Position numbers and translations under genes: made by a program. DNA of 64,000 nt from NCBI GenBank assembly GCA_016208485.1, contig JACQXY010000023.1, forward strand, positions 1 to 64,000, read 5' to 3'. How positions within the stretch are numbered: position 1 is the stretch's first letter; each line of letters starts with the position of its first letter. This document shows, piece by piece, positions 1-64,000 of this stretch. A model generated the notes under the pieces. The model saw nothing but the letters and a program-made list of their open reading frames with translations. It made no database searches and was not told the DNA's origin. Source of the stretch: Acidobacteriota bacterium (GTDB taxonomy: Bacteria; Actinomycetota; AC-67).

Positions 1-1
1 C

Positions 2-256
2 GACGTGGCCCGGAGCCTCGCGACGAGCCCCGACGGCGCCCGTGTCTACGTGACCGGGTACAGCCCCGGCTCCGGCAGCTCCTACGACTACGCGACCCTT
101 GCCTACGACACGGGTCTGTGCACGCCGGGGAACTACGTGGCCGAGGACGGCCCCGTGTCGGGTCCCGTGCACGGAACCGTGGAGCCGCTCACCGGGGACG
201 CGCGCCCCACCGTGCACCAGGTCAACTGCGACCTCGTCGCCGGAAACGGGCTGTAG
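2..256 (+). CDS. C-terminal end of a secreted beta-propeller (SBBP-like) protein, 5' truncated by window edge
   Basis: The frame is open from the first bases of the window to a TAG at 254-256, so only the last ~84 residues are seen. The visible part starts with a repeat of the type SPDGARVYVTGYS followed by YDYATLAYD, which is the signature of SBBP/beta-propeller repeats in secreted bacterial proteins. About 45 residues follow with two Cys and no anchor, probably a C-terminal cap. The gene upstream of the edge cannot be seen. No function beyond a likely extracellular propeller can be given. Confidence 0.6.
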   Translation, partial: DVARSLATSPDGARVYVTGYSPGSGSSYDYATLAYDTGLCTPGNYVAEDGPVSGPVHGTVEPLTGDARPTVHQVNCDLVAGNGL

Positions 257-358
257 GCCGGACGGCGCTCCGCGCTCGGCGCGCGCCGCTTGACCGCGCC
301 CGCCCGCGCTCCCTACGCTCCGGGCGACTCGCGCGCCCGCCGATCCGAGGAGGCTCCC

Positions 359-1348
359 GTGCCGGTTCTCATCGCTCTCGTTCCCGCTCCGTCGGATCCG
401 TCGATCGCCCAGCTCGCCTACTCGGCGATGCTCGGCGAGGGCTGGACGGTGTGCGCCTACCGCGACCAGACCGAGGTGCCGGGCGAGGTCGCCTCCGGCG
501 CGGAGTACGTCGCCGCGCCGCCGCCGCAGACGGTGGACGCGCGCCTTCTCGCGCGCGCGCCGGCGCTCAAGCTGATCCAGGTCGTCGGCCACGGCTTCGA
601 CCACGTGAACCTCGCCGACGCGCGCGCGGCCGGGATCCCCGTCGCCTCGATCGGGTCGTCGGGCGCCGAGGCGCACACGGTGGCGGAGATGGCGATCCTG
701 CTCGCCGGCGCGGCGAGCCGGCGCATCCCGCAGGCCGACCGGTTCATGCGCGAGGGCGGCTGGGGCAACGTGGTGATGGTTCAGCGCGGCATCTTCGAGC
801 TGGCCGGCAAGACGATCGGCCTCGTCGGCCTCGGCCGCATCGGGCGCGAGGTCGCCAAGCGCGCCCGCGCGTTCGACATGCGAGTCCTCTACACCGACGT
901 GGCCCGGCCCGCGCCGGAGGAGGAGCGCGAGATGGGCATCGAGCACCGGGACCTCGACGCGCTGCTCGCCGAGAGCGATGTGGTCTCCTTGCACGTCCCG
1001 CTCACGCGCGAGACGCGCGGGGTCATCGGGGAACGAGCGCTCTCGCTCATGAAGCCGACCGCGGTTCTGGTCAACACCGCGCGCGGGCAGCTCATCGACA
1101 CCGATGCCCTGGCGCGCGCCCTGAAGGACGGGCGCATCCGCGCGGCGGCGATCGACGTCTTCGACCCCGAGCCCCCGCCGGCCGACTTGCCGCTGCGGGA
1201 CTTGGAGAACGTGATCCTCTCGCCGCACATGGCGGGGGTCACGGGGGAGTCGCTGCTCCGGATCATCCAGGCGGGGCTGGAGAACTGCAAGCGGGTCGCG
1301 CGCGGGGAGCCGCCCCTCGACGTCGTGGCCGAGGCCGAGGGGGAGTGA
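359..1348 (+). CDS. D-isomer-specific 2-hydroxyacid dehydrogenase
   Basis: Predicted NAD(P)-dependent reductase/dehydrogenase of 2-oxo/2-hydroxy acids, 329 aa, normal family length. The Rossmann dinucleotide motif GLGRIG lies at residues 157-162, the catalytic Arg in NTARG at about 242, a catalytic-type Glu in DPEP at about 271, and the catalytic His in SPHMAG at about 290. I chose the GTG at 359 because GAGGAGG lies 6 bases before it; the ATG at 290 lacks a ribosome site. The ThDP-enzyme gene follows 11 bases later, so the two are probably cotranscribed and may act on the same 2-oxo acid. The substrate cannot be read from the sequence; phosphoglycerate, glyoxylate or hydroxypyruvate are possible. 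Confidence 0.88.
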   Translation: MPVLIALVPAPSDPSIAQLAYSAMLGEGWTVCAYRDQTEVPGEVASGAEYVAAPPPQTVDARLLARAPALKLIQVVGHGFDHVNLADARAAGIPVASIGSSGAEAHTVAEMAILLAGAASRRIPQADRFMREGGWGNVVMVQRGIFELAGKTIGLVGLGRIGREVAKRARAFDMRVLYTDVARPAPEEEREMGIEHRDLDALLAESDVVSLHVPLTRETRGVIGERALSLMKPTAVLVNTARGQLIDTDALARALKDGRIRAAAIDVFDPEPPPADLPLRDLENVILSPHMAGVTGESLLRIIQAGLENCKRVARGEPPLDVVAEAEGE

Positions 1349-1359
1349 AGGGGGGAGCC

Positions 1360-2997
1360 ATGTTCGGAGGGACGCTCGTCGCGCGCTGGCTACAGGCCCA
1401 AGGGGTCACGCACGTCTTCGCGCTCTGCGGGGAGCACATCCTCCCCGTGCTGGACGGCTTGGCCGAGGCCGGCATCGAGGTGATCGGCGCGCGCCACGAG
1501 CAGGCCGCGGTGCTCGAGGCGGAGGCCTTCGCGCGCGTCACGGGCCGCCCGGGGGTCGCGCTTGTGACCGCGGGCCCGGGGGTCACCAATGCCGTGGGCG
1601 GGCTCGCGGTCGCGAACACCTGTGGGAGCCCGGTGATGCTGCTCGCCGGGCGCACCTCGACGCAGATGCGGCTCACCGGCACGTTCCAGGACGCGGACGG
1701 CGCCGGGGTCTCCCGCGCGGTGACGAAGTGGGCCGACACCGTGTTCGAGACCGCGCGCCTGCCCGACTACCTCGCGGCAGGCTGGCGCCGGATGCTCGGC
1801 GGCAGGCCCGGCGCGGTCATGCTCGAGCTGCCACATAACGTGCTGAAGGGCTCGGCCGAGGTCGCCCCCGCGCGCGTCGTGCTTCCGGAGCGGGCCGGCG
1901 CCTCCCCGGCGGGGATCGCGTCGGCGCTGGCGCTGCTCGAGGACGCGGAGCGGCCGGTGGCGATCGCCGGGAGCGGCGCGTTCTGGTCGGGGGCGGCTGG
2001 GGCTCTCGGCGCTTTCGCCGAGCGCGCGGCCGTCCCGGTGACGACGGTGAACGCCGCCCGCGGGCTGATCCCCGACGACCACCCGTGCTCGCTCGGGCCT
2101 CTCGCCGAAGCCGGTCTCGCGCTGCTTCAGGCCGACGTCGTGCTGCTCGCCGGTACCAAGCTCGACGCGAGCGTGACCTTCGGCAAAGCGCCGCTGTTCA
2201 CCGGCAAGGAGAGGCTCGTGCAGATCGATGTCGAGCCGGCCTCGGTCGGGCTCAACCGGGCGCCGGAGGTGGGGCTGCTCGGCGACGCCCGCGTCGTGCT
2301 CTCCCAGCTCGCCGATGCGTGGGACGCCAAGCCGAAGGACTCCTGGCTCGCCCGAGCGAAGGAGTCCGGCGCGCAGATGCACGCGGCGTGGGAGTCGGTG
2401 ACCTCCGGCGAGGGCTCTCCGGTCCCGCCGGGTCGGATCGCGCGCGAGATCATCTCCGCGGCGGGACGGGACGCCGTCCTGGTGAGCGACGGCGGTGACA
2501 TCCACACCTGGTGCGTGACAACCTTCCCCGCCTACCGTCCGGGATCGCTGCTCACCACGCACGACTCGCTCGGCACCGTCGGGGTCGGCGTGCCGTACGC
2601 GCTCGGGGCGAAGGCGGCGGCTCCGGACCGCACGGTGCTTGCGTGCATCGGCGACGGGTCGTTCGGGTTCGGCGCGCTCGAGCTGGAGACCGCGGCGCGG
2701 CACAACCTGCCGTTCGTCGCGGTCGTAGCGAACAACGGTGCGTGGGGCATGGTGCGCCACGAGCAGACGCGCCAGTTCCGGCCGACGCCTGCGACGGAGC
2801 TGTCGGTCGCGTCCTACGAGAGGATCGCCGAGGCCTTCGGCGGCCATGCGGAGCGCGTGGAGGATGCGTCCCGTCTCGGCCCCGCGATCGCGCGCGCGAT
2901 CGCCTCGGGCAAGCCGGCCGTCGTGAACGTGATCTGCCAGCGCGGGGTCGTGAGCCAGGTCACCGAGATGCTCGGCGGAATGACGCCGATGCTGTAG
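1360..2997 (+). CDS. Thiamine-diphosphate enzyme, acetolactate synthase/benzoylformate decarboxylase type
   Basis: 545-aa member of the ThDP-dependent 2-oxo acid family: N-terminal Pyr domain with the cofactor-activating Glu in RHEQAA (residue 47), a central domain, and a C-terminal PP domain with the ThDP/Mg motif GDGS (about 431-434) ending in NN at about 458-459. The ATG at 1360 follows a GGGGGGAG site and sits 11 bases after the dehydrogenase stop. The long upstream extension of this frame overlaps the dehydrogenase and is not used. No regulatory small subunit of acetolactate synthase is nearby, and pairing with a 2-hydroxyacid dehydrogenase argues for a catabolic carboligase or decarboxylase rather than branched-chain amino acid synthesis. 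Exact substrate unknown. Confidence 0.85.
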   Translation: MFGGTLVARWLQAQGVTHVFALCGEHILPVLDGLAEAGIEVIGARHEQAAVLEAEAFARVTGRPGVALVTAGPGVTNAVGGLAVANTCGSPVMLLAGRTSTQMRLTGTFQDADGAGVSRAVTKWADTVFETARLPDYLAAGWRRMLGGRPGAVMLELPHNVLKGSAEVAPARVVLPERAGASPAGIASALALLEDAERPVAIAGSGAFWSGAAGALGAFAERAAVPVTTVNAARGLIPDDHPCSLGPLAEAGLALLQADVVLLAGTKLDASVTFGKAPLFTGKERLVQIDVEPASVGLNRAPEVGLLGDARVVLSQLADAWDAKPKDSWLARAKESGAQMHAAWESVTSGEGSPVPPGRIAREIISAAGRDAVLVSDGGDIHTWCVTTFPAYRPGSLLTTHDSLGTVGVGVPYALGAKAAAPDRTVLACIGDGSFGFGALELETAARHNLPFVAVVANNGAWGMVRHEQTRQFRPTPATELSVASYERIAEAFGGHAERVEDASRLGPAIARAIASGKPAVVNVICQRGVVSQVTEMLGGMTPML

Positions 2998-3035
2998 CGC
3001 CTACACGCGCGGCGCCGGCGGCCCTGTTCTCGCGG

Positions 3036-6000
3036 CTACGCGCGCGGGGGCAGCGGCGGGGGCGCGAGGTTCGGCCGCCCGTCGAAGCTCGGCTCCTCGG
3101 GCGGGCTCTCTTTGAGCGCGCGCAAGGCCAGCTCCAGAGCGACCTCGAGCTGCGGGTCGCGCCCGGCCGCGTAGTCCTGCGGCGCGATGTCCACCTCGTG
3201 GGTCGGGTCGGTGCCGTAGTTCTCGACGCCCCACCCGACGTCGCGGAACCAGAAGGAGAACTCGGGCTGGGTAGTGACCCCGCCGTCGGCGAGGGTGTGG
3301 CGCACGTTGATACCGACCACGCCTCCCCAGGTGCGCTTGCCGACGATCGGCCCGATGCCCATGAGTTTGAAGCAGTGGCTGAAGATGTCCCCGTCCGAGC
3401 CGGCGCGCTCGTTGGTGATCGCCACGACCGGCCCAAGCACGGAGTCGGCGGGATAGGGGTCCGGTGTGCCCCAGCGAGAGACGTCGTAGCCGACCCGCCT
3501 GCGCGCGAGCTTCTCCAGGATGAGCTGCGACACATGCCCGCCGCGGTTGAAACGTACGTCGACGATGAGCCCCTCGCGCTCGGCCTCCGAGAAGTAGCTT
3601 CGGTGGAACTCGGAGTAGCCGGCCGGACCCATGTCTGGGACGTGGAGATACCCGAGGCGTCCGTCGCTCTCGCGGTGGACGCGCTCGCGGTTGGCCTCCA
3701 CCCAGTCGCGGTAGTCGCCTTCGCGTACCTGGGTGCCGGCGCGTGCGAGCGGTGAGGATGCGGGCTCGTCCCAGGGGTCGCCCCGGAGCACGCGCGCGAA
3801 GCGGTAGAGCCCCGCTCCCTCGTCGAAGGCGAGGTCGGCGCCGAGGTGGCCGATCCGGTAGGGGGAGGGCGCGCGGTGGTCGCCGCCGATTTCGTAGGCG
3901 TGAGAGGTCCCCAGCTCGCCTTGCATGTCCCAGATGAGGTCGGAGAACTCGAGACGGCTCGCGACCTTGTCGACGAGCGGGAGGTACCGGTCGTGGACGG
4001 CCGGCCAATCGATCCCGGACATGTCGGCGGTCCAGAAGTTGTCGCGCTGCAGGCGCCAGGCCTCTCGGTACATCTGGCGCCATTCCTCCGGTGGGTCGAC
4101 GGACACGCGCAACCGGGTCAGGTCGAGCCAGCCGCTCTTGCGACCCGGCGTTTCCTTCTCTGCCGAGTCGTCGGGCTTTTCGCCGGCTTTGATCGCGCGC
4201 AGGCGCTTGCCGGCGCGGTACACGAGCGTGCCTCCATCGCGGGACACAGCGAAGTCGCTGATCTCGCCGACGAGCGTCTCAGACTTCTGCTCGCGCAAGT
4301 TGTAGGCCTCGATCGTCCCCTTGGGCGGGGCATCGTTGTCGAACGGCGTGCGCCCGAGGCTTCCCTCGACCTGCTCGGTGGCGAAGAGCACCTTCCCCTT
4401 GATCCCCCGGACCTGGAGGTACCGCCCCTCGGGCACCGGGAATGCGAGCACGCGGTCCTCGATCCCGTCGAGGTCGATGCGCACGAGCTCCTGCTCCGCG
4501 GAGGGGCCGTCGCCGCCTTCGGCGGAGGCCGCGGCGGTCTTCCCGGAGGCGTCGCCCCCGAGACCGCGCGGTTCGGGTTGGAACGGGGACCGAGCATCGC
4601 TTCGCAGCGTGATCAGGTACGGGCGAACGGCCTTCGGGAAGCCGAGGTCGAAGAAGAGCGCGTCGTAGACCGGATCGAACGAGCGCGCGGATAGGAAGTA
4701 CAGGTATCGCCCCTCGGGGTCGAACGAAGGAGCGAAATCCCGGAACTCCGGGCGCGTGACGAGGTGGCACTCGCCGGCGCGCGCATCGCAGATCTTGATC
4801 GAATGGGTGCGGGGGGTGACGGCGAGGCCGTAGGCGAGCCATGCTCCGTCCGGAGACCACGCGAGCCCCCCGATGCCGTGGTGAGGGCTGCGGTCGACCG
4901 TGCGCGCGGTGCCGGCGTCGAGATCCACGAGGATCAGCTCGTCGCGGTGGTTGGCGACGGCGACCTCGTTCCGCGTGGGCGAGCAGGCCATCTCCACGAC
5001 CCGTCCGATGTCGATCCCATCGAGCCGGCGGGCGCGATCGGCGCTCTCGGGGGAGAAGGTCTCGATCCCTTCCTCGCCTCCGGCATCGCTGACGGCGACG
5101 AGCGTCCGCCCGTCGGGGAGCCATTGCCCGAGGCGGTAACGCACTCCGTCCGGCGCCCCGTACTGGCGCACGGCTTCCTCCCAGAGGGGCATCGCGAACA
5201 GCCGTCCGCGCGCCTCGATCGCCACGGAGTGGCCGGCGGGATGCACGGCGTATCCCTGGAGCGAAGTCTGGGCGTCGACGAACTTGCGCCGGCGCTGGGC
5301 GCGCGGGCTCCGAGGCTCGATGTCGATTCGGCGCGTGGCGCGCTCCCCGGGATCGAGCAGCCACAGCTCGGCGGCGCACTGGTAGACGATCCTGCGGCCG
5401 TCGGTCGCCGGCAGGCGGGCGTAGAACCCCTCGTGGTCGGTGTGGCGCCGGAGGTCCTCGCCTCCGGGAGTGCAGGAGTAGATGTTTCCGGTCCCCTCGT
5501 GGTCGGACACGAACCAGATCCGGTCGCCGATCCACATAGGGGAGCCGAGGTTGCCGGGCAAGTCCAGGAGCCGCCGGAAGCGCCCCTTTCCCTCGGGGTC
5601 GATCCAGAGGACGCCGGCGCGCCCGCCCCGGTACCGCTTCCAGGTCGCCGGGTCGAGGGTGTGCCGGCCGACGACCGCGCGCCCGCCGGGTCCGAAGGAC
5701 ACGTCGTTCGCCCATCCGAGAGGCAGCTCCTGCGGGAGCCCGCCTTCGGGCGGCACGGCGTGCATGCGGAAGTGGAGGAAGAACGGCTGAGCGGCGTCGC
5801 TCGCGAAGACGACGCGGCCGTCGGGGGTCCATCCGCGCGTCTCGGAGTTCGCGCCGAGGTAGGTGAGGCGCCGGGCCGGCCCGCCCTCGGCCGGCATGCA
5901 GTAGATCTCGGAATGGGCCTCGTCCTTGCCGGTGAACGCGACCTGCGAGCCATCGGGAGAGAGCGCGGGGCGGCTCACCCCGGCGACGCTCACGGTGAGC

Positions 6001-6110
6001 CTGCGCGCGACGCCGCCTTCGGCCGGCGCCGACCAGAGGTCGTCCTCGCACACGAATACGACGGTGTCGTTGCGGATGGACGGGAAGCGGAAGTATCCCT
6101 CGTTCGTCAT
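3036..6110 (-). CDS. Tricorn-type protease (S41 family) with beta-propeller domains
   Basis: 1024-aa homologue of tricorn protease, which degrades oligopeptides released by larger proteases. The N-terminal two thirds are WD/propeller repeats (LTVSVAGVSRPALSPDGS and similar). The catalytic region carries His737 in GTSHAYE, the nucleophile Ser905 in AGSDGDIFSH, and the late Glu region WGVENYGTDP, in the order known for tricorn. A PDZ-like segment lies between. No signal peptide is evident from the chosen ATG at 6110, so it is probably cytoplasmic. A longer frame starts at 6308 but overlaps the divergent ABC gene and lacks a site; the MTNEGYF start has a GGGGGG run upstream. Peptidases of families M20 and M1 elsewhere in the window could complete peptide breakdown (inference). 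Confidence 0.9.
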   Translation of the reverse strand: MTNEGYFRFPSIRNDTVVFVCEDDLWSAPAEGGVARRLTVSVAGVSRPALSPDGSQVAFTGKDEAHSEIYCMPAEGGPARRLTYLGANSETRGWTPDGRVVFASDAAQPFFLHFRMHAVPPEGGLPQELPLGWANDVSFGPGGRAVVGRHTLDPATWKRYRGGRAGVLWIDPEGKGRFRRLLDLPGNLGSPMWIGDRIWFVSDHEGTGNIYSCTPGGEDLRRHTDHEGFYARLPATDGRRIVYQCAAELWLLDPGERATRRIDIEPRSPRAQRRRKFVDAQTSLQGYAVHPAGHSVAIEARGRLFAMPLWEEAVRQYGAPDGVRYRLGQWLPDGRTLVAVSDAGGEEGIETFSPESADRARRLDGIDIGRVVEMACSPTRNEVAVANHRDELILVDLDAGTARTVDRSPHHGIGGLAWSPDGAWLAYGLAVTPRTHSIKICDARAGECHLVTRPEFRDFAPSFDPEGRYLYFLSARSFDPVYDALFFDLGFPKAVRPYLITLRSDARSPFQPEPRGLGGDASGKTAAASAEGGDGPSAEQELVRIDLDGIEDRVLAFPVPEGRYLQVRGIKGKVLFATEQVEGSLGRTPFDNDAPPKGTIEAYNLREQKSETLVGEISDFAVSRDGGTLVYRAGKRLRAIKAGEKPDDSAEKETPGRKSGWLDLTRLRVSVDPPEEWRQMYREAWRLQRDNFWTADMSGIDWPAVHDRYLPLVDKVASRLEFSDLIWDMQGELGTSHAYEIGGDHRAPSPYRIGHLGADLAFDEGAGLYRFARVLRGDPWDEPASSPLARAGTQVREGDYRDWVEANRERVHRESDGRLGYLHVPDMGPAGYSEFHRSYFSEAEREGLIVDVRFNRGGHVSQLILEKLARRRVGYDVSRWGTPDPYPADSVLGPVVAITNERAGSDGDIFSHCFKLMGIGPIVGKRTWGGVVGINVRHTLADGGVTTQPEFSFWFRDVGWGVENYGTDPTHEVDIAPQDYAAGRDPQLEVALELALRALKESPPEEPSFDGRPNLAPPPLPPRA

Positions 6111-6270
6111 GTTGCTGTTCCCCCCCAGGTGGCCGGGCGCGATGAGCAATCGTATCAAGGGTCCGCCCGGCGGCGGGTCGACGGGGCATCCTGCTTCCAT
6201 CGACCGAGGGATATGCTGCGGCGAACGCCGCGACGATGGAGCGGCACCAAGACGGGAGCGTGCGAAAGCG

Positions 6271-7251
6271 GTGCGCGGGGACACTTTGCTCGAGATCGAG
6301 GCGCTCACGAAGGTCTACCGGAGCCGCCGGCGAGGCGACGTGCGCGCGGTCGACGGCGTCTCCTTCCGGGTCGGCGCGAGCGAGGTCGTCGGGCTCCTCG
6401 GGCCGAACGGGGCCGGCAAGACCACGACGATCAAGTGCCTGAGCACGATCGTGCGACCCACGTCGGGCAGGATCGCCCTCGACGGCGTCGACGCGGTGCG
6501 CCACCCGCGCGCGGCCGTCGAGAAGGTCGCCGCCGTCCTCGAGGGGAACCGCAACATCTACTGGCGCCTGACCGTGCGCGAGAACCTCGAGTTCTTCGCG
6601 GCGCTCCAGGGCCTGCGCGCGCGAGCGGTGCGCGCCTCGATCGACGAGCTGATCGGGCGATTCGGGCTGGGAGACAAGGCCCGGACCCCAGCGCGGATGC
6701 TCTCGAAGGGGATGCAGCAGAAGCTCGCTCTCGCCTGCGCGTTCGTCAAGGAGACCCCGCTGCTCGTCCTCGACGAGCCGACTCTCGGCCTCGACGTGGA
6801 GTCCTCGCACGACCTGCGCGTCCACATCAAGGAGGCGGCGGCCGCCGGCGGGCGCACGATCCTGCTCTCGAGCCACGACATGGACGTGGTTCAGGACGTC
6901 TGCGAGCGCGTGGTCATCGTGAACGGTGGGCGGGTCGTGACCGACGATCGCGTGGCGAACCTGCTCGAGCTGTTCGGCGCCCGCGCGTACCGGTTCACGA
7001 TCGCCGGGCCGGTCGGAGGGCCGCTGGGGGACGCTCTGCGCGTGCGATTCCCGCTCCTCGACGCGCGGAGCGACCCGTACCGGAGCGAGATCGACGTCGA
7101 GCTGCCGGACGGCGCCGGTTTCTACGACCTGGTAGACATCTTGCGCGAGAGCCGAAGCGTCGTGGAGTCGATCGACCGGCGCGATCCCAACCTCGAAGAG
7201 ATCTTCCTGAAGATCGTGACGCAGGAGGCGCCGCAGGGGGGAGCGAGATGA
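6271..7251 (+). CDS. ABC transporter ATP-binding protein (ABC-2 type exporter)
   Basis: 326-aa ATPase with Walker A GPNGAGKT at residues 44-51, signature LSKGMQQK at 144-151, Walker B LLVLDEP at 164-170 and H-loop His202. A ~100-residue C-terminal extension, typical of the drug/polysaccharide/Nod-type ABC-2 ATPases, ends in a LEEIFLKI helix. The start is uncertain: GTG at 6271 with GGGAG 12 bases upstream is chosen; TTG at 6286 is possible. Its stop overlaps the ATG of the permease gene (ATGA), so the two subunits are translationally coupled. Exported substrate unknown. Confidence 0.9.
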   Translation: MRGDTLLEIEALTKVYRSRRRGDVRAVDGVSFRVGASEVVGLLGPNGAGKTTTIKCLSTIVRPTSGRIALDGVDAVRHPRAAVEKVAAVLEGNRNIYWRLTVRENLEFFAALQGLRARAVRASIDELIGRFGLGDKARTPARMLSKGMQQKLALACAFVKETPLLVLDEPTLGLDVESSHDLRVHIKEAAAAGGRTILLSSHDMDVVQDVCERVVIVNGGRVVTDDRVANLLELFGARAYRFTIAGPVGGPLGDALRVRFPLLDARSDPYRSEIDVELPDGAGFYDLVDILRESRSVVESIDRRDPNLEEIFLKIVTQEAPQGGAR

Positions 7252-8024
7252 GAACCCTCGTCCTGCTGTGGGCTATGACGAAGCGCGAGGCGATCGAGCT
7301 CAGGCGCTATGCGTTCGACACCGTGATGCAGCTCGTCACGATCTACGTCGTGTTCCTGCTGATCTTCTTCGGCGCGAAGGCCTTCATCGGGGGGGCCGCC
7401 CGGACGGGCGGCACGCTGCCGGGGATCGTCGTCGGGTTCATGATGTGGACCCTTGCGATCTCCGCCTACTCCGACGTCTCCTTCACCCTGGTCCAGGAGG
7501 CGACGGCCGGGACGCTCGAGCAGATCGCAATGGCGCCGCTCGGGCTCCCTCGGGTCCTCGTCGCGCGGTTCCTGGCCGGGCTCGGGTTCAACCTCGTGAT
7601 CCAGCTCGCGCTGCTCTTGCTCATGATGGCGACGACCGGGCAGTGGCTCCACCTCGACCTCCTGAGCATCCTGCCGCTCATGGCCGTGACGGTCGCCGGC
7701 GTCTTCGGGATCGGGCTCGCCGTCGGAGGGCTCGCTCTGGTGTTCAAGCGCGTCCAGTCGGTCATGCAGATCCTGCAATTCGCCTTCGTCGCGCTCGTCG
7801 CGCTCCCGTTGGACCGGTTCCCGTTCTTCAAGTACCTGCCGCTCGCGTGGGGGAATCACCTCATCGGGCGAGTCATGATCGACGGGATCTCGATCGTCCG
7901 GATTCCGGGACCTGACCTCGCGCTCCTGCTCGCGGTTTCGGTGGCGTGGGCGGGGCTCGGGCTCGCGTTCATGTCCCGGCTCGATCGGGTGGCGCGGAGC
8001 CGCGCGCTTCTCGGCCACTACTAG
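7248..8024 (+). CDS. ABC-2 type transporter permease
   Basis: 258-aa membrane protein with about six hydrophobic segments (near residues 25-45, 60-80, 105-130, 140-165, 175-195 and 225-245) and the ABC-2 arrangement of an N-terminal cytoplasmic helix. The ATG overlaps the stop of the ATPase gene by 4 bases. Together they would form a two-plus-two exporter in the cytoplasmic membrane. The peptidase gene follows after only 13 bases and may be in the same transcript. Nothing indicates what is exported. Confidence 0.87.
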   Translation: MRTLVLLWAMTKREAIELRRYAFDTVMQLVTIYVVFLLIFFGAKAFIGGAARTGGTLPGIVVGFMMWTLAISAYSDVSFTLVQEATAGTLEQIAMAPLGLPRVLVARFLAGLGFNLVIQLALLLLMMATTGQWLHLDLLSILPLMAVTVAGVFGIGLAVGGLALVFKRVQSVMQILQFAFVALVALPLDRFPFFKYLPLAWGNHLIGRVMIDGISIVRIPGPDLALLLAVSVAWAGLGLAFMSRLDRVARSRALLGHY

Positions 8025-8037
8025 GGAGGTGTCCGAG

Positions 8038-9372
8038 GTGCGCGGTGTTGCCGGCGAGGTCACCGATCTGCTGCGGCATCTGATCCGCAACCGGTGCGTG
8101 AACGACGGCACGCCGGCCTCGGGAGAGGAGCGCCGGAGCGCCGATCTCCTCGAGGCGTATCTCGAGGGCCCCGGTCTCGCGCTCCAGCGATACGAGCCCC
8201 TGCCGGGGCGCGTGAGTCTCGTGGCGCGGATCGAAGGGAGCGACCCGACGGCGCCCTCGCTCGCGCTGATGGGCCACACCGACGTCGTGCCGGCGAGCTA
8301 CGAGCGGTGGCGCCACGACCCGTTCGGCGGCGAGCTGATCGACGGCGAAGTGTGGGGCCGGGGCGCGGTGGACATGCTGAACACGACCGCCTCGATGGCG
8401 GTGGCCTTCCGGCGGCTCGCGCGCTCCGGCTTCCGCCCCCGGGGCGCGCTCCTGTATCTCGCGGTCGCCGACGAGGAGGCGCTCGGCACGCACGGCGCGC
8501 GCTGGCTCGTGGAGAACGAGCCCGATGCAGCGCTCGCCGACAACGTCGTCACCGAGTTCGGCGGCTTCCGGGTGCCGCTGCCGTCGGCGAGTGGGCCCAA
8601 GTACCCGATCATGGTCGCGGAGAAGGGGACCTACTGGTGCACGCTGCGCGTGCGCGGGACCCCGGGGCACGCCTCGATGCCTCTGCGCGCGGACAACGCG
8701 ATCGTGAAGGCGGCCGAGGTCGTTCGGCGCCTCGCGTCCTATTGGCCGGAGACGACCCTTCACGACACGTGGCGCCGCTTCGTCGCGTCGATGGACCTGC
8801 CGGCCGGCGTCGCCGGCGTCCTGCTCGACCCCGCGCAGGTCCGCGCGCTGTGCGAGGCCGACGAAGGACTCGGCCGGATGGTTCACGCCTGCACGCACAC
8901 CACCTTCGCGCCGACCGTCCTTCACGGAGGCGTGAAGACCAACGTCATCCCCGACACGGCCGATCTCCAGGTCGACGTGCGCACGCTCCCCGGCCAGACG
9001 GGTTCTGACGCGCGCGCGATGATGGCCGAGGCGCTCGGCGACCTGTGGAACTCGGTCGAGATCGTCTCGGACGCCGAGAGCGCCGCGACCGCCTCGCCGG
9101 TCGGGACGCCGCTGTGGGATGCGCTTCAGCGCGCCACGCGCGCGCTCGTCCCCGGCGCGACGGGCGTGCCGTTCATGATCGTCGGGGCGACCGACGCGCG
9201 ATTCTTCCGGCGCGCGGGCTCGACCGCCTACGGATTTGGGCTGCTCAGCGAGCGGATTTCCTTCGCGGAATTCCGCGCGATGTTCCACGGCGACGACGAG
9301 CGCGTGGACGTGGAGTCCTTGCGGCTGTCTGAGGAGCTGTGGGAAGCGGTCGCGCGCGACTTCCTGGGGTAG
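8038..9372 (+). CDS. M20-family metallopeptidase / acylase
   Basis: 444-aa M20 peptidase (ArgE/DapE/carboxypeptidase G2-like) acting on an amide bond with two Zn ions. Metal ligands are visible: His80 and Asp82 in GHTDVV, Asp112 in GAVDM and the Glu pair 146-147 in ADEEALG; a late ATDARFFR stretch is typical of the family. A dimerisation lid lies at about 200-320. I use the GTG at 8038, 7 bases after GGAGGT; the GTG at 8029 lies inside that site. It closely follows the ABC exporter genes. No signal peptide, so cytoplasmic. Substrate (peptide, N-acyl amino acid) undetermined. Confidence 0.88.
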   Translation: MRGVAGEVTDLLRHLIRNRCVNDGTPASGEERRSADLLEAYLEGPGLALQRYEPLPGRVSLVARIEGSDPTAPSLALMGHTDVVPASYERWRHDPFGGELIDGEVWGRGAVDMLNTTASMAVAFRRLARSGFRPRGALLYLAVADEEALGTHGARWLVENEPDAALADNVVTEFGGFRVPLPSASGPKYPIMVAEKGTYWCTLRVRGTPGHASMPLRADNAIVKAAEVVRRLASYWPETTLHDTWRRFVASMDLPAGVAGVLLDPAQVRALCEADEGLGRMVHACTHTTFAPTVLHGGVKTNVIPDTADLQVDVRTLPGQTGSDARAMMAEALGDLWNSVEIVSDAESAATASPVGTPLWDALQRATRALVPGATGVPFMIVGATDARFFRRAGSTAYGFGLLSERISFAEFRAMFHGDDERVDVESLRLSEELWEAVARDFLG

Positions 9373-9393
9373 TAGCGCGGGCGCGGGGCGCCG

Positions 9394-9446
9394 AGCAGAC
9401 TCCGCCCGAGCGGGTTCTGTGCCGTCAGATCGAGTCTGCTTTCTCC
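9394..9446 (+). terminator. Probable intrinsic terminator after the M20 gene
   Basis: A perfect 9-bp inverted repeat, AGCAGACTC at 9394-9402 and GAGTCTGCT at 9432-9440, encloses a small inner CCGC/GCGG hairpin and is followed by TTTCT. It starts 22 bases after the M20 stop. The T-run is short, as often in high-G+C DNA. Confidence 0.5.
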
Positions 9447-9453
9447 GCGGAGG

Positions 9454-9470
9454 CGGGAAGATACTTCCCG
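9454..9470. promoter_or_regulatory. Inverted repeat abutting the 9475 promoter, candidate operator
   Basis: CGGGAAG (9454-9460), ATA, CTTCCCG (9464-9470) is a perfect 7-bp palindrome with a 3-base centre, ending four bases before the -35 hexamer. A protein-binding site is more likely than a terminator because no T-run follows. No regulator gene lies next to it. Confidence 0.35.
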
Positions 9471-9474
9471 GATC

Positions 9475-9503
9475 TTGACGAGAGACTCAAGTCGGGGTAT
9501 TAG
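9475..9503 (+). promoter_or_regulatory. Sigma70-like promoter for the secreted-protein operon
   Basis: TTGACG (9475-9480, 5/6 match to the -35 consensus), a 17-bp spacer, then TATTAG (9498-9503, 4/6 match to the -10 consensus). The predicted transcript would begin near 9510, about 60 bases before the chosen ATG at 9573. This also argues against the upstream in-frame ATG at 9504. Confidence 0.55.
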
Positions 9504-9572
9504 ATGTGCGCGTCCAATTCGCCGCATTCATTGCAGACTGGAAGCATCGGAATTGGCGTCCCAGGAGGCGGG

Positions 9573-12500
9573 ATGGGAGTTGAGCACGCACGTGCGGCGG
9601 TCGCTGTCGGCTTTCGGCGCCGTCTTTCGAGGCGCCGCTTCTCCGCGGCGTTCCTCGCCCTGGCCCTCGGCATCGGGGTCCCGCCTGTCGCGCGCGCGGC
9701 GGAACCAAGCGTCGTCGTGCAGCACTGGGACCTTCTCTCCGAGACCGCCGACACCCTCGCGCAGGCGACGACTTTCAACATCGACCGAGGCGTTCTTCCC
9801 GGCGGGGTCTCGGCCTTTGACCCAGAGCCCACCGCGACCTTCGCGGTCTCGGGCTCGGTTGCCCAGGGCGCAGCCGGCTCCTCCTGGACGGTCGGCCTCT
9901 ACGGCGCAGGGGAGACCCCGCTTGCCGAGGTGAGCTTCCTGCCCGCGGATTCGGCTTCCACCCTGAAGACGGCCCCGCTTGCGTGGCCCGCCGGGGACAC
10001 CCCGATCCAGCGGATCGAGGCCGCCCCCGCAGGCACCCTCGCCGGGACCTTCAGCATCCGAAAGGCCTATGTCGCGATCCGCCAGGAGGGAGTGATCCTC
10101 GCCACGCAAGGCCGGGTCCCCGTCGCCTCCAAGCAGACAGGGATCATGCCGTCTGAGACCTGGCAGGACGTGGCCGACCCCTCCTACTACCGCCACGTCG
10201 CAGGCGACTTCCACCTCGTTTCAGGAACGAGCCTTGCGATGAAGCTCCGCGCGACGGCATCGGCCACCTCGGGCAGGCTCCTCGTTCGCCTCGTCGACTC
10301 GGCAGGTGAGCAGGTCGGCGACGTCCTCACCTTTGAGGAACTCATGACGACGAGTTCGGTCGGTGGCAGGCCGGATCCGAACCAGACCCTGGACCAGGTG
10401 TTGCCGGGGCTCGCAAACGACCTCTACCGGGTCCAGGTGAAGGTCTCGGGCTCTCGGACCGCAACGGGCGACCTCATCTCCGCCGACCTTGTCCTATCCC
10501 ACCGAACGACCGATCCGAAGGGCCTCGCCGCAACCGTCGCCTGGGCTCCGGGCGTGACCGCTCCCCAGGACATAGCCGTCTCGGGATCTGATCTCGGGTT
10601 CCTCTTTGCGAGCCCCGAGAGATCGGCGCGCGCGGAGGCCCCGACCTGGACCAGGACCGTGAAGGCCCCGCTCGGCGCGGGTGCGGCCGACGTCGTGCTC
10701 CGGGACCGCACGGGCTCCGCCGACAGGTCCGAGTCTGGTCCCGTCCCCGGGGCGACCTACCGCTACCTCGCGTCGCCGGCCGCCGCGTCCCCGGCCGGGC
10801 ACGTCCTCGACTCCCGCTCCGCCCTCGGGGCGATGACCACCGGCAGGATCGCCGGTTCGGCGCTTCGAACCGCCCTGGTCCTGGGAGATGTCACTTCCCC
10901 CGAGATCTCCGGTCTTGCCGCAACCCCTGATGCCATCAGCCCGAACGGGGACCTCGAGAAGGACAGCACCACGATCACGGCGAACCTTTCAGATGAGTCG
11001 CCCATCACCTGGGCGCTCGAGATCAGGGATGCCGGCGGGGTGGTCATGAAGTCGTTCTCGGGTGAGGGAAGCGCGGTCGAGGCCTTCTGGACCGGCCGCG
11101 ACTCCTCGGGTGCGATCGTTCCCGACGGCGTCTACGACGCCGTGCTGACCGCAACCGACGACTGGGGGAATGCCAAGACCGATATCACCGCCGTGATCGT
11201 GGACACCGCCGGACCGGATCTTGTCCCCGAGTCTCCGGCGCCCGACCACAATACGATCACGCGCCGACCTGCGATCGCACTCACGGTCTCAGACCTCTTG
11301 ACCACGATCGACGCCTCGAGCCCGCGGCTCTCGCTCGATGGGGCTGAGGCCCAGGCATCGTTCAGTGCGACAACCGGACGTCTCAGCTTCACCCCGGCGA
11401 CAGATCTTCCGCTCGGGATCCACACGGTGGAGGCGAGCGCGGAGGACTCGGTGGGCAATCCCTCGAGCGCGACCTGGCGCTTTGACGTCGTCGAACTTGC
11501 CGCGGAGGCCGCTCTTGGCAGGGTGATACCGAAGGAGGACGTCCCGGTGAACCCCAGCCACTCGTTCCCGCCGCCCATGTCGGTCACGGTCAGCGGGCTC
11601 GAGGCGAGCCTGGACGCCTTCGACCTCAGGCTTTCCAGCTCGGCCCTTTGGGCCGGCACCGGGACGATCGAGCGCGCCGTCGCCTTTGACAACCTCACCG
11701 CGACCTTTGAGAACGAACTCGGCCAGTCGATCACGACCGCGGTCCCGCAAGTCCTCGGGCTGTTCAAGCATGAGGTCGGCGTCCTCGAACCAAGTCCCGG
11801 GCCCCTTGGGGTCAACGTGGGTCCGCTGACGGCGTCTCTGCCTGCGGTGACGGTCCAGGTTCCCCCCGGCTTCGTGGTGACCAACCAGTCAACGGTGTCG
11901 ATCGCGGGGAGTCCTCGCCAGGCGGAGGAAGGCGTGCGGGCCGCGGGCGATCCGATGCCCTCGTCCATGCAGTCGGCTTCTGTCGGTCGAACTGTCACGG
12001 GCGCCGTCGTCTGCAAGGTGTCGCGGACCGGCAGCGAGCTGACGTTCGACTGCAGCGGCACCTACCCCCGCGCGACGCTTGAGCGGGGCACGGCCGAGCC
12101 AGTCGACGTCTTCGGGATCATCGAATCGGCCAACGAGCCCAAGCGATCGATGACCTGGTGGAAGAGACCCGCCCCCAACCCGGCACATCCCCAGGCAGAC
12201 GTTGCCGGCGATTGCGACACGTTCTCGGGCTACGGGTGCGCGAACATCCTGAGCAGCCAGTCCTGGGACGCGTTCCTCACCTCTTACTGGGCGACTGGCG
12301 ATCTCTTTCGCGCCTACGGCCACCACTACTTCTTCGACGTCTCGGGGAATCAGAACGAGTGGATCGCTGCATGGCAGGCGGCAGACGTCCAGCCGGGGTC
12401 GTCTGGCTGCCAGACCGCGAGGCTGATCGAGTTCGGCGATTCCGTGGAGTCGACGGGGTCCGGTTCCGGGGAATGGCGAACGAGCGGACTCTTCGCCCCA

Positions 12501-12905
12501 ACGGTGGGCACCCGCCAGGGAGGGGCCGTAGGCCTCACCGAGGATGTCCTCATGGTTCGGCACGGGGTCTTGCGCGATGTCTACCGAGTCGGGGGGACCA
12601 CTGCGGATCATAACGTCGGTCTCGAGGACGTGCGGCAGGCGAATGACGCGCTCGGGGGGGACTACGTGAGCGAGCTTGGCGAAACCCTCGACGGGAACGG
12701 GCAACGTGTGGAGGCCGCGAACCGCTCCGCGCTCAACCTGTGGGTTCCCTTCGACGAGCCTCTGGAGGGCATCGACTACCGCACTCGCCCCGCCGAGATC
12801 ATGACCGGTACGGAGTTCGAACCGGCGGCCGGCGCAAGTGGCGAGGATTTTGCCCTGCGTGCCGTCCTCTATTTCAAGTTCCTGGTGGAGGAGGAAACGT
12901 GCTGA
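9573..12905 (+). CDS. Large secreted protein with FlgD-type Ig-like domain, function unknown
   Basis: 1110 aa. The N-terminus has an Arg-rich stretch (RRRLSRRRF) and a hydrophobic core ending in ARA, a signal peptide with a possible TAT-like twin Arg. Residues ~490-545 form a FlgD/CHU-type Ig-like repeat (SSGAIVPDGVYDAVLTATDDWGN). The rest looks beta-rich, with paired Cys in the last third. ATG 9573 is preceded by AGGAGG with 4-base spacing and by the 9475 promoter. The 3' end overlaps the next gene by 7 bases. FlgD-type repeats also occur in the 803-aa cytochrome and the GH26-like protein, suggesting a shared surface-protein style. I do not recognise a catalytic domain. Confidence 0.75.
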   Translation: MGVEHARAAVAVGFRRRLSRRRFSAAFLALALGIGVPPVARAAEPSVVVQHWDLLSETADTLAQATTFNIDRGVLPGGVSAFDPEPTATFAVSGSVAQGAAGSSWTVGLYGAGETPLAEVSFLPADSASTLKTAPLAWPAGDTPIQRIEAAPAGTLAGTFSIRKAYVAIRQEGVILATQGRVPVASKQTGIMPSETWQDVADPSYYRHVAGDFHLVSGTSLAMKLRATASATSGRLLVRLVDSAGEQVGDVLTFEELMTTSSVGGRPDPNQTLDQVLPGLANDLYRVQVKVSGSRTATGDLISADLVLSHRTTDPKGLAATVAWAPGVTAPQDIAVSGSDLGFLFASPERSARAEAPTWTRTVKAPLGAGAADVVLRDRTGSADRSESGPVPGATYRYLASPAAASPAGHVLDSRSALGAMTTGRIAGSALRTALVLGDVTSPEISGLAATPDAISPNGDLEKDSTTITANLSDESPITWALEIRDAGGVVMKSFSGEGSAVEAFWTGRDSSGAIVPDGVYDAVLTATDDWGNAKTDITAVIVDTAGPDLVPESPAPDHNTITRRPAIALTVSDLLTTIDASSPRLSLDGAEAQASFSATTGRLSFTPATDLPLGIHTVEASAEDSVGNPSSATWRFDVVELAAEAALGRVIPKEDVPVNPSHSFPPPMSVTVSGLEASLDAFDLRLSSSALWAGTGTIERAVAFDNLTATFENELGQSITTAVPQVLGLFKHEVGVLEPSPGPLGVNVGPLTASLPAVTVQVPPGFVVTNQSTVSIAGSPRQAEEGVRAAGDPMPSSMQSASVGRTVTGAVVCKVSRTGSELTFDCSGTYPRATLERGTAEPVDVFGIIESANEPKRSMTWWKRPAPNPAHPQADVAGDCDTFSGYGCANILSSQSWDAFLTSYWATGDLFRAYGHHYFFDVSGNQNEWIAAWQAADVQPGSSGCQTARLIEFGDSVESTGSGSGEWRTSGLFAPTVGTRQGGAVGLTEDVLMVRHGVLRDVYRVGGTTADHNVGLEDVRQANDALGGDYVSELGETLDGNGQRVEAANRSALNLWVPFDEPLEGIDYRTRPAEIMTGTEFEPAAGASGEDFALRAVLYFKFLVEEETC

Positions 12906-13489
12906 CGAGAACGTCCCCGCGTGCGGCAAGACAGGCTCTGCGAGTTGGCCTCGCCGGCTTCACGCTGATGGGGGTCGTAATGGCGCCGTCATCCGGCCAC
13001 GCCGCCCCGCCCGAGGCCATGCAGGACGTTCGCCAAGCCTCGTTCGACGCGACCCAAGTTATCGACCCCGAGAGCGGCCAAACCGCGTACGCGGCCGTGC
13101 TCGCGGCTCGTCTGCGCTCGGGGGAAGCGAACCTCCACATTCGCATCTGCGACGAGGCGGGGGTGTGCACCGACTACTCGAAGCTTGTCGATGAGAGCGA
13201 GTTCTTCATGCTCGTCGGGGGGGCCTTCATCAGGACGATGGTCCCGGGCCTAGGGGATGTGGATCTCGAAGTCTCGGTCACGACGGATCGGTGGGCGGGG
13301 ATCGACTTCGCATGGGGGGACCACACCCAAACGACCGTCCTCATGGGCGGGTGGCTCCTGACGGGTGCAAAGACCAACTCGTCGGCGGGCTCGCACTACT
13401 GGGATCAGATCGGTCCCTGGCGGGTGATCCTCGGGGACGGGAGAGGGTTGAACGCATTCAACGTTGTTGTCGCAACGCGTTGGGGGTAG
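12899..13489 (+). CDS. Small secreted protein of unknown function
   Basis: 196 aa. Start GTG at 12899 has a GGAGGAGGAA site and overlaps the previous stop (GTGCTGA), indicating translational coupling. Residues 10-35 are a signal peptide ending near SGHAA. The mature part is about 160 aa, probably beta-rich, with two Cys in one CDEAGVC turn that may form a disulfide or bind metal. No family recognised. Its position as second gene of the 9573-17094 cluster implies it works with the large proteins on either side. Confidence 0.7.
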   Translation: MLTRTSPRAARQALRVGLAGFTLMGVVMAPSSGHAAPPEAMQDVRQASFDATQVIDPESGQTAYAAVLAARLRSGEANLHIRICDEAGVCTDYSKLVDESEFFMLVGGAFIRTMVPGLGDVDLEVSVTTDRWAGIDFAWGDHTQTTVLMGGWLLTGAKTNSSAGSHYWDQIGPWRVILGDGRGLNAFNVVVATRWG

Positions 13490-13522
13490 CCCGCACGCCG
13501 GGCAAGTTCGTGGGGAGGGGTC

Positions 13523-16045
13523 ATGCAGAGAGGTTCGAGCCATCGCTTGGTCGCTCTGGCCGTGGCGGTAGTCCTGTCGTTTGCCCTGGTGCCCTCGGCC
13601 GGGGCGGTGACTCTCATGACGATCGCCGGCACCGTGATGGATCCGTTGAGCCGACCTCTGGCGAGCGTCACTGTTACCGATGGTCGGGGCAAGAGCGTGC
13701 TGACGGACTCCCAAGGCCACTACAGGATCGAGGAATCGTCCCTGTCAACCTACAACGTCCTCGCATACCGGACCGGCCTGAACTCCCAAGGTCGGTCTGT
13801 CGATCCGGTGGTCGCGCTCCAGCCCGTCGACTTCACCCTCACCTACGCCCTCAGCGGCGCTGTCTCGCCCTCGGTCTTCAACAACGATCCGCCCGTTGCT
13901 CTCTCGGTTTCTGCCACGAGCTGGGCGCCGCCAGCGGGTCAGTGCGTGACCTTCACCGACTCGACCTCCGGATCCCAGGTGGCGCTCACCTTCGACTCAA
14001 CGAACCCGGACGGCTCCGGGCGTTGGGTTGGGAGCTTCACTGTTCCTTCGGGGCGGTCCGACGCTTCATACACCTGGCAGCTCGGGGCAACGAACTGCGC
14101 AGGAATCACTCTGACGAACTCGGTCTCGTCCAGCTACCTCATCGATTCCGTGGCGCCGGTCATCGACGGACTGAGCATCAGCCCCCTCGATGGGGGGAAC
14201 ACGATCTTCACGTCCCAGCCGCTCATCGCCAGGATCACCGACGCGGGCGGATCGGGCGTCAAGAAGTCCACGGTTTCCTTCACCCTTACCAACGAGACGG
14301 CGGGGTCGACCACGACCCTTCCCGCCGCGAGCTTGAGTCCCACCACTGGGTGGGCCAAGACATCCCCTGCCTCCCTCGTGGTCGGGAACGTCTACCGCAT
14401 CGCCCTGACCGCGTCCGACTACGCGGGAAACACCACGACGTTCGCGCAGCGGCCGGCCTCCAAGGGGGGAGGATTCCTCGTTACCACAATCGACGCGAAG
14501 GCTGCGTCCGCGACGATCCCTCCCGTTCCATGCGCTGTCTCGGATGCGGACCTCGGGACCCAGACACGAACCGTCACATGCGCAGACGTGACCCTTCACG
14601 TGGCCCCTACGTCGGTCGATCTGGGGGGAACGCGCCATGGGGACCGTGCTTTCGCCGAGCACGCCGTGTCGCTCGACGGGGCGAAGGTCCGGGGTGCGAC
14701 GCCTCTTGAGGAGCAGGCCGCCTACCCCGGTCAGACGAGGACGGTTTCTTTGTCCTACCGCGTGGACGGGCCGACCCAGCAGGCGACCAGCTATCCGGTC
14801 GCCGCTAAGGACGTGGATCTCGGGACTCTCGTCCTGACGGTGCCGGCCTACTGGGTGAGTTCCACGGCGACCCTCGAGATGTCGACTGTTTCCACGAGCG
14901 CCTCCACCGCCGCGTGCCTGGATCCGAGCGTCTCGACATCGGTCGTTCCGTGCCTTCCAGACCCCCTTCACGATCGCTACCTCGTTACGCTCGATGAGGA
15001 CGTCGCGGATGTTGGCGCCGTCGTCGCCGAGCACGCCAGCCAGCTCGGCGCGCAGTCGTGGTTCACCTACCCGCCCCCCGCCAAGAAGTATGCTGCATGG
15101 ATCCCGTTCGCATCCCTCGGCGCGCTTGCGGCTGATCCGCGGGTGAAGGCTGTCGCGCGGGACTTCGGGATTCCGCGGTTGGCGGTCGCTGTCGACGCTG
15201 TCATCGACGTCACGTTTGACGGGGCGGGAAGCATCGTGTCGCGCTCGGATTCTGGGACCTACAAGCTTCACGACGGCAATGGGGTTGTCGTGGGGTATGC
15301 TCCCGTCCCTCCGGCATCTGAGCAGCAAGGGCTCATCGGGAACTACACATGCGCGTCGGACGGGTCGGGGAGCAGCTTCTTCGCCTATACCCCCGTCCCG
15401 TACGTCGAACCATGGCCGCAGACGATGGACTACCAGTGGTTCCCGTTCCTGCGGAAGCACGCGCGGCCGGTGACCGATCCCAACACTGGTCTGACGTACT
15501 GGAGCCAGCAGTGGGAGATCTGTGCAAACGGTGGGGGCGATGGGGGTGAGGGGTGGGCCCTGCTCCTCGTGGGCGCCGGCGCTGCCTATGACGACGGCGC
15601 GATGAAGCGCATCGGCACGAAATGGAAGACGGGCGCCACCCCCGCAGACTACACGTTGACGCTCGATTTCCGGGTCTCCGCTGGGCCTGTCTCTGTTGGC
15701 GGCACCCTGAGTCAGACCCGTGGCGGCGAGATGAGCGGCTCATTCAACCCCCCGTACGGGGTCGCGAAGATGCAGGACTTGAGCCACAACGCCACGAACG
15801 GATGGTGGGAGGATGATTGCTGGGACCCATCTTTCTGGGCATTCAACTGCCTCTTCAAACCGGGCAGTGATGATTTCCAGGGAGCGGTGGTCCACGGGTT
15901 GTGGGAGCTTCCGGACGAGGGAGAGCCCGGGGCAGTCGACCAGCCCCACTTCAAGCTCGCCCCCTACCGCTGGTGGATATATGACGCGGTCGCCCAGGCG
16001 TGTCCGGAGAAGATATTCCGCTGGTATGGAGGTCCCCCCGCGTGA
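13523..16045 (+). CDS. Secreted protein with carboxypeptidase-regulatory-like domain
   Basis: 840 aa. A signal peptide occupies residues ~1-30 (hydrophobic core, cleavage near AGA). Residues ~33-95 match the carboxypeptidase-regulatory beta-sandwich (IAGTVMDPLSRPLASVTV, then DSQGHYRI). Several Ig-like segments follow (~110-310), and Cys-containing regions lie in the last third. The ATG is preceded by GGGGAGGGG. The stop overlaps the next GTG (GTGA). No enzyme motif seen; an adhesive or scaffolding surface protein is the likeliest role. Confidence 0.72.
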   Translation: MQRGSSHRLVALAVAVVLSFALVPSAGAVTLMTIAGTVMDPLSRPLASVTVTDGRGKSVLTDSQGHYRIEESSLSTYNVLAYRTGLNSQGRSVDPVVALQPVDFTLTYALSGAVSPSVFNNDPPVALSVSATSWAPPAGQCVTFTDSTSGSQVALTFDSTNPDGSGRWVGSFTVPSGRSDASYTWQLGATNCAGITLTNSVSSSYLIDSVAPVIDGLSISPLDGGNTIFTSQPLIARITDAGGSGVKKSTVSFTLTNETAGSTTTLPAASLSPTTGWAKTSPASLVVGNVYRIALTASDYAGNTTTFAQRPASKGGGFLVTTIDAKAASATIPPVPCAVSDADLGTQTRTVTCADVTLHVAPTSVDLGGTRHGDRAFAEHAVSLDGAKVRGATPLEEQAAYPGQTRTVSLSYRVDGPTQQATSYPVAAKDVDLGTLVLTVPAYWVSSTATLEMSTVSTSASTAACLDPSVSTSVVPCLPDPLHDRYLVTLDEDVADVGAVVAEHASQLGAQSWFTYPPPAKKYAAWIPFASLGALAADPRVKAVARDFGIPRLAVAVDAVIDVTFDGAGSIVSRSDSGTYKLHDGNGVVVGYAPVPPASEQQGLIGNYTCASDGSGSSFFAYTPVPYVEPWPQTMDYQWFPFLRKHARPVTDPNTGLTYWSQQWEICANGGGDGGEGWALLLVGAGAAYDDGAMKRIGTKWKTGATPADYTLTLDFRVSAGPVSVGGTLSQTRGGEMSGSFNPPYGVAKMQDLSHNATNGWWEDDCWDPSFWAFNCLFKPGSDDFQGAVVHGLWELPDEGEPGAVDQPHFKLAPYRWWIYDAVAQACPEKIFRWYGGPPA

Positions 16046-17094
16046 GGGGACAGGATGCCGGCAGCGCGCTTGACGGGCCGCGCGGGCCTCGCAGGTCTGC
16101 GGCGGCGGTCGTGACCGCTCTGGCGTTGGTTGTCACTGCCTGTTCCGGACCGGGCGCCGGCTCGGAGTCTGCCGCGCGCGACGGCAGCAGGCCAAGTGTC
16201 CCGACAGGTCCTGCGGGTCGAGCTTACCTGGTGGTGGACGGCGACCTCTACCGCATGGACCCGGCTACCCTTCGGATTAGTCGGCTGACCGAGCGCGCGC
16301 GGATATCCGACGTTGATGCGGTCGCGGTCGGGGCCGAGGATCTGGTTGTCGTACCCAACGACCGGCGTGTGGGCGATTCCCGCATCGAGCGGTTCCTGAA
16401 CGGGGGGTTCGAGCCGCTCCCCGGGCTTGGCGTGCTCCAAGCCGAGGGGGGCGCTTCGCTGTGGCCGACGGGAGGGGGCCTCGTGTACTCCCGCGTCCAA
16501 CGACTACCGAACTCACTTCCGCGTGCCGAGGAGATTCTGGTCGCCGACTTCCAGACAGGCAGGAGCAAGAGCGTCCTTCAGGTGCCCACGGATCTGCTGG
16601 GCCCTCGAGGCCTGGGTCTTGCCGCCGGGCCCGGGGGGAGACTTGCCATTAGCAACGCGGACCCCCGGCGCGAGGCGGTGCGGGTGCTGGGCCCGGGTGA
16701 GCAGGGCGCATGGGTCGACGCGCCCCGCGGGTTCGAGTTGCTCGGGTCGCCCAAGTGGGGAGCTGGTCCCAGGCTGGCCTTCTCAGTGATCACCGCCGGC
16801 TACGGGGAGAAGGCCGCCGACGAGTTCGCGACCGTGATCGCCGATCCGGACACGCGGGAGGCGACCGTCTTGCGCGGATGGATTCCCCTGGATTGGGCAC
16901 CCGATGGGGCACGGCTCTTGCTCAAGAAGATGGGCCCGATGCGCCGCCTCAGGGTGAGCGACCGGGGGTTTCCGGGGCCGACACCGCCGTGGGCGTTGCG
17001 TCCCACGGTTGGTGTGGTCGTCTCCCCCTTTCGCGCGGTCCGCGAGATTGGGGAGGTCGGGGTGAGCTTCGCCAATCTCGCCTGGGTGCGGTAG
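16042..17094 (+). CDS. Lipoprotein with beta-propeller-like repeats
   Basis: 350 aa. Basic N-terminus, hydrophobic segment and a lipobox ending LVVTAC at about residue 35 predict lipid anchoring on the outer face of the membrane. The mature part has short repeats such as YLVVDGDLYRMDPATL and LVVVPNDRR, suggesting a WD40/YncE-like propeller. GTG 16042 overlaps the previous stop by 4 bases and has GGAGGT upstream; an upstream ATG at 16000 lies inside the previous gene. Fourth and last gene of the secreted cluster. It may be the membrane anchor for the three secreted products (inference). Confidence 0.7.
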   Translation: MRGQDAGSALDGPRGPRRSAAAVVTALALVVTACSGPGAGSESAARDGSRPSVPTGPAGRAYLVVDGDLYRMDPATLRISRLTERARISDVDAVAVGAEDLVVVPNDRRVGDSRIERFLNGGFEPLPGLGVLQAEGGASLWPTGGGLVYSRVQRLPNSLPRAEEILVADFQTGRSKSVLQVPTDLLGPRGLGLAAGPGGRLAISNADPRREAVRVLGPGEQGAWVDAPRGFELLGSPKWGAGPRLAFSVITAGYGEKAADEFATVIADPDTREATVLRGWIPLDWAPDGARLLLKKMGPMRRLRVSDRGFPGPTPPWALRPTVGVVVSPFRAVREIGEVGVSFANLAWVR

Positions 17095-17132
17095 AGAGAC
17101 TCTCCAGCTGAGGACCCAACAGTCGAAATGCC

Positions 17133-19475
17133 CTACGGCGCGGCGCGCCCTGCCTCCAGGCCCTCGTCCGAGACAGACATGAAGGTCTCCTCCTCCTGGG
17201 CGAAGTGCAGCCGCAAGACCGCGTGCAGCCCGTAGAGCACGCGGCGCAGGTCGGGGAGGTCCTCGCGGGCCGGGCCCTCGGGCGGTAGGTCGTCGAGGAG
17301 CTTCCCGAACAGCCTCGACAGGTGCGAGATCTCCAGGTGCGCGCGGCTGAGCGTGCCCATTGGGTCCTCGCCCCCGAGGATCTCCCCGAGCACCGGGTAC
17401 ACCCTTGCCTCCTCGGCCTCCTCGTGCGGCGCGAGATCCTCGACGAGGAACCGCCGCACGCCGGCGAGTTCGCCGAGCGCCTCGGCGGGGGAGAGCGAAT
17501 CCAGCCGGTCGGCCGCGCGGCGGACCTCGTCCACTTTCGGGAGCAGAGTGCGGTGCTCGGCCCAGTACGGGCCGCTCGCGGCCGCGCCGGCGCGCATCGC
17601 CCGAACCGGCTTCCCGCCCCGCTCGCCCTTGAGCGCGCGGAGGGCATTGGCGATCGCCGCGACGTCGATGGCCTCCTGCAGGATCGCCCCGGCGACCGGC
17701 GCGAGCAGTCCGGCCGCGGCGGCTCCCATCGCGACGAGCGACATGCCCATGCCGGCGAGCACGCTCTGGAGCGCGATGGCGCGCGAGCGCCGCGCGATCC
17801 GGATCCCTTCGGCGAGCCGGTCGAGCCGGTCCACGACGAGGACCACCTCGGCCGCCTCCGAGGATGCGGTGGCCCCGCGCGCCCCCATCGCGACGCCGAC
17901 ATCGGCCGCCGCGAGGGCCGGGGCGTCGTTGATGCCGTCGCCGACCATGATCACGACGCCCTCGGCGCGCTCGGCCTTCACCGCGTCGACCTTGTCGGCC
18001 GGGGAGCGCTCGGCGAGCACGCGGTCGGCGCCGATCGCCGCCCCGAGGGTCTCGGCGACCTCGGGGTGGTCGCCGGTGACCATCACCATGCGCCGGATAC
18101 CGGCGCGCCGCAGGGACCGGATGGTCCGCGGGCTGTCGGGACGGATCGGATCGTCGAGGAAGATCGCGCCGGCGAGCGACCCGTCCACGCCGACGAACAC
18201 GTGCGAGGAGCCCTCGATCGCGGAGCGCCGGCGCACGCTGCGCGCGCGCGCGGGGAGCGCGCCGCCGGCGACCCACTCGCCCTTGCCGAGCGTGACCCGG
18301 CTTCCCTCGACCGTCCCCTCGATGCCGACCCCGGCGTGCTCGAGGACGCCGGTGGGGAAGGCGAGCGGGAGGTCTCTTTCCCGCGCCGCGCGCACGACCG
18401 CGGCGGCGAGCACGTGCCCGGACACCTGGTCGAGCGAGGCCGCGAGGCGCAGGAGGTCGCCGGCGCCGAGCGCCCCGAAGGCCTCCACGTCGGCCACTCT
18501 GGGCATCCCGGCGGTGAGAGTCCCGGTCTTGTCGAACAGCAGGACGCTGCCGCGCGCGAGAACCTCCAGGGCTCCACCCCCCTTGACGATGATGCCGCGG
18601 CGCGCCGACCGGGAGATCCCGGCGACGATCGCGATCGGGGCTGCGAGGATGAGCGGGCAGGGGGTCGCGACGACGAGCACCGCGAGCGCGCGGACGGCGT
18701 CGCCGGAGAACGCCCAGGCGAGTCCGGCCGTGGCGAGCGTGAGAGGAAGGAATGCGAGCGAGTAGCGGTCGGCGAGCCGGACGAAGGGAGCCCGGGACGC
18801 TTGCGCCTCCTGGACGAGACGGACGACGCCGGCGTAGGTGCTCTCGGCGGCGGTCGCGATCGCGCGCATGCGGAAGGCCTCGCCGGCGTTCGCCGCGCCG
18901 CTGCGGACCTGCTCGCCGGCGGGGCGCTCGACCGGCACGGCCTCGCCGGTGAGCGCCGACTCGTCGAGCACCGCGTGGTCCTCCTCCACGAGGCCGTCCA
19001 CCGGCAGGACCTCCCCGGGCTTCACGAGGAGGAGATCTCCGTGGCGGACCTCGTCGATGTCCACGTCCACGAGGACGCCGCTTTCCACTCGGTGGGCCGC
19101 GCGCGGGGCGCGCCCGAGCAGCGCCGACAGCTCCCGGCGCGCGCGGCGCTCGGCATACCCCTCGAGCGACTGCCCGGTGGAGAGCATCAGCGCGATGACC
19201 GCGCCGGCGAGGTACTCGCGCAGCGCGAGCGCGCCGGCCATCGCGAGCAGCGCGATGACGTCCACGCCGGCCTTGCGACGAAGGAGTCCGTCCACGACCG
19301 ACAGCAGAAGGGGGAGCAGAACCACGGCGGTGGCCGCGGCCCACGCCACGCTCTGCGCGCGCTCGGCCCCGGCGAAGTGGGCCGCGCCGCCCCAGGAGAT
19401 GCCGACGACCGACAGCGCGAGCAGCGCCACCTGGACCTTGGCGGATTCCCAGGGAGGGGTGGAGCGTCTTTCCAT
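17133..19475 (-). CDS. P1B-type metal ATPase fused to a C-terminal hemerythrin-like domain
   Basis: 780 aa. Hallmarks of a metal-transporting P-type ATPase: TGEAVPVE actuator loop, transmembrane CPL motif at about 272-274 (in place of the usual CPC/CPH/SPC), phosphorylated Asp315 in DKTGTLT, and hinge GDGINDAP near 510. There is no N-terminal HMA or His-rich metal domain. After the last membrane pair, residues ~630-765 form a hemerythrin HHE-like helical domain (APHEEAEEARVYP, SRAHLEISHL, then LHFAQEEE). This adds a probable di-iron, O2- or iron-sensing module to the pump. It is divergent from the aldehyde dehydrogenase gene, with a 17-bp palindrome between them. Transported ion unknown. Confidence 0.85.
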   Translation of the reverse strand: MERRSTPPWESAKVQVALLALSVVGISWGGAAHFAGAERAQSVAWAAATAVVLLPLLLSVVDGLLRRKAGVDVIALLAMAGALALREYLAGAVIALMLSTGQSLEGYAERRARRELSALLGRAPRAAHRVESGVLVDVDIDEVRHGDLLLVKPGEVLPVDGLVEEDHAVLDESALTGEAVPVERPAGEQVRSGAANAGEAFRMRAIATAAESTYAGVVRLVQEAQASRAPFVRLADRYSLAFLPLTLATAGLAWAFSGDAVRALAVLVVATPCPLILAAPIAIVAGISRSARRGIIVKGGGALEVLARGSVLLFDKTGTLTAGMPRVADVEAFGALGAGDLLRLAASLDQVSGHVLAAAVVRAARERDLPLAFPTGVLEHAGVGIEGTVEGSRVTLGKGEWVAGGALPARARSVRRRSAIEGSSHVFVGVDGSLAGAIFLDDPIRPDSPRTIRSLRRAGIRRMVMVTGDHPEVAETLGAAIGADRVLAERSPADKVDAVKAERAEGVVIMVGDGINDAPALAAADVGVAMGARGATASSEAAEVVLVVDRLDRLAEGIRIARRSRAIALQSVLAGMGMSLVAMGAAAAGLLAPVAGAILQEAIDVAAIANALRALKGERGGKPVRAMRAGAAASGPYWAEHRTLLPKVDEVRRAADRLDSLSPAEALGELAGVRRFLVEDLAPHEEAEEARVYPVLGEILGGEDPMGTLSRAHLEISHLSRLFGKLLDDLPPEGPAREDLPDLRRVLYGLHAVLRLHFAQEEETFMSVSDEGLEAGRAAP

Positions 19476-19583
19476 GGCCTCACGCTACGGCCCGCGCCCG
19501 GTGCGCGCCACCCCGCGGGACCGCGCGCGCGCCTTCCCCGCGCCGAGCCCGATCCGGCACACCGCTCTCGCCTGCATTCATCA

Positions 19584-19600
19584 CTGAATTGCCAATTCAG
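19584..19600. promoter_or_regulatory. Perfect 17-bp palindrome, candidate operator
   Basis: CTGAATTG, C, CAATTCAG: 8-bp arms around one base, in an A+T-rich patch between the divergent metal-ATPase and aldehyde dehydrogenase genes, ~110 bp from each start. Size and symmetry suit a dimeric repressor; the TGAA/TTCA halves resemble ArsR/SmtB-type sites, but no such regulator gene is nearby. Confidence 0.5.
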
Positions 19601-19713
19601 ATCTGCATGCGCGCGGAGCGGGACATGGAGCGCCCGGGCCCGCAGGGCGTCGGCGGCCTTGAGCGCGCTCCCCCCGGCCTCGCTGTAAGCTCGGGCGCCG
19701 AGGACGAGGCGAG

Positions 19714-21153
<1,440 letters not shown>

Positions 21154-21292
21154 GCGCGCTCATCGTTTCTTCACACGGGGTTCGCGCCTTCCTCACATGC
21201 GTCCCCTATCCTGCGCGACGGGTCCGGGGCGTCGGCCCGTTCGCCCCAAGAGAGGAGGGCTTCGGCCCCCTCGCATCCGTGGAGGAAGGGAG

Positions 21293-21712
21293 ATGGGATT
21301 GCCGCACGCCCGCCGAAAGAGGGGCGCGGGACTCTTGGTTGGCGTCTGCCTCACCACGGCGATCCTGGTCTCCGCCGCGGCCGCCGGCGCTCGCCTGCTG
21401 GCTCACGGGGGGCCCGCGACGCCCTCCTCGACCGCGATGCCGATGTTGCCGCCCATGGCGCCGGGGGCCGATCACTCGGGGCACGTCATGCCATCCGGGG
21501 GCCGGTCGGGGGCGGCTCAAGACCACGGAACCGCCTCCCACGATCACACGGGAGTGGGACACGGCTCCGACGGCGCTGTGAACTGGTACGCCGTGGGAGC
21601 CTTCGTCGGTGTGGCCGCGGCCGGCGCCGCCGGAGCTTCGGCCACCAAGATGCGGCTGCGGCGCCGGATGCTCTCCGGGGAACTCGCCGGTGCGGGGGTG
21701 CGCGATGTCTGA
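21293..21712 (+). CDS. His/Met-rich two-TM membrane protein
   Basis: 139 aa. Hydrophobic helices at about 12-35 and 100-120 flank a loop rich in His, Met and Gly (MPMLPPM, then HSGHVMP and ASHDHTGVGHG). Such loops bind Cu or other soft/borderline metals in periplasmic proteins. The ATG has a strong GGAGGAAGGGAG site. The gene overlaps the next start by 8 bases, so it is coupled to the iron-sulfur membrane protein. I do not recognise a named family; a metal-handling role is inferred from composition and from the metal ATPase nearby. Confidence 0.72.
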   Translation: MGLPHARRKRGAGLLVGVCLTTAILVSAAAAGARLLAHGGPATPSSTAMPMLPPMAPGADHSGHVMPSGGRSGAAQDHGTASHDHTGVGHGSDGAVNWYAVGAFVGVAAAGAAGASATKMRLRRRMLSGELAGAGVRDV

Positions 21713-23144
21713 TCGCTCCTCGGGACTCCTGGACCCCGTCGAGTCCCCCGGGTCGCGGCGCTGTCCCGAAGCGAGGATCCCGCGCTCGTGGGTGCCTCCG
21801 TCGGGAGAGGAGCCCAACCTCCTCCATCTCGGCTGGGTCTCGCGGTTGCTGCGCAGCCGCTTCTACCCCGGCGTCTTCCAGGGGGTCGGGGTTGCCGTTT
21901 TCGCGGTGGTGATGTTCACGACTCTCGCAGGCCCCACGGCGTTCGATGAGAACGTCGGCGCCACCATCGTGTGGATCCTGTGGTGGCCGCTCCTGCCGAT
22001 TCTGTTCTTCCTCTTCGCTCGCCTCTGGTGCGGGGTGTGTCCCTTCCCCGTGATCGGCGAGTGGTTCCAGAAGCTCACCGGCCTGTCCCTCCCGGTGCCG
22101 ATCTGGCTCCGCAAGTACGGGATCTGGATCATCGATGCGATCTTCCTGGCGATCACTTGGGCCGACCACGTGTTCGGGATCGTCGCCTCGCCTCGCGGGA
22201 CCGGCTACCTGCTGCTCGCGGTTCTCGGGGGGATCATCGTCACGAGCCTGTTCCTGGAGCGCCGGGCGTTCTGCGCTCATCTCTGCTTCCTCGGGGGCCT
22301 CGCGGGCAACTACTCGATGGCCTCGCCGCTCGCCCTTCGCGCCAACCGCGAGAACTGCAAGGCAAGATGCAAGGAGTCCTGGTGTGCGGAGGGCTCCGAG
22401 CACGCGCCCGGTTGCCCGATGTTCATACGACCGCGGACGATCGACTCCAACCGCGACTGCAACCTGTGCGCGAACTGCATCAAGTCGTGCCCTCGCGGAT
22501 CCATCCGACTCGAGCTGCGCAAGCCCACCGCCGAGTTCTGGGCGACTCGCAAACCTCGTCTCGAGGTCGCTTCCCTCGCGATCGTGCTGGTCGGCGTGGT
22601 GCTCGTCCAGAACCTGACGATGCTCGGCATCTACGACACGATCCTCGGATGGACCTCGTCGGTGACCGCGTCCGCGAGCACGAGCGTCAACTTCAGCCTC
22701 GTGTTCCTGGTCGCGATGGCGGCTCCGGTAGCGCTCCTGCTCGCCACGAGCTGGGTGTCGGCGCGCCTCGGTGGTGGCTCCGTGCGGCGGAACTTCACCC
22801 GTTTCGGCTACGCGCTCATCCCTCTCGACCTCGCCGGCCACATCGCGCACAACCTCCTGCACTTGCTCGGTGAAGGGCTGGCGGTCCCGAAGGCCGTCGT
22901 CACGCAGCTCGGACGCACATGGACCGGGGGGACCGCGCTCCTCAGCACGGCAACGATCCAGGTCCTGCAGTACGCGGTGCTCGGCGCCGGCGTCGTGGCA
23001 ACGGTCTATGCCGCGTACCGGATCGCTCGTTCCGGAGGTGCCAGGACGAACGTGCGGGCGCTGGTCCCGCAACTCGCGATGATCGCGGTCCTCGTGGCGG
23101 CGAACGTGTACTTGTTCTCCCAGCCGATGGCCCATCGCGCGTAG
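21705..23144 (+). CDS. Polyferredoxin-like membrane protein (NapH/NosR/CcoG type)
   Basis: 479 aa with about six to eight membrane helices. Cys motifs include RLWCGVCPF and RRAFCAHLC in membrane-proximal loops, then a ferredoxin-like set (NCKARCKESWC, APGC, DCNLCANCIKSCPRG) at roughly residues 215-265. This is the pattern of membrane-bound 4Fe-4S proteins that move electrons across or along the membrane, as NapH, NosR C-terminus and CcoG do. The ATG at 21705 overlaps the previous gene. With the His/Met-rich partner it could supply electrons for copper handling, as CcoG does, or serve a reductase; no reductase gene is adjacent. Confidence 0.82.
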   Translation: MSDRSSGLLDPVESPGSRRCPEARIPRSWVPPSGEEPNLLHLGWVSRLLRSRFYPGVFQGVGVAVFAVVMFTTLAGPTAFDENVGATIVWILWWPLLPILFFLFARLWCGVCPFPVIGEWFQKLTGLSLPVPIWLRKYGIWIIDAIFLAITWADHVFGIVASPRGTGYLLLAVLGGIIVTSLFLERRAFCAHLCFLGGLAGNYSMASPLALRANRENCKARCKESWCAEGSEHAPGCPMFIRPRTIDSNRDCNLCANCIKSCPRGSIRLELRKPTAEFWATRKPRLEVASLAIVLVGVVLVQNLTMLGIYDTILGWTSSVTASASTSVNFSLVFLVAMAAPVALLLATSWVSARLGGGSVRRNFTRFGYALIPLDLAGHIAHNLLHLLGEGLAVPKAVVTQLGRTWTGGTALLSTATIQVLQYAVLGAGVVATVYAAYRIARSGGARTNVRALVPQLAMIAVLVAANVYLFSQPMAHRA

Positions 23145-23183
23145 GCGAGAAGGCTGCCGACCCTTTCGATCCAACCACCGCGC

Positions 23184-25682
23184 TCAGACGCCGCGGTGCG
23201 TGACCGTCACGTCGATCCCGGTGGTATCCTGGCCGCCCTCGACGGCAACCGGATCGGCCGAGTCGAGGTCCGGGTGGTCACGGTAGTACTCCACCACCAG
23301 CGTGTCCCGCAGGCAATCCCAGATCTGCAACTTGTAGAGGCCGGTGAGCAAGCCGCCGACGCGATAGGTTCCGTCCGGACCAGCGCTGTCTTGGCCGACG
23401 TGGTCGCCATCGACCGTGAAGACGGCGACACAGGCATCGACGGGAGCGCCGCTCTCGTCGATGATCAAGCCAGCGACCGCCCCTTCCTCGGGCGGAACGG
23501 CGAGCGTGTCGCCGAACCCCCAGGTGAGCACACCCGCCGACCCATCCAGCCCGTCGATCCTGCTCGCGTCCGCGACGCGGAACTCGCGGAATCCTTCGAA
23601 CTCCGAATGGAAGTGCGCGCGGCTGTAGACGGCGTCGGCGCGTCCGTCGCCGGTCTGGTCGAGGGACGGGATCAGAGCGAACGCTTCCGACACGGGGATC
23701 GCGTCGGCACGTGACCAACGGACGACGCCCGTCGCTCCGCCGATCCCGAAGATCGTCACGTCGCTGCCGTATTGGCGCATCCATTCGAAGTGAACGAGAT
23801 AGAGATCGTCGCCCGGCACGCCATCCAGATCGCCGGCGGGGGTCGAGAAGGCGCTGCCCCGTGTGCTCCGTTGGAAGAAGCTCTCTCCCGTCCGGCCGGA
23901 CTCGATACGTGTTACCGACGAGAGCTCGCGCTCCCAGTCCAGATCGAGCGTCGGCAGGTCGATGACGAGATCGAGCGTACCGTCGCCATCGACATCTCCT
24001 CCGATCGCGAGCAAGACGGCGACCGCGTCCGGGTTCTCGCGCAGGCGCGCCGCGGTCTCGAAGAGAATCGAGCCCGATGCGCCGTCACGCCGCTCGAGCC
24101 GGACGGCGGGCTCACCGTCGAACGCGCCGACGAGTCCGACGAGAAGATCCGATCCGGCACCGCCCCCGACCGGCCCGATCGGAACCGCGACAAGAGGGAA
24201 CTCGTCTTCAACGCCCGTCTGCGCGCGCCAGAGGAGCAGCCCGTCTACGCCAGCGACCGCGCCTTGAACGATCGTGGTATCGGTTCGCGTTGTGACAGCC
24301 TCGATCAGCAAGAGATCGCCCGACGCGTCGCCGTCGAGGTCCGCGCGTGCGGGAAGCAGCACCGCGGAGGTCCGCCGGTCGTCTTCCTCGGTGTCCAGGA
24401 TCGTGCGACTCCACGCCGTCGCACCCGACCCGCCGAGGATGAGCGCGGCGTTCAGCTCGTACCGACGCGAGCCGGCGCAGGTCGCCGGCCCGCCCGCCGA
24501 CACACACGTGAGCGGCGTCTCGACCCACCGGTCCGACTGCAACAGGAGGTCCTCCGTGTCGTCACCGGCAACATCCCCGACGCCGAGCAGAACCGTGCCC
24601 GAACTCAGATGCGGATCCTCGGCGCGTTCGAGGAGCGTAGACCCGTCGGCCCCAGAGAGGACGAGCGCGCGCGACGCGACCACCGGCCGGGCCCATCCGC
24701 TCCACGCCGCCGCGTCATCCGAGGCCTGTGCGTCGGCCGCGGCGTAGGGCCACGCGAACCGGTAGAGATTGAGGATCACGTCGTCACCGCCGTCGCCATC
24801 CTGGTCTCCGACGACCTCCGGGAATCCGGTCGTGCTGGCCGCGACCACGCTCGCGCCTCCACCTGCGGGAAGAAACACCTGTGGGACGCCGGCGAACGCG
24901 GCCGCGACCACATCCGGGGCCACGCGTTGCCACATCTCGTCGCCGCCCGGACCAGAGATCGCCGTCACGGTGGTCCTCGTCGTGACGACTCCCGCGCCGA
25001 CGCAGACCCCGAAGCAGACGACATCACCGGCGTGGCTCTCAACATCGAGCCGGTAGAGGAGGATGTCGTCCGCCCCGTCGGCGTCAAGGTCCGCGCCGGT
25101 CAGCGGCCAAACGTCCCAGGCGCCCGCGATGTCAACGGCCCATAGCTCGGCTGCGTCCGTCGAGCGCAGCGCGCGGATCGCGATCCACTCCCCGCCGTTC
25201 TTCCCCGACAGCCGGAACTCGATGGACAGGCTGTCCTCGAGCCCGTCGCCGTTGAGATCTCCGCCCGGGAACCCGAGGTGCACGACATCCTCGCCCCGGC
25301 GTCCCTGCTCCAGCGCACGCACATCCGGCGCTCGGTACCCGGTGAAACGCTCAGCGAGCAGGCGCGACGCGCGCGCGGGGCTCGCCGGAAGGCGCGGATC
25401 GCCGACCTTCGCGACGATTGCCGCCACTCCGAGCGCGCGGGTCTCGAGCGCGCCTGCGTCGAGCGCGGGTGTCTCACCGTCGAGCACGACCGCGGATCGG
25501 GTCGGGCGGCTTGCGCGCGCGAGGTCGAGGAAGCGCGAGACAGCGGGCGCGCCGGAGTCGCTCGGCCGCTCGGCAGATGGTTCGGCGCTCACGCCGGCCG
25601 GGGGGCCGACGAGGGCCAAGACCGGCAGCAGGCCGACTATCAGAAAGCCGCGTCCTCGATTCCCCATGCCGCTCACGCTCAT
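23184..25682 (-). CDS. Secreted FG-GAP/VCBS repeat protein with C-terminal carboxypeptidase-regulatory domain
   Basis: 832 aa. Signal peptide at residues 1-32 (hydrophobic LPVLALVG, cleavage near VSA). Many FG-GAP/VCBS calcium-binding repeats follow, each with acidic loops such as DLNGDGLEDSL, DLDADGADDILLY, DQDGDGGDDVIL and DVDGDGTLDLVID. The last ~90 residues form a carboxypeptidase-regulatory beta-sandwich (GLIIDESGAPVDACVAVF, then DGTYRVGGL). The repeats predict an extracellular integrin-like propeller. ATG 25682 has AAGG upstream; ATG 25667 is an alternative. Adhesion or surface binding is likely, partner unknown. Confidence 0.85.
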   Translation of the reverse strand: MSVSGMGNRGRGFLIVGLLPVLALVGPPAGVSAEPSAERPSDSGAPAVSRFLDLARASRPTRSAVVLDGETPALDAGALETRALGVAAIVAKVGDPRLPASPARASRLLAERFTGYRAPDVRALEQGRRGEDVVHLGFPGGDLNGDGLEDSLSIEFRLSGKNGGEWIAIRALRSTDAAELWAVDIAGAWDVWPLTGADLDADGADDILLYRLDVESHAGDVVCFGVCVGAGVVTTRTTVTAISGPGGDEMWQRVAPDVVAAAFAGVPQVFLPAGGGASVVAASTTGFPEVVGDQDGDGGDDVILNLYRFAWPYAAADAQASDDAAAWSGWARPVVASRALVLSGADGSTLLERAEDPHLSSGTVLLGVGDVAGDDTEDLLLQSDRWVETPLTCVSAGGPATCAGSRRYELNAALILGGSGATAWSRTILDTEEDDRRTSAVLLPARADLDGDASGDLLLIEAVTTRTDTTIVQGAVAGVDGLLLWRAQTGVEDEFPLVAVPIGPVGGGAGSDLLVGLVGAFDGEPAVRLERRDGASGSILFETAARLRENPDAVAVLLAIGGDVDGDGTLDLVIDLPTLDLDWERELSSVTRIESGRTGESFFQRSTRGSAFSTPAGDLDGVPGDDLYLVHFEWMRQYGSDVTIFGIGGATGVVRWSRADAIPVSEAFALIPSLDQTGDGRADAVYSRAHFHSEFEGFREFRVADASRIDGLDGSAGVLTWGFGDTLAVPPEEGAVAGLIIDESGAPVDACVAVFTVDGDHVGQDSAGPDGTYRVGGLLTGLYKLQIWDCLRDTLVVEYYRDHPDLDSADPVAVEGGQDTTGIDVTVTHRGV

Positions 25683-25760
25683 AGAAGACCTTGTTCGACG
25701 CCCGAGGCGTACCTCCCTGTCGGGCTTCCCAAGACGCCCATGCTGGTTGCGCTCCGTCCT

Positions 25761-25810
25761 CGAAGGCTAGGGACTTCGACCGAAGGCTCGATAGGGGTGA
25801 CGATATCACC
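25761..25810. promoter_or_regulatory. Repeats in the divergent FG-GAP/pepN intergenic region
   Basis: CGAAGGCT occurs at 25761 and again at 25781, a 20-bp spacing, followed by the imperfect palindrome GGTGA-CGATA-TCACC at 25796-25810. They lie in the ~240-bp gap between divergent genes. A regulatory role is only a guess. Confidence 0.25.
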
Positions 25811-25920
25811 GCCGACCTTGACACTTCCGGGGTCCGCAGGCCCGGGCAGGAGCAGCGCCGCGTGAACAGGGATAGCCGCGCGTGACTCCCGGCGCGGCCC
25901 TGGGGTAGGATCGCCGGGCT

Positions 25921-28467
25921 ATGCCCGAGACGCCGGCGCAACCGCACAACCTCACGCGCGATGAGGCGCGCGAGCGCGCTCGCCTGCTCTCCGGCCTCCG
26001 CTACGAGGTCGCCCTCGATCTGACGACCGGCGCCGAGACGTTCGAGTGTCAGGCGACCGTGTCGTTCGCGTGCGCCGAGCCGGGCGCCTCGACCTTCGTC
26101 GATCTGTTCGCCCCCGAGGTCGAATCGGCGACGCTGAACGGTCGGCTGCTCTCCGAGGAGGCCTTCGACGGGACGCGGATCCGCCTGGACTCACTCGCCG
26201 CGGGGAACACGCTTCGGGTGGTCGCGCGCTGCGCCTATCAGAGGAGCGGTGTCGGGCTCCACCGGTTCGAGGATCCGGTGGACGGCGCGGTCTACCTGCA
26301 CACGCAGTTCGAGCCGCGCGACGCGCACCGGGTCTTCCCGTGCTTCGATCAGCCGGATCTGAAGGGTCCGATCGCGATGTCTGTCGTCGCACCGGCGGGC
26401 TGGGAGGTCGTCTCAGGCGGCCGCGCCATCCAGCGCCCGGCGCCCGGCGCCGGAGGTCTCTGGCGCTTCGAGACGACTCGCCCCGTCTCGACGTACCTCG
26501 CCGTCGTGGTCGCCGGCCCCTACCACGCGGTCCACGAGCCGCACGGCGACATCAACCTCGGCCTCTACTGCCGGCAGTCGCTCGCGCAGTACCTCGATCC
26601 TGGGGAGATATTCGAGATCACCAAGCAAGGTCTCGACTTCTTCCAAAGCGTCTTCGACTACCCGTACGTCTTCGGCAAGTACGACCAGGCGTTCGTGCCC
26701 GAGTTCAACTCGGGGGCGATGGAGAACCCGGGCTGCGTGACCTTCCAGGAGTCCTTCATCTTCCGCTCGAAGGTGACCGACTTCCTGCGCGAGGCTCGCG
26801 CAGGGACGATCCTCCACGAGATGGCCCACATGTGGTTCGGCGACCTCGTGACCATGCGGTGGTGGGACGATCTCTGGCTGAACGAGAGCTTCGCCACCTT
26901 CATGGGGACTCTCGCCGAGTCGCGGGCGACGCGCTTCGCGCACAGTTGGATCAGCTTCAACCAGCAATGGAAGGCGTGGGCCTACCAGCAGGACCAGCTC
27001 CCGTCGACTCACCCCATCGTGGCCGACTGCCCCGACGTTCAGACGGCGCTCCTCAATTTCGACGGCGTGACGTATGCGAAGGGGGCGTCGGTGCTCCGCC
27101 AGCTCGGGGCGTGGGTGGGGGAGGAGGCGTTCCTTGCGGGCTGCCGCCGCTACTTCCGGCGCCACGAGTTCGCGAACGCCGGGCTCGCGGACTTCCTCTC
27201 CGCGCTCGAGGAGACCTCGGGCCGCGATCTCGGGGTCTGGTCGAAGGAGTGGCTCGAGACGGCGGGCGTGAACACCCTTCGGCCCGTCGCGGAGGTCTCC
27301 GGTGACGCTTACCGGTCGGTCGCGATCGCTCAGGAGGCACCCCCGGAGTGGCCCGTCCTGCGTCCGCACCGGCTGGCCGTCGGCCTCTACGACGCGGGGC
27401 CGGAGGGGCTCGTCCGGCGCCGCCGGCTGGAGCTCGACGCGGTCGGTGACCGGACCGAGGTGGCGGAACTTGCCGGCGAACGGGTGCCCGACCTGCTGCT
27501 CGTGAACGACGAGGACCTCGCCTATGCGAAGATCCGCCTGGATCCGCGGTCCTTCGAGACGGTCGCCTCCCGGTTGAGAGACCTCGCCGACCCGCTCTCT
27601 CGATCGCTCTGCTGGTCGTCGGCGTGGGACATGGTGCGGGACGGCGAGCTGCCGGCGCGCGACTACATCCGCCTCGTGCTCGGAAACGTCGAGGGCGAGC
27701 GTGAGATCGGGACGGCGCAGACTTTGCTGGCGCGGGCCCGCTCGGCCGCCGTGATCTTCGGCGATCCGGAGCGGCGGGACGCGGCCCTGTCGTCCATCGC
27801 GGAGGCTGCGCTCGCGGCGGTGCGCGCCGCCGAGCCCGGAGGGGACCGCCAGCTCGCCTGGGCTCACGCACTGATCGGGGCCGCTCGCTCCGCCGAGCAT
27901 CTCGCCGTGCTGCGGGGGATCCTCGAGGGCGGTGTTGTGATCGAGGGGCTCGCGGTGGACATCGACCTGCGCTGGAGCATCGTGCGGGCGCTGACCGCCG
28001 GCGGCGTGGCCGGCGAAGACCTGATCGAGGCCGAGGTGGAACGCGACCCCACCGACGAGGGCCGGCGTCACGCCGCGGCCGCGCGCGCGGGGCGCCCGAC
28101 CGCCGAGGCGAAATCGGAGGCATGGCGCGCGGTGGTCGAGGACGCGTCGCTCCCGCTCGCTACTCTCCGCGCGATCGTGGGTGGGTTCGCCCGCATCGAG
28201 CAGGAGCGGCTGCTCGCCCCGTATGCCGAGCGCTACTTCGAGGTTGCCGCCGGATTCTGGGAGTCGCGGTCCCCGGAAGTCGCGCTCACTCTCTCGACCG
28301 GGTTGTACCCCGGGTACGCGATCTCCGAGCGCACGCTCGAGATGACCGACGCCTACCTCGAGGCGAAGGACCCGATCCCGCCGCTGCGGCGCATCGTCCT
28401 TGAGGGTCGCGACGGGGTGCGCCGCGCGCTCAAGGCGCGCGCCTGCGACGCCGCCGCGCGCGGCTGA
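25921..28467 (+). CDS. pepN: Aminopeptidase N, M1 family
   Basis: 848 aa, full length. It removes N-terminal residues from peptides in the cytoplasm. The exopeptidase motif GAMEN is at 265-269, the Zn-binding HEMAH at 299-303 with the third ligand Glu322 in LNESFA. An ERAP1-like helical C-terminal domain follows. Segments such as GLHRFEDPVDGAVYLHTQFE are close to actinobacterial PepN sequences. ATG 25921 lies directly after a TAGGATCGCCGGGCT stretch with only a weak site. It stands alone, divergent from the FG-GAP gene. Confidence 0.93.
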   Translation: MPETPAQPHNLTRDEARERARLLSGLRYEVALDLTTGAETFECQATVSFACAEPGASTFVDLFAPEVESATLNGRLLSEEAFDGTRIRLDSLAAGNTLRVVARCAYQRSGVGLHRFEDPVDGAVYLHTQFEPRDAHRVFPCFDQPDLKGPIAMSVVAPAGWEVVSGGRAIQRPAPGAGGLWRFETTRPVSTYLAVVVAGPYHAVHEPHGDINLGLYCRQSLAQYLDPGEIFEITKQGLDFFQSVFDYPYVFGKYDQAFVPEFNSGAMENPGCVTFQESFIFRSKVTDFLREARAGTILHEMAHMWFGDLVTMRWWDDLWLNESFATFMGTLAESRATRFAHSWISFNQQWKAWAYQQDQLPSTHPIVADCPDVQTALLNFDGVTYAKGASVLRQLGAWVGEEAFLAGCRRYFRRHEFANAGLADFLSALEETSGRDLGVWSKEWLETAGVNTLRPVAEVSGDAYRSVAIAQEAPPEWPVLRPHRLAVGLYDAGPEGLVRRRRLELDAVGDRTEVAELAGERVPDLLLVNDEDLAYAKIRLDPRSFETVASRLRDLADPLSRSLCWSSAWDMVRDGELPARDYIRLVLGNVEGEREIGTAQTLLARARSAAVIFGDPERRDAALSSIAEAALAAVRAAEPGGDRQLAWAHALIGAARSAEHLAVLRGILEGGVVIEGLAVDIDLRWSIVRALTAGGVAGEDLIEAEVERDPTDEGRRHAAAARAGRPTAEAKSEAWRAVVEDASLPLATLRAIVGGFARIEQERLLAPYAERYFEVAAGFWESRSPEVALTLSTGLYPGYAISERTLEMTDAYLEAKDPIPPLRRIVLEGRDGVRRALKARACDAAARG

Positions 28468-28581
28468 CCGGCCCGGCTCGCGCGCGTCTCGCCTCTGGGG
28501 CGCGTCTAGGGCGGATGACCTACCCGGAAGGGAGACGCCTGCGCCTGGACGCCCGGGCTCGGCGACGCCGACCATTTAGGC

Positions 28582-29166
28582 ATGCATGGGGACGAAGGAT
28601 CTCGGGCGGAGGAGGCCGCACCGCCCGGGAGGCATGCTCCGCGCCGGCTGAAGGTCGCCGCGGCGATCACGGCCGCGGTGGCGATCGCGCTCGGGGGGCT
28701 CACCGTGCGGGCCATCCAGACGAGCCACGCGGGCCTCGGCGCGGATCCGGTGAACCGTCGGGCGCCGGACTTCTCGCTCCCGACGCTCGACGGGGGCGGA
28801 ATGACCCTTTCCTCGCTTCGCGGCAAACCCGTGGTGCTCAACTTCTGGGCTTCCTGGTGCGGCAGTTGCCGTGAGGAGGCGCCGATTCTCGCGGCCGGGT
28901 GGAAGCGGTGGGCTCCGGCCGGAGTCCAGTTCCTCGGGGTGGACATCCGCGACTCGCGGGTCTGGGCGCGCCGGTTCGTGGAGGAGTTCGGGCTCGGGTA
29001 TCCGCACGTCTTCGACTCATCCGGCGAGGTCTCGCGCAGGTACGGCCTCACCGGCCAGCCGGAGTCGTTCTTCATCGGTCCCGACGGCTACATCAAGGCG
29101 AAGTGGATCGGCCCGCTCGACCCTGCGGCGATGGACCGGATCCTCCGCGCGCTTGTGGGCGAGTGA
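28582..29166 (+). CDS. TlpA/ResA-like thiol-disulfide oxidoreductase
   Basis: 194 aa. A membrane anchor lies at ~25-45 and a thioredoxin fold from ~60, with the redox motif WCGSC at 92-96 and a cis-Pro region GQPESFFI. The AhpC/TSA-like core DFSLPTLDGG and WASWC are typical of ResA/TlpA/CcmG. These extracytoplasmic proteins reduce apocytochrome or other thiols. No separate ccmG gene lies in the ccm cluster 10 kb away, so this is the best local candidate for that job (inference). The start is uncertain because no clear ribosome site precedes ATG 28582. Confidence 0.85.
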   Translation: MHGDEGSRAEEAAPPGRHAPRRLKVAAAITAAVAIALGGLTVRAIQTSHAGLGADPVNRRAPDFSLPTLDGGGMTLSSLRGKPVVLNFWASWCGSCREEAPILAAGWKRWAPAGVQFLGVDIRDSRVWARRFVEEFGLGYPHVFDSSGEVSRRYGLTGQPESFFIGPDGYIKAKWIGPLDPAAMDRILRALVGE

Positions 29167-29182
29167 TGGGGAGGTCGGACGG

Positions 29183-29890
29183 GTGAGCCACCCCGGGTCC
29201 ACAGCGCTCTTGCTGGCAGGCGTCGTCGCCGTCGGCGCGGCTCCGCTGGTCACCCTGGTCGCCTGGGCGGCCCGGCGTCGGTCCGAGCCGGGTCGCGCCG
29301 GCTCGGAGTCGCCGGCGAAGCGGGACGGGGCGCGGCGCGCGCGCCTTCTCTCCGTCGCGCTCGCGGTGGTCGCGCTGGCCGCGCTCGCCGCGGGCGGATC
29401 CCTGCTCGTGTCGGGACGGGACTCCGCTCCCGCAACGGCGGAGTACTCCGCACCGGCCGGCGCGGGCCCCGCGACGGCGGAGGACGGGCTCCCCGGCTCG
29501 CTCGCCGGCCTGCCGAGGGTCGACCTCGTGACCGGCGAGCGCGCGGTGGCGGACGTAACCGCGCTCCACGGGCTCGACATCCCGGTCGTGTCGGCGGCGA
29601 TCGCCCGCTACGGGGAGTCCGGGGACAAGGCCGAGGTGTGGGTTTCCTACTCCGAGGATGCCGCCGCGGCGACGAAGCTCGCCGAGCGCATGGCCGGCAA
29701 GATCGCCGAAGGGCGGAGTCCTTTCGACGTCCCCGAACTCGTGGGCGGCAAGAGCGGCATCTGGTTCACGCGCGGCATGGGCCAGATCCACTTCTTCTTT
29801 GCCCGGGGGACCGCCGTGTGGTGGCTCTCGATCGGCGACGCGCGCGCGCAGGACGCACTTGCCGAGGTGCTCCGGGTCGCGAACGGGTAG
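29183..29890 (+). CDS. Membrane protein of unknown function
   Basis: 235 aa. Two hydrophobic helices (about 8-30 and 52-75) are followed by a ~155-residue soluble domain with no recognised family. GTG 29183 is preceded by GGGGAGGT at good spacing and starts 16 bases after the TlpA-like gene, so the two probably form an operon. The soluble part lies on the same side as either the N- or C-terminus of the second helix, probably outside. It contains no Cys, so no direct redox role is visible. Confidence 0.62.
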   Translation: MSHPGSTALLLAGVVAVGAAPLVTLVAWAARRRSEPGRAGSESPAKRDGARRARLLSVALAVVALAALAAGGSLLVSGRDSAPATAEYSAPAGAGPATAEDGLPGSLAGLPRVDLVTGERAVADVTALHGLDIPVVSAAIARYGESGDKAEVWVSYSEDAAAATKLAERMAGKIAEGRSPFDVPELVGGKSGIWFTRGMGQIHFFFARGTAVWWLSIGDARAQDALAEVLRVANG

Positions 29891-29941
29891 TCCCGGGCGG
29901 CTCTTCCTCCGCGCCGTACATCCCCTGGAGCTGAGGCCGAT

Positions 29942-30286
29942 TCAGCCCGTGTGTGCGATGCCGGTGAGGTAGGAGTACACCGAGGCGGCGACCACGAGCA
30001 GGGAGGCCAAGACGGTCTTCGTCTGAGTCATCTCGCCGGTCATCCGCAGCCCGAGGACCGCGGCGAGCGCGAGCGCGGGCAGGGCCGCGTGCCAGACGTT
30101 CGGCCCCATCGAGGTCGAGGTCGACATGAAGAAGCCCGTCACGAGCTGAAGGGCGAGGCTCCCGTGGGCGAGCGCGGCGAGGCTCCGGAGCCGCTCCGGG
30201 CGATGGCCGGGAACGAGGGCGTAGGCTCCCACGGCGGCATTGAGCGCGACGACCGCAATCCCGAGGAAGACGTGAACCCCGGTCAT
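29942..30286 (-). CDS. Small four-helix membrane protein
   Basis: 114 aa with about four hydrophobic helices (4-24, 35-55, 63-80, 88-110). Two conserved-looking His (in VHVFLG near the N-terminus and NVWHAALP mid-protein) could bind haem, but this is not established. It is the last gene of the long minus-strand respiratory run (ccmE to here), 67 bp after the previous stop. No family recognised. An accessory subunit of the quinol-oxidising complex is possible. Confidence 0.6.
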   Translation of the reverse strand: MTGVHVFLGIAVVALNAAVGAYALVPGHRPERLRSLAALAHGSLALQLVTGFFMSTSTSMGPNVWHAALPALALAAVLGLRMTGEMTQTKTVLASLLVVAASVYSYLTGIAHTG

Positions 30287-30353
30287 CGGGTCATCCGCCT
30301 CTCGCCCGAAGCCTGCAACGCCCCGTGACCTGCGGCCGTCCCCACCGCGCCGA

Positions 30354-30674
30354 TCAAGAGGCCGAGGGCGCCGGGGACGGTGAGGCGGGAGATCCGGTCG
30401 GCGAGGGGGCCCCCTCGACGGGCGGATGCCCGGGAGGGAGCTGCTGCTGGATCTGGTCGTCGGTGAGCGGAGGGGCGATCATCCCGCCCGGAGCCGAGTT
30501 CCCCTGGAACGATCCGGTGTCGACCCCGGCCGGCGGCGGCGCGCTCGTCATGCCCCGGACCAGGAAGCCGGCGCCGAACCCGACCGCCATCAGCAGCACG
30601 GCAGCCCACATCTCGACCTTCCGCTTCAGCCCCCCCATCTCGGGCCGGGCCTCATCGCTCGCATCTGGGCTCAT
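30354..30674 (-). CDS. Small single-TM protein following the decaheme cytochrome
   Basis: 106 aa. One helix at about 22-42 (WAAVLLMAVGFGAGFLV) follows a short charged N-terminus; the C-terminal tail is Pro/Ser/Ala-rich (GSPASPSPAPSAS) and probably extended outside. ATG 30674 has GAGGAGGCACC directly upstream. It starts 18 bp after the decaheme gene stop. No homologue recognised. Likely an assembly or tether component of the respiratory cluster, judged only from location. Confidence 0.65.
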   Translation of the reverse strand: MSPDASDEARPEMGGLKRKVEMWAAVLLMAVGFGAGFLVRGMTSAPPPAGVDTGSFQGNSAPGGMIAPPLTDDQIQQQLPPGHPPVEGAPSPTGSPASPSPAPSAS

Positions 30675-30691
30675 GGTGCCTCCTCGCTTGA

Positions 30692-31543
30692 CTAGGCGCC
30701 GCCCCGGCGGTCCGCCGTGAAGTCCTCGCGTCCGGTTGTATGGCAGCCTGCGCACGTCGAGGGCTGGTGGCACTGGACGCACTTCCCGGTTCCCTCGGCC
30801 TTCACGACCTGCCGGTGGACGCGGATCCATGGCTTGGTCTTGTCCCCGGCGGGGTGATGGCAGCGGTCGCAGAAGTCCCTGCCCTCCAGAGCCGGGCCGC
30901 GCGCGTGGCACCGCGCGCACGTCCTCCCTTCCGATTGGAAGAACGCGGTGACGTGCGGCGCGCTCTGCCAGCCTTGCGGGTGGGGCATCGGGAGCCCGTG
31001 ACAGCTCGCGCACGTGCGCTGCTGATGGCACATGCCGCACTCGAGGGGGTTCTTGCGCGCGGCCTTGCCGTGGGTCCGGAACCAGCGCACGTCGTGCGTG
31101 CGAGGTGTCATCCGCATGTCCCGGGGGTGGCAGGTTTCGCATTTGCCGGAGGCCATCGCCGTCTTGGCGAGGCCGTGACACATGAAGCACCGTTGCATGG
31201 TCGGCTTGTTGATGACCTCCGGCTCATGAGCGTTCGCGGGGTGGCACATCGCGCAGTCGGACACGCCTTTCGCGAAGTGCACCTTGTGGCTGTAGAGGAG
31301 GTTGGTGACCTTGCCGCTCGTGAACACCTTGTCGAGGTCGCGGTGGCACCCGGTGCACCCCGCGAACGCGTCGGTCGCGGGGCTCGACTCCACCGTCGGC
31401 GCGGCCTCGGTCCTCTCGCTCGTCCTCGTTTCCCGATTGGATCTCCAGGCCATGCTCAAGAAGAACGCGGTCGCCCCGATGACGACCGCGGGTACGACCA
31501 CGATCAGAATCCGTGGGATCTTGCGCCTGCCGCCTCGCGTCAC
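30692..31543 (-). CDS. Membrane-anchored decaheme cytochrome c
   Basis: 283 aa. An N-terminal anchor at ~11-30 is followed by ten CxxCH sites (CTGCH, CAMCH, CFMCH, CETCH, CGMCH, CASCH, CARCH, CDRCH, CVQCH, CAGCH), a density of one haem per 25 residues. No CxxCHxM NapC mark is seen. It follows the subunit IV-cytochrome c gene with a 4-bp gap, so it is probably the electron acceptor or exit subunit of the bc-type complex, on the outer face of the membrane. Related proteins with evenly spaced CxxCH and PHP motifs occur in metal-reducing bacteria. Confidence 0.9.
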   Translation of the reverse strand: MTRGGRRKIPRILIVVVPAVVIGATAFFLSMAWRSNRETRTSERTEAAPTVESSPATDAFAGCTGCHRDLDKVFTSGKVTNLLYSHKVHFAKGVSDCAMCHPANAHEPEVINKPTMQRCFMCHGLAKTAMASGKCETCHPRDMRMTPRTHDVRWFRTHGKAARKNPLECGMCHQQRTCASCHGLPMPHPQGWQSAPHVTAFFQSEGRTCARCHARGPALEGRDFCDRCHHPAGDKTKPWIRVHRQVVKAEGTGKCVQCHQPSTCAGCHTTGREDFTADRRGGA

Positions 31544-31547
31544 GTGC

Positions 31548-32285
31548 TCACCTCAGGATAAGGAGATATTCGATGAGGGACCGGATCTCCTCCGGCGCCA
31601 GCTCGTACGTCGGCATGGAGCTGCCCGGGGCCTGTGCGAGCCCCGCGAAGTGAAGCAGGACCCGCTGCTGCGCGCCGGGCTTGGAGCCGAAGTGGGTCAG
31701 GTCGGGCGCCCTGGTCCCTCCCTTCCCTCCGATCGCATGGCAGGTCGCGCAGCCCATCTTGCCGTACAAGGTCTGGCCCACGGCCTGAGAGGGCGTGAGG
31801 ACCGGACCTTGCTGCGTCATCGGAGCACGGGAGCCCGCGGCCATGATCGTGAGGGAGCCGAGCGCGAGGATCAGCGCGCCGGCGGTCACCCGCGGCCACA
31901 GCCGCACCGGCCGCGTCCCGGGAAGCAGGGACATGGTGCGCGACACCTTGCGGTCGAGGAACGGCAGCGAGACGAGCAGGCCGATCCCGACGACTGGGAT
32001 CCCGAACGTCCCCAGGACCTCCATCTCTCCCTTGAAGAACTTGAGGAGGTAGAAGAACCAGAGGAAGTACCACTCGGGGCGGGGGACGAATCCCGATGAG
32101 TTGGGGTCGGCGACCGGGTCGAGGGACGGCTTGGTTATGGAGGCGAGCACCAAGAGGACGCCCAGGAAGACGAACGCCGTGGCCGCCTCCCGGATCGCGA
32201 AGTCGGGGAAGAAATTCATCCCCGAGATCGCGTGCTCGTCGATCTCGGGTTCCTGCTCGTTTTCGGGGCGGTTTCGTAGGGACAT
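31548..32285 (-). CDS. Cytochrome b/b6 C-terminal domain (subunit IV-like) fused to a cytochrome c domain
   Basis: 245 aa. The N-terminal half has three membrane helices and the Qo-site PEWY motif (about 70-73, in RPEWYFLWFF), as in subunit IV/PetD. After a fourth helix comes a monohaem c domain with CATCH at 179-183 and a probable Met ligand in SSMPTYE. Such subunit IV-cytochrome c fusions substitute for a separate cytochrome c1/f. ATG 32285 has AGGTGG upstream; a GTG at 32294 directly after the previous stop is the alternative. Acts with the Rieske and cytochrome b genes just upstream. Confidence 0.9.
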   Translation of the reverse strand: MSLRNRPENEQEPEIDEHAISGMNFFPDFAIREAATAFVFLGVLLVLASITKPSLDPVADPNSSGFVPRPEWYFLWFFYLLKFFKGEMEVLGTFGIPVVGIGLLVSLPFLDRKVSRTMSLLPGTRPVRLWPRVTAGALILALGSLTIMAAGSRAPMTQQGPVLTPSQAVGQTLYGKMGCATCHAIGGKGGTRAPDLTHFGSKPGAQQRVLLHFAGLAQAPGSSMPTYELAPEEIRSLIEYLLILR

Positions 32286-32294
32286 GGCGGCCAC

Positions 32295-32945
32295 CTATAG
32301 GGGTCTGGCGATCCCTTGCTTCCTCACCATGGAGAAGTGGAAGAGCAATCCACCCACCAGGACGAGGGGGAGCGCGAACACGTGGAGGGCGTAGAACCGG
32401 AGGAGCGTGAGAGCGCCCAGGGTCGGTCCTCCGCGAAGGAAGCCCGCGAGGAACGATCCGAGGATCGGGGTCGAGGCGGCGATGTTGATCCCTACGTTCG
32501 TGGCCCAGTAGGCCTTCTGGTCCCACGGGAGAAGGTAGCCGGTGAATGCGAAGACGAGGGTTGTGAGCAGCAGCACCACTCCCACCACCCAGTTCATCTC
32601 CCGGGGTTTGCGGTATGCCCCGTGCACGAGGACGCGGAGCATGTGGAGGAAGACCAGCACGACCATCGTGTAGGCGCTCCAGCGGTGGAGGTTGCGGATG
32701 ATGGTCCCGAACGGGACCGTCTGCTGGAACCACTGCACGCTGTCGTGCGCGTGGTCGGGCGTCGGGACGTAGAAGAACGCCATGAGCACCCCGGTCACAA
32801 CCAGAATGAGGAACGTGAAGAACGTGAGACCGCCGAAGCAGTGGAGCCAGGTCACGTACTTCGGTACGGGGTGGTCGAGCACGCGTGCCGCGACCGGGCG
32901 CAGGCCTAGCCGCTCCTCGATCCATTCGGTGCTTCGCGCGAACAT
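32295..32945 (-). CDS. Cytochrome b, b6-type N-terminal half with extra haem Cys
   Basis: 216 aa, four helices, the length of cytochrome b6. Four haem His are at 87, 101, 188 and 203. The second pair is spaced as in b6 (15 apart) rather than mitochondrial-type b (14). Cys36 in WLHCFGG aligns with the b6 Cys that holds haem c(n) covalently near the Qi site. Other b6 marks are GYLLPWDQ and the terminal RKQGI. It oxidises quinol with the Rieske protein. It lies 10 bp after the Rieske stop; the next gene begins at or just after its stop. Confidence 0.93.
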   Translation of the reverse strand: MFARSTEWIEERLGLRPVAARVLDHPVPKYVTWLHCFGGLTFFTFLILVVTGVLMAFFYVPTPDHAHDSVQWFQQTVPFGTIIRNLHRWSAYTMVVLVFLHMLRVLVHGAYRKPREMNWVVGVVLLLTTLVFAFTGYLLPWDQKAYWATNVGINIAASTPILGSFLAGFLRGGPTLGALTLLRFYALHVFALPLVLVGGLLFHFSMVRKQGIARPL

Positions 32946-32955
32946 CTGTGCCCCC

Positions 32956-33627
32956 CTAGGACGTGACCCGTCTCAGGCTGTCGTCCACCTTGAACAGCTT
33001 CCCGGCGTACAGGACCCCCTTCTCGACCTTGAACTCGTAGCGGTCGAGGGGACGCGGCGGCGGGCCGGCGAGGACGCGGCCCTCGGAGTCGAAGACGCCG
33101 TCGTGGCACGGGGAGTAGAACTTCTTGGTCTTCTGGTCCCAGTTGACCGGGCACCCGAGATGGGTGCACCGGACGTCGAAGATCGTGAACTGCCCCTTGC
33201 CGTGATTCACGACGAACACCGGCATGTTCTGCGGCGCGGCCTCGAGGTAGGCGTCCTGCACGAGCGCGGTGAAGTGCGTGAGGATCGGCTTGTCGACGGC
33301 CGAGAGGTCCGCCTGGTTCGGACCCGGGTTGTCGAGTCTCGCGACCGGACTCCAGTCCCCCTTGCTCTTCTGGAACGCCGGCCAGATCAGCGCCGTCGCG
33401 ACCGGGGCCCCGACCGCGCTCACGATGGCCGCGGTGATCCAGGCGAGCGTCCCCGAAAGGAAGGTCCGGCGGCTGATCGACTCGGTGACCAGCCGAAGCC
33501 CCGGTCGCCCACCGCGCGCCCCGTCCCCCTTGTCCCCGGCGGCCCGGTGCGCCCGGCGGGGGACCTGGAGGCCGGGGAGGGTGGGCTGGTACGCCCCCCG
33601 GCGGAGAAGTTTCCCTAGGAATCGCAT
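32956..33627 (-). CDS. Rieske iron-sulfur protein with an atypical second cluster box
   Basis: 223 aa. A TAT-like SRRTFLSG (52-59) precedes a membrane helix at ~60-82; the C-terminal Rieske fold has box I CTHLGC at 154-159. Box II reads SPCHDG at 172-177, where the usual CPCHG would put a cluster ligand Cys at residue 172. Here that residue is Ser, encoded TCC, one base from TGC. The remaining ligands Cys154, His156 and His175 and both disulfide Cys are present. It should pass electrons from quinol to the cytochrome c domain of the neighbour, but cluster ligation is uncertain. A 45-residue charged N-terminal tail is unusual. Confidence 0.85.
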   Translation of the reverse strand: MRFLGKLLRRGAYQPTLPGLQVPRRAHRAAGDKGDGARGGRPGLRLVTESISRRTFLSGTLAWITAAIVSAVGAPVATALIWPAFQKSKGDWSPVARLDNPGPNQADLSAVDKPILTHFTALVQDAYLEAAPQNMPVFVVNHGKGQFTIFDVRCTHLGCPVNWDQKTKKFYSPCHDGVFDSEGRVLAGPPPRPLDRYEFKVEKGVLYAGKLFKVDDSLRRVTS

Positions 33628-33650
33628 GTCCCGCTCTCCTTGGCTCGCAT

Positions 33651-34337
33651 CTATCCTCCCGGGCTTCCCGTGGCCGCATCAGGGGGCATCCTCGTCGGCG
33701 TCCCGCGCCCGGTATGGCAGAGGGTGCACCTGAGCGGCGCGATCTTGTCGTTGTGGCACTTCATGCAGGCGGCCATGGTGGGGTGGGTCCGGGAGCCGGG
33801 CGGGACGGCCGACCCATGTGCGACCGTGGAGTGGCAGGTCATGCACTTGCCCCCCGCCTCCACGATGTGCTTGTGGCTGACCGTCACGTTGGAGACGTCC
33901 CTCGCTTGGATGTTCTTCTCCAGGATGCTCTTGTGACACCGAAGGCAGGAGATGTTGGCGACCGAGGCGTTGAAGGAGTAGTCCTCGTAGTTGCCGCGCA
34001 GATAGTTCGCGACGACCTGGAGCCCGGCGATCTTTCCCCCGACGAACCCGAACAGCCCAGGCGTCGTGTGGCAGCGCTCGCAGTTCACGCCGCGGTGCGG
34101 GGAGGACTCCCAGCTCTTCACGAACGCCTTCATCGGGTGGCAGTTCCCGCAGAAGCTCGGCTGCGAGGTCCACCAGAACGAGAAGCCGGTGAAGGCAAGG
34201 AGCGCGACCGTGGTCGCGCCGGAGAGGATCAACGCGGTCGTGAGGAGGCGCCGCCCGCCGATCGGCGCGAGCGCGCGCCGGACGGCCCTCACCGTGTGCA
34301 GGATCCCCGATTCCTTCCGTTCCTCTTCCGTTCCCAT
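33651..34337 (-). CDS. NapC/NrfH-like hexaheme quinol dehydrogenase
   Basis: 228 aa. One membrane helix (~32-55) is followed by CGNCHPM, the CxxCHxM motif of the NapC/NrfH first haem, then CERCH, CLRCH, CMTCH, CMKCH and CTLCH, six haems in all rather than the usual four. These proteins oxidise membrane quinol and hand electrons to outer-facing cytochromes. ATG 34337 has GGAG upstream; the longer frame to 34400 overlaps the preceding gene. It stands first among the respiratory genes after the ccm block. Two quinol exits (this and the b6/Rieske complex) in one operon suggest branched or condition-dependent flow. Confidence 0.9.
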   Translation of the reverse strand: MGTEEERKESGILHTVRAVRRALAPIGGRRLLTTALILSGATTVALLAFTGFSFWWTSQPSFCGNCHPMKAFVKSWESSPHRGVNCERCHTTPGLFGFVGGKIAGLQVVANYLRGNYEDYSFNASVANISCLRCHKSILEKNIQARDVSNVTVSHKHIVEAGGKCMTCHSTVAHGSAVPPGSRTHPTMAACMKCHNDKIAPLRCTLCHTGRGTPTRMPPDAATGSPGG

Positions 34338-34377
34338 CTTCACGTCTCCGTTTTCGATTCGGTCGCTTCGTGTCGCC

Positions 34378-35670
34378 CTACTGCCGGGGAGGGTCTCCAC
34401 GGCCGGCGTCCTGCCCCCGGAGCACCTCGAGGAGCTTCCCCTTGCGCAGCTCGCGGATTCGCCGGTACGTGTCCTCGCGCAGGACCCCGCGCTCGAAGGC
34501 GAGATCCAGAGCGGCGACCTCCTCGATCAGCAACTCCGCTTCCTCGGGGGGCGACGAGTCCGGGGGCGGGCCGTCCGAGGATACCCGTTGCGTGGCCGCG
34601 GTGGGCGCCGGCGCGGCCGCGGAGGCGGGCGCCGGCCGCGGCGCCGGCGGCTCCACGGGTGCCCGAGCGCGCGCGGCCGGCCGCGAGCGGCGCGCGATCC
34701 GGATCCTCAAGATCACGAAAGCCGCCCCGGCGGCCGCCGCAACCCCGAAGAGCGCCAGCGCGAGAGGGGGGGGTTCGCGGGATTCGAGGCCGCCGATCGT
34801 CGCTTCGAGGTGCTGGCCGGGAGTCAAGTTCGACGCGGAGTAGACCGTGTAGGAGAGGCCCCGGTCCTGGGCCTGCCCGGCGGGCTGGAGGGAGCTGGAG
34901 GCCAGGCTGACGCCGGGGGGGACCAGAACGCTGATCCGGTCGGTCGGGAACGCAACCGGCAGGTCCAGCCGGGCGAGGGAGGGGGTCGAGTACCGCACCG
35001 TTCCGCTCGAGCTGCCGGGAGGGAGCGCCGCGGTGTGGACCAGGGTGTCTTGCCGCACGATCGCACAGCACTGCATGAAGCGCCCGAGGTACTGAAGTTC
35101 CCGAGCGCCGGCCGCGAGAGGCAGCCTGAGAACCGCCCGCTTGCCCTTCTCGACGAGGTCGGCCCCGACGAAGGTGGTCTTGGCGGAGTTCTTCAGCACC
35201 AGGTCGTGCTGGACGGCGACCCCTCGCTCGCGGTCGAGCCACACCGTCCAGTCGGTGACGCGGATGCTCCCTGGGGATCGCGTGGCCTCGTACACGGTGA
35301 CGTCGACGGTCTTGCGCTGGCCTGAGGCGAGACGAACGGGCGTGGCGTGGTAGTCGGCGTCCTGGAAGCTCACGGCGAGCCCGTACGTCCAGTCGGGCCC
35401 TGTCTCCAGTCGCTCGAAGGCGAACCTCCCGTCGCGGCCGGTCCGGGAGACCGGGCTGGCCCCGGCGGCGACGCTTCCTCGGGTCATCGTGAGGGTGACG
35501 GAAACGCCTTCCACCACGCCGCCGCGCGTCCCGTTCAGCACTCGGCCCACGATGGAGCCTTGTGCCGTCGCGGCGAGCCCTCGGGCCGAGGGCAATGCGA
35601 GCGCGGCCATGGCTGCCAGGGCCATCGCCGGGACCCGCGCGCGGAAGCTCCGTCCGCCGGTCGCCCTCAC
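34378..35670 (-). CDS. Membrane-anchored protein with carboxypeptidase-regulatory domain
   Basis: 430 aa. Signal peptide (~10-32), then a carboxypeptidase-regulatory-like beta domain (GSIVGRVLNGTRGGVVEGV), a second beta-rich domain at ~125-270, a membrane helix at ~285-305 and a Pro/Ala-rich cytoplasmic tail. The tail ends in a helix (LDLAFERGVLREDTYRRI) that resembles SHOCT/CcmI-like short helical motifs. GTG 35670 overlaps the previous stop. Adjacent Cys in MQCCAIV are odd. Located between the ccm genes and the NapC-like gene, it may aid assembly, but no function is known to me. Confidence 0.7.
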   Translation of the reverse strand: MRATGGRSFRARVPAMALAAMAALALPSARGLAATAQGSIVGRVLNGTRGGVVEGVSVTLTMTRGSVAAGASPVSRTGRDGRFAFERLETGPDWTYGLAVSFQDADYHATPVRLASGQRKTVDVTVYEATRSPGSIRVTDWTVWLDRERGVAVQHDLVLKNSAKTTFVGADLVEKGKRAVLRLPLAAGARELQYLGRFMQCCAIVRQDTLVHTAALPPGSSSGTVRYSTPSLARLDLPVAFPTDRISVLVPPGVSLASSSLQPAGQAQDRGLSYTVYSASNLTPGQHLEATIGGLESREPPPLALALFGVAAAAGAAFVILRIRIARRSRPAARARAPVEPPAPRPAPASAAAPAPTAATQRVSSDGPPPDSSPPEEAELLIEEVAALDLAFERGVLREDTYRRIRELRKGKLLEVLRGQDAGRGDPPRQ

Positions 35671-36203
35671 CACGCCGTACCCCCCGTTCGACCGGGCTCG
35701 GCCGCGCGCACGCCCGCGCCGCACTTGCGGCAGAACAGGTCGTCGCCCGCGACCTCGGCTCCGCATCCCGGGCAGGCCCGGATCTCGAGCGATGCCCTGC
35801 GGGAGGCGATCATCCGCTCGATCTCGTGGTCGGTCGGGAGCGCCGGATGGCCGGGTCCGCCTCGCGAAACGACCGGAGAGGCGTTCGCCGGGGCCGGCTG
35901 GGCGATCGCTGCGGTCTCGACCGGCCCGGCGAACGCCGGGACCGGCCGGTCGATCGCTTGCGCGAGGGCGGCGGCCTCTGCCACATAGCGTGCGCGCAAC
36001 ATCCGGTAGTCGTCGTCGGAGAGCTTGCCGGTCGCGAAGTCCATGTCGATGTCGCGGATCTCCTCGAGCATCGCCTCCTTGCGCGAGCGGAGGGTGGGGG
36101 ATTCCTCCACCACCACCGAGCGGGGCGGCGCGAGGAACGCGCGCATGAGCAACAGGGCTACCACCGCCAGGAGCAGGAACGAAAGGACCGCCGAGACGCC
36201 CAC
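35667..36203 (-). CDS. CcmI-like protein with C-terminal zinc ribbon
   Basis: 178 aa. An N-terminal helix (~3-22) is followed by a CcmI-type coiled segment (DIDMDFATGKLSDDDYRML), then a linker and a zinc-ribbon pair CPGCGAEV and FCRKCG. CcmI presents apocytochrome c to the haem ligase; only its first helix and coiled-coil are present here, without the TPR domain. The zinc ribbon is an unusual addition. GTG 36203 lies directly after the ccmH stop. Confidence 0.75.
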   Translation of the reverse strand: MGVSAVLSFLLLAVVALLLMRAFLAPPRSVVVEESPTLRSRKEAMLEEIRDIDMDFATGKLSDDDYRMLRARYVAEAAALAQAIDRPVPAFAGPVETAAIAQPAPANASPVVSRGGPGHPALPTDHEIERMIASRRASLEIRACPGCGAEVAGDDLFCRKCGAGVRAAEPGRTGGTAW

Positions 36204-36204
36204 C

Positions 36205-36759
36205 TCACAACCCCTTCCGGATCTCTTCTTCGATCTCCGCGACGTACGCGGCGTCGACCGGCGGCGGCGCCTCGACCGGGGCGACTCGCGGGCGCCAGCG
36301 CCGCAGCGCGACGCCGACCATGAGCGCTCCGCCGGCGAGGCCGGCGAAGGGTAGCACCCACGCCGTCAGGTTGAAGCCCTTCTTCGTCGGAGAGGCGAGG
36401 ACGCGTTCTCCGTAGTCGGCGACGAACGATGCCAGGATGGCCTTCTTGTCGAGCCCCTTGTCCAGCAGATCGGCAGCCACCGCCTGCATCTTGGCGGCGA
36501 CCTCGCAGGTCATCGCCGCGCGGCACGCGGCCACGGTGAGGTTGCAGCCGCACGTGCACATGAGCCCCTTGGTCACGTCCTCGAGGCTGCCGTGAACCTG
36601 CGGGCCGTGCGTTGGGGTCATCTCCACGTCCGAATGGGCGGTGCCCGGAAACGCCATCAGCAGGGCCGGCACCAGCGCGGCGGCGGCCAGCGTCAGGGCC
36701 ACGGCCGACGCCGCGCGCCCGAGCCACTCAGGCCGGGACCCGCTCGCGCGCCGCCGCAT
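36205..36759 (-). CDS. ccmH: Cytochrome c maturation protein CcmH
   Basis: 184 aa. Signal/anchor at ~15-40, then a thiol-reductase domain with LMCTCGC at 66-72 plus Cys79, a variant of the CcmH LRCxxC site seen in non-proteobacterial homologues, and a C-terminal helix at ~128-148. It reduces apocytochrome c thiols before haem attachment, outside the membrane. ATG 36759 has the strong site AAGGAGGTGGCGG and overlaps ccmF by 32 bp. Confidence 0.88.
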   Translation of the reverse strand: MRRRASGSRPEWLGRAASAVALTLAAAALVPALLMAFPGTAHSDVEMTPTHGPQVHGSLEDVTKGLMCTCGCNLTVAACRAAMTCEVAAKMQAVAADLLDKGLDKKAILASFVADYGERVLASPTKKGFNLTAWVLPFAGLAGGALMVGVALRRWRPRVAPVEAPPPVDAAYVAEIEEEIRKGL

Positions 36760-38725
36760 CCGCCACCTCCTTCCCGGACGACTTCCGCTCCGGCCAAGCG
36801 ACCAGCAGGCCGCCGGCCATCATGATCACGCCGCCGAACCAGATCCAGAACACCGCCGGGTTCACGAGGAACGCGAACGACGCGACCCGCTTCGCCGGGT
36901 CGGCCGATTCCAGGATCACGTACAGGTCCTCCACGGGCGTTGAGCGGATCCCGACCTCGGTCGTCGGCTGCTCCTGGTTCTCGTAGGAGTTTCGCTCCGC
37001 GCGCATGCTCCCGAGGCTCGCCCCGCTGGAGGCGCGCCGGAGCGACATCTCGGCGATGGTCGATAGCCTCGTCGCCGACGCCGCCGTCCGGAGGTCGCGC
37101 AGCTCAAGGACGTACCCGCCCACTCGCGCCTTCTCGCCGACCTTGAGCGAGGCCCTGGTCTCCTGCTTGTAAGCCGTGTGGAGGGCCACTCCCACCAGGA
37201 GGACCACGACGCCGAGGTGGATGATGTAGCCGCCGTAACGGCGCGGGTTCCTCGTCGTGAGCCTGGTGACCGCGGTGCCCCAGCCCTCTCCCCGGATCCG
37301 CCGGCGCGCGCGCGCCCCTCGGTAGAACTCGCTCACGATCGTGGCCGCGACGAACGCCGAAAGGGTGAGGACGAGCAGCGGCCCGCGGCGGCTCGTGGGG
37401 GAGATCGCGGCGAGCGCGGCCAGGGTGGCAAGCGCGACGCCGAGCGGGAAGACGAAGTTCCGCCGGAGGTTCCGACCCGATGCTTTCCTCCACGCGAGCA
37501 GCGGGCAGAACCCGATCAAGCCGAGGAGAGCCACCCCCATAGGGCCGACCACGGCCTCGAAGAACGGCGGACCGACCGAGACCTTCACGCCGCGCACCGC
37601 CTCGGCGAGGAGCGGGAAGACGGTTCCCCAGAAGATCGCGAAGGCGATCGCCACGAGCAGCAGGTTGTTGAGCAGGAACGAGGCCTCCCGGGACACCACC
37701 GACTCCATGACGCCCTTGCTCCGCAGCTCGGGCAAGCGGTAGGCGATCAGCCACCCGCTGAGCAGTCCGAGCACCGCGATCGCGGCGATCAAGTACGGCC
37801 CGATGCTCGACTGGGCGAACGCGTGCACCGAGGAGACGACCCCGGATCTGGTGAGGAACGTGCCGAACAGGGCGAGGATGAAGGTGGCGACAGCGAGGAA
37901 CACGTTCCAGACCCGGAGCATCCCCTTCTTCTCCTGGATCATCACCGAGTGCAGGTATGCGGTCCCGGTGAGCCAGGGCATCAGGCTCGCGTTCTCGACC
38001 GGGTCCCATCCCCAGTAGCCGCCCCAGCCGAGCTCCACGTAGGCCCAGCGCATGCCGAAGATGATCCCGGCGGCGAGGAAGAGCCACGCCCACAGCGTCC
38101 ACTTCCGCACCGTCCTCACCCAGACGTCGCCGAGATTCCCGGTCGCGAGCGCGGCGATGCAGAACGCGAATGGGATCGTGAACCCCACGTATCCCATGTA
38201 GAGGGCGATGGGGTGGAACCACTGGCCGTAGTTCTGCAGGAGCGGGTTCAGCCCTTGCCCGTCGGCCGGTACGACGGCGAGGCGGTCGAATGGGTTGCTC
38301 ATGATCACGAGCAGCAGGGCGAAGAGCGCGATCGTCCCGCCGAGGGTCGGCACCACGTAGGCCATGAGGTCCCGGTTCCGCGCGCGGTTCTGGTGCACGA
38401 CCGCGACCGAGTAGAGCGAGAGCACCCACGCCCAGAGCAGGAGCGACCCGGGCTGGCCGGCCCAGAACGCGCCGAGGGTGTAGAAGACCGAGAGGCCGCG
38501 GCTCGAGTAGTTCGCGACGTAGGCGACGGAAAAGTCCCGGGTGAGGAACGCTCGGAACAGGATCACCGCCGCGATGGTCAGGGTGATGGCCGCCGCGCGG
38601 ACGGCGTCCTCGGCGCTCCGTATGGCGTCTTCGCGCCGGGTCCGCGCGCCGTAGAGACCCGCGGCGGCCGCCCACACGGCCGAGCCGAGCGCGAGGAGGA
38701 TCGCGAACCGGCCGAGCTCGATCAC
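36728..38725 (-). CDS. ccmF: Cytochrome c haem ligase CcmF
   Basis: 665 aa, standard length, about 14-15 helices. The WWD haem-handling motif is present (WGGYWGWDPVENASLMPW at about 233-250), and AGQPGSLLLWAW near 90 is typical. CcmF takes haem from holo-CcmE and attaches it to CxxCH on the outer face. The GTG start overlaps the ccmD stop. With 76 haem sites in the window, this gene set is essential to the island. Confidence 0.95.
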   Translation of the reverse strand: MIELGRFAILLALGSAVWAAAAGLYGARTRREDAIRSAEDAVRAAAITLTIAAVILFRAFLTRDFSVAYVANYSSRGLSVFYTLGAFWAGQPGSLLLWAWVLSLYSVAVVHQNRARNRDLMAYVVPTLGGTIALFALLLVIMSNPFDRLAVVPADGQGLNPLLQNYGQWFHPIALYMGYVGFTIPFAFCIAALATGNLGDVWVRTVRKWTLWAWLFLAAGIIFGMRWAYVELGWGGYWGWDPVENASLMPWLTGTAYLHSVMIQEKKGMLRVWNVFLAVATFILALFGTFLTRSGVVSSVHAFAQSSIGPYLIAAIAVLGLLSGWLIAYRLPELRSKGVMESVVSREASFLLNNLLLVAIAFAIFWGTVFPLLAEAVRGVKVSVGPPFFEAVVGPMGVALLGLIGFCPLLAWRKASGRNLRRNFVFPLGVALATLAALAAISPTSRRGPLLVLTLSAFVAATIVSEFYRGARARRRIRGEGWGTAVTRLTTRNPRRYGGYIIHLGVVVLLVGVALHTAYKQETRASLKVGEKARVGGYVLELRDLRTAASATRLSTIAEMSLRRASSGASLGSMRAERNSYENQEQPTTEVGIRSTPVEDLYVILESADPAKRVASFAFLVNPAVFWIWFGGVIMMAGGLLVAWPERKSSGKEVADAAARERVPA

Positions 38726-38841
38726 GGGCGGTCCCCTTCCCCGCGCGCCTCGCGCCTTCGCTTGAGCAGGATGAGGAGATAGCCCCCGTAGAGGGCGGCG
38801 CTCGCGAGGTAGGCGGCGATCACGTATCCCCAGCTCTTCAT
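38722..38841 (-). CDS. ccmD: CcmD-like small membrane protein
   Basis: 39 aa. One helix (~4-26: YVIAAYLASAALYGGYLLILL) followed by a basic tail, the size and topology of CcmD, which releases holo-CcmE from the ABC complex. It sits exactly between ccmC and ccmF, overlapping ccmC by 1 bp and ccmF by 4 bp. The longer frame to 39213 is a shadow of ccmC. Confidence 0.85.
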   Translation of the reverse strand: MKSWGYVIAAYLASAALYGGYLLILLKRRREARGEGDRP

Positions 38842-39542
38842 CACGCAGCCCCCCGAATCTCTCTCGCGCGCTGGACGTCGATCCGGATCCGAAGCAGCAG
38901 GAGGTAGAGCAAGGTGAAGGTGGCCAGGCCGAACATCAGCACGGCCAGCATCTCGCCCGGCATCTGGGGCCCCCCGCGCACGAGCACCACCGGCGCCGGG
39001 TGCAGCGCCCGCCACCACCGCACCGACAGGTAGATGATCGGCACGTCGGCGAAACCGACGATCCCGAGCACCGCCGAGAAGCGAGCGCGTCGCGCCGGAT
39101 CGGGCAGGTAGCTCCGCAGCGACAGGTACGACAGGTAGATGAGCCAGAGGATGAACACGCTCGTGAGCCTCGGGTCCCAGCTCCAGTAGACCCCCCAGGT
39201 CGGGCGCGCCCACAGCGGGCCGGTGATGAGCACGGCCGTGGTGAACACCACGCCGACCTCCGCCGAGGCCGCGGCGATCTGGTCGTAGCGCTGCTTGCCG
39301 GTCGCGAGCAGGGCGATGCTCGCGCCGAACACGACCGCGAAGGCGAGGAAGGCGACCCAGGCCGAGGGAACGTGAATGTAGAAGATCCGCTGCGGAGGGC
39401 CCTGCTCGAGGTCTTCTGGCGCCCAGGCGAGCGCGGCCCAGACGAGCAGGGCCATGGAGCCAAGCGTCGCCGGCGCGAGGAGCCGCGAGGCGCGTCCCGG
39501 GAGGCGGGCCGCCGCGGCGGCCGGACGGGTTTCGACGGTCAT
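38841..39542 (-). CDS. ccmC: Haem handling protein CcmC
   Basis: 233 aa, six helices. The WWD-type motif is visible as WGVYWSWDPRLTS (~115-127), with flanking His in FYIHVPSAW. CcmC loads haem onto CcmE outside the membrane. ATG 39542 lies one base after the ccmB stop; the upstream ATG at 39575 is inside ccmB. Confidence 0.93.
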   Translation of the reverse strand: MTVETRPAAAAARLPGRASRLLAPATLGSMALLVWAALAWAPEDLEQGPPQRIFYIHVPSAWVAFLAFAVVFGASIALLATGKQRYDQIAAASAEVGVVFTTAVLITGPLWARPTWGVYWSWDPRLTSVFILWLIYLSYLSLRSYLPDPARRARFSAVLGIVGFADVPIIYLSVRWWRALHPAPVVLVRGGPQMPGEMLAVLMFGLATFTLLYLLLLRIRIDVQRAREIRGAA

Positions 39543-39543
39543 G

Positions 39544-40224
39544 TCATTCCTCCAGCACGTACGGGAACGTGGCAAGTGCCACGAGCAGGAAGATCGCTTC
39601 GTAGGCGACGAGCAGGAGCAGCCAGGATCCCGCGGCCCCCACCGGCTTCCCGTTGAGCGCGGCCGAGGTCGCCTGAACGGAGGCGATCATCGCGGGGACC
39701 GTTACGGGGATCGCGATGAGCGGCAGGATGGCCTCGCGCGCGCGAGTTTGCACCGCCATGCCGGCCAGGAGCGTTCCGACCGTGACGAGCGCGAGCGTGC
39801 CGAGCGCCACGGCGAGGAGGAGCAGCGGCAGGCCCGCGCCGGGCTGAAGCTGCAGCAGCACGAGGAAGACCGGCAGGATCGCGATCTCGGCCGCCCCGGT
39901 GAAGGCGAGGTTCGAGATGAGCTTGCCGAGGAAGATGGCCTCGCGCGGAACCGGCGACGCGACGAGTCCCTCGATGCAGCTCTCTTCCCGCTCCTGGGCG
40001 AAGGACCGGCCCATTCCGAGGAGGCTCGCGAACAGGAAGGCCATCCACAGCATCCCCGCGGCCACTCCCTCCCTGCCCTGCCCGGAGGTCGGGAAGGCGA
40101 AGCTCGCCACCACGACCACGAGGAGCGCGAAGAGCCCGACGGCCGTCACGACGTTCTTGGTCCGCATCTCGACGCGGAGATCCTTGCTCGCAACGAGGAT
40201 TGCCGGTCGCAGCCATCCGCTCAC
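39544..40224 (-). CDS. ccmB: Haem-export ABC permease CcmB
   Basis: 226 aa, six helices. It matches CcmB: short cytoplasmic N-terminus (VASKDLRVEMRTKN), then FAQEREESCIEGLVASPV in the first loop and ILPLIAIPVTVPAMI late. GTG 40224 overlaps the ccmA stop (GTGA). With CcmA and CcmC it forms the complex that releases haem-CcmE. Confidence 0.93.
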   Translation of the reverse strand: MSGWLRPAILVASKDLRVEMRTKNVVTAVGLFALLVVVVASFAFPTSGQGREGVAAGMLWMAFLFASLLGMGRSFAQEREESCIEGLVASPVPREAIFLGKLISNLAFTGAAEIAILPVFLVLLQLQPGAGLPLLLLAVALGTLALVTVGTLLAGMAVQTRAREAILPLIAIPVTVPAMIASVQATSAALNGKPVGAAGSWLLLLVAYEAIFLLVALATFPYVLEE

Positions 40225-40958
40225 GCCCTCACCTCTCGCCGCCCGAGCAGCGGGCGGTACGTCCAGGACAGCTCTTCGGAGTCGCCTTCGATCCGGCGGT
40301 CGAGGGCGACGCGCCCGTCCTTCAGGGCCACGAGCCGCTCGGCTCCGGCGAGCGCCCGGGAGACCTCGTGGACGGTCACGATCATGGTCCGCTCGGGCGT
40401 GTGCAGCTCGAGGAGCAGCTCCTCGAGCGAGGCCGCGGCGGCCTCGTCGAGGCCCGTGTAGGGCTCGTCCATGAGGAGCACGAGCGGGGAGTGCAGGAGG
40501 GCGCGGGCGATCGCCGCGCGCTGCCGCATTCCGCGCGAGAGGGCTCGGACGGGGCGGTCGAGGCTTGCGGCCACGGTCATGCGCTCGGCGGCCGCCTCCG
40601 CGGCCTCGCCGGCCCGGGCGATCCCGAACAGCTTCGCGTGGAAGACGAGGTTCTCCCGGAGGGACAGGTCGAGGTAGAGCATGCTCTCGTGCGCGACGTA
40701 GCCGACCAGGGCCCGGAGCCCTGCGCCGGCGCGCCGCATGTCGACCCCGGCCACCGTCACCGTGCCCTCGGTCGGCGCCGCCAGTCCGGCCACCACCTTC
40801 AACATGGTGGTCTTCCCGGCGCCGTTCGGCCCCATGAGCGCGACGGAGGAGCCGTGGGGGATCTCGAGGTCGATCCCATCGAGCGCCACCTGGTAGCCGA
40901 AGGACTTGCGCACCCCCGCGAGGCGGATGCCCACGGCCGGCAGATCCCGAACGCTCAT
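40221..40958 (-). CDS. ccmA: Haem-export ABC ATPase CcmA
   Basis: 245 aa. Walker A GPNGAGKTT at about 43-51, signature LSRGMRQR, Walker B LVLLMDEP and a His switch in VTVHE. The ATG overlaps the ccmE stop (ATGA). Position between ccmE and ccmB supports assignment as CcmA over other ABC ATPases. Confidence 0.93.
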   Translation of the reverse strand: MSVRDLPAVGIRLAGVRKSFGYQVALDGIDLEIPHGSSVALMGPNGAGKTTMLKVVAGLAAPTEGTVTVAGVDMRRAGAGLRALVGYVAHESMLYLDLSLRENLVFHAKLFGIARAGEAAEAAAERMTVAASLDRPVRALSRGMRQRAAIARALLHSPLVLLMDEPYTGLDEAAAASLEELLLELHTPERTMIVTVHEVSRALAGAERLVALKDGRVALDRRIEGDSEELSWTYRPLLGRREVRA

Positions 40959-41407
40959 CCCCCCGGCTTCCGGGACTCGAACTTCGACGGGCAGCGCGCG
41001 AACAGCTTGTCGGCCCGGAAGACCCCACCCGCGTCGAGCTTCCCTTCGGCCACCGCGAGCGCTTCGTCCTTCAGCGTGTCGGGGGCGGTGCCCGCGAACA
41101 CGACGCGGATCGTGGCTCCCGCGTCGGCGACCGTGAACGTGACAAGGCCGCGCGCGGAGTCGAAGACGATGCTTCCCGGTGTGACCTTGCCCGAGAGGCG
41201 AACCTGCTCGCCGGGGGAGGCGAGGACCTCGGTCGGCGTTCGATAGTAGACGACCGAGCGCGTGAAGGCCTGAATCGAAAGGGTGAGCACCGCCGCGAGG
41301 GCGGCGAGTCCGAGGAGCGCCACCGGCAAGCGGCGGCGGGGACGCTCCAGGGGCAGGCGCGCTGCCTCGGGGCCGGACCCAGCGACGCTGTTTGTGGGAC
41401 TGTTCAC
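40955..41407 (-). CDS. ccmE: Haem chaperone CcmE, Cys variant
   Basis: About 150 aa: N-terminal anchor ~30-50 and an OB-fold (VRLSGKVTPGSIVF). The usual haem-binding His within the HxxxY motif is replaced: the sequence reads LFARCPSKFE, so CxxxF stands where HxxxY is expected. Cys-type CcmE proteins are known from archaea and sulfate reducers, usually without CcmH; here CcmH is present. The start is uncertain: GTG 41407 is used, TTG 41431 is possible, and neither has a clear site. First gene of the 11-kb minus-strand run. Confidence 0.88.
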   Translation of the reverse strand: MNSPTNSVAGSGPEAARLPLERPRRRLPVALLGLAALAAVLTLSIQAFTRSVVYYRTPTEVLASPGEQVRLSGKVTPGSIVFDSARGLVTFTVADAGATIRVVFAGTAPDTLKDEALAVAEGKLDAGGVFRADKLFARCPSKFESRKPGG

Positions 41408-41526
41408 GTCGTTGCGGCGCGCGACGCCCAACGCCGGTTCGGACTGGACGATCTCGCAGCCACCTCCTCAGTATGGATCATCCCCGCCGGGGCCGCCGGG
41501 TGCCAGGCCCACATTGCCCAACGGAG

Positions 41527-41557
41527 CTAGGGCATCTTGTGCCCGGTCCTAGGGCAC
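41527..41557. promoter_or_regulatory. Direct and inverted repeats between ccmE and the 15-haem gene
   Basis: CTAGGGCA occurs at 41527-41534 and again at 41549-41556, 22 bp apart (two helical turns). Between them GTGCCC (41539-41544) pairs with GGGCAC (41552-41557) and TGCCC also pairs with the first GGGCA. This could be an operator with two half-sites or, in RNA, two exclusive hairpins. It lies ~70-100 bp before the plus-strand start and ~120 bp before ccmE. Confidence 0.4.
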
Positions 41558-41625
41558 TTGAACTACTTCATGTCCGTGCAAGAGCCCCTTTTCCGATGGG
41601 CGCCGCCCGGACAGGGTGTGGAGAG

Positions 41626-43044
41626 ATGGGCGAGCGACCCGACGGTTTCGACCCTGCGCGACCGCGACCCGGTCGGCGGGCGCTCATCGTGGCGGCTTGT
41701 GTTGCCGCGTTCCTCTTGCTCTCGATCGCCGGCGGGTACCTCGTCGGTCTCAGGAGTCGGGGTTCCGAGCGCGCCTTGCCCCCGGCGCCGTCCGCGACCC
41801 CCGTGGCGAGTTCGACGCCCTCGGTCGAACCATCCCCGGAGATCCCTTCCACAACGCCGTCGCCGGCTCCCGATCTGTTCCCGCCGGGCCACGACTCCGA
41901 TTCCTGGATCCGGATCCACCCGAAGGCCGCGGGCAAGGGATGCGCGGTGTGCCATCCGGTCATCCGCTGCACGCGGTGTCACGGCACCGAGGTTCCTCAT
42001 CCGAGGTTCTGGCGGGAGGCGCACGGCAAGGTCGCGCTCGCTCGTCCCGAGCTCTGCGACAAGTGCCACAAGGACGAGAAGCAGAAGTGCGCCTCCTGTC
42101 ACGGCCTGACCATGCCCCATCCGGCGAACTGGTCGGAGGCCCACCGGCCCGTCGCGAAGGCCGGCAACTCGGTGTGCGCCAGGTGTCACACCCAGCAGGA
42201 CTGCTCCAACTGTCACAAGCTGACCACTCCGGAGTCGTGCAAGACCTGCCACGAGGCCAAGCACACAGCGGTCGCGAAGGCGGGCGGCCACGACCTCAAG
42301 CTTTGCCTGACGTGCCACCCGCAGAACCCGGCCGTGGTGGGACCGGGACGGAGCCACAGGACCAAACCGAGCTGCCTCGATTGCCACGACGCCGACAAGC
42401 TCGCGCCTCAGGTCGCCGTAGAGAGCCAGCGCGATTGGATGAAGCGGGAGGGCGAGGGCAAGGGGGTCTGGGTCGAGCGCGGCAAGCACTCGCGCGCCGA
42501 TCTCACCCGGTGCCAGTGGTGCCACCAGCCGCACGACGCCGCGGCCACGACGTTCCCCCCCGGCGTGAAGCCGACCGACAAGAACTGCGCGCCGAGCTGC
42601 CACGTGTGGGTCCAGGGATCGGTCGTATCGCGGGGGTTCACCAACTCCTCCAAAGATCCGGAGCAGACGACCTATCGCGGCACGATCGAGCCGGGGAAGC
42701 TGCTCGCCGGCAGCGAGGAGGCGCACGCGACCGACGCCGAGATGTACCCGGGGAAGGGTTGCGCCGGGAGGTGCCACGACGGGCAGCACGGGACCATCAC
42801 GCTCTGCATCCAGTGTCACAACTACAAGGACTTCACCAACCCTCAGAACCTCCACGACACCCATGCGACCTTGGTGGGCGCGGAGGGGCCGGTCGCCGAT
42901 CCTGAGAACAACCCGCCGGGCGGCTCGAACACCTCGTGCCGGTACTGCCACGGGTCGCCCCCGCTCTCGAACGCCTCGTGCTGGAACTGCCACCTCTCGG
43001 CGCACAACCCGATCGTGCCCTACTGGAAGGCCAAGGCCGAGTAG
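41626..43044 (+). CDS. Membrane-anchored multihaem cytochrome c (15 potential haem sites)
   Basis: 472 aa. Anchor at ~16-38, a Pro/Ser-rich linker to ~90, then 13 CxxCH (first at 106) plus CAPSCH and CAGRCH of the CX3CH type. The N-terminal half has PHP-type repeats (VPHPRFWREAH, MPHPANWSEAH) like the decaheme proteins at 30692 and 51478. The last ~190 residues are clearly paralogous to the protein at 52346 (shared DPEQTTYRGTI, LLAGS and NASCWNCHLS). ATG 41626 follows GGAGAG; upstream frame is not used. Divergent from ccmE. It probably carries electrons between the membrane and outer cytochromes. Confidence 0.9.
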   Translation: MGERPDGFDPARPRPGRRALIVAACVAAFLLLSIAGGYLVGLRSRGSERALPPAPSATPVASSTPSVEPSPEIPSTTPSPAPDLFPPGHDSDSWIRIHPKAAGKGCAVCHPVIRCTRCHGTEVPHPRFWREAHGKVALARPELCDKCHKDEKQKCASCHGLTMPHPANWSEAHRPVAKAGNSVCARCHTQQDCSNCHKLTTPESCKTCHEAKHTAVAKAGGHDLKLCLTCHPQNPAVVGPGRSHRTKPSCLDCHDADKLAPQVAVESQRDWMKREGEGKGVWVERGKHSRADLTRCQWCHQPHDAAATTFPPGVKPTDKNCAPSCHVWVQGSVVSRGFTNSSKDPEQTTYRGTIEPGKLLAGSEEAHATDAEMYPGKGCAGRCHDGQHGTITLCIQCHNYKDFTNPQNLHDTHATLVGAEGPVADPENNPPGGSNTSCRYCHGSPPLSNASCWNCHLSAHNPIVPYWKAKAE

Positions 43045-43063
43045 CGCCGGAGCCCGCGCGCGC

Positions 43064-43933
43064 CTACCTCAGGACCGCCCTGATCGTGTGCCTCCATGCC
43101 GGAGGCAGCACCCGGTCGGAGACGAGGCGGTCGAACGCCGCGGCTCCGCCGGCGATCACGCGCGCGGCGCCGCGCGCCGGGCGGCTCCGCGCGATCCGGG
43201 TCTCTCCGACGAGGTAGTAGTTGAGGCCGAGCACGAGAATCCACGCCAAGGAGGCCGTCCCGACCGAGCGCACCTCGAAGCCGGCCCGCTCGGCGAGCGC
43301 GGCGATCTCCTGGGGCAGGAAGGTCCTCAGGTTCGCCGCCATCGAGGCGATCTCCCAGCTCTTGCGCTCGGCTTCGGACGGGTCGGGCGCGCGGCGGGCA
43401 AGACGGGCTCGCGCCTCGACCGCCCGCACCGCAAGGCCGACCACCGCGGCGACCTGACGCTCCCCGGACCGCGTCGGCTCGGCGAGCACGACCGCCGTGC
43501 CTCCGGGGCGGAGAACCCGGCGCCATTCGACGAGCGCGGCCAGGGGGTCGGGTAGGTGATGGAGGGCCCCACGCGCGACCACCAGGTCGAATGAGTCGGT
43601 CGCGTAGGGCAGGCGCTCGGCGTCGGCGGCGGTGAGCCCGACCGCGGCGCCGGCGCGCGCCGCGTTCTCTCGGGTCCGCTCGATCATCGCGACCGACAGG
43701 TCGCAGGCCTCGACCCGGTCGGCGATTCCCGCCGATGCCATCCCGATCGCGAGGTACCCGGTGCCGCAGGCGACGTCGAGGGCGCGGCTTGCCCTCGGCG
43801 GCCGGCCGATGGCGCGCGACAACTCCCGCTTGACCTCGCGCCCGATACCCCGGTCGTAGGAGATCAGGAAGCGGTCGTCGTAGGAGGCCGCCTCCCGGTC
43901 GTGCACGAGCGCGTTGAGCCGCTTCGGGTCCAC
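43064..43933 (-). CDS. SAM-dependent methyltransferase, class I
   Basis: 289 aa. Motif I ALDVACGTGYLA (~51-62), an acidic residue after beta-2 (VEACDLS) and the motif around FDLVVARGALHHLP identify a Methyltransf_11/UbiE-type enzyme. The C-terminal ~120 residues are a family-specific extension. GTG 43933. It is convergent with the 15-haem gene (19-bp gap). A role in quinone methylation would suit a respiratory island, but the substrate is not shown by the sequence. Confidence 0.85.
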   Translation of the reverse strand: MDPKRLNALVHDREAASYDDRFLISYDRGIGREVKRELSRAIGRPPRASRALDVACGTGYLAIGMASAGIADRVEACDLSVAMIERTRENAARAGAAVGLTAADAERLPYATDSFDLVVARGALHHLPDPLAALVEWRRVLRPGGTAVVLAEPTRSGERQVAAVVGLAVRAVEARARLARRAPDPSEAERKSWEIASMAANLRTFLPQEIAALAERAGFEVRSVGTASLAWILVLGLNYYLVGETRIARSRPARGAARVIAGGAAAFDRLVSDRVLPPAWRHTIRAVLR

Positions 43934-43935
43934 GG

Positions 43936-44061
43936 CTACCGCAACGCCGACGGGTCTCCGTCGAAGAGCTTGCCGATCTCGCCGGGCAGGAGCGCCTCCG
44001 CGCGCCCGATGCCCCGTCCCGCGCTGGCTACCACCGCGACCTTTCCGTCACGTGCGCCCAC
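43936..44061 (-). pseudogene. Possible short remnant of a short-chain dehydrogenase N-terminus
   Basis: A 41-codon frame starting GTG 44061 and stopping 2 bases before the methyltransferase start. Its first part (GARDGKVAVVASAGRGIGRA) resembles the SDR start GKVAxVTGAGRGIGRAEA, with TG changed to AS; the similarity ends after ~25 residues and the frame stops soon after. A decayed SDR fragment is the best reading; a short real peptide or chance are possible. Confidence 0.35.
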
Positions 44062-44090
44062 GACCCTGCCGGGCGGCTCCAAGGGGCCTG

Positions 44091-46502
44091 TCAGAGCCTG
44101 ACGCTTCCGTGGTAGTGGCAGGAGATGCAGGTCTTGCCCCTGTCGGAGTGCGTGCTGCTGTGACAACCCTTGCAGAAGCCCTGGAACTTGACCTTCCACT
44201 GGTCGTCGTAGGTGAACGGCGCCTGGAAACCCGTCACCGTCGTGGTCTGGCCGCCGGGAACGCCCATCGTCCCGATGCTCACGACCTGCTCCCTGAGCAT
44301 GTAGGTGTTAGAGGACCCGTGGAAATCGTGGCACGCGGTGCAGGCGAGTTCCCCGCCCTTTCCGTGGACGGAACCCGACCCGGTGAAGTACTGCGCCGCG
44401 GTGAACTTGTCGTGCGCCTTGCCGCCGGCATCGGAGGAGGTGTCGTTGGTCAGCCGGACCGTGTAGGGAACGGTGGTGCCGGCGCTCACGGGCTGGGTCG
44501 TGGTCGGGTTCACATGGCACTTGGCGCAGAACTGCGAGATGTCCTGAGCCGTGCCGGGGGCTTGAGACCTGTTCATGCCATAGGACGCCGAGTCCCAAGA
44601 AACCGCGTATTTCAGCGTGAGGTTGGTGGGATCCCCTAGCTTGGTCTTCCCCTGAGCGTAGTCGTCCGCCTGGTCCACGAGGTGGGAGTTGTGACAGGAC
44701 GCGCACTCCACCACCCGGGTTCCCCCCGCCTGCTCGGCCGAGGCGACGGGGTGGTGGAAGATGCGTATGCCGTTGCCGTCGGAGGTGCTGTAGTCGTTGG
44801 CGCCTCCGGTGAACGCGGTGTACGGGTTGCTCCCTCCCGAGGTGTTGGGGCTGGCCTGGGTGTGACAGGTGTAGCAGAGCTGCTCCTGGCCGGCTCTCGT
44901 GAGCCTCGTGTTGTCGGAGCCATGGGCGAAGTGGCAGGCGAGGCACTTGACCTCGCTCCCGGAGGCCGGCGACGGGACGTTCGGGCTGGTTTTGTGGATG
45001 CTCGACTCGTACCCCGTGTGATCCCCGAGTGGAGCCGGGAGGCTCGACCCCTGACCATGGCAGCCGTAGCAGAAGGAGGTGCCGATCGGGGAAGAGGGTG
45101 GGGAGTACCGGTAGGAGCCGCCGACGAGGACGCGGAGGAGCTTGGTGTTGCCGGTGCGAAGTCTGTGGGCCGTGTGGCAGCTCCCGCACACGAGCCGGTA
45201 CCCGTCGGTCGTGGCCGGGACGGGGTGGTAGGAGGTCCTCGTCGAGCTTCCGATGGTCCCCTCCCCGAAGTCGCTCTGGATGTCGGTGCTCGCGCCGCTC
45301 CCGTTGTGGCACTGGTAGCAGGTCTCCCTCTCGCTGGCGCGCTGGAACAGATTCGGGCCCGGGGCCTTGTGGGCCGCGTGGCAGTAGCCGCAGAGCGTGG
45401 TGCCGCTGGAGTAGCCCCCGTGGGGGTCCGTGACGGCCGCCGCCGCGAGAATCGACAGGTGCGGCAGGGCGACGGTCACGACGGAGCGGGCGGCGTCGAC
45501 CTCGGTACTCCCGAGCGGCATCCAGGTGTGGGCCGACCTGTCCCAGTACTGCCCGAACGTCGTGTCGGCCGGGTAGGAAGCGGGCAGGCGGTATCCCGGC
45601 GGGACGTCGAAGCGCATGCTGAGGCGCGCGGGCCGACGGAAGACGGTGCCCGAGGGCTCGATGCGAAACACCCGGGTTACGAGGACCCGGTTGGTGCTTG
45701 CGGACGGCGGGGAGGCGACCTGCTCGACGGTGAGCGTCTTCGGCGCCTCGAGGGAGCCCGGAGGTATCTCGAGCCTCACGGTTCCCGTCGTGGGCGCGAT
45801 CGTCCCGCCCTCGGGACCGATCGTGCGGGAGACACGCACGTTGTCACTGGAAGAAAGGGCCGACGGTGCTCCTTCGTTGCCGGAAATGTCGACGGCGCTG
45901 ACGCGGTAGAAGAAGATCGCGCGCTCGGGCGGCCGGTCCTCGAATCCCTCCACCGAAGCGCTCCCGACTCGCGAGTATGGCCCGGCGGGGGACGCGGACC
46001 GGTAGACCCGGTAGTGGGCGAGGTCGGGGGCCCGGCCCTCGGCCCACGTGAGTCGGTTGACCTCCGAGGCGACCACCCGAGGTCGCCCCGGCGGGGGCGG
46101 GGGCACCGGATCCGGGGGGCCGGGGTCGTTCCACACGGCGATGCGAAGGCTCTTGCGGACGGCCGGCGCGCTTCCGGACGCGCTGACCTCGAGGACGTAG
46201 GCACCGTCGGGGACCGGGTCGCCTTGCAGGGTTCTCCCGCGCCAGCGGAAGGTGTAGCGGCGGTCGATGTCCCGCGTGACGCGAAACACCGGGGTGGCGC
46301 CGACGTCCGCGCCGGGCCTGATGGAGAAGGTGACGATGGACGGAGACGACACCCGGACCGCGACGACGGCCCAACGGCGGAGGGCGGTGACCACCTGCCC
46401 GCTTCGGGTGTGGATCGCGACCGGAGGCGGGCCCGGACCAAGAAGCCCCCCGAGGATCAGGAGCCCCGCGCCGACCCGTCCCACTGCTCGCCCACGCATC
46501 AT
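44091..46502 (-). CDS. Secreted 11-haem cytochrome c with FlgD-like, FN3 and ZU5-like domains
   Basis: 803 aa. Signal peptide (~1-30). FlgD-type Ig-like domain (~55-125, DPVPDGAYVLEVSASG), fibronectin III domain (~145-215), ZU5-like domain (~225-350: IGPEGGTI, LEIPPGSL). Then 11 CxxCH from ~375 to the end (CGYCH, CYQCH, CGSCH, CYGCH, CLACH, CYTCH, CASCH, CAKCH, CTACH, CKGCH, CISCH), with doubled CxxCH spacing and long Ser/Thr/Gly loops. No membrane anchor at the C-terminus. Large Ig-like modules plus haems point to a cell-surface electron-transfer protein. A perfect hairpin lies 33 bp upstream. Confidence 0.9.
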   Translation of the reverse strand: MMRGRAVGRVGAGLLILGGLLGPGPPPVAIHTRSGQVVTALRRWAVVAVRVSSPSIVTFSIRPGADVGATPVFRVTRDIDRRYTFRWRGRTLQGDPVPDGAYVLEVSASGSAPAVRKSLRIAVWNDPGPPDPVPPPPPGRPRVVASEVNRLTWAEGRAPDLAHYRVYRSASPAGPYSRVGSASVEGFEDRPPERAIFFYRVSAVDISGNEGAPSALSSSDNVRVSRTIGPEGGTIAPTTGTVRLEIPPGSLEAPKTLTVEQVASPPSASTNRVLVTRVFRIEPSGTVFRRPARLSMRFDVPPGYRLPASYPADTTFGQYWDRSAHTWMPLGSTEVDAARSVVTVALPHLSILAAAAVTDPHGGYSSGTTLCGYCHAAHKAPGPNLFQRASERETCYQCHNGSGASTDIQSDFGEGTIGSSTRTSYHPVPATTDGYRLVCGSCHTAHRLRTGNTKLLRVLVGGSYRYSPPSSPIGTSFCYGCHGQGSSLPAPLGDHTGYESSIHKTSPNVPSPASGSEVKCLACHFAHGSDNTRLTRAGQEQLCYTCHTQASPNTSGGSNPYTAFTGGANDYSTSDGNGIRIFHHPVASAEQAGGTRVVECASCHNSHLVDQADDYAQGKTKLGDPTNLTLKYAVSWDSASYGMNRSQAPGTAQDISQFCAKCHVNPTTTQPVSAGTTVPYTVRLTNDTSSDAGGKAHDKFTAAQYFTGSGSVHGKGGELACTACHDFHGSSNTYMLREQVVSIGTMGVPGGQTTTVTGFQAPFTYDDQWKVKFQGFCKGCHSSTHSDRGKTCISCHYHGSVRL

Positions 46503-46534
46503 GTTGGAAGAAGAATACCGCTCCCTGTGAACTA

Positions 46535-46566
46535 CTCACAGGGGGGCGGTCATGCCCCCCTGTGAG
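46535..46566. terminator. Perfect 13-bp hairpin between the 6-haem and 11-haem genes
   Basis: CTCACAGGGGGGC (46535-46547), loop GGTCAT, then the exact complement (46554-46566). It lies 15 bp after the 6-haem gene stop and 33 bp before the 11-haem gene start. There is no T-run on the minus strand side, so it may be a leaky terminator, an mRNA-end stabiliser or a 5' leader hairpin that sets the ratio of the two cytochromes. Confidence 0.55.
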
Positions 46567-46581
46567 TGCCGTCCCGGGTCC

Positions 46582-47631
46582 TTATGGCAGCGATCCGCTG
46601 GCGTGGCAGGTCGTGCACAGAGCGTCCGGGAAGTTCTGAAGGAGGTCGCTCGTGTCCGATGTGTGCGGGAAGTCCGTGCTGGTGCCGACGCCGCTGGCCG
46701 GGTTGGCGTGGCAAGCGTCGCATCCGGTCGGGTGGTTGTGCAGCGTGCCCCCGAACTCAGCCTCGTCGCTCAGCCTGCTGGGATGGCAAGTCGCGCACCA
46801 CTTCGCGCCGTCGTTGTTGTTCTGAGCCGTCTTGTAGGACTTCTTCGTCGCGCTGTGGTTCGGGTACGCCGAGAGGAGCTTGTATCCGTAGAGGGACACG
46901 TTCTGGTTCTCGGCGTCCTTGACCTGCGCGTAGTCGGTGCAACTGGCGTTGTAGCCGGCTCCCGCCGTGGGGGTCTGTCCGCTGGGGCAGAGACGCCAGG
47001 CGTCGTTCGTCCCGTCCCAGTCGAGCGTGCGGTTCTCGTACGTTCCGCCGGCGTTCTTCCAGGAGACCGTTGTCCCTTCATCGGCCAGGACCCAGCCGTT
47101 TGCGACCTTGCCGTAGTCGCCGTGGGGCGAGTGGCAGCTCGCGCAGTACAGGCCCCCCGCTCCGGCCGAGGCCGTTCCGGCGGGAGCCGCGCCTCCCGCC
47201 TTGCCGGTGATGATGATTCCCGTCTCCCCGGGGACCGAAGTCTCGCCGACTGCGTGTCCCGAGGCGGGCGTGGCCAGGTTGTAGGCCGACCTGGACGAGA
47301 CCGTGCCGGGAGTGCCCCCTCCGGGTCCACCGGCGGGGGGTGTCGTGGGAGTGCCTCCCGACCAGCCGTGGCAGGTGCGGCAGGTCGCGGTCACGCTGTC
47401 CTGCGCCATGAGGGCGTAGCCGGGGCCCGGAGCGTTGTGCACCGCGTGGCACTGTATGCAGAAGTTGCTCCCGGTTCCGTACCCCCCGTGGGGGGCTGTG
47501 TGACCGGTGATCGGGTCCGAGATCTTCGGTGGCGTGGGCCCGTCCGCCGCCAATGCCTGCGCGCCCGCCAGCAGCACGATGGCCGCCGCCAGGCACAGCA
47601 GGAGAACTCGCCTACACTGAGTTCGACTCAT
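46582..47631 (-). CDS. Exported 6-haem cytochrome c, candidate extracellular filament subunit
   Basis: 349 aa. Signal peptide 1-28 (cleavage after ALA), no other anchor. Six CxxCH sites (CIQCH at 58, CRTCH, CASCH, CATCH, CDACH, CTTCH) over ~285 residues with long low-complexity Gly/Thr/Pro loops, low haem density compared with the anchored cytochromes. The motif SNFCIQCHAVHNAPGP matches CGYCHAAHKAPGP in the 11-haem protein. A free pair of Cys (RLCPSG, NASCTDY) may form a disulfide. Size and haem number equal those of known filament cytochromes of Geobacter, but this is only a parallel. ATG 47631 has GGGAGGAG upstream. Confidence 0.88.
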   Translation of the reverse strand: MSRTQCRRVLLLCLAAAIVLLAGAQALAADGPTPPKISDPITGHTAPHGGYGTGSNFCIQCHAVHNAPGPGYALMAQDSVTATCRTCHGWSGGTPTTPPAGGPGGGTPGTVSSRSAYNLATPASGHAVGETSVPGETGIIITGKAGGAAPAGTASAGAGGLYCASCHSPHGDYGKVANGWVLADEGTTVSWKNAGGTYENRTLDWDGTNDAWRLCPSGQTPTAGAGYNASCTDYAQVKDAENQNVSLYGYKLLSAYPNHSATKKSYKTAQNNNDGAKWCATCHPSRLSDEAEFGGTLHNHPTGCDACHANPASGVGTSTDFPHTSDTSDLLQNFPDALCTTCHASGSLP

Positions 47632-47654
47632 GGCATCTCTCCTCCCATACGCGG

Positions 47655-47729
47655 GGATCCAGTTCGCTGCTCGCCCTTGCAGTCGGCTGGGACTCAGCCG
47701 CGCCCTAGGGTCACCAGCCGAACCGGACC
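47655..47729 (-). ncRNA. Structured 5' leader of the 6-haem cytochrome gene, class unknown
   Basis: On the minus strand the ends pair (GGTCCGGTTCGGCTG with CAGCGAACTGGATCC) to give a ~14-bp stem with single bulges. Inside is a perfect hairpin CGGCTG/CAGCCG (47684-47700) and further CCCT/AGGG complementarity. The element ends ~7 bases before the GGGAGGAG ribosome site, so folding could control translation. It does not match a riboswitch class I know. Confidence 0.4.
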
Positions 47730-47743
47730 TCCTCGGTGGACAT

Positions 47744-47759
47744 TGTGAAAGTTTTCACA
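47744..47759. promoter_or_regulatory. CRP/FNR-family binding site upstream of the 6-haem gene
   Basis: TGTGA-AAGTTT-TCACA is a perfect match to the CRP consensus TGTGA-N6-TCACA, in an A+T-rich patch 113-128 bp before the start codon. The near -10-like CACAAT overlaps its minus-strand end. A CRP/FNR-type regulator probably ties this cytochrome to carbon or redox state. Confidence 0.55.
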
Positions 47760-47951
47760 TGCTTACGCTGAAGCTACTACGTCTCTCCCGCTTTCGCAAA
47801 CTGCCCAGACCTTTCTCCATGAGACAACGCCGGTCCCGGCCCTACGTTCCCACCAGCACCGGCGGATCCGGACGCGGGTGTCGGCGCGGGGGCGGTCAAG
47901 CCCCGTCCGAGCAGCTCTCGCGACGGGCACGAGTTGTGTCGGGACGCGGGG

Positions 47952-49133
47952 TCATCGCGACGGCTTGGCCGCGCTCTTGCCCTCTCCCTCCGCGCGCCAA
48001 AGGGAGCCACGGTAGCTTGCGGCCTCCTCCGATGTGGGAGGGGGGAGAGGGCCGAGCCGGAAGAGCAGGACGCGGTTGTTCTCCCTGTCCGCGACCGCCA
48101 CCAGGCCGTCCGGCCCCAGTGCGATCCTCTCCGGGAAGTTGAACGCGTCCTCCTGCGGCCCCGCCCTCCCGAACTCCGAGAGCAGCCTTCCGTCTGACGA
48201 CAGAACCACGATGTGGCCGACCCCGGCGCACTTCTCCTGGTAGCGGAAGATGTCGACGACGTAGAGCCGGCCGTCGGAGCCGAGCGCGATGGCGCGAGGA
48301 AGCTGCCAGAACCCCACGATCTTCCCCTCGACGTCGGGGAGGCCGGAGATCCAGAGCACGCGACCTGCGGAGTCCAGGGCCATGACTCGGCGGTTCCCCG
48401 TGTCGGTCACGTAGAACCGGTCCGTCTTGGGGTCCACGACGAAGGAGTTCGGGAAGTTGAACTCCTTCAAGCCGCGGCCGCGCCACTCGGCGCCCCAGTG
48501 GGCAACGACGCGACCGTGGCGGTCGAAGAAGTAGAGTCCGTTGCCGCTCGCGACGACGACCTTGCCTTTGTGAGGCCTCGCCTCGTACGGGGAGAAGCCC
48601 TCGGAACCGAAGATGGCGGGATCCTGGTCCGCCGCCGGGAGGCGATCCAGGTACTGCCCGCCGGACGAGTAGATGAGCACCGCGCGCCCACGGTAGTCGG
48701 CGACGTACATGCGATCCGCCGCGGGGTCGGCCGTGATGCCAAACGGTGCCCACAGGCGCCCAGGTCCATTCCGCGGGCCGATCTCCCTCACCAACCGGCC
48801 TTCCGGGGTGAAGACGAGGACCCGCGAGTTGCCCGTGTCGGCCACCCACAGGTTCCCGGCCCGGTCGAAGGTCACGGCCTGCGGCTGCGAGAGCGACTGC
48901 CCCTTGGCGGATCCGAATCCGTAGATCGACCGCACGGGCTTTATCGGGCAGCCGGCCTCGGGCGCCGCGTGCCCAGGGGGCTTCGGGCTGGGCTTGAGCA
49001 GGAGGGCCAGGACGGCCGCGAGTGTCAGGGCAACGGCCGCGAGAACCCCAACCACCAGACGGAGCAGCCGCTCCGCCGGTTCCCGCCGAGGCTTCTCCCC
49101 GGCCGGCCCGTCTTCGGCGTCTCGTGTGCTCAC
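47952..49133 (-). CDS. Membrane-anchored NHL-repeat beta-propeller protein
   Basis: 393 aa. Cytoplasmic start, membrane helix at ~20-42, then six NHL repeats (for example QAVTFDRAGNLWVADTGNSRV and NSFVVDPKTDRFYVTDTGNRRV) forming a six-bladed propeller outside the membrane. Two Cys (one in EAGCPIKP, one in YQEKCAG). GTG 49133 overlaps the TPR gene stop and has GGAGAT upstream. NHL proteins are regular neighbours of multihaem cytochromes in metal-reducing bacteria. Last gene of the six-gene operon. Confidence 0.88.
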   Translation of the reverse strand: MSTRDAEDGPAGEKPRREPAERLLRLVVGVLAAVALTLAAVLALLLKPSPKPPGHAAPEAGCPIKPVRSIYGFGSAKGQSLSQPQAVTFDRAGNLWVADTGNSRVLVFTPEGRLVREIGPRNGPGRLWAPFGITADPAADRMYVADYRGRAVLIYSSGGQYLDRLPAADQDPAIFGSEGFSPYEARPHKGKVVVASGNGLYFFDRHGRVVAHWGAEWRGRGLKEFNFPNSFVVDPKTDRFYVTDTGNRRVMALDSAGRVLWISGLPDVEGKIVGFWQLPRAIALGSDGRLYVVDIFRYQEKCAGVGHIVVLSSDGRLLSEFGRAGPQEDAFNFPERIALGPDGLVAVADRENNRVLLFRLGPLPPPTSEEAASYRGSLWRAEGEGKSAAKPSR

Positions 49134-49801
49134 CGTGTATCTCCTCGGAGTCCTCGCTCCAGACGGGCGATCGCGCTCTCCACTTGCTTGTTGGAGGGAT
49201 CGTAGCGAGCGGCCTCGCGGTACTGCTCCAACGCCCCGCGCTCGTCGCCCAGAGCCTCGAGGGCTCGGGCAAGCCCGACGCGCGCGTCGATCAGGTAGGG
49301 GGAGTCGGCCACGGCCGCCTCGAACGCCTGCCGGGCCTCCCGCGCCTCGCCGCGGGCAAGCTCCAGCTCGCCGAGCGCAATGAAGGGGAGCGCCTTGGAG
49401 GATCGCGGCGCCGCCGCGCCCGCCCGCGCGAGCATCGCCGTGGCCCGCTCGGGATCCGATTCCCGGACCAGCAGCCCGAGTCGGAACAGGGCCATCCAGT
49501 TGTCCGGATTGAGCCGCAGGGCTTCCTCCAATGCCCGTCGCGCATCGGCCGTCCGGCCTGCCCCAAGCAAGGCAATTCCCAGCCCGACCCTCGCGGAATC
49601 GTCCTTCGGGTCGGTGTGCACTCGCCCCTCCCACACTTGCAGATCCCTTTCCACCTTCGAGGACGGGGCCGGCGGCACCCGGACCCTCAGCGCGACCACG
49701 GCCGCACCGAGTCCCATGACCGCGACCGCCAAGGCGACGACGAGCGCGAGAAGGCCTCGCGGCGCTCCCGCTGGGGCGTTTCCCGCCTCCGGTTCGGTCA
49801 C
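49130..49801 (-). CDS. Membrane-anchored TPR protein
   Basis: 223 aa. Helix at ~15-36, then about four TPR units (DSARVGLGIALLGAGRTADARRALEEALRLNPDNW is spread over residues ~65-100, with later YREAARYDPSNKQ). It resembles the periplasmic part of CcmI/NrfG, which bind apocytochrome C-termini, so a role in cytochrome delivery is attractive. Both ends overlap neighbours by 4 bp (GTGA). Confidence 0.85.
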   Translation of the reverse strand: MTEPEAGNAPAGAPRGLLALVVALAVAVMGLGAAVVALRVRVPPAPSSKVERDLQVWEGRVHTDPKDDSARVGLGIALLGAGRTADARRALEEALRLNPDNWMALFRLGLLVRESDPERATAMLARAGAAAPRSSKALPFIALGELELARGEAREARQAFEAAVADSPYLIDARVGLARALEALGDERGALEQYREAARYDPSNKQVESAIARLERGLRGDTR

Positions 49802-50604
49802 GCTCCCACCCGCTCCGCCCAGTCGTTCATCAGGATCACGACCTTCACGTGTTTCCTGCGCTCGGCAAGCCATGCGGCATGGGCCTGCTCCTGCTTGGAC
49901 CGCCGCAGCGAATCCTCGATGGAGGGCCGGACCTCGAAGAGCGGCCGCACCCGTCCATCTTCGGTGTAGTCGCCGGCATGGGACCGGTAGTACGCGAGGA
50001 TCTCGTCCTCCGACACCGTGACGTTCGAGGCGACGGCGAGATACACGCGTGCCCCGAGGAGCTGCAGGCGCGCGCGCCGCTCGAGCTCTGTCCGGCTCAT
50101 CCGATGCCGCTTGAGCCACCCCTCGAGTCCGCCGGCCGATCCGCGCGCCACCCCGGAAACCGCCCGGTCGAGATCCTGCCGGCTCACCGAGAGGTCCCTC
50201 CGGGACGCCTCCTCCTGGATGATGACGTCGTCCACCAGCGACTGCAGGACCCTCCGCTGCCAGTCGGGTCCGAGAGCCGCGATGCTGCTCCCGTGAACCG
50301 AAGTGAGCCCCTGCACCCTCGCCCGAGCGTCGCGGAGGAAGATGGGGACTCCGTTCGCACGCGCGATGACTGGACCGCGCCGCTCCCCACCCCACAGCCC
50401 GAGCGCGCGCGCGGTGAGCCCAAGGCCCACGACGCCCGCCGCCAGGGCGAAGGCGAGGAGCGCGACGGCCTTCCTTCCGCGCGGTCGGGAGCCCGATCGC
50501 GCCGGACCCCCCTGCTCGACCGGGGGGCTCGACGGCTGGACGGATCCGGAACCGCCGGTGTTGGGGCCGTCTCCGCCCCCCGGACCCCCCGGGCGGAGAC
50601 TCAT
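49798..50604 (-). CDS. SurA-like extracytoplasmic chaperone without PPIase domain
   Basis: 268 aa. Gly/Pro-rich cytoplasmic start, membrane helix ~42-62, then a SurA/PrsA-type helical N-domain (ARANGVPIFLRDARARV, DDVIIQEEASRRDLSVS, VSEDEILAYYRSHAGDY) at ~75-230. The parvulin isomerase domain normally following is absent; the protein ends in a long helix. It probably holds unfolded exported protein. ATG 50604 overlaps the cytochrome gene stop. SurA-like genes in cytochrome operons recall the prolyl-isomerase genes near extracellular cytochrome filaments. Confidence 0.82.
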   Translation of the reverse strand: MSLRPGGPGGGDGPNTGGSGSVQPSSPPVEQGGPARSGSRPRGRKAVALLAFALAAGVVGLGLTARALGLWGGERRGPVIARANGVPIFLRDARARVQGLTSVHGSSIAALGPDWQRRVLQSLVDDVIIQEEASRRDLSVSRQDLDRAVSGVARGSAGGLEGWLKRHRMSRTELERRARLQLLGARVYLAVASNVTVSEDEILAYYRSHAGDYTEDGRVRPLFEVRPSIEDSLRRSKQEQAHAAWLAERRKHVKVVILMNDWAERVGA

Positions 50605-51488
50605 GGTCCAGCCGCCTGCGGGAGCGGTCTTCTCCGAGGGCGGGCCGTCCCGGTGGCATGGCACCGGTCGGCACACCAAGTGCCGGTGTGACAGGAGAGG
50701 CATGTTTCCTGGCCACCTTGCCGCACGGTCGCTCCGTGGCCGGCTTGCCAACCGGGGCTGTGCCCGGAGGGGTGACACCGTTCGCACGCGTCGGCTGCAT
50801 GGCAAGGGGCGCAGACGGATCTGTCCCGCCCGCTCATCTCCCTCAGCTTGACGAGCGGCTTCGACGCCCCGGGGAAGGAGGCCGGGCGGTGGCAGGTGGC
50901 GCAGATCACCGGTCCACCGCGGGGCATTCCCAGGCTGTAGAAGTGCGGAAGAGATCCCGGGGGATGGCAGAGCTTGCACGCGCCGGCGCGATCGACCTCT
51001 TCGTGGCAGCGCCGGCACAACGCCTCCGCCGGGGGTGCCGGATCGGGGTGTTCCACATCCGTGTGGCATGCGGAACACGAGAGGCCGAGCTGCGCGTGCC
51101 GGGGGTGGTCCATGTAGGTCGTCGCGAAGCGCCGGAGGGACCCGTAGTCCGGGTGACAGGAGACGCATCGAGCGAAAGCCGAGGGCGCCTTCGGGCGGGA
51201 GGGCACAGCCCAGAGTGGCACGAAGAAGTCGCGCCACATGGTCCGGGCTGCGCCCGCGACACGACCCGGGATTCCCGGCGACCCATTCGACCCCTCCCAC
51301 ACACGGACGGCGGCTCCGACGCCCCTCGAAACCTGCCTCCCGATGCGCGAGCCCGTAGCGGGAGAAACGAGCGCCGTGACCACGAGGATTCCCTCGAGCA
51401 GCAACGCCACGAGAGCCGCGGCGACAAACCATACCACCCGCCGTGAGAGCCTTCTCCCAGCGCGCCTCGCTTGCCCGTCATCCGGCAT
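50601..51488 (-). CDS. Membrane-anchored multihaem cytochrome c (9 potential haem sites)
   Basis: 295 aa. Anchor at ~15-38, a ~60-residue spacer, then CVSCH, CSACH, CRRCH, CKLCH, CATCH, CAPCH, CERCH, CLSCH and the CX3CH-type CADRCH. ATG 51488 overlaps the upstream decaheme gene by 11 bp and its stop overlaps the SurA-like gene, so all are coupled. Close haem packing suggests a short wire on the outer membrane face or periplasm-like space. Confidence 0.88.
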   Translation of the reverse strand: MPDDGQARRAGRRLSRRVVWFVAAALVALLLEGILVVTALVSPATGSRIGRQVSRGVGAAVRVWEGSNGSPGIPGRVAGAARTMWRDFFVPLWAVPSRPKAPSAFARCVSCHPDYGSLRRFATTYMDHPRHAQLGLSCSACHTDVEHPDPAPPAEALCRRCHEEVDRAGACKLCHPPGSLPHFYSLGMPRGGPVICATCHRPASFPGASKPLVKLREMSGRDRSVCAPCHAADACERCHPSGHSPGWQAGHGATVRQGGQETCLSCHTGTWCADRCHATGTARPRRRPLPQAAGP

Positions 51489-52302
51489 GCAGGTCCTGCT
51501 CCCTGTGCACTCTGTGCCGGGCGTGACAGCCGGTGCAGTCGGCGCGCGGGTGGCAGATGCGGCAGGGCGTGGTGTTCTGCTCCGTGAGCACCCGCGGGTG
51601 TGTCGCGAGCCAGCGCGGTGGGTGGGGGATCTCCGCTCCGTGGCATCCCCGGCAGAAGCTCCGCGGATGGCAGAGGACGCACGCCTCGATTCCCTTCTCC
51701 TGCTGGACTGCGCCGTGCGCGCTGATCCACCGGGCGGGGTGAGGGAAGAACGCACGGACGTGACAGGCGGCGCAGGACTCCGGCCGGTGGCAGACGGCGC
51801 AGTTCCCGGGATCGGACGCGGCGTCCCTGCCGTGCGTCAGATCCCAACCGGCGGGGTGCGGCCGCGCCGGCGGCGGCTTCGAACCCGGATGGACCGTGTC
51901 CCCGTGGCAGTCGACGCAGGCCGAGCGGGGGCCGGGATGGCCCTTGCCGATCGGCGGGGAGGCGGTGATCCGCGCGTGGCAACGGACGCAGGCAGCGGGC
52001 TTCAGGACGCCCCCCGCGAGTTCGAGCCCCGTCCACTGCTGGATGCCCTCCCGAACCAGTGTGGGAAGGTAGGCGATCGCGCCCGGAACCCCGGGCCGTA
52101 GATGGCACGCGATGCACGGCACGGAGGCATGCACCGAGCGACCGGCGACCGCCACCACCTTCGGGTGGCAGGAGGCGCAGAACTTGGGGGAGGACACGGC
52201 CCGGTTCCAACCCGCCAGCAGGACGAACGCCTCCGCGGCGGCCAGGCCGACGAACAACGCGCGCCGGCCGAGCGGGGCGCGAGTCCTCGTCTTCCTCGCC
52301 AC
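51478..52302 (-). CDS. Membrane-anchored decaheme cytochrome c
   Basis: 274 aa. A helix at ~12-30, then ten CxxCH (CASCH, CIACH, CVRCH, CVDCH, CAVCH, CAACH, CVLCH, CRGCH, CRICH, CTGCH). The PHP-containing repeats (FFPHPARWISAH, IPHPPRWLATH) resemble those of the 30692 and 41626 proteins, pointing to common descent. GTG 52302 is preceded by GGAGGACAG. Second gene of the operon; 43 bp separate it from the first. Confidence 0.9.
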   Translation of the reverse strand: MARKTRTRAPLGRRALFVGLAAAEAFVLLAGWNRAVSSPKFCASCHPKVVAVAGRSVHASVPCIACHLRPGVPGAIAYLPTLVREGIQQWTGLELAGGVLKPAACVRCHARITASPPIGKGHPGPRSACVDCHGDTVHPGSKPPPARPHPAGWDLTHGRDAASDPGNCAVCHRPESCAACHVRAFFPHPARWISAHGAVQQEKGIEACVLCHPRSFCRGCHGAEIPHPPRWLATHPRVLTEQNTTPCRICHPRADCTGCHARHRVHREQDLHAG

Positions 52303-52345
52303 TCCTGTCCTCCGTTCGCACCGGGCGCGACGAAGGGAGGCTTGC

Positions 52346-53497
52346 CTACGGCCCGCGCGAGGGCGCGAGTCCACGCCCTGCCGTCCTCGTCCCCAACTGG
52401 GGCAGCCGGAGCGGTTCCCAGTACGGGGTCTGCGGGTCATGCCCCGAGAGGTGGCAGTTCCAGCAGGAGGCGTTCTGGAGCGAGGTCGACCCGTGGCAGT
52501 AGTTGCACACCAGCACGCGTTTCTGGAAGTTCTCCGGGTCGGCGAGGGGCTGCTCGGCCGTCCTGAGGGGGATGTGAGTGAGGTGCTTGCTCGTGGCGTT
52601 CACCGCCGGATCCGCGAAGATCTTGAAGTCGTGGCACGCGATGCAGCTCTTGATAGCTCCGTGCACCTTCGGGTCGTGACAGCCGGCGCACCCCTTCTCC
52701 TGGAAGATCCCCCGGTGCGCGGTCTTACTGCCGGCGAGGAGCTCCCCCGCCCGGATGGTGCCGCGATAGGTAGTCTGCTCCGGGTCCCCGGAGGCGTTGG
52801 TGAACCCCGCCTGACTGACCTCGCCGTCCACCCACGCGTGGCACCCCTCTCCGCAGTTCACGCCCGGCTTTGTTGGGTCGGCGCCGGACGGGTAGGCAAG
52901 CCGCTCGGCCCACTCGTGGGGGCGCAGGACTCCCTCGGTGCCATCCTGCCAACGGGGACCCAGCTCGGAGTGGCAGAAGACGCAGGTCCCGTCGTTCGGC
53001 CCAGGGTTGTGGCAGTCGAAGCAGCGCCCGAGGCTGGCATCCGAGTGGACTCCCCGGCTTTTCCACTCGCCTTTGCCCGCGCCCTTCTCCGACATCCAGG
53101 CCCGCTGGCTCACGACCGGCCCGGCAGAAGCCAGACTTGTGTGGCAGCCTCCGAACGCCGCGGAGGCGCAAGCTTTGTAGGGATAGTAGCCGTGCTCCAC
53201 GGCGCTCGGGCTCTGCACGGGGGCGGGCGCGGCGACCGTCGCGCCGGCGAGCCGGCCGTCCAGAGCGCGCCAGCGGTTGACGGCGAGACCGGCCAGGGTG
53301 GGCACCACGATCAGTAGAGCGACGAGCGCCGCCCACGTGGCTGCGGTGGCCAGCAGCCGTCTCGTCCTCTTCTTCACGGAGGCATCCGCCCGGTCTCCCC
53401 GCTTTCGGGACTCCTCAAAGATCGCATCTTGCCACCACTTATCCGATTCCTCAAGATACCGTGTGGTCGGATGGTGGATTCCAAGCGGTGGAGACAC
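52346..53497 (-). CDS. Multihaem cytochrome c with non-standard haem sites, paralogue of the 41626 protein
   Basis: 383 aa. A basic N-terminus and helix at ~50-72 anchor it. Six CxxCH (CFDCH, CVFCH, CAGCH, CIACH, CNYCH, CWNCH), one CX3CH (CGEGCH) and one CX7CH (Cys110 to Cys118-His119). From ~120 to the end it aligns with the C-terminal half of the 15-haem protein (DPEQTTYRGTI, LLAGS, NASCWNCHLSGH, PYW). The GTG start follows AGGAGAAT at short spacing, so the start is fairly uncertain. First gene of the operon, divergent from the acyl-CoA ligase. Confidence 0.87.
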   Translation of the reverse strand: MSPPLGIHHPTTRYLEESDKWWQDAIFEESRKRGDRADASVKKRTRRLLATAATWAALVALLIVVPTLAGLAVNRWRALDGRLAGATVAAPAPVQSPSAVEHGYYPYKACASAAFGGCHTSLASAGPVVSQRAWMSEKGAGKGEWKSRGVHSDASLGRCFDCHNPGPNDGTCVFCHSELGPRWQDGTEGVLRPHEWAERLAYPSGADPTKPGVNCGEGCHAWVDGEVSQAGFTNASGDPEQTTYRGTIRAGELLAGSKTAHRGIFQEKGCAGCHDPKVHGAIKSCIACHDFKIFADPAVNATSKHLTHIPLRTAEQPLADPENFQKRVLVCNYCHGSTSLQNASCWNCHLSGHDPQTPYWEPLRLPQLGTRTAGRGLAPSRGP

Positions 53498-53703
53498 ATT
53501 CTCCTCGTCCTCGATCTTGCGCCGACGCCGTGTCGTACGACTTCGCGATCGGGCCCGAAATTCCTTCCGATCCGGGCCCGCGAGGGGGACTCTGCCGCTT
53601 CGCGCCCCTCCCGGCGCGCGGCCGGTGCGGAGCCATTGGGACGTTGACTGCCGAGGCGATCAGGCCGTAGCGTTTCACCCAAGCCGGGACAAGGGGGGTT
53701 GTG

Positions 53704-55323
53704 ATGCTCAGCACGATGCAGGACTACCCGCTCACCATCCGCATGATCCTCGAGCACGGCGCGCGCCTGTTCGCCTCCAGCGAGGTGCTGACCTGGGAGG
53801 GCGAGCGCGCGCGCCGCGGGACCTTCCACGAGGTCGCCGAGCGCTCGGAGCGTCTCGCGGCCGCGCTCAGGCGGCTCGGGATCGGCGAGGGGGACCGGGT
53901 CGGCACCTTCTGCTGGAACACCCAGGAGCACCTGGAGATGTACATGGCGGTCCCGGGGATGGGGGCGGTGCTGCACACGCTCAATCTGCGCCTGTTCCCC
54001 GACCAGCTCACCTATGTCGTGAATCACGCGGAGGACCGGGTGATCCTCGTCGACGATTCTCTCGTGCCGCTGCTCGCGCGGGTGGCCGGGGATCTGAAGA
54101 CGGTCGAGCGGTTCATCGTCGTCGGGAACGGCGACGCGTCGGCGCTCGGGGACACCGTCCGCTACGAGGACCTCCTCGCCGCGGAGCAACCCGGCTTCGC
54201 CTGGCCCGACGTGGACGAGCGGTGCGCGGCGGCGATGTGCTACACGACCGGGACGACCGGCGATCCGAAGGGGGTCGTCTACAGCCACCGCTCGTGCGTA
54301 CTTCACACCCTGGCCGAGTGCGCCGGAGGGGCGCTCGCGATCTCGGAGGCCGATCTCATCCTGCCGATCGTCCCGATGTTCCACGCGATGGCGTGGGGGC
54401 TCCCGTACGCGGGCTGGCTCACCGGGGCCGACTTCCTGATGCCGGCTCGCTTCCTTCAGGCGGAGCCGCTCTGCAAGATGATCGCGGCGGAGCATCCGAC
54501 CTTCTCGGCGGCGGTCCCGACGATCTGGAACGACGTGCTCCGCTACGCGGAGCAGAACCCGACGGATTTCTCGTCGCTCCGCAGCGTCGTCTGCGGCGGG
54601 TCGGCCGTGCCGCGCGCCCTCATGGAGCGGTTCCAGGAGCGCCACGGGACCAAGATCATCCAGGGGTGGGGGATGACCGAGACGAGCCCGCTCGCGGCGC
54701 TCGCGATCCCTCCGAAGGGGACGCCGCCCGAGAGTGAGATGGATTGGCGCGCGAAGACCGGCCGGATCGTCGGCGGCGTGGAGCTTCGGATCGTCGACGA
54801 CGCCGGCACGGTCTTGCCGTGGGACGGCGCGTCGATCGGGGAGATCGAGGTGCGCGGGCCGTGGATCACTGGGTCCTACTACCGGGAGGACGCGCCGGAG
54901 AAGTTCCACGACGGGTGGCTGCGGACCGGGGACGTCGGCACGGTGAACCCCCAGGGGTTCGTGCAGATCACCGACCGCGCGAAGGACGTGATCAAGTCCG
55001 GCGGCGAGTGGATCTCATCGGTGGAGCTTGAGAACGCGCTCATGGGTCACCCGGAGGTGGTCGAGGCGGCCGTCATCGGCGTCGCCGACGACCGGTGGCA
55101 GGAGCGGCCGCTCGCCTGCGTCGTGCTCTCAGGCGGGGCGAAGGCGACGCCGGAGGATCTCCACGGGTTCCTCGCCGACCGGGTGGTGAAGTGGTGGCTC
55201 CCCGAGCGCTGGGCGATCGTGCCGGAGATCCCGAAGACGAGCGTCGGCAAGTTCGACAAGAAGGTGCTGCGCGCGCGCCTCGCCGACGGCGCCCTCGAGG
55301 TCGTCGAGACGGGCGAGCGCTGA
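53704..55323 (+). CDS. Fatty-acyl-CoA synthetase (AMP-binding ligase)
   Basis: 539 aa. The AMP-binding P-loop motif TTGTTGDPKGVVYSH (~181-195), WGMTETSPL and the hinge DRAKDVIKSGGEW with the late catalytic-type Lys in KTSVGKFDKK mark an acyl-CoA ligase of the medium/long-chain type. It activates a carboxylic acid with ATP and CoA in the cytoplasm. ATG 53704 is 5 bases after a GGGGGG site; an adjacent GTG at 53701 is possible. Stands alone; substrate chain length not deducible. Confidence 0.9.
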   Translation: MLSTMQDYPLTIRMILEHGARLFASSEVLTWEGERARRGTFHEVAERSERLAAALRRLGIGEGDRVGTFCWNTQEHLEMYMAVPGMGAVLHTLNLRLFPDQLTYVVNHAEDRVILVDDSLVPLLARVAGDLKTVERFIVVGNGDASALGDTVRYEDLLAAEQPGFAWPDVDERCAAAMCYTTGTTGDPKGVVYSHRSCVLHTLAECAGGALAISEADLILPIVPMFHAMAWGLPYAGWLTGADFLMPARFLQAEPLCKMIAAEHPTFSAAVPTIWNDVLRYAEQNPTDFSSLRSVVCGGSAVPRALMERFQERHGTKIIQGWGMTETSPLAALAIPPKGTPPESEMDWRAKTGRIVGGVELRIVDDAGTVLPWDGASIGEIEVRGPWITGSYYREDAPEKFHDGWLRTGDVGTVNPQGFVQITDRAKDVIKSGGEWISSVELENALMGHPEVVEAAVIGVADDRWQERPLACVVLSGGAKATPEDLHGFLADRVVKWWLPERWAIVPEIPKTSVGKFDKKVLRARLADGALEVVETGER

Positions 55324-55350
55324 GGGCGCGCGGGCCGAGGGTCCGGCGCG

Positions 55351-58300
55351 CTACCGATCGTCGTTCAGGCGCGCGCGCGTGGCGCGCCCGAGGAATCCCG
55401 TCGCGCTCAGGCGGCGCGCGCGCTGGTACCTCTGGAGCGCTCGCTTCGTCGCGAGGTCGAACCGCTCTCCGATGCGCCCGGTGAAGTACCCGTACTCGAG
55501 AAGACGCCGCTGCAGGTGCCCGACGGCCGCGCCGCGTGCGCCGAGCCCCATGCCGGAGGTGAAGCCGTAGCGCACGAGGAGCAGGTTCCGCCCTACCGCC
55601 GAGCGGCCGTCCGGGTTTGTCACGCGCAGATCCCGAAGGCCGAGCCGCGAGAAGCCCTTCGGAAGGGTGGCGGCGATGCTGGAGGGACCGCGCACGCTCG
55701 CCGGGATCCTCTTCCCCGCGACGTACACGCGCGCGCCTGCCGCGAAGTAGCTGCCGGAGACCTGGAGGCTCCGCGCGCGGTCGTTCGACGCGAAGTCCGG
55801 CGCCGCGGAGTCGATCAGGGGCGCCGGGACGACCCGCAGGGCGTTCGCGGCAAGGGCCGTTCCGCCGATCGGGTTGACGACCCGCACGTCGTAGCGGCCC
55901 GGACGAAAGCCGCGCGGGAGCCTCGCCGAGATGGTCGTCCGGCCGAGGACGGTCGCGCGAACCGTCCGGGTTCCCACTCGCACGGTCGTAGCCCCCCTCT
56001 GCTGGAAGTTGTCGCCGGAGATCTCGAACTCGCCGCCGGCGGTCGTGAGCGTGGCGGGGGAGACCGCGGAGATGGAGGGCGCGGGATCGAACCAGTCCAT
56101 CAGGTCGGAGAGGAATTGCGCAGAGGTCCGAGTGCCCCCGTGATCATCGACGGCCTCGATGCCGAACGACAGGTAGATCGCGCGTGAGGATCCGGTGTCG
56201 ACGCCCACGCCGGCGAGGGTAGGGGAGTGGATCCCCGACGGATAGAAGAACAGGGGCGTGGCGTCGTCGCCCGCGTACTCGAGCAGCTCGTCGTTGAAGA
56301 GCGCCGTCCCCTCGCCGGTGGTCCCGAGGTCGTAGGAATTGATGTCGAGGGTCACTCCGGCGAATGGTCCGGCGCCGGATACGCTCGCGGGGTAGATCTC
56401 GTGGTTGTGGTCGTCGGGGAGGCTCGTCACGAGCATCCCGGTCGTGCGCAGGAAGTCCCGGTGCGTCGATGAGGGGTTCATGCGGTCGAAACTGCCGTAC
56501 CACTCGCCGCTGACGAGCAGGTTCCCGCCGGCCTCGAGGAAGGTCCTCACGGCGGGGAGGGCGAGGTCGCCTTCCAGTCCCCCGAGCCAAAGCACGGTCG
56601 AGTACCGCGCCATTTCCTCCGCCGACGGCTGGCCGAGTCGGCCCATGTCCCAGAACGCGAACGGCAAGCCGAGGTCGTCGAGGATCCTCTTGTACCCCCA
56701 GTCGCGCAGCGGCGCGAAGAAATCCCCGAAGTTGAAGGTCTCGGCGTTCAGGGAGGCGGGAGACCGCACGACGAGAACCTTGGCCGGGCGGTTGACGAGG
56801 AACGGAGCCGAGTAGGTGTCGGTCCTGCCGGTGTCGACCGTGGTCGCGGTCACGGTGAGGACGTAGCGTCCGGAGGGCGCGTCGTCGGGGATCCTCAGCA
56901 GCGTCGAGTCCACCGGGGTCTGGCTGAACCACAGGATGGAGAAACCCGACCCGACCGTGGTCGGCTCGATGGAGCCCGACAGTCCGGGCACCGGTGATCC
57001 GTCCGGCGCAGCCACGTCGAAGGTGACGCTCGCCTGCTTCGGATCGTTGAAGTGGTGGTTGCCGAGGTAGGCGCGCACGAGCACGTCGTCCCCGGGCCCG
57101 AGATCCAGCGTCGCCGGCGCCGATCCGCCTGCGTCGGGCGGTGCCGTCTTGCCGGGCTCGGACGCGGAGACGACCCTCCCGCCGCCCCCGGAGTCCGCGG
57201 TCGAGCGGATGACGAGCGCGTCGTCCACGCGGATGTGGTCGTCCTCGACGATCACCTGGATGGAACGCGAGGCGAGCCCCGACGGCGAGGCCGTCACGGT
57301 CGCGACGCCGAAGCCCTGGTCCACGGTGAGGGTCGTCGTCGCCACGCCGGAGGCATCCGTGGTGAAGGTCGAGGCCGACAGCGTGCCCATGTCGGTGGCG
57401 AACGACCCGCCGGCGCCGGACAGCGGATCGCCGGCGGATCCGAGGATCCTCAGGGTGATCCTCGACCCGGTCGAGCCGTCCGAGGGGACGACGGCGAGGT
57501 CTCGATACAGTTCGGTCTGGGGGGAGGGCAGGACGCCGGTCGCGGCTTCGACGTTCGGGAAGCCCGACCCGGCCACGTCGTCCTTGCCGGGGAACGACAC
57601 GTCGTCCGCGGTCGCCGCGAGCGCTTGCTCGAGCTGTGCGGGGGTGAAGCCCGGGTGGACCTGCTTGATCAGCGCGAGGGCGCCGGCCACGTGAGGCGAC
57701 GCCATCGATGTTCCGGAGAACCGTTGGTAGTTGTCATCCGGGGTCGTCGAGAGGACCTCTTCGCCCGGGGCGAGGAAGTCCACGTTTCCCCAGTTGGACC
57801 ACCACGTCTTCTCCGCCGGTCGCGCGCGCCGGGAGGCCGCGACGGAGATCACCTCGGGGAAGCCGGCCGGGTAGCTCGGGATGCTGTAGAAGAACTCGTT
57901 GCCGGCCGCCGCGACGACGGCGACGCCGAGGGATTCCGCGTAGCTCACCGCCTCCCGCATGGTCGAGGACCGCTCGTAGCCGCCGAGGCTGAGGTTGATG
58001 ACGTCGGCGCCGTTCGCGGCGGCGTAGCGGATCCCCTTCGCGATCGTGGAGTCGAAACCGGACCCGAAGTCGTCGAGCACGCGCACCGGCATGATCGTCG
58101 CGCGCGGCGCCACCCCGACGACGCCGACGGAGTTGTCCTGCGCGGCGACGATCCCGGCGACGTGGGTGCCGTGCCCGAGCACGTCTATCGGGTCGTTGTC
58201 CTCGGGGCTCGACGAGGACGAGCTTCCGACGAAATCCCACCCGCGCACGTCGTCGACGTAGCCGTTGCCGTCGTCGTCGATGCCGTTGCCCGGGACCTCC

Positions 58301-58845
58301 CCCGGGTTGCTCCAGATGTTCGCCGACAGGTCCTCGTGGGTGTAGTCGACGCCGGTGTCGACCACGGCGACGACGACCCCGGCACCGGTCGCCCCGTGCG
58401 ACGCGTGCGCCTCGGGCGCCCGCATCGCCGCCGCGCCCCAGTCCACGGTCTGCCCGAACGGGCGAACCGGTCCGTCCGGCTCGGCGTAGCGGACGCCGGG
58501 AAGGCGCGACAGTGCGCGCGAGAAGGAGGCCGCGCTCGCGCGTGGCGGTTGCTTCAGCACGACCGTTCCGGCGCCGTCCACCCGGTTGATGACCGACCAG
58601 CCTCGCTCGCGCGCCACCTTCAGGGCGGCGCCGTCCGAGGAGAACCTTGCGACGACCCGGCCGGTGGAGGCGGCGCGGTAGTCGTGGGCGCTTCGGGTGT
58701 CGCGCACCCAGTCCTTGAAGCCCTGGTAGGTCATGCTGGAAGGTCCGGGACGGTCGGGTGAGCCGGCGCCGGCGGATTCCGGGAAGAGCGTGGGGGAGAG
58801 GGCGAGCAGGGCGGCCAGCGCGAAGGTCCTTCGAATGCGGGTCAC
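55351..58845 (-). CDS. Secreted subtilisin-family protease with IPT/TIG and peptidoglycan-binding domains
   Basis: 1164 aa. Signal peptide 1-28, inhibitor-I9-like propeptide (~35-130), S8 catalytic domain with Asp163 (VVDTGVD), His225 (GHGTHVAG) and Ser380 (SGTSMASP). Beta-sandwich and Ig-like modules follow, then two or three IPT/TIG repeats (~900-1090: SGDNFQQRGATTVRVG and similar). The C-terminus is a PG_binding_1 domain (GARGAAVGHLQRRLLEYGYF). The last would tether the enzyme to the cell wall. GTG 58845 has AAGGAG at 6-base spacing. It faces the feoA end with 77 bp between. Confidence 0.9.
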   Translation of the reverse strand: MTRIRRTFALAALLALSPTLFPESAGAGSPDRPGPSSMTYQGFKDWVRDTRSAHDYRAASTGRVVARFSSDGAALKVARERGWSVINRVDGAGTVVLKQPPRASAASFSRALSRLPGVRYAEPDGPVRPFGQTVDWGAAAMRAPEAHASHGATGAGVVVAVVDTGVDYTHEDLSANIWSNPGEVPGNGIDDDGNGYVDDVRGWDFVGSSSSSSPEDNDPIDVLGHGTHVAGIVAAQDNSVGVVGVAPRATIMPVRVLDDFGSGFDSTIAKGIRYAAANGADVINLSLGGYERSSTMREAVSYAESLGVAVVAAAGNEFFYSIPSYPAGFPEVISVAASRRARPAEKTWWSNWGNVDFLAPGEEVLSTTPDDNYQRFSGTSMASPHVAGALALIKQVHPGFTPAQLEQALAATADDVSFPGKDDVAGSGFPNVEAATGVLPSPQTELYRDLAVVPSDGSTGSRITLRILGSAGDPLSGAGGSFATDMGTLSASTFTTDASGVATTTLTVDQGFGVATVTASPSGLASRSIQVIVEDDHIRVDDALVIRSTADSGGGGRVVSASEPGKTAPPDAGGSAPATLDLGPGDDVLVRAYLGNHHFNDPKQASVTFDVAAPDGSPVPGLSGSIEPTTVGSGFSILWFSQTPVDSTLLRIPDDAPSGRYVLTVTATTVDTGRTDTYSAPFLVNRPAKVLVVRSPASLNAETFNFGDFFAPLRDWGYKRILDDLGLPFAFWDMGRLGQPSAEEMARYSTVLWLGGLEGDLALPAVRTFLEAGGNLLVSGEWYGSFDRMNPSSTHRDFLRTTGMLVTSLPDDHNHEIYPASVSGAGPFAGVTLDINSYDLGTTGEGTALFNDELLEYAGDDATPLFFYPSGIHSPTLAGVGVDTGSSRAIYLSFGIEAVDDHGGTRTSAQFLSDLMDWFDPAPSISAVSPATLTTAGGEFEISGDNFQQRGATTVRVGTRTVRATVLGRTTISARLPRGFRPGRYDVRVVNPIGGTALAANALRVVPAPLIDSAAPDFASNDRARSLQVSGSYFAAGARVYVAGKRIPASVRGPSSIAATLPKGFSRLGLRDLRVTNPDGRSAVGRNLLLVRYGFTSGMGLGARGAAVGHLQRRLLEYGYFTGRIGERFDLATKRALQRYQRARRLSATGFLGRATRARLNDDR

Positions 58846-58922
58846 CGGCGCTCCTTTCCACCGAGGGATTGCGCGAGCGGCGGTCATTTCAGCACGCGCC
58901 GGGTGAGCGCACAACAACCGGT

Positions 58923-59147
58923 TCAATCGGGAGCGACGAGGATCTCCTCGGCGATCCCTCGCTCGACCGAGATCTCGGAGAACCCGATGCGCAGCACGAA
59001 GGCCGGCCGAACCTGCTGAAGCGTGAGGCGCCGCCCCGGCACGACGCCGAGGACGGTGAGACGGGCCAGGCGCGACCGCGCGCGGGAGGCCACGGCGACC
59101 ACGACCGCGGAGCGCCCCGGCGCGAGATCGCTCAGGCGCACGCTCAC
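58923..59147 (-). CDS. feoA: FeoA-like SH3-domain protein
   Basis: 74 aa, the size of FeoA, which binds FeoB and is needed for Fe(II) uptake. It shows the SH3-like pattern: LSDLAPGRSAVV start, LTVLGVVPGRRLTL centre, terminal ISVERGIAEEILV. GTG 59147 overlaps the preceding stop (GTGA) and has AAGGAGG upstream. Longer frame to 59327 is a shadow. Confidence 0.88.
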   Translation of the reverse strand: MSVRLSDLAPGRSAVVVAVASRARSRLARLTVLGVVPGRRLTLQQVRPAFVLRIGFSEISVERGIAEEILVAPD

Positions 59148-59377
59148 CCGGCGGCCTCCTTCCCGGCGCGGCGGCCGGCGGTCCGCGCGCGGCGGCCCGG
59201 GAGCCGCGCGCCCAGGCGATCGATGCGGGCGGCGAGCCTCGACCTCGACTCGTCGACGGTCTGGTAGCCGCACCTCGGGCAGCACACGACGGCGCAACCG
59301 CCGGCGACCGGGCAGGATCCCCGGCACCCGGACGCGGCCGGGTCGAAGGAGAGCCCGCAGAGGGCGCAGCGGCTCAT
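59144..59377 (-). CDS. Small Cys-rich protein between feoB and feoA
   Basis: 77 aa. Eight Cys in the first 36 residues: CALC (4-7), CRGSC (18-22), Cys28, and CCPRC (32-36), then a basic helix. The pattern suits a zinc ribbon or an iron-sulfur site. It overlaps both feoB and feoA by 4 bp. It may play the part of FeoC, a small cytoplasmic regulator of FeoB that can carry Fe-S, but no sequence relation is visible. Confidence 0.78.
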   Translation of the reverse strand: MSRCALCGLSFDPAASGCRGSCPVAGGCAVVCCPRCGYQTVDESRSRLAARIDRLGARLPGRRARTAGRRAGKEAAG

Positions 59378-61188
59378 AGCCTCACCGAGAGCCCGCGCAG
59401 CACGAGATTTGTGACCCCTCCGACCGCGAAGGCGAGCGGGAACACGACGGCCGCCACGGCCGCGGCCACTCGTCCCCCGTGCTCCTTCACGATCACCATG
59501 ATGTTCGCGATGCACGGGATGAAGAGCGTGATCACGATCAGGCTGACGACGATCTGGATCGGGTCCATCTCAGGCGACATCGCGAAGATCCCCGCCGCGC
59601 CGTAGTCGCGCCGCAGGAACCCGATGAGGAAGGCGCCCGTCGCCTTCGCCGGGAGGCCGAGGAGCCGGACGATGACCGGCGCGCCGGCCCGCTCGATCGC
59701 CCCGAGGGCGCCGGTGCGGTCGAGCACGAACAGGATCAAGGTGCCGGCCACGAAGAGGGGCAGGACCTCACGCAGGTACCACTCGAGCCGCGCCGCCGTC
59801 TTGACCGCGATGTTGCGCAGTGCGGGGCGCCGCAACGGCGGCAGCTCGACGATGAAGTCGCCGCCCTCCCCCGGCAGCAGCCGCGCGGCGAGGAGGCCGA
59901 CCGCGAGCATGGTCGCAAGGACCACCCCGGCCCAGATGGCAACGCCGGGGAGGGTCATCGCGCCGAGCATCCCGAGGATCACGCCGAGCTGCGCCGAGCA
60001 GGGCACCCCGAGCGCGAGGAGCAGCGTCACCTGGATGCGGTGCTTGCGGGAGTCGAGGATGCGCGTGGTCATCGTGGCCATGGTGTCGCAGCCGAGACCG
60101 AGAACCATCGGCAGCACCGCCTTGCCGTTCAGGCCGATCGCGCGGAAGGCGCGGTTGAGCATCACGGCGAGGCGCGGCAGGTACCCGGAGTCCTCGAGCA
60201 CCGAGAAGGCGAGGAAGAACGTCGAGACGATCGGCATCACGATCGCCAGCCCGTAGGTGAGCGCCATCGGCAGGAGCCCGTATTCCCCGACGAGCAGGTC
60301 CCTGAGAAGAGCGATCGGGATCACGCGGGCCACGGCGCGCGCGGCGGCGGGGTTGATCCACTTGCCGAACAAGGTCCCCTCGACGGCGCCGACGAGCGTG
60401 CCGGCGCCGAAGCGTCCGACGAAGAGGTAGACGGCGGCGAGGACGGCGACGAGGATCGGCCATCCGACCACGGGATGGGTCGTTGCGCGCGAGAACCGCG
60501 CGCCCGCCCCGGCGCCGCCTTCGCCGGCCACGGTCATGACCCCGTCGAGGAGGCCCCCGACGGCGCGCCACCGGTCGCGCGCCGCGGAGATCTCCGGGGG
60601 AAGGGCCTCGCACGCCTCGGAGGCGAGGGAGCCGGAGGCGGTCCCGGGCGGGGCGCCGGCCGGACATGTCGCCGGCCGGGTTGCGCGGCGCGCGGCCTCT
60701 GCGAGCCGGTCGATCCCTTCCCCGCGGATAGCCACGGTCGGGACGACCTCGATCCCCAGGCGACTTGCGAGCCGGCGCGCGTCGATGCGCACGCCGCTCG
60801 CCTCCGCTTCGTCGGTCATGTTGAGCGCCAGGACGAGCGGCAGCCCGAGATCGACCAGCTCGAGCGTGAGCAGCAGCGCCCGCGGGAGGTTTCGCGCGTC
60901 GGCCACCTGGACGATCGCCCGAGGACGCGACGACGCGAGGAGATCCCTGGTGACGCGCTGGTCGTCGGTGTCTCCCGAGAGGGCGTTCAGGCCGGGGGTG
61001 TCGATGAGCGGCGTGCCGTCGGGAAGGGTGCCGCTCGCGAGCTCCACGGTCGTCCCGGGGTAGTTGGCGACCGTGACGTAGCGGCCGGTGAGCCGCCCGA
61101 AGATGACGGACTTGCCGACGTTGGGATTGCCGACCAGCACGACGGGGCTGTCGCGTTCGGAGGAGGAGGTCTCACCGTGGCAGTTCAC
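59374..61188 (-). CDS. feoB: Ferrous iron transporter FeoB
   Basis: 604 aa. N-terminal GTPase: G1 GNPNVGKS at 20-27, G3 DTPG at 63-66, G4 NMTD at 123-126, followed by a guanine-dissociation-inhibitor helical region. The C-terminal membrane part contains paired gate motifs (LGLGCDTMAT, GVPCSAQLGV). Shorter than E. coli FeoB (773 aa) but within bacterial range. GTG 61188 has GGAGGG upstream. Heads the feoB/Cys-rich/feoA operon; a DtxR-like site lies ~50 bp upstream. Iron supply suits the heavy haem demand of this genome region. Confidence 0.95.
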   Translation of the reverse strand: MNCHGETSSSERDSPVVLVGNPNVGKSVIFGRLTGRYVTVANYPGTTVELASGTLPDGTPLIDTPGLNALSGDTDDQRVTRDLLASSRPRAIVQVADARNLPRALLLTLELVDLGLPLVLALNMTDEAEASGVRIDARRLASRLGIEVVPTVAIRGEGIDRLAEAARRATRPATCPAGAPPGTASGSLASEACEALPPEISAARDRWRAVGGLLDGVMTVAGEGGAGAGARFSRATTHPVVGWPILVAVLAAVYLFVGRFGAGTLVGAVEGTLFGKWINPAAARAVARVIPIALLRDLLVGEYGLLPMALTYGLAIVMPIVSTFFLAFSVLEDSGYLPRLAVMLNRAFRAIGLNGKAVLPMVLGLGCDTMATMTTRILDSRKHRIQVTLLLALGVPCSAQLGVILGMLGAMTLPGVAIWAGVVLATMLAVGLLAARLLPGEGGDFIVELPPLRRPALRNIAVKTAARLEWYLREVLPLFVAGTLILFVLDRTGALGAIERAGAPVIVRLLGLPAKATGAFLIGFLRRDYGAAGIFAMSPEMDPIQIVVSLIVITLFIPCIANIMVIVKEHGGRVAAAVAAVVFPLAFAVGGVTNLVLRGLSVRL

Positions 61189-61235
61189 GAAGCCCTCCGC
61201 GGGATCGGGTCCGACGGGACGCCGGCCGAGCCGCT

Positions 61236-61252
61236 GTTAAGGTCACCTAACC
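61236..61252. promoter_or_regulatory. DtxR/IdeR-like iron box upstream of feoB
   Basis: GTTAAGGTCACCTAACC is an imperfect palindrome close to the TTAGGT...ACCTAA core of DtxR/IdeR operators and lies 48-64 bp before the feoB start. It implies iron-dependent repression of the feo operon. The regulator gene is not in the window. Confidence 0.5.
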
Positions 61253-61547
61253 GTTTCCGTATTGGGAGCTTAGCGCCCGCCGCGGGCCTCCGCGTAGCGC
61301 AAACGACCCATCTTCTGCCCCCCAATCGTCCCGTGGGGACGTCGATGCCGGGTCCGGGCGGGACCAATTCGCTCGGCCGGGAAGGAGTCGGTCCGCCCCG
61401 CGGCGAAGTTCCCGGCGAACGGGAGAGGTCGGCCTCGGGCTCTTCTTCCGGCTCTGCGCGTTCGTTCCGGGGCGGAGCCGGTGAGTTGAACACGAGTTCC
61501 TAATGACGCAGCGTAGCCGGTCCGATACGTAGAGTGGCTACAACGCC

Positions 61548-61635
61548 ACGCTGCGACAAGGGCAAACCCGCCGGGAGGCGGGGACGCAAAGCTCCGGGCC
61601 CAGAAAGGGCGGCCGAGCTGCCGAACAGGTGAAAC
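61548..61635 (+). promoter_or_regulatory. Cyclic di-GMP-I (GEMM) riboswitch
   Basis: Conserved core is seen in order: AGGGCAAACC (61559-61568), a six-pair hairpin CCCGCC-GGGA-GGCGGG with a GNRA loop (61567-61582), GACGCAAAGC (61583-61592), a GCCC-AGAAA-GGGC hairpin (61598-61610) and the closing GAGCTGCCGAA. The middle base of GGG (61561) is G, the form that prefers c-di-GMP over cGAMP. It precedes the GH26-like gene by ~50 bp, so c-di-GMP should control that secreted enzyme. Confidence 0.85.
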
Positions 61636-61683
61636 GCGTCGGTTCGAGCCCCGTTCGCAGATGAGACGAGAGGACTGGGGCCG

Positions 61684-62952
61684 ATGCGACGAGGCGTTTT
61701 CTTCCGAGGCGGGATCACCTTCACCCAGGTGATCGTCCTCGCGATCCTTGTGTCCGGTTCCGCCCCCGCCCCCGCCCTCGCCCGTCCCTCCGCCCCCCTT
61801 GTCCCCTCCTCCGGCGCCCTCCTCGGGGCCTGGGTGGACCCCGGCAGCGGCTGGAGCCGGTCCGGGGTCGCAGACTTCGAGAGCCGGATCGGCCGCAAGA
61901 TCGACATCGACCACCACTACTACGCCTGGGGCGACTCCTTCCCCGGTCAGAACGAGGTCTTCGACCGGGACTCCGGCCGGATCCCGCTTCTCACCTGGGA
62001 GCCCTGGGGCACCACGCTCTCCGAGATCGCAGGCGGGAGCTACGACTCTTTGATCCGCACCCGCGCGCGCGCCGTGGCGGCCTTCGCAAGTCCGGTGTTC
62101 CTGCGACTGGCCCACGAGATGAACGGCAACTGGTACCCCTGGGACGGCTCGCACAACGGCGGGGACCCATCCCGCTACGTCGCGGCCTGGCGCAGGGTCC
62201 ACGACCTCTTTGCCTCCGAGGGGGCGACCAATGCGGTGTGGGTTTGGAGCCCGAACGCCGAGGACGTCCCCGCGCAGGCCTGGAACCGCTTCAGCAACTA
62301 CTACCCCGGGGACTCCTACGTCGACTGGGTGGGGGTGGACGGCTACAACTTCGGCACCACCGAGGCCTGGGGCTCCTGGCGGAGCTTCGAGGCCATCTTC
62401 GGCAGGATCTACTCCGCCTACGCGGGAAGCAAGCCCATCATGATCGCCGAGACTGGCTCGGCCGAACAGGGAGGGAGCAAGGCGAGCTGGCTCCTCGACG
62501 CGTGGTACCGCGCGCAGGTCAGGATGCCGTCGATCGCCGCCTTCGTGGCGTTCGACGCAGGGAAGTGGCGGATCGAGACGTCGTCGGCGGCGACCGCCGC
62601 GTTCCGCCTGATGGCCGCCTCGCCGCACATGAACCAGTCGCCCGACAGCGGCGCGCCCCGGCTGAGCGGGCCGGCGTCGAACCCGACCCAGGTGCGATCG
62701 AGCACGAAGGTCTGGTTCCGCGCGTGGGAGCCCGCGAAGATGTCGGTGCGCGTGCTCGACTCCCAAGCGCGCGTCGTGCGCGTCTTGCGGAACTGGACCT
62801 GGAGCGCTCCGGTCGGCGCCGCCGCCTACTGGGACACTCGCGACTCCCGGGGCCGCAAGGTCGCCGCGGGCTCCTACCGGTTGTTGATGAGCGCCGTGGA
62901 CTCCGCCGGGAATCGCCGGTACGCCTCGCAGTGGATTCGCGTGAGCCGCTGA
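61684..62952 (+). CDS. Secreted GH26-like glycoside hydrolase with FlgD-type C-terminal domain
   Basis: 422 aa. Signal peptide 1-34 (cleavage near ALA), then a GH26-type barrel: acid/base Glu in RLAHEMNGNWYPW (~144) and nucleophile Glu in IMIAETGSAE (~259). Residues ~335-422 form a FlgD-like Ig domain (DSRGRKVAAGSYRLLMS). Family enzymes cut beta-mannan or related beta-glucans; some homologues act on exopolysaccharides. Under c-di-GMP control it likely works in matrix making or remodelling (inference). The ATG lacks a strong ribosome site, which fits riboswitch control. Confidence 0.85.
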   Translation: MRRGVFFRGGITFTQVIVLAILVSGSAPAPALARPSAPLVPSSGALLGAWVDPGSGWSRSGVADFESRIGRKIDIDHHYYAWGDSFPGQNEVFDRDSGRIPLLTWEPWGTTLSEIAGGSYDSLIRTRARAVAAFASPVFLRLAHEMNGNWYPWDGSHNGGDPSRYVAAWRRVHDLFASEGATNAVWVWSPNAEDVPAQAWNRFSNYYPGDSYVDWVGVDGYNFGTTEAWGSWRSFEAIFGRIYSAYAGSKPIMIAETGSAEQGGSKASWLLDAWYRAQVRMPSIAAFVAFDAGKWRIETSSAATAAFRLMAASPHMNQSPDSGAPRLSGPASNPTQVRSSTKVWFRAWEPAKMSVRVLDSQARVVRVLRNWTWSAPVGAAAYWDTRDSRGRKVAAGSYRLLMSAVDSAGNRRYASQWIRVSR

Positions 62953-62956
62953 TCGC

Positions 62957-63400
62957 TCAGTTCCCGGTCAGTTCCTCACGCTCGAGCCATCCGAGCACGG
63001 CCCTCGCGAAGGCCTCGAGATCCGAGAGGAACTCGAAGTGCGAGTACACCTGAGCGGGGTCGACGTCCAGGTACATGTGGACGAGCACGTTGCGGAATCC
63101 CGCCGCATCCTCGAGCCGGGATGAGAGCGAACGGTCGAGGACGCCGAGGTCGGCGAGGATGGGGAAGACCTCGTGATACTGCCTCGGGACGCGCTCGGAT
63201 CCCTCACGAATGATGTGGTTGCCGATGTCGAGGCAGCACTGGATTGCCACCTGGAAATGACGCTCCGCGAGGGTCTCCTCCGTGGACATCTCCGTGAAGG
63301 TCTCGCGCGGCTGCTGCGACAGACGGCGGAGAGCCGCCAGGCGCGACCCGAGCGCCCGAAGCCGGTTCCGGACGACCCTAGAGTCGACCATACCGGTCAT
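62957..63400 (-). CDS. HepT-like toxin (HEPN RNase) of an MNT/HepT pair
   Basis: 147 aa helical HEPN protein (DUF86/HepT). The active motif RX4HXY is intact as Arg103, His108, Tyr110 in FRNVLVHMY. HepT cleaves RNA; its Tyr is AMPylated by the partner nucleotidyltransferase to block toxicity. It overlaps the MNT gene by 23 bp (or starts at the ATG 63391). Convergent with the GH26-like gene with a 4-bp gap. Confidence 0.87.
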   Translation of the reverse strand: MTGMVDSRVVRNRLRALGSRLAALRRLSQQPRETFTEMSTEETLAERHFQVAIQCCLDIGNHIIREGSERVPRQYHEVFPILADLGVLDRSLSSRLEDAAGFRNVLVHMYLDVDPAQVYSHFEFLSDLEAFARAVLGWLEREELTGN

Positions 63401-63863
63401 CGCGCATGCGCGCGGCGAGGCCCGAGTCCTGAACGGCGTAGAAGGGGAGGATGTCGAGGTAGCGATCGATCGTTCTCACCTCGAATGCGAGGCGTTCCGG
63501 CTCGTCCGTGCAGATCACGACGGCGCCGTCTCTTACGACCCTGAAGGCGAGATCTGGAGGAGCGGTGTTCAGGACCACGAGATCGATCCGGTCGTCTGCG
63601 AGCGCGCCGGCCGCGATCCGAGAGAGCCGCAAGCGTCGCCGCGCGGCGACGGCCGGCTCGGACCCGCCCCGCAGCAGGACCGCGAGGTCGATGTCGGAGA
63701 GGGGACCCGCTTTCCCCGACGCGGCGGACCCGAAGAGGTAGGCGACCAGGACATCGGGCTCCCCGGCGAAGACGCGAGCCAGGGTCGCAAGATCGGCCGG
63801 CCCGATCAAGGGCGCTGCCTGGGCGGCGACCTCGTTCACGATCCCACTATATCTCGGCGCCAT
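63378..63863 (-). CDS. MNT-type nucleotidyltransferase antitoxin
   Basis: 161 aa. The nucleotidyltransferase motif GSX10DXD is complete: Gly45-Ser46, then Asp57 and Asp59 in FGSAASGKAGPLSDIDLAV. A third acidic position lies in DDRIDLVVL. It is first in the pair, upstream of HepT, the usual antitoxin position. ATG 63863 is chosen; an upstream frame to 63929 is possible. No plasmid or phage genes adjoin. Confidence 0.85.
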   Translation of the reverse strand: MAPRYSGIVNEVAAQAAPLIGPADLATLARVFAGEPDVLVAYLFGSAASGKAGPLSDIDLAVLLRGGSEPAVAARRRLRLSRIAAGALADDRIDLVVLNTAPPDLAFRVVRDGAVVICTDEPERLAFEVRTIDRYLDILPFYAVQDSGLAARMRDDRYGRL

Positions 63864-64000
63864 CTGGGTGCCGGAGCCCCCCGAAGTGCCTGACGAATTC
63901 AGGCTACCGCGACGAGTCCGGCGGGCCATGGACTGGGCGCGCCGCGGATGTAAGACTCGGTTCGGGAGCGGACCGAGCGCGCTGTGAGCCAGGTCGCATC

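Follow-up and report, generated by a model that had tools for sequence, protein, structure and literature searches.

Here we describe an operon of six genes within a 64,000-nucleotide stretch of actinobacterial DNA (the window), in which three membrane-anchored multihaem cytochromes (cytA, cytB and cytC) are followed by a SurA-like protein, a TPR protein and an NHL beta-propeller, and we show that the NHL family is associated, beyond chance, with a family of six-haem cytochromes that has a member just downstream. We suggest that the SurA-like, TPR and NHL proteins may together form a membrane-tethered holdase-scaffold for multihaem cytochromes, laid out by analogy with the PpiD-YfgM pair, a reading that we judge an even call.

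Gene layout and the anchored cytochromes

Re-calling the genes from the sequence, together with Pfam searches, confirmed the description given in the first-pass annotation of six same-strand genes, cytochromes first and the SurA-like, TPR and NHL genes after them, which run contiguously on the minus strand from 53497 to 47952 (Table 1). The joins had been described as overlapping or nearly so, and four of the five do overlap, by 11 nt at cytB/cytC and by 4 nt (ATGA or GTGA) at each of cytC/SurA-like, SurA-like/TPR and TPR/NHL; the only exception is the 43-bp gap between cytA and cytB. These overlapping starts support the holdase-scaffold reading. Of the 27 haem sites counted previously, 26 stand (24 CXXCH and 2 CXXXCH motifs), while the 27th would require a further CX7CH motif in cytA that is doubtful as a haem site. 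Each of the six proteins has a single N-terminal hydrophobic segment (mean hydropathy 1.65-2.8), and the charge rule places the C-termini of cytA, cytB, cytC, the SurA-like protein and the NHL protein outside, with an ambiguous result for the TPR protein; the proposal that the last three proteins are anchored with their domains outside thus holds for the single transmembrane (TM) segment in each and for the orientation of two of them. A sigma-70 scan found no promoter-like site at the operon, which is weak evidence at 70% GC, and the single, weak terminator-like site (46463-46447) scores below the shuffled mean in a scan that is uninformative at this GC content.

Table 1. Features of the operon and of the region downstream of it (positions in the window)
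Feature	Position	Strand	Description
cytA	52346..53497	-	383 aa; GTG start; 6 CXXCH + 1 CXXXCH; TM 55-73
cytB	51478..52302	-	274 aa; GTG start with Shine-Dalgarno (SD); 10 CXXCH; TM-anchored
cytC	50601..51488	-	295 aa; ATG with SD; 8 CXXCH + 1 CXXXCH; TM-anchored
SurA-like	49798..50604	-	268 aa; N-terminal TM anchor; no isomerase domain; PF13624
TPR protein	49130..49801	-	223 aa; one N-terminal TM; PF14559
NHL beta-propeller	47952..49133	-	393 aa; one N-terminal TM; PF01436
Six-haem secreted cytochrome, OmcS/CwcA type	46582..47631	-	349 aa; 6 CXXCH; candidate filament subunit
11-haem secreted cytochrome with ZU5-like region	44091..46502	-	803 aa
System I cytochrome c maturation cluster	35667..41431	-	CcmE, ABC protein, CcmB-like, CcmC-like, CcmF, CcmH, zinc-ribbon

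The six-haem gene starts 320 bp past the NHL gene on the same strand and is followed by the 11-haem gene, whose product matches the Pfam families Paired_CXXCH_1 (78.9 bits) and ZU5 (24.9 bits) and has a 49.8% identical orthologue in locus L189. The stretch from 30.7 to 41.4 kb holds the System I maturation cluster, 7-13 kb from the operon on the same strand, and a Rieske/cytochrome b region in which multihaem cytochromes are also encoded; within the maturation cluster, CcmE, CcmF, CcmH and the zinc ribbon were assigned by Pfam and the other members by position and sequence only. A subtilase is also encoded nearby; an OzpA-like role was considered for it, but no OmcZ-type cytochrome was noticed.

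A search for Omp85 that was positive in 7 of 14 control genomes found none in the window genome, which is consistent with a monoderm source actinobacterium that lacks an outer membrane, and with the Gram-positive-type lineage assumed in the first-pass annotation. The class of this genome comprises only five genomes in the comparison set, all of one family.

Among the anchored cytochromes, cytA matches Cytochrome_C7 at 2.4e-5, just below the Pfam cut-off, and has no homologue among the neighbouring loci. The NrfH model matches the single cytB sequence at 1.2e-6, below that model's cut-off, and the profile of the decahaem family to which cytB belongs (A6) has NrfH as its best PDB match (3e-12), suggesting that this family is quinol-dehydrogenase-like. 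Orthologues of cytB (49.6% identity in L187, 64% in L205) and cytC (46% and 48%, respectively) are found in the two species of a genus belonging to another family, and in both a SurA-like gene directly follows cytC.

Linkage of the TPR-NHL pair to a six-haem cytochrome

The likely filament cytochrome is the downstream six-haem protein and none of the three anchored ones, among which cytB has the NrfH-like family described above. The profile of its family (A3, 32 members) has OmcS as best PDB match (8.4e-17) and OmcE as second (1e-10), whereas the A6 profile, used as a control, finds NrfH and has no OmcS among its matches at E<0.01, and the match to OmcS is therefore not explained by haem motifs alone. 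It was the family profile only that gave this match, as a PDB search with the single sequence returned no cytochrome filament. Beyond the CXXCH histidines, five more histidines, candidates for bis-His haem ligation, are conserved in 97-100% of the 32 homologues, and a sixth is not conserved in position. Since the AF2 monomer model is poor (pLDDT 51), predicted filament formation rests on sequence. The nearest described protein is CwcA (Tfer_0075) of Thermincola ferriacetica, which has been modelled on OmcS as a stack or wire through the peptidoglycan wall (PMC7911101). Both CwcA and Geobacter OmcS (6EF8) carry six haems, like the putative filament protein of the window, but a SurA-TPR-NHL operon is not described for either in the literature examined.

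The TPR protein matches TPR_19 (PF14559) at 52 bits and the NHL protein matches NHL (PF01436) at 86 bits. Excluding the window's own genome, NHL orthologues were found in 12 of 119 relatives, and in the loci examined a TPR orthologue lies just upstream of the NHL gene, sometimes with one gene between, and cytochromes are close; the same-family genomes G001-G004 contain no orthologue of the NHL, TPR or six-haem genes. A scan with the NHL alignment returned 80 named loci in Actinomycetota (Aquicultor, Coriobacteriia and MAGs labelled Thermoleophilia), Thermincola, a Thermaerobacter-labelled MAG, Chloroflexi, Nitrospirae, Acidobacteria and Deltaproteobacteria. Among the 66 genes that match the NHL profile below 1e-60, here called close orthologues, 56 have a TPR gene no more than two genes upstream. 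A span of 3 kb around the gene includes a cytochrome of four or more haems in 54 cases and a six-haem protein relative in 48, and several of the loci that show no such linkage lie at contig ends. Homologues are thus mostly linked to cytochromes, and the window shares the layout, with its TPR gene directly upstream of NHL and an OmcS-like six/seven-haem cytochrome nearby.

The linkage also holds in the reverse direction, with an NHL orthologue within 3.5 kb of 31 of the 42 best six-haem genes. In a set of 397 actinobacterial genomes, 40 carry both the NHL and the six-haem family, 2 carry one alone, 4 the other alone and 351 neither (Fisher 8e-48, on genomes that are not independent), and 17 of the 19 taxonomic families that carry either have both. 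Because the profiles draw on members of this same group, their E-values overstate independence; the linkage counts are independent of them. That the three proteins serve general envelope quality control and lie beside cytochromes by accident is very improbable: domains of all three types are widespread and have varied uses, but co-occurrence of 40/42 and 40/44 argues against accident, as does the presence in the genome of a separate SurA/PrsA with an isomerase domain. The TPR-NHL pair is found beyond Actinobacteria, in Thermincola and in Chloroflexi MAGs, and is not specific to that group.

A permanent structural role should also be weighed, in which the TPR and NHL proteins, with the SurA core, would be lasting parts of the conduit that keep the base of the wire aligned with the anchored cytochromes. 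Both TPR and NHL domains typically serve as interaction modules, in orthologous loci the six-haem gene often lies ~100-500 bp past NHL, and the authors of the Dethiobacter study suggest that such proteins may orient components or help to assemble complexes (PMC10376724). We nonetheless regard this reading as unlikely, because the SurA chaperone core has a holdase fold, and because the coupling of NHL to ccmA in one locus and the recurrence of CcsA/ResB-like genes nearby point to maturation.

An isomerase-free SurA-like protein in a conserved gene order

The SurA-like protein contains a SurA-type N-terminal domain (SurA_N_3, PF13624; 28.4 bits against a cut-off of 27.2). Pfam, alignment and model agree with the first-pass annotation that it lacks the isomerase domain: no Rotamase match exceeds the cut-off, the region is gapped in the alignment and the AF2 model contains no parvulin/PPIase domain. 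This model (mean pLDDT 80, with most blocks averaging over 90 from residue 80 onward) consists of a TM helix at residues 45-66 and an all-helical SurA core, with extended SurA as the best PDB fold (Foldseek, E 6.5e-6). The protein thus shares the SurA_N_3 domain and the core fold with the SurA/PrsA foldases but differs from them in its missing isomerase domain, its TM anchor and a conserved tail, MxDW..R; lacking the parvulin domain, it is classed only as SurA-like. A second SurA/PrsA, with an isomerase domain, is encoded on another contig of the same genome beside a large mfd-like gene and is the housekeeping copy, so that the operon protein is an additional, conserved and, on its predicted domains, isomerase-free form.

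Used as a single query, the SurA-like protein gave only distant PrsA-type matches in 120 relatives and none in the wider set of genome contigs, and a scan of viral contigs found no relative. The view that it is merely a local extra was dropped after the TPR query turned up L187, where a SurA-like ORF was identified by tblastn. Outside the window, the full order cytB-cytC-surA-tpr-nhl is intact in one genome, at L187, with ATGA overlaps on both sides of surA as in the window and 50% identity to the window for both the TPR and the NHL protein; in L205, from the other species of the genus, cytB-cytC-surA is present. The SurA-like orthologues (38% identical in L187, 46% in L205) share the MxDW..R tail with the window protein. 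Preservation of this order, whole in L187 and in part in L205, supports the holdase-scaffold reading. Against it counts the finding that genome G127, which carries the SurA-TPR-NHL trio on L187, has its six-haem gene on a different contig (L189).

The suggestion that SurA, TPR and NHL genes travel with multihaem cytochromes therefore holds very strongly for TPR and NHL, and for the isomerase-less SurA it extends to three genomes in two families. SurA HMM matches occur in the loci of only 2 of the 66 close NHL orthologues, both from one MAG; most TPR-NHL modules thus do without a SurA gene, so that the SurA-like protein is dispensable to the module, which counts against the holdase-scaffold reading. 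A full SurA-type protein accompanies NHL genes and cytochromes in Nitrospirae, Acidobacteria and the Thermaerobacter-labelled MAG, and the isomerase domain is present in those scanned.

A putative export and assembly route for multihaem cytochromes

The model for our proposal is the E. coli PpiD-YfgM pair, two single-TM proteins: at SecYEG, the NC domain of PpiD is bound by the TPR domain of YfgM, which promotes translocation (PMC9643414). A tethered SurA-type NC domain and a tethered TPR protein make up that complex (8zht), and the window encodes both side by side. However, the SurA-like protein is the NC core only, without parvulin or extra domains, and the TPR protein falls outside the YfgM Pfam family, as PF09976 gave no match at E 0.1 in a search in which 18 families matched. 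With that family absent and the parvulin domain missing, the trio is likened to PpiD-YfgM and not counted as a member; the absence of PF09976 and the ambiguous topology of the TPR protein by charge also count against the model.

What the co-directional, coupled genes, their domain content, the single TM in each product and the linkage to cytochromes lead us to infer is a set of contacts, a substrate and an order of events. Unfolded apocytochromes would leave the Sec channel and be bound by the SurA-like core, which the TPR domain would bind as that of YfgM binds the PpiD core, while the NHL propeller would dock cytochromes or haem-ligation proteins. The chain would be held open until the Ccm machinery (Ccs in relatives) attaches haems at the CXXCH sites, after which the finished six-haem subunit would be released, polymerise through the cell wall and take electrons from anchored cytA-C.

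The neighbourhood of the NHL gene in relatives bears on the ligation step. In L052 an NHL gene, whose product is 58% identical to the window protein over the portion present on the contig, overlaps by 4 nt an ABC-protein gene, called ccmA by position, and ccmB, ccmC, ccmE, ccmF and ccmH come next; CcsA-like clusters occur in 11 NHL loci and ResB-like clusters in 10 (both named from sequence). This overlap and these neighbours point to a role in maturation. They also bring in the reading that the TPR protein replaces CcmI, the apocytochrome-binding subunit of System I, with the SurA-like and NHL proteins as its partners. The TM and TPR layout is that of CcmI, ccm genes are near (and NHL-coupled in L052), and the ccm cluster of the window has CcmH and CcmF, with only a short zinc-ribbon protein at the place expected for CcmI. 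We consider this replacement improbable, as the match to the CcmH/CycH TPR family (PF23914) reaches 38 bits against a cut-off of 42, generic TPR models score higher, and TPR orthologues also have neighbours of System II type (CcsA/ResB-like), a pathway in which CcmI plays no part.

The available excerpt of a study of Dethiobacter alkaliphilus describes EET cytochrome clusters with NHL and TPR genes, for which secretion, orientation or assembly was suggested (PMC10376724), and the window operon is therefore a variation on a known arrangement. The two have in common multihaem cytochromes, NHL and TPR genes in a Gram-positive-type anaerobe, but that excerpt reports no SurA-like gene, gene order or phylogeny-wide linkage. 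NHL genes are also drawn in cytochrome clusters of Desulfovibrio ferrophilus (PMC9769857), and those of Anaerosomatales include a Rex-type regulator as well as genes for cytochrome c biogenesis (PMC9686372). New relative to the literature examined are the quantified link between the TPR-NHL pair and OmcS-like cytochromes, the isomerase-free SurA core within the operon and the NHL-ccmA overlap.

Beyond the holdase-scaffold, we tentatively advance a broader possibility, that SurA core, TPR and NHL proteins constitute a dedicated nanowire biogenesis complex of monoderms leading from Sec export through haem ligation to filament assembly, with the isomerase-free, PpiD-like holdase as substrate receptor. 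In the literature examined, cytochrome wires of the OmcS type have no established assembly factors dedicated to them. The TPR-NHL pair, which tracks the six-haem family across Actinomycetota, provides named candidate assembly genes, and the SurA core gene beside the TPR gene provides a concrete predicted protein contact.

SurA-like genes in other loci

In L099, a locus of a Thermaerobacter-labelled MAG, a TPR-NHL-SurA arrangement and a second NHL-SurA pair lie near cytochromes, and a domain scan of one SurA of this locus found the isomerase domain present. In L205, the cytB-cytC-surA locus of genome G277, the SurA-like gene is convergent with a gene that, as read from its sequence, probably encodes a protoporphyrinogen-oxidase-like protein.

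Companions of the TPR-NHL module

Genes similar to the O-antigen-ligase-like/TPR fusion of L037 occupy the same place upstream of TPR-NHL in Aquicultor-type loci. The lipoprotein-like protein found in the module at L033 recurs in ~18 further loci; it gave no Pfam match. A putative Rex redox repressor-like gene adjoins the TPR-NHL-cytochrome module in L106 and 11 further loci.

Other genes of the window

Around the cytochrome operon and the System I maturation (ccm) cluster, the window carries further cytochromes, together with a subtilase and a candidate FeoB-like gene (see table). A c-type domain is also present on the cytochrome b C-terminal protein of the Rieske region.

Features of the window and of loci in other genomes
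Location	Feature	Setting
Window 30692-34400	Rieske/cytochrome b-like genes, 10-haem cytochrome, NapC-like 6-haem cytochrome	
Window 35667-36203	Zinc ribbon on short TM protein	Inside ccm cluster, at expected CcmI place
Window 41626-43044 (plus strand)	13-CXXCH cytochrome	Divergent from ccm cluster
Window 55351-58926	Large subtilase, secreted, carrying TIG and peptidoglycan-binding domains	Near cytochrome operon
Window 58923-61188	Putative FeoB-like GTPase, then two small same-strand genes	Adjoins subtilase
L033:8360-8911	~180-aa lipoprotein-like protein	
L037:7459-9495	TPRs fused to O-antigen-ligase-like membrane protein	Directly upstream of TPR-NHL pair
L099:4625-11097	TPR-NHL-SurA, NHL-SurA	
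L205:1254-2642	Putative protoporphyrinogen-oxidase-like gene
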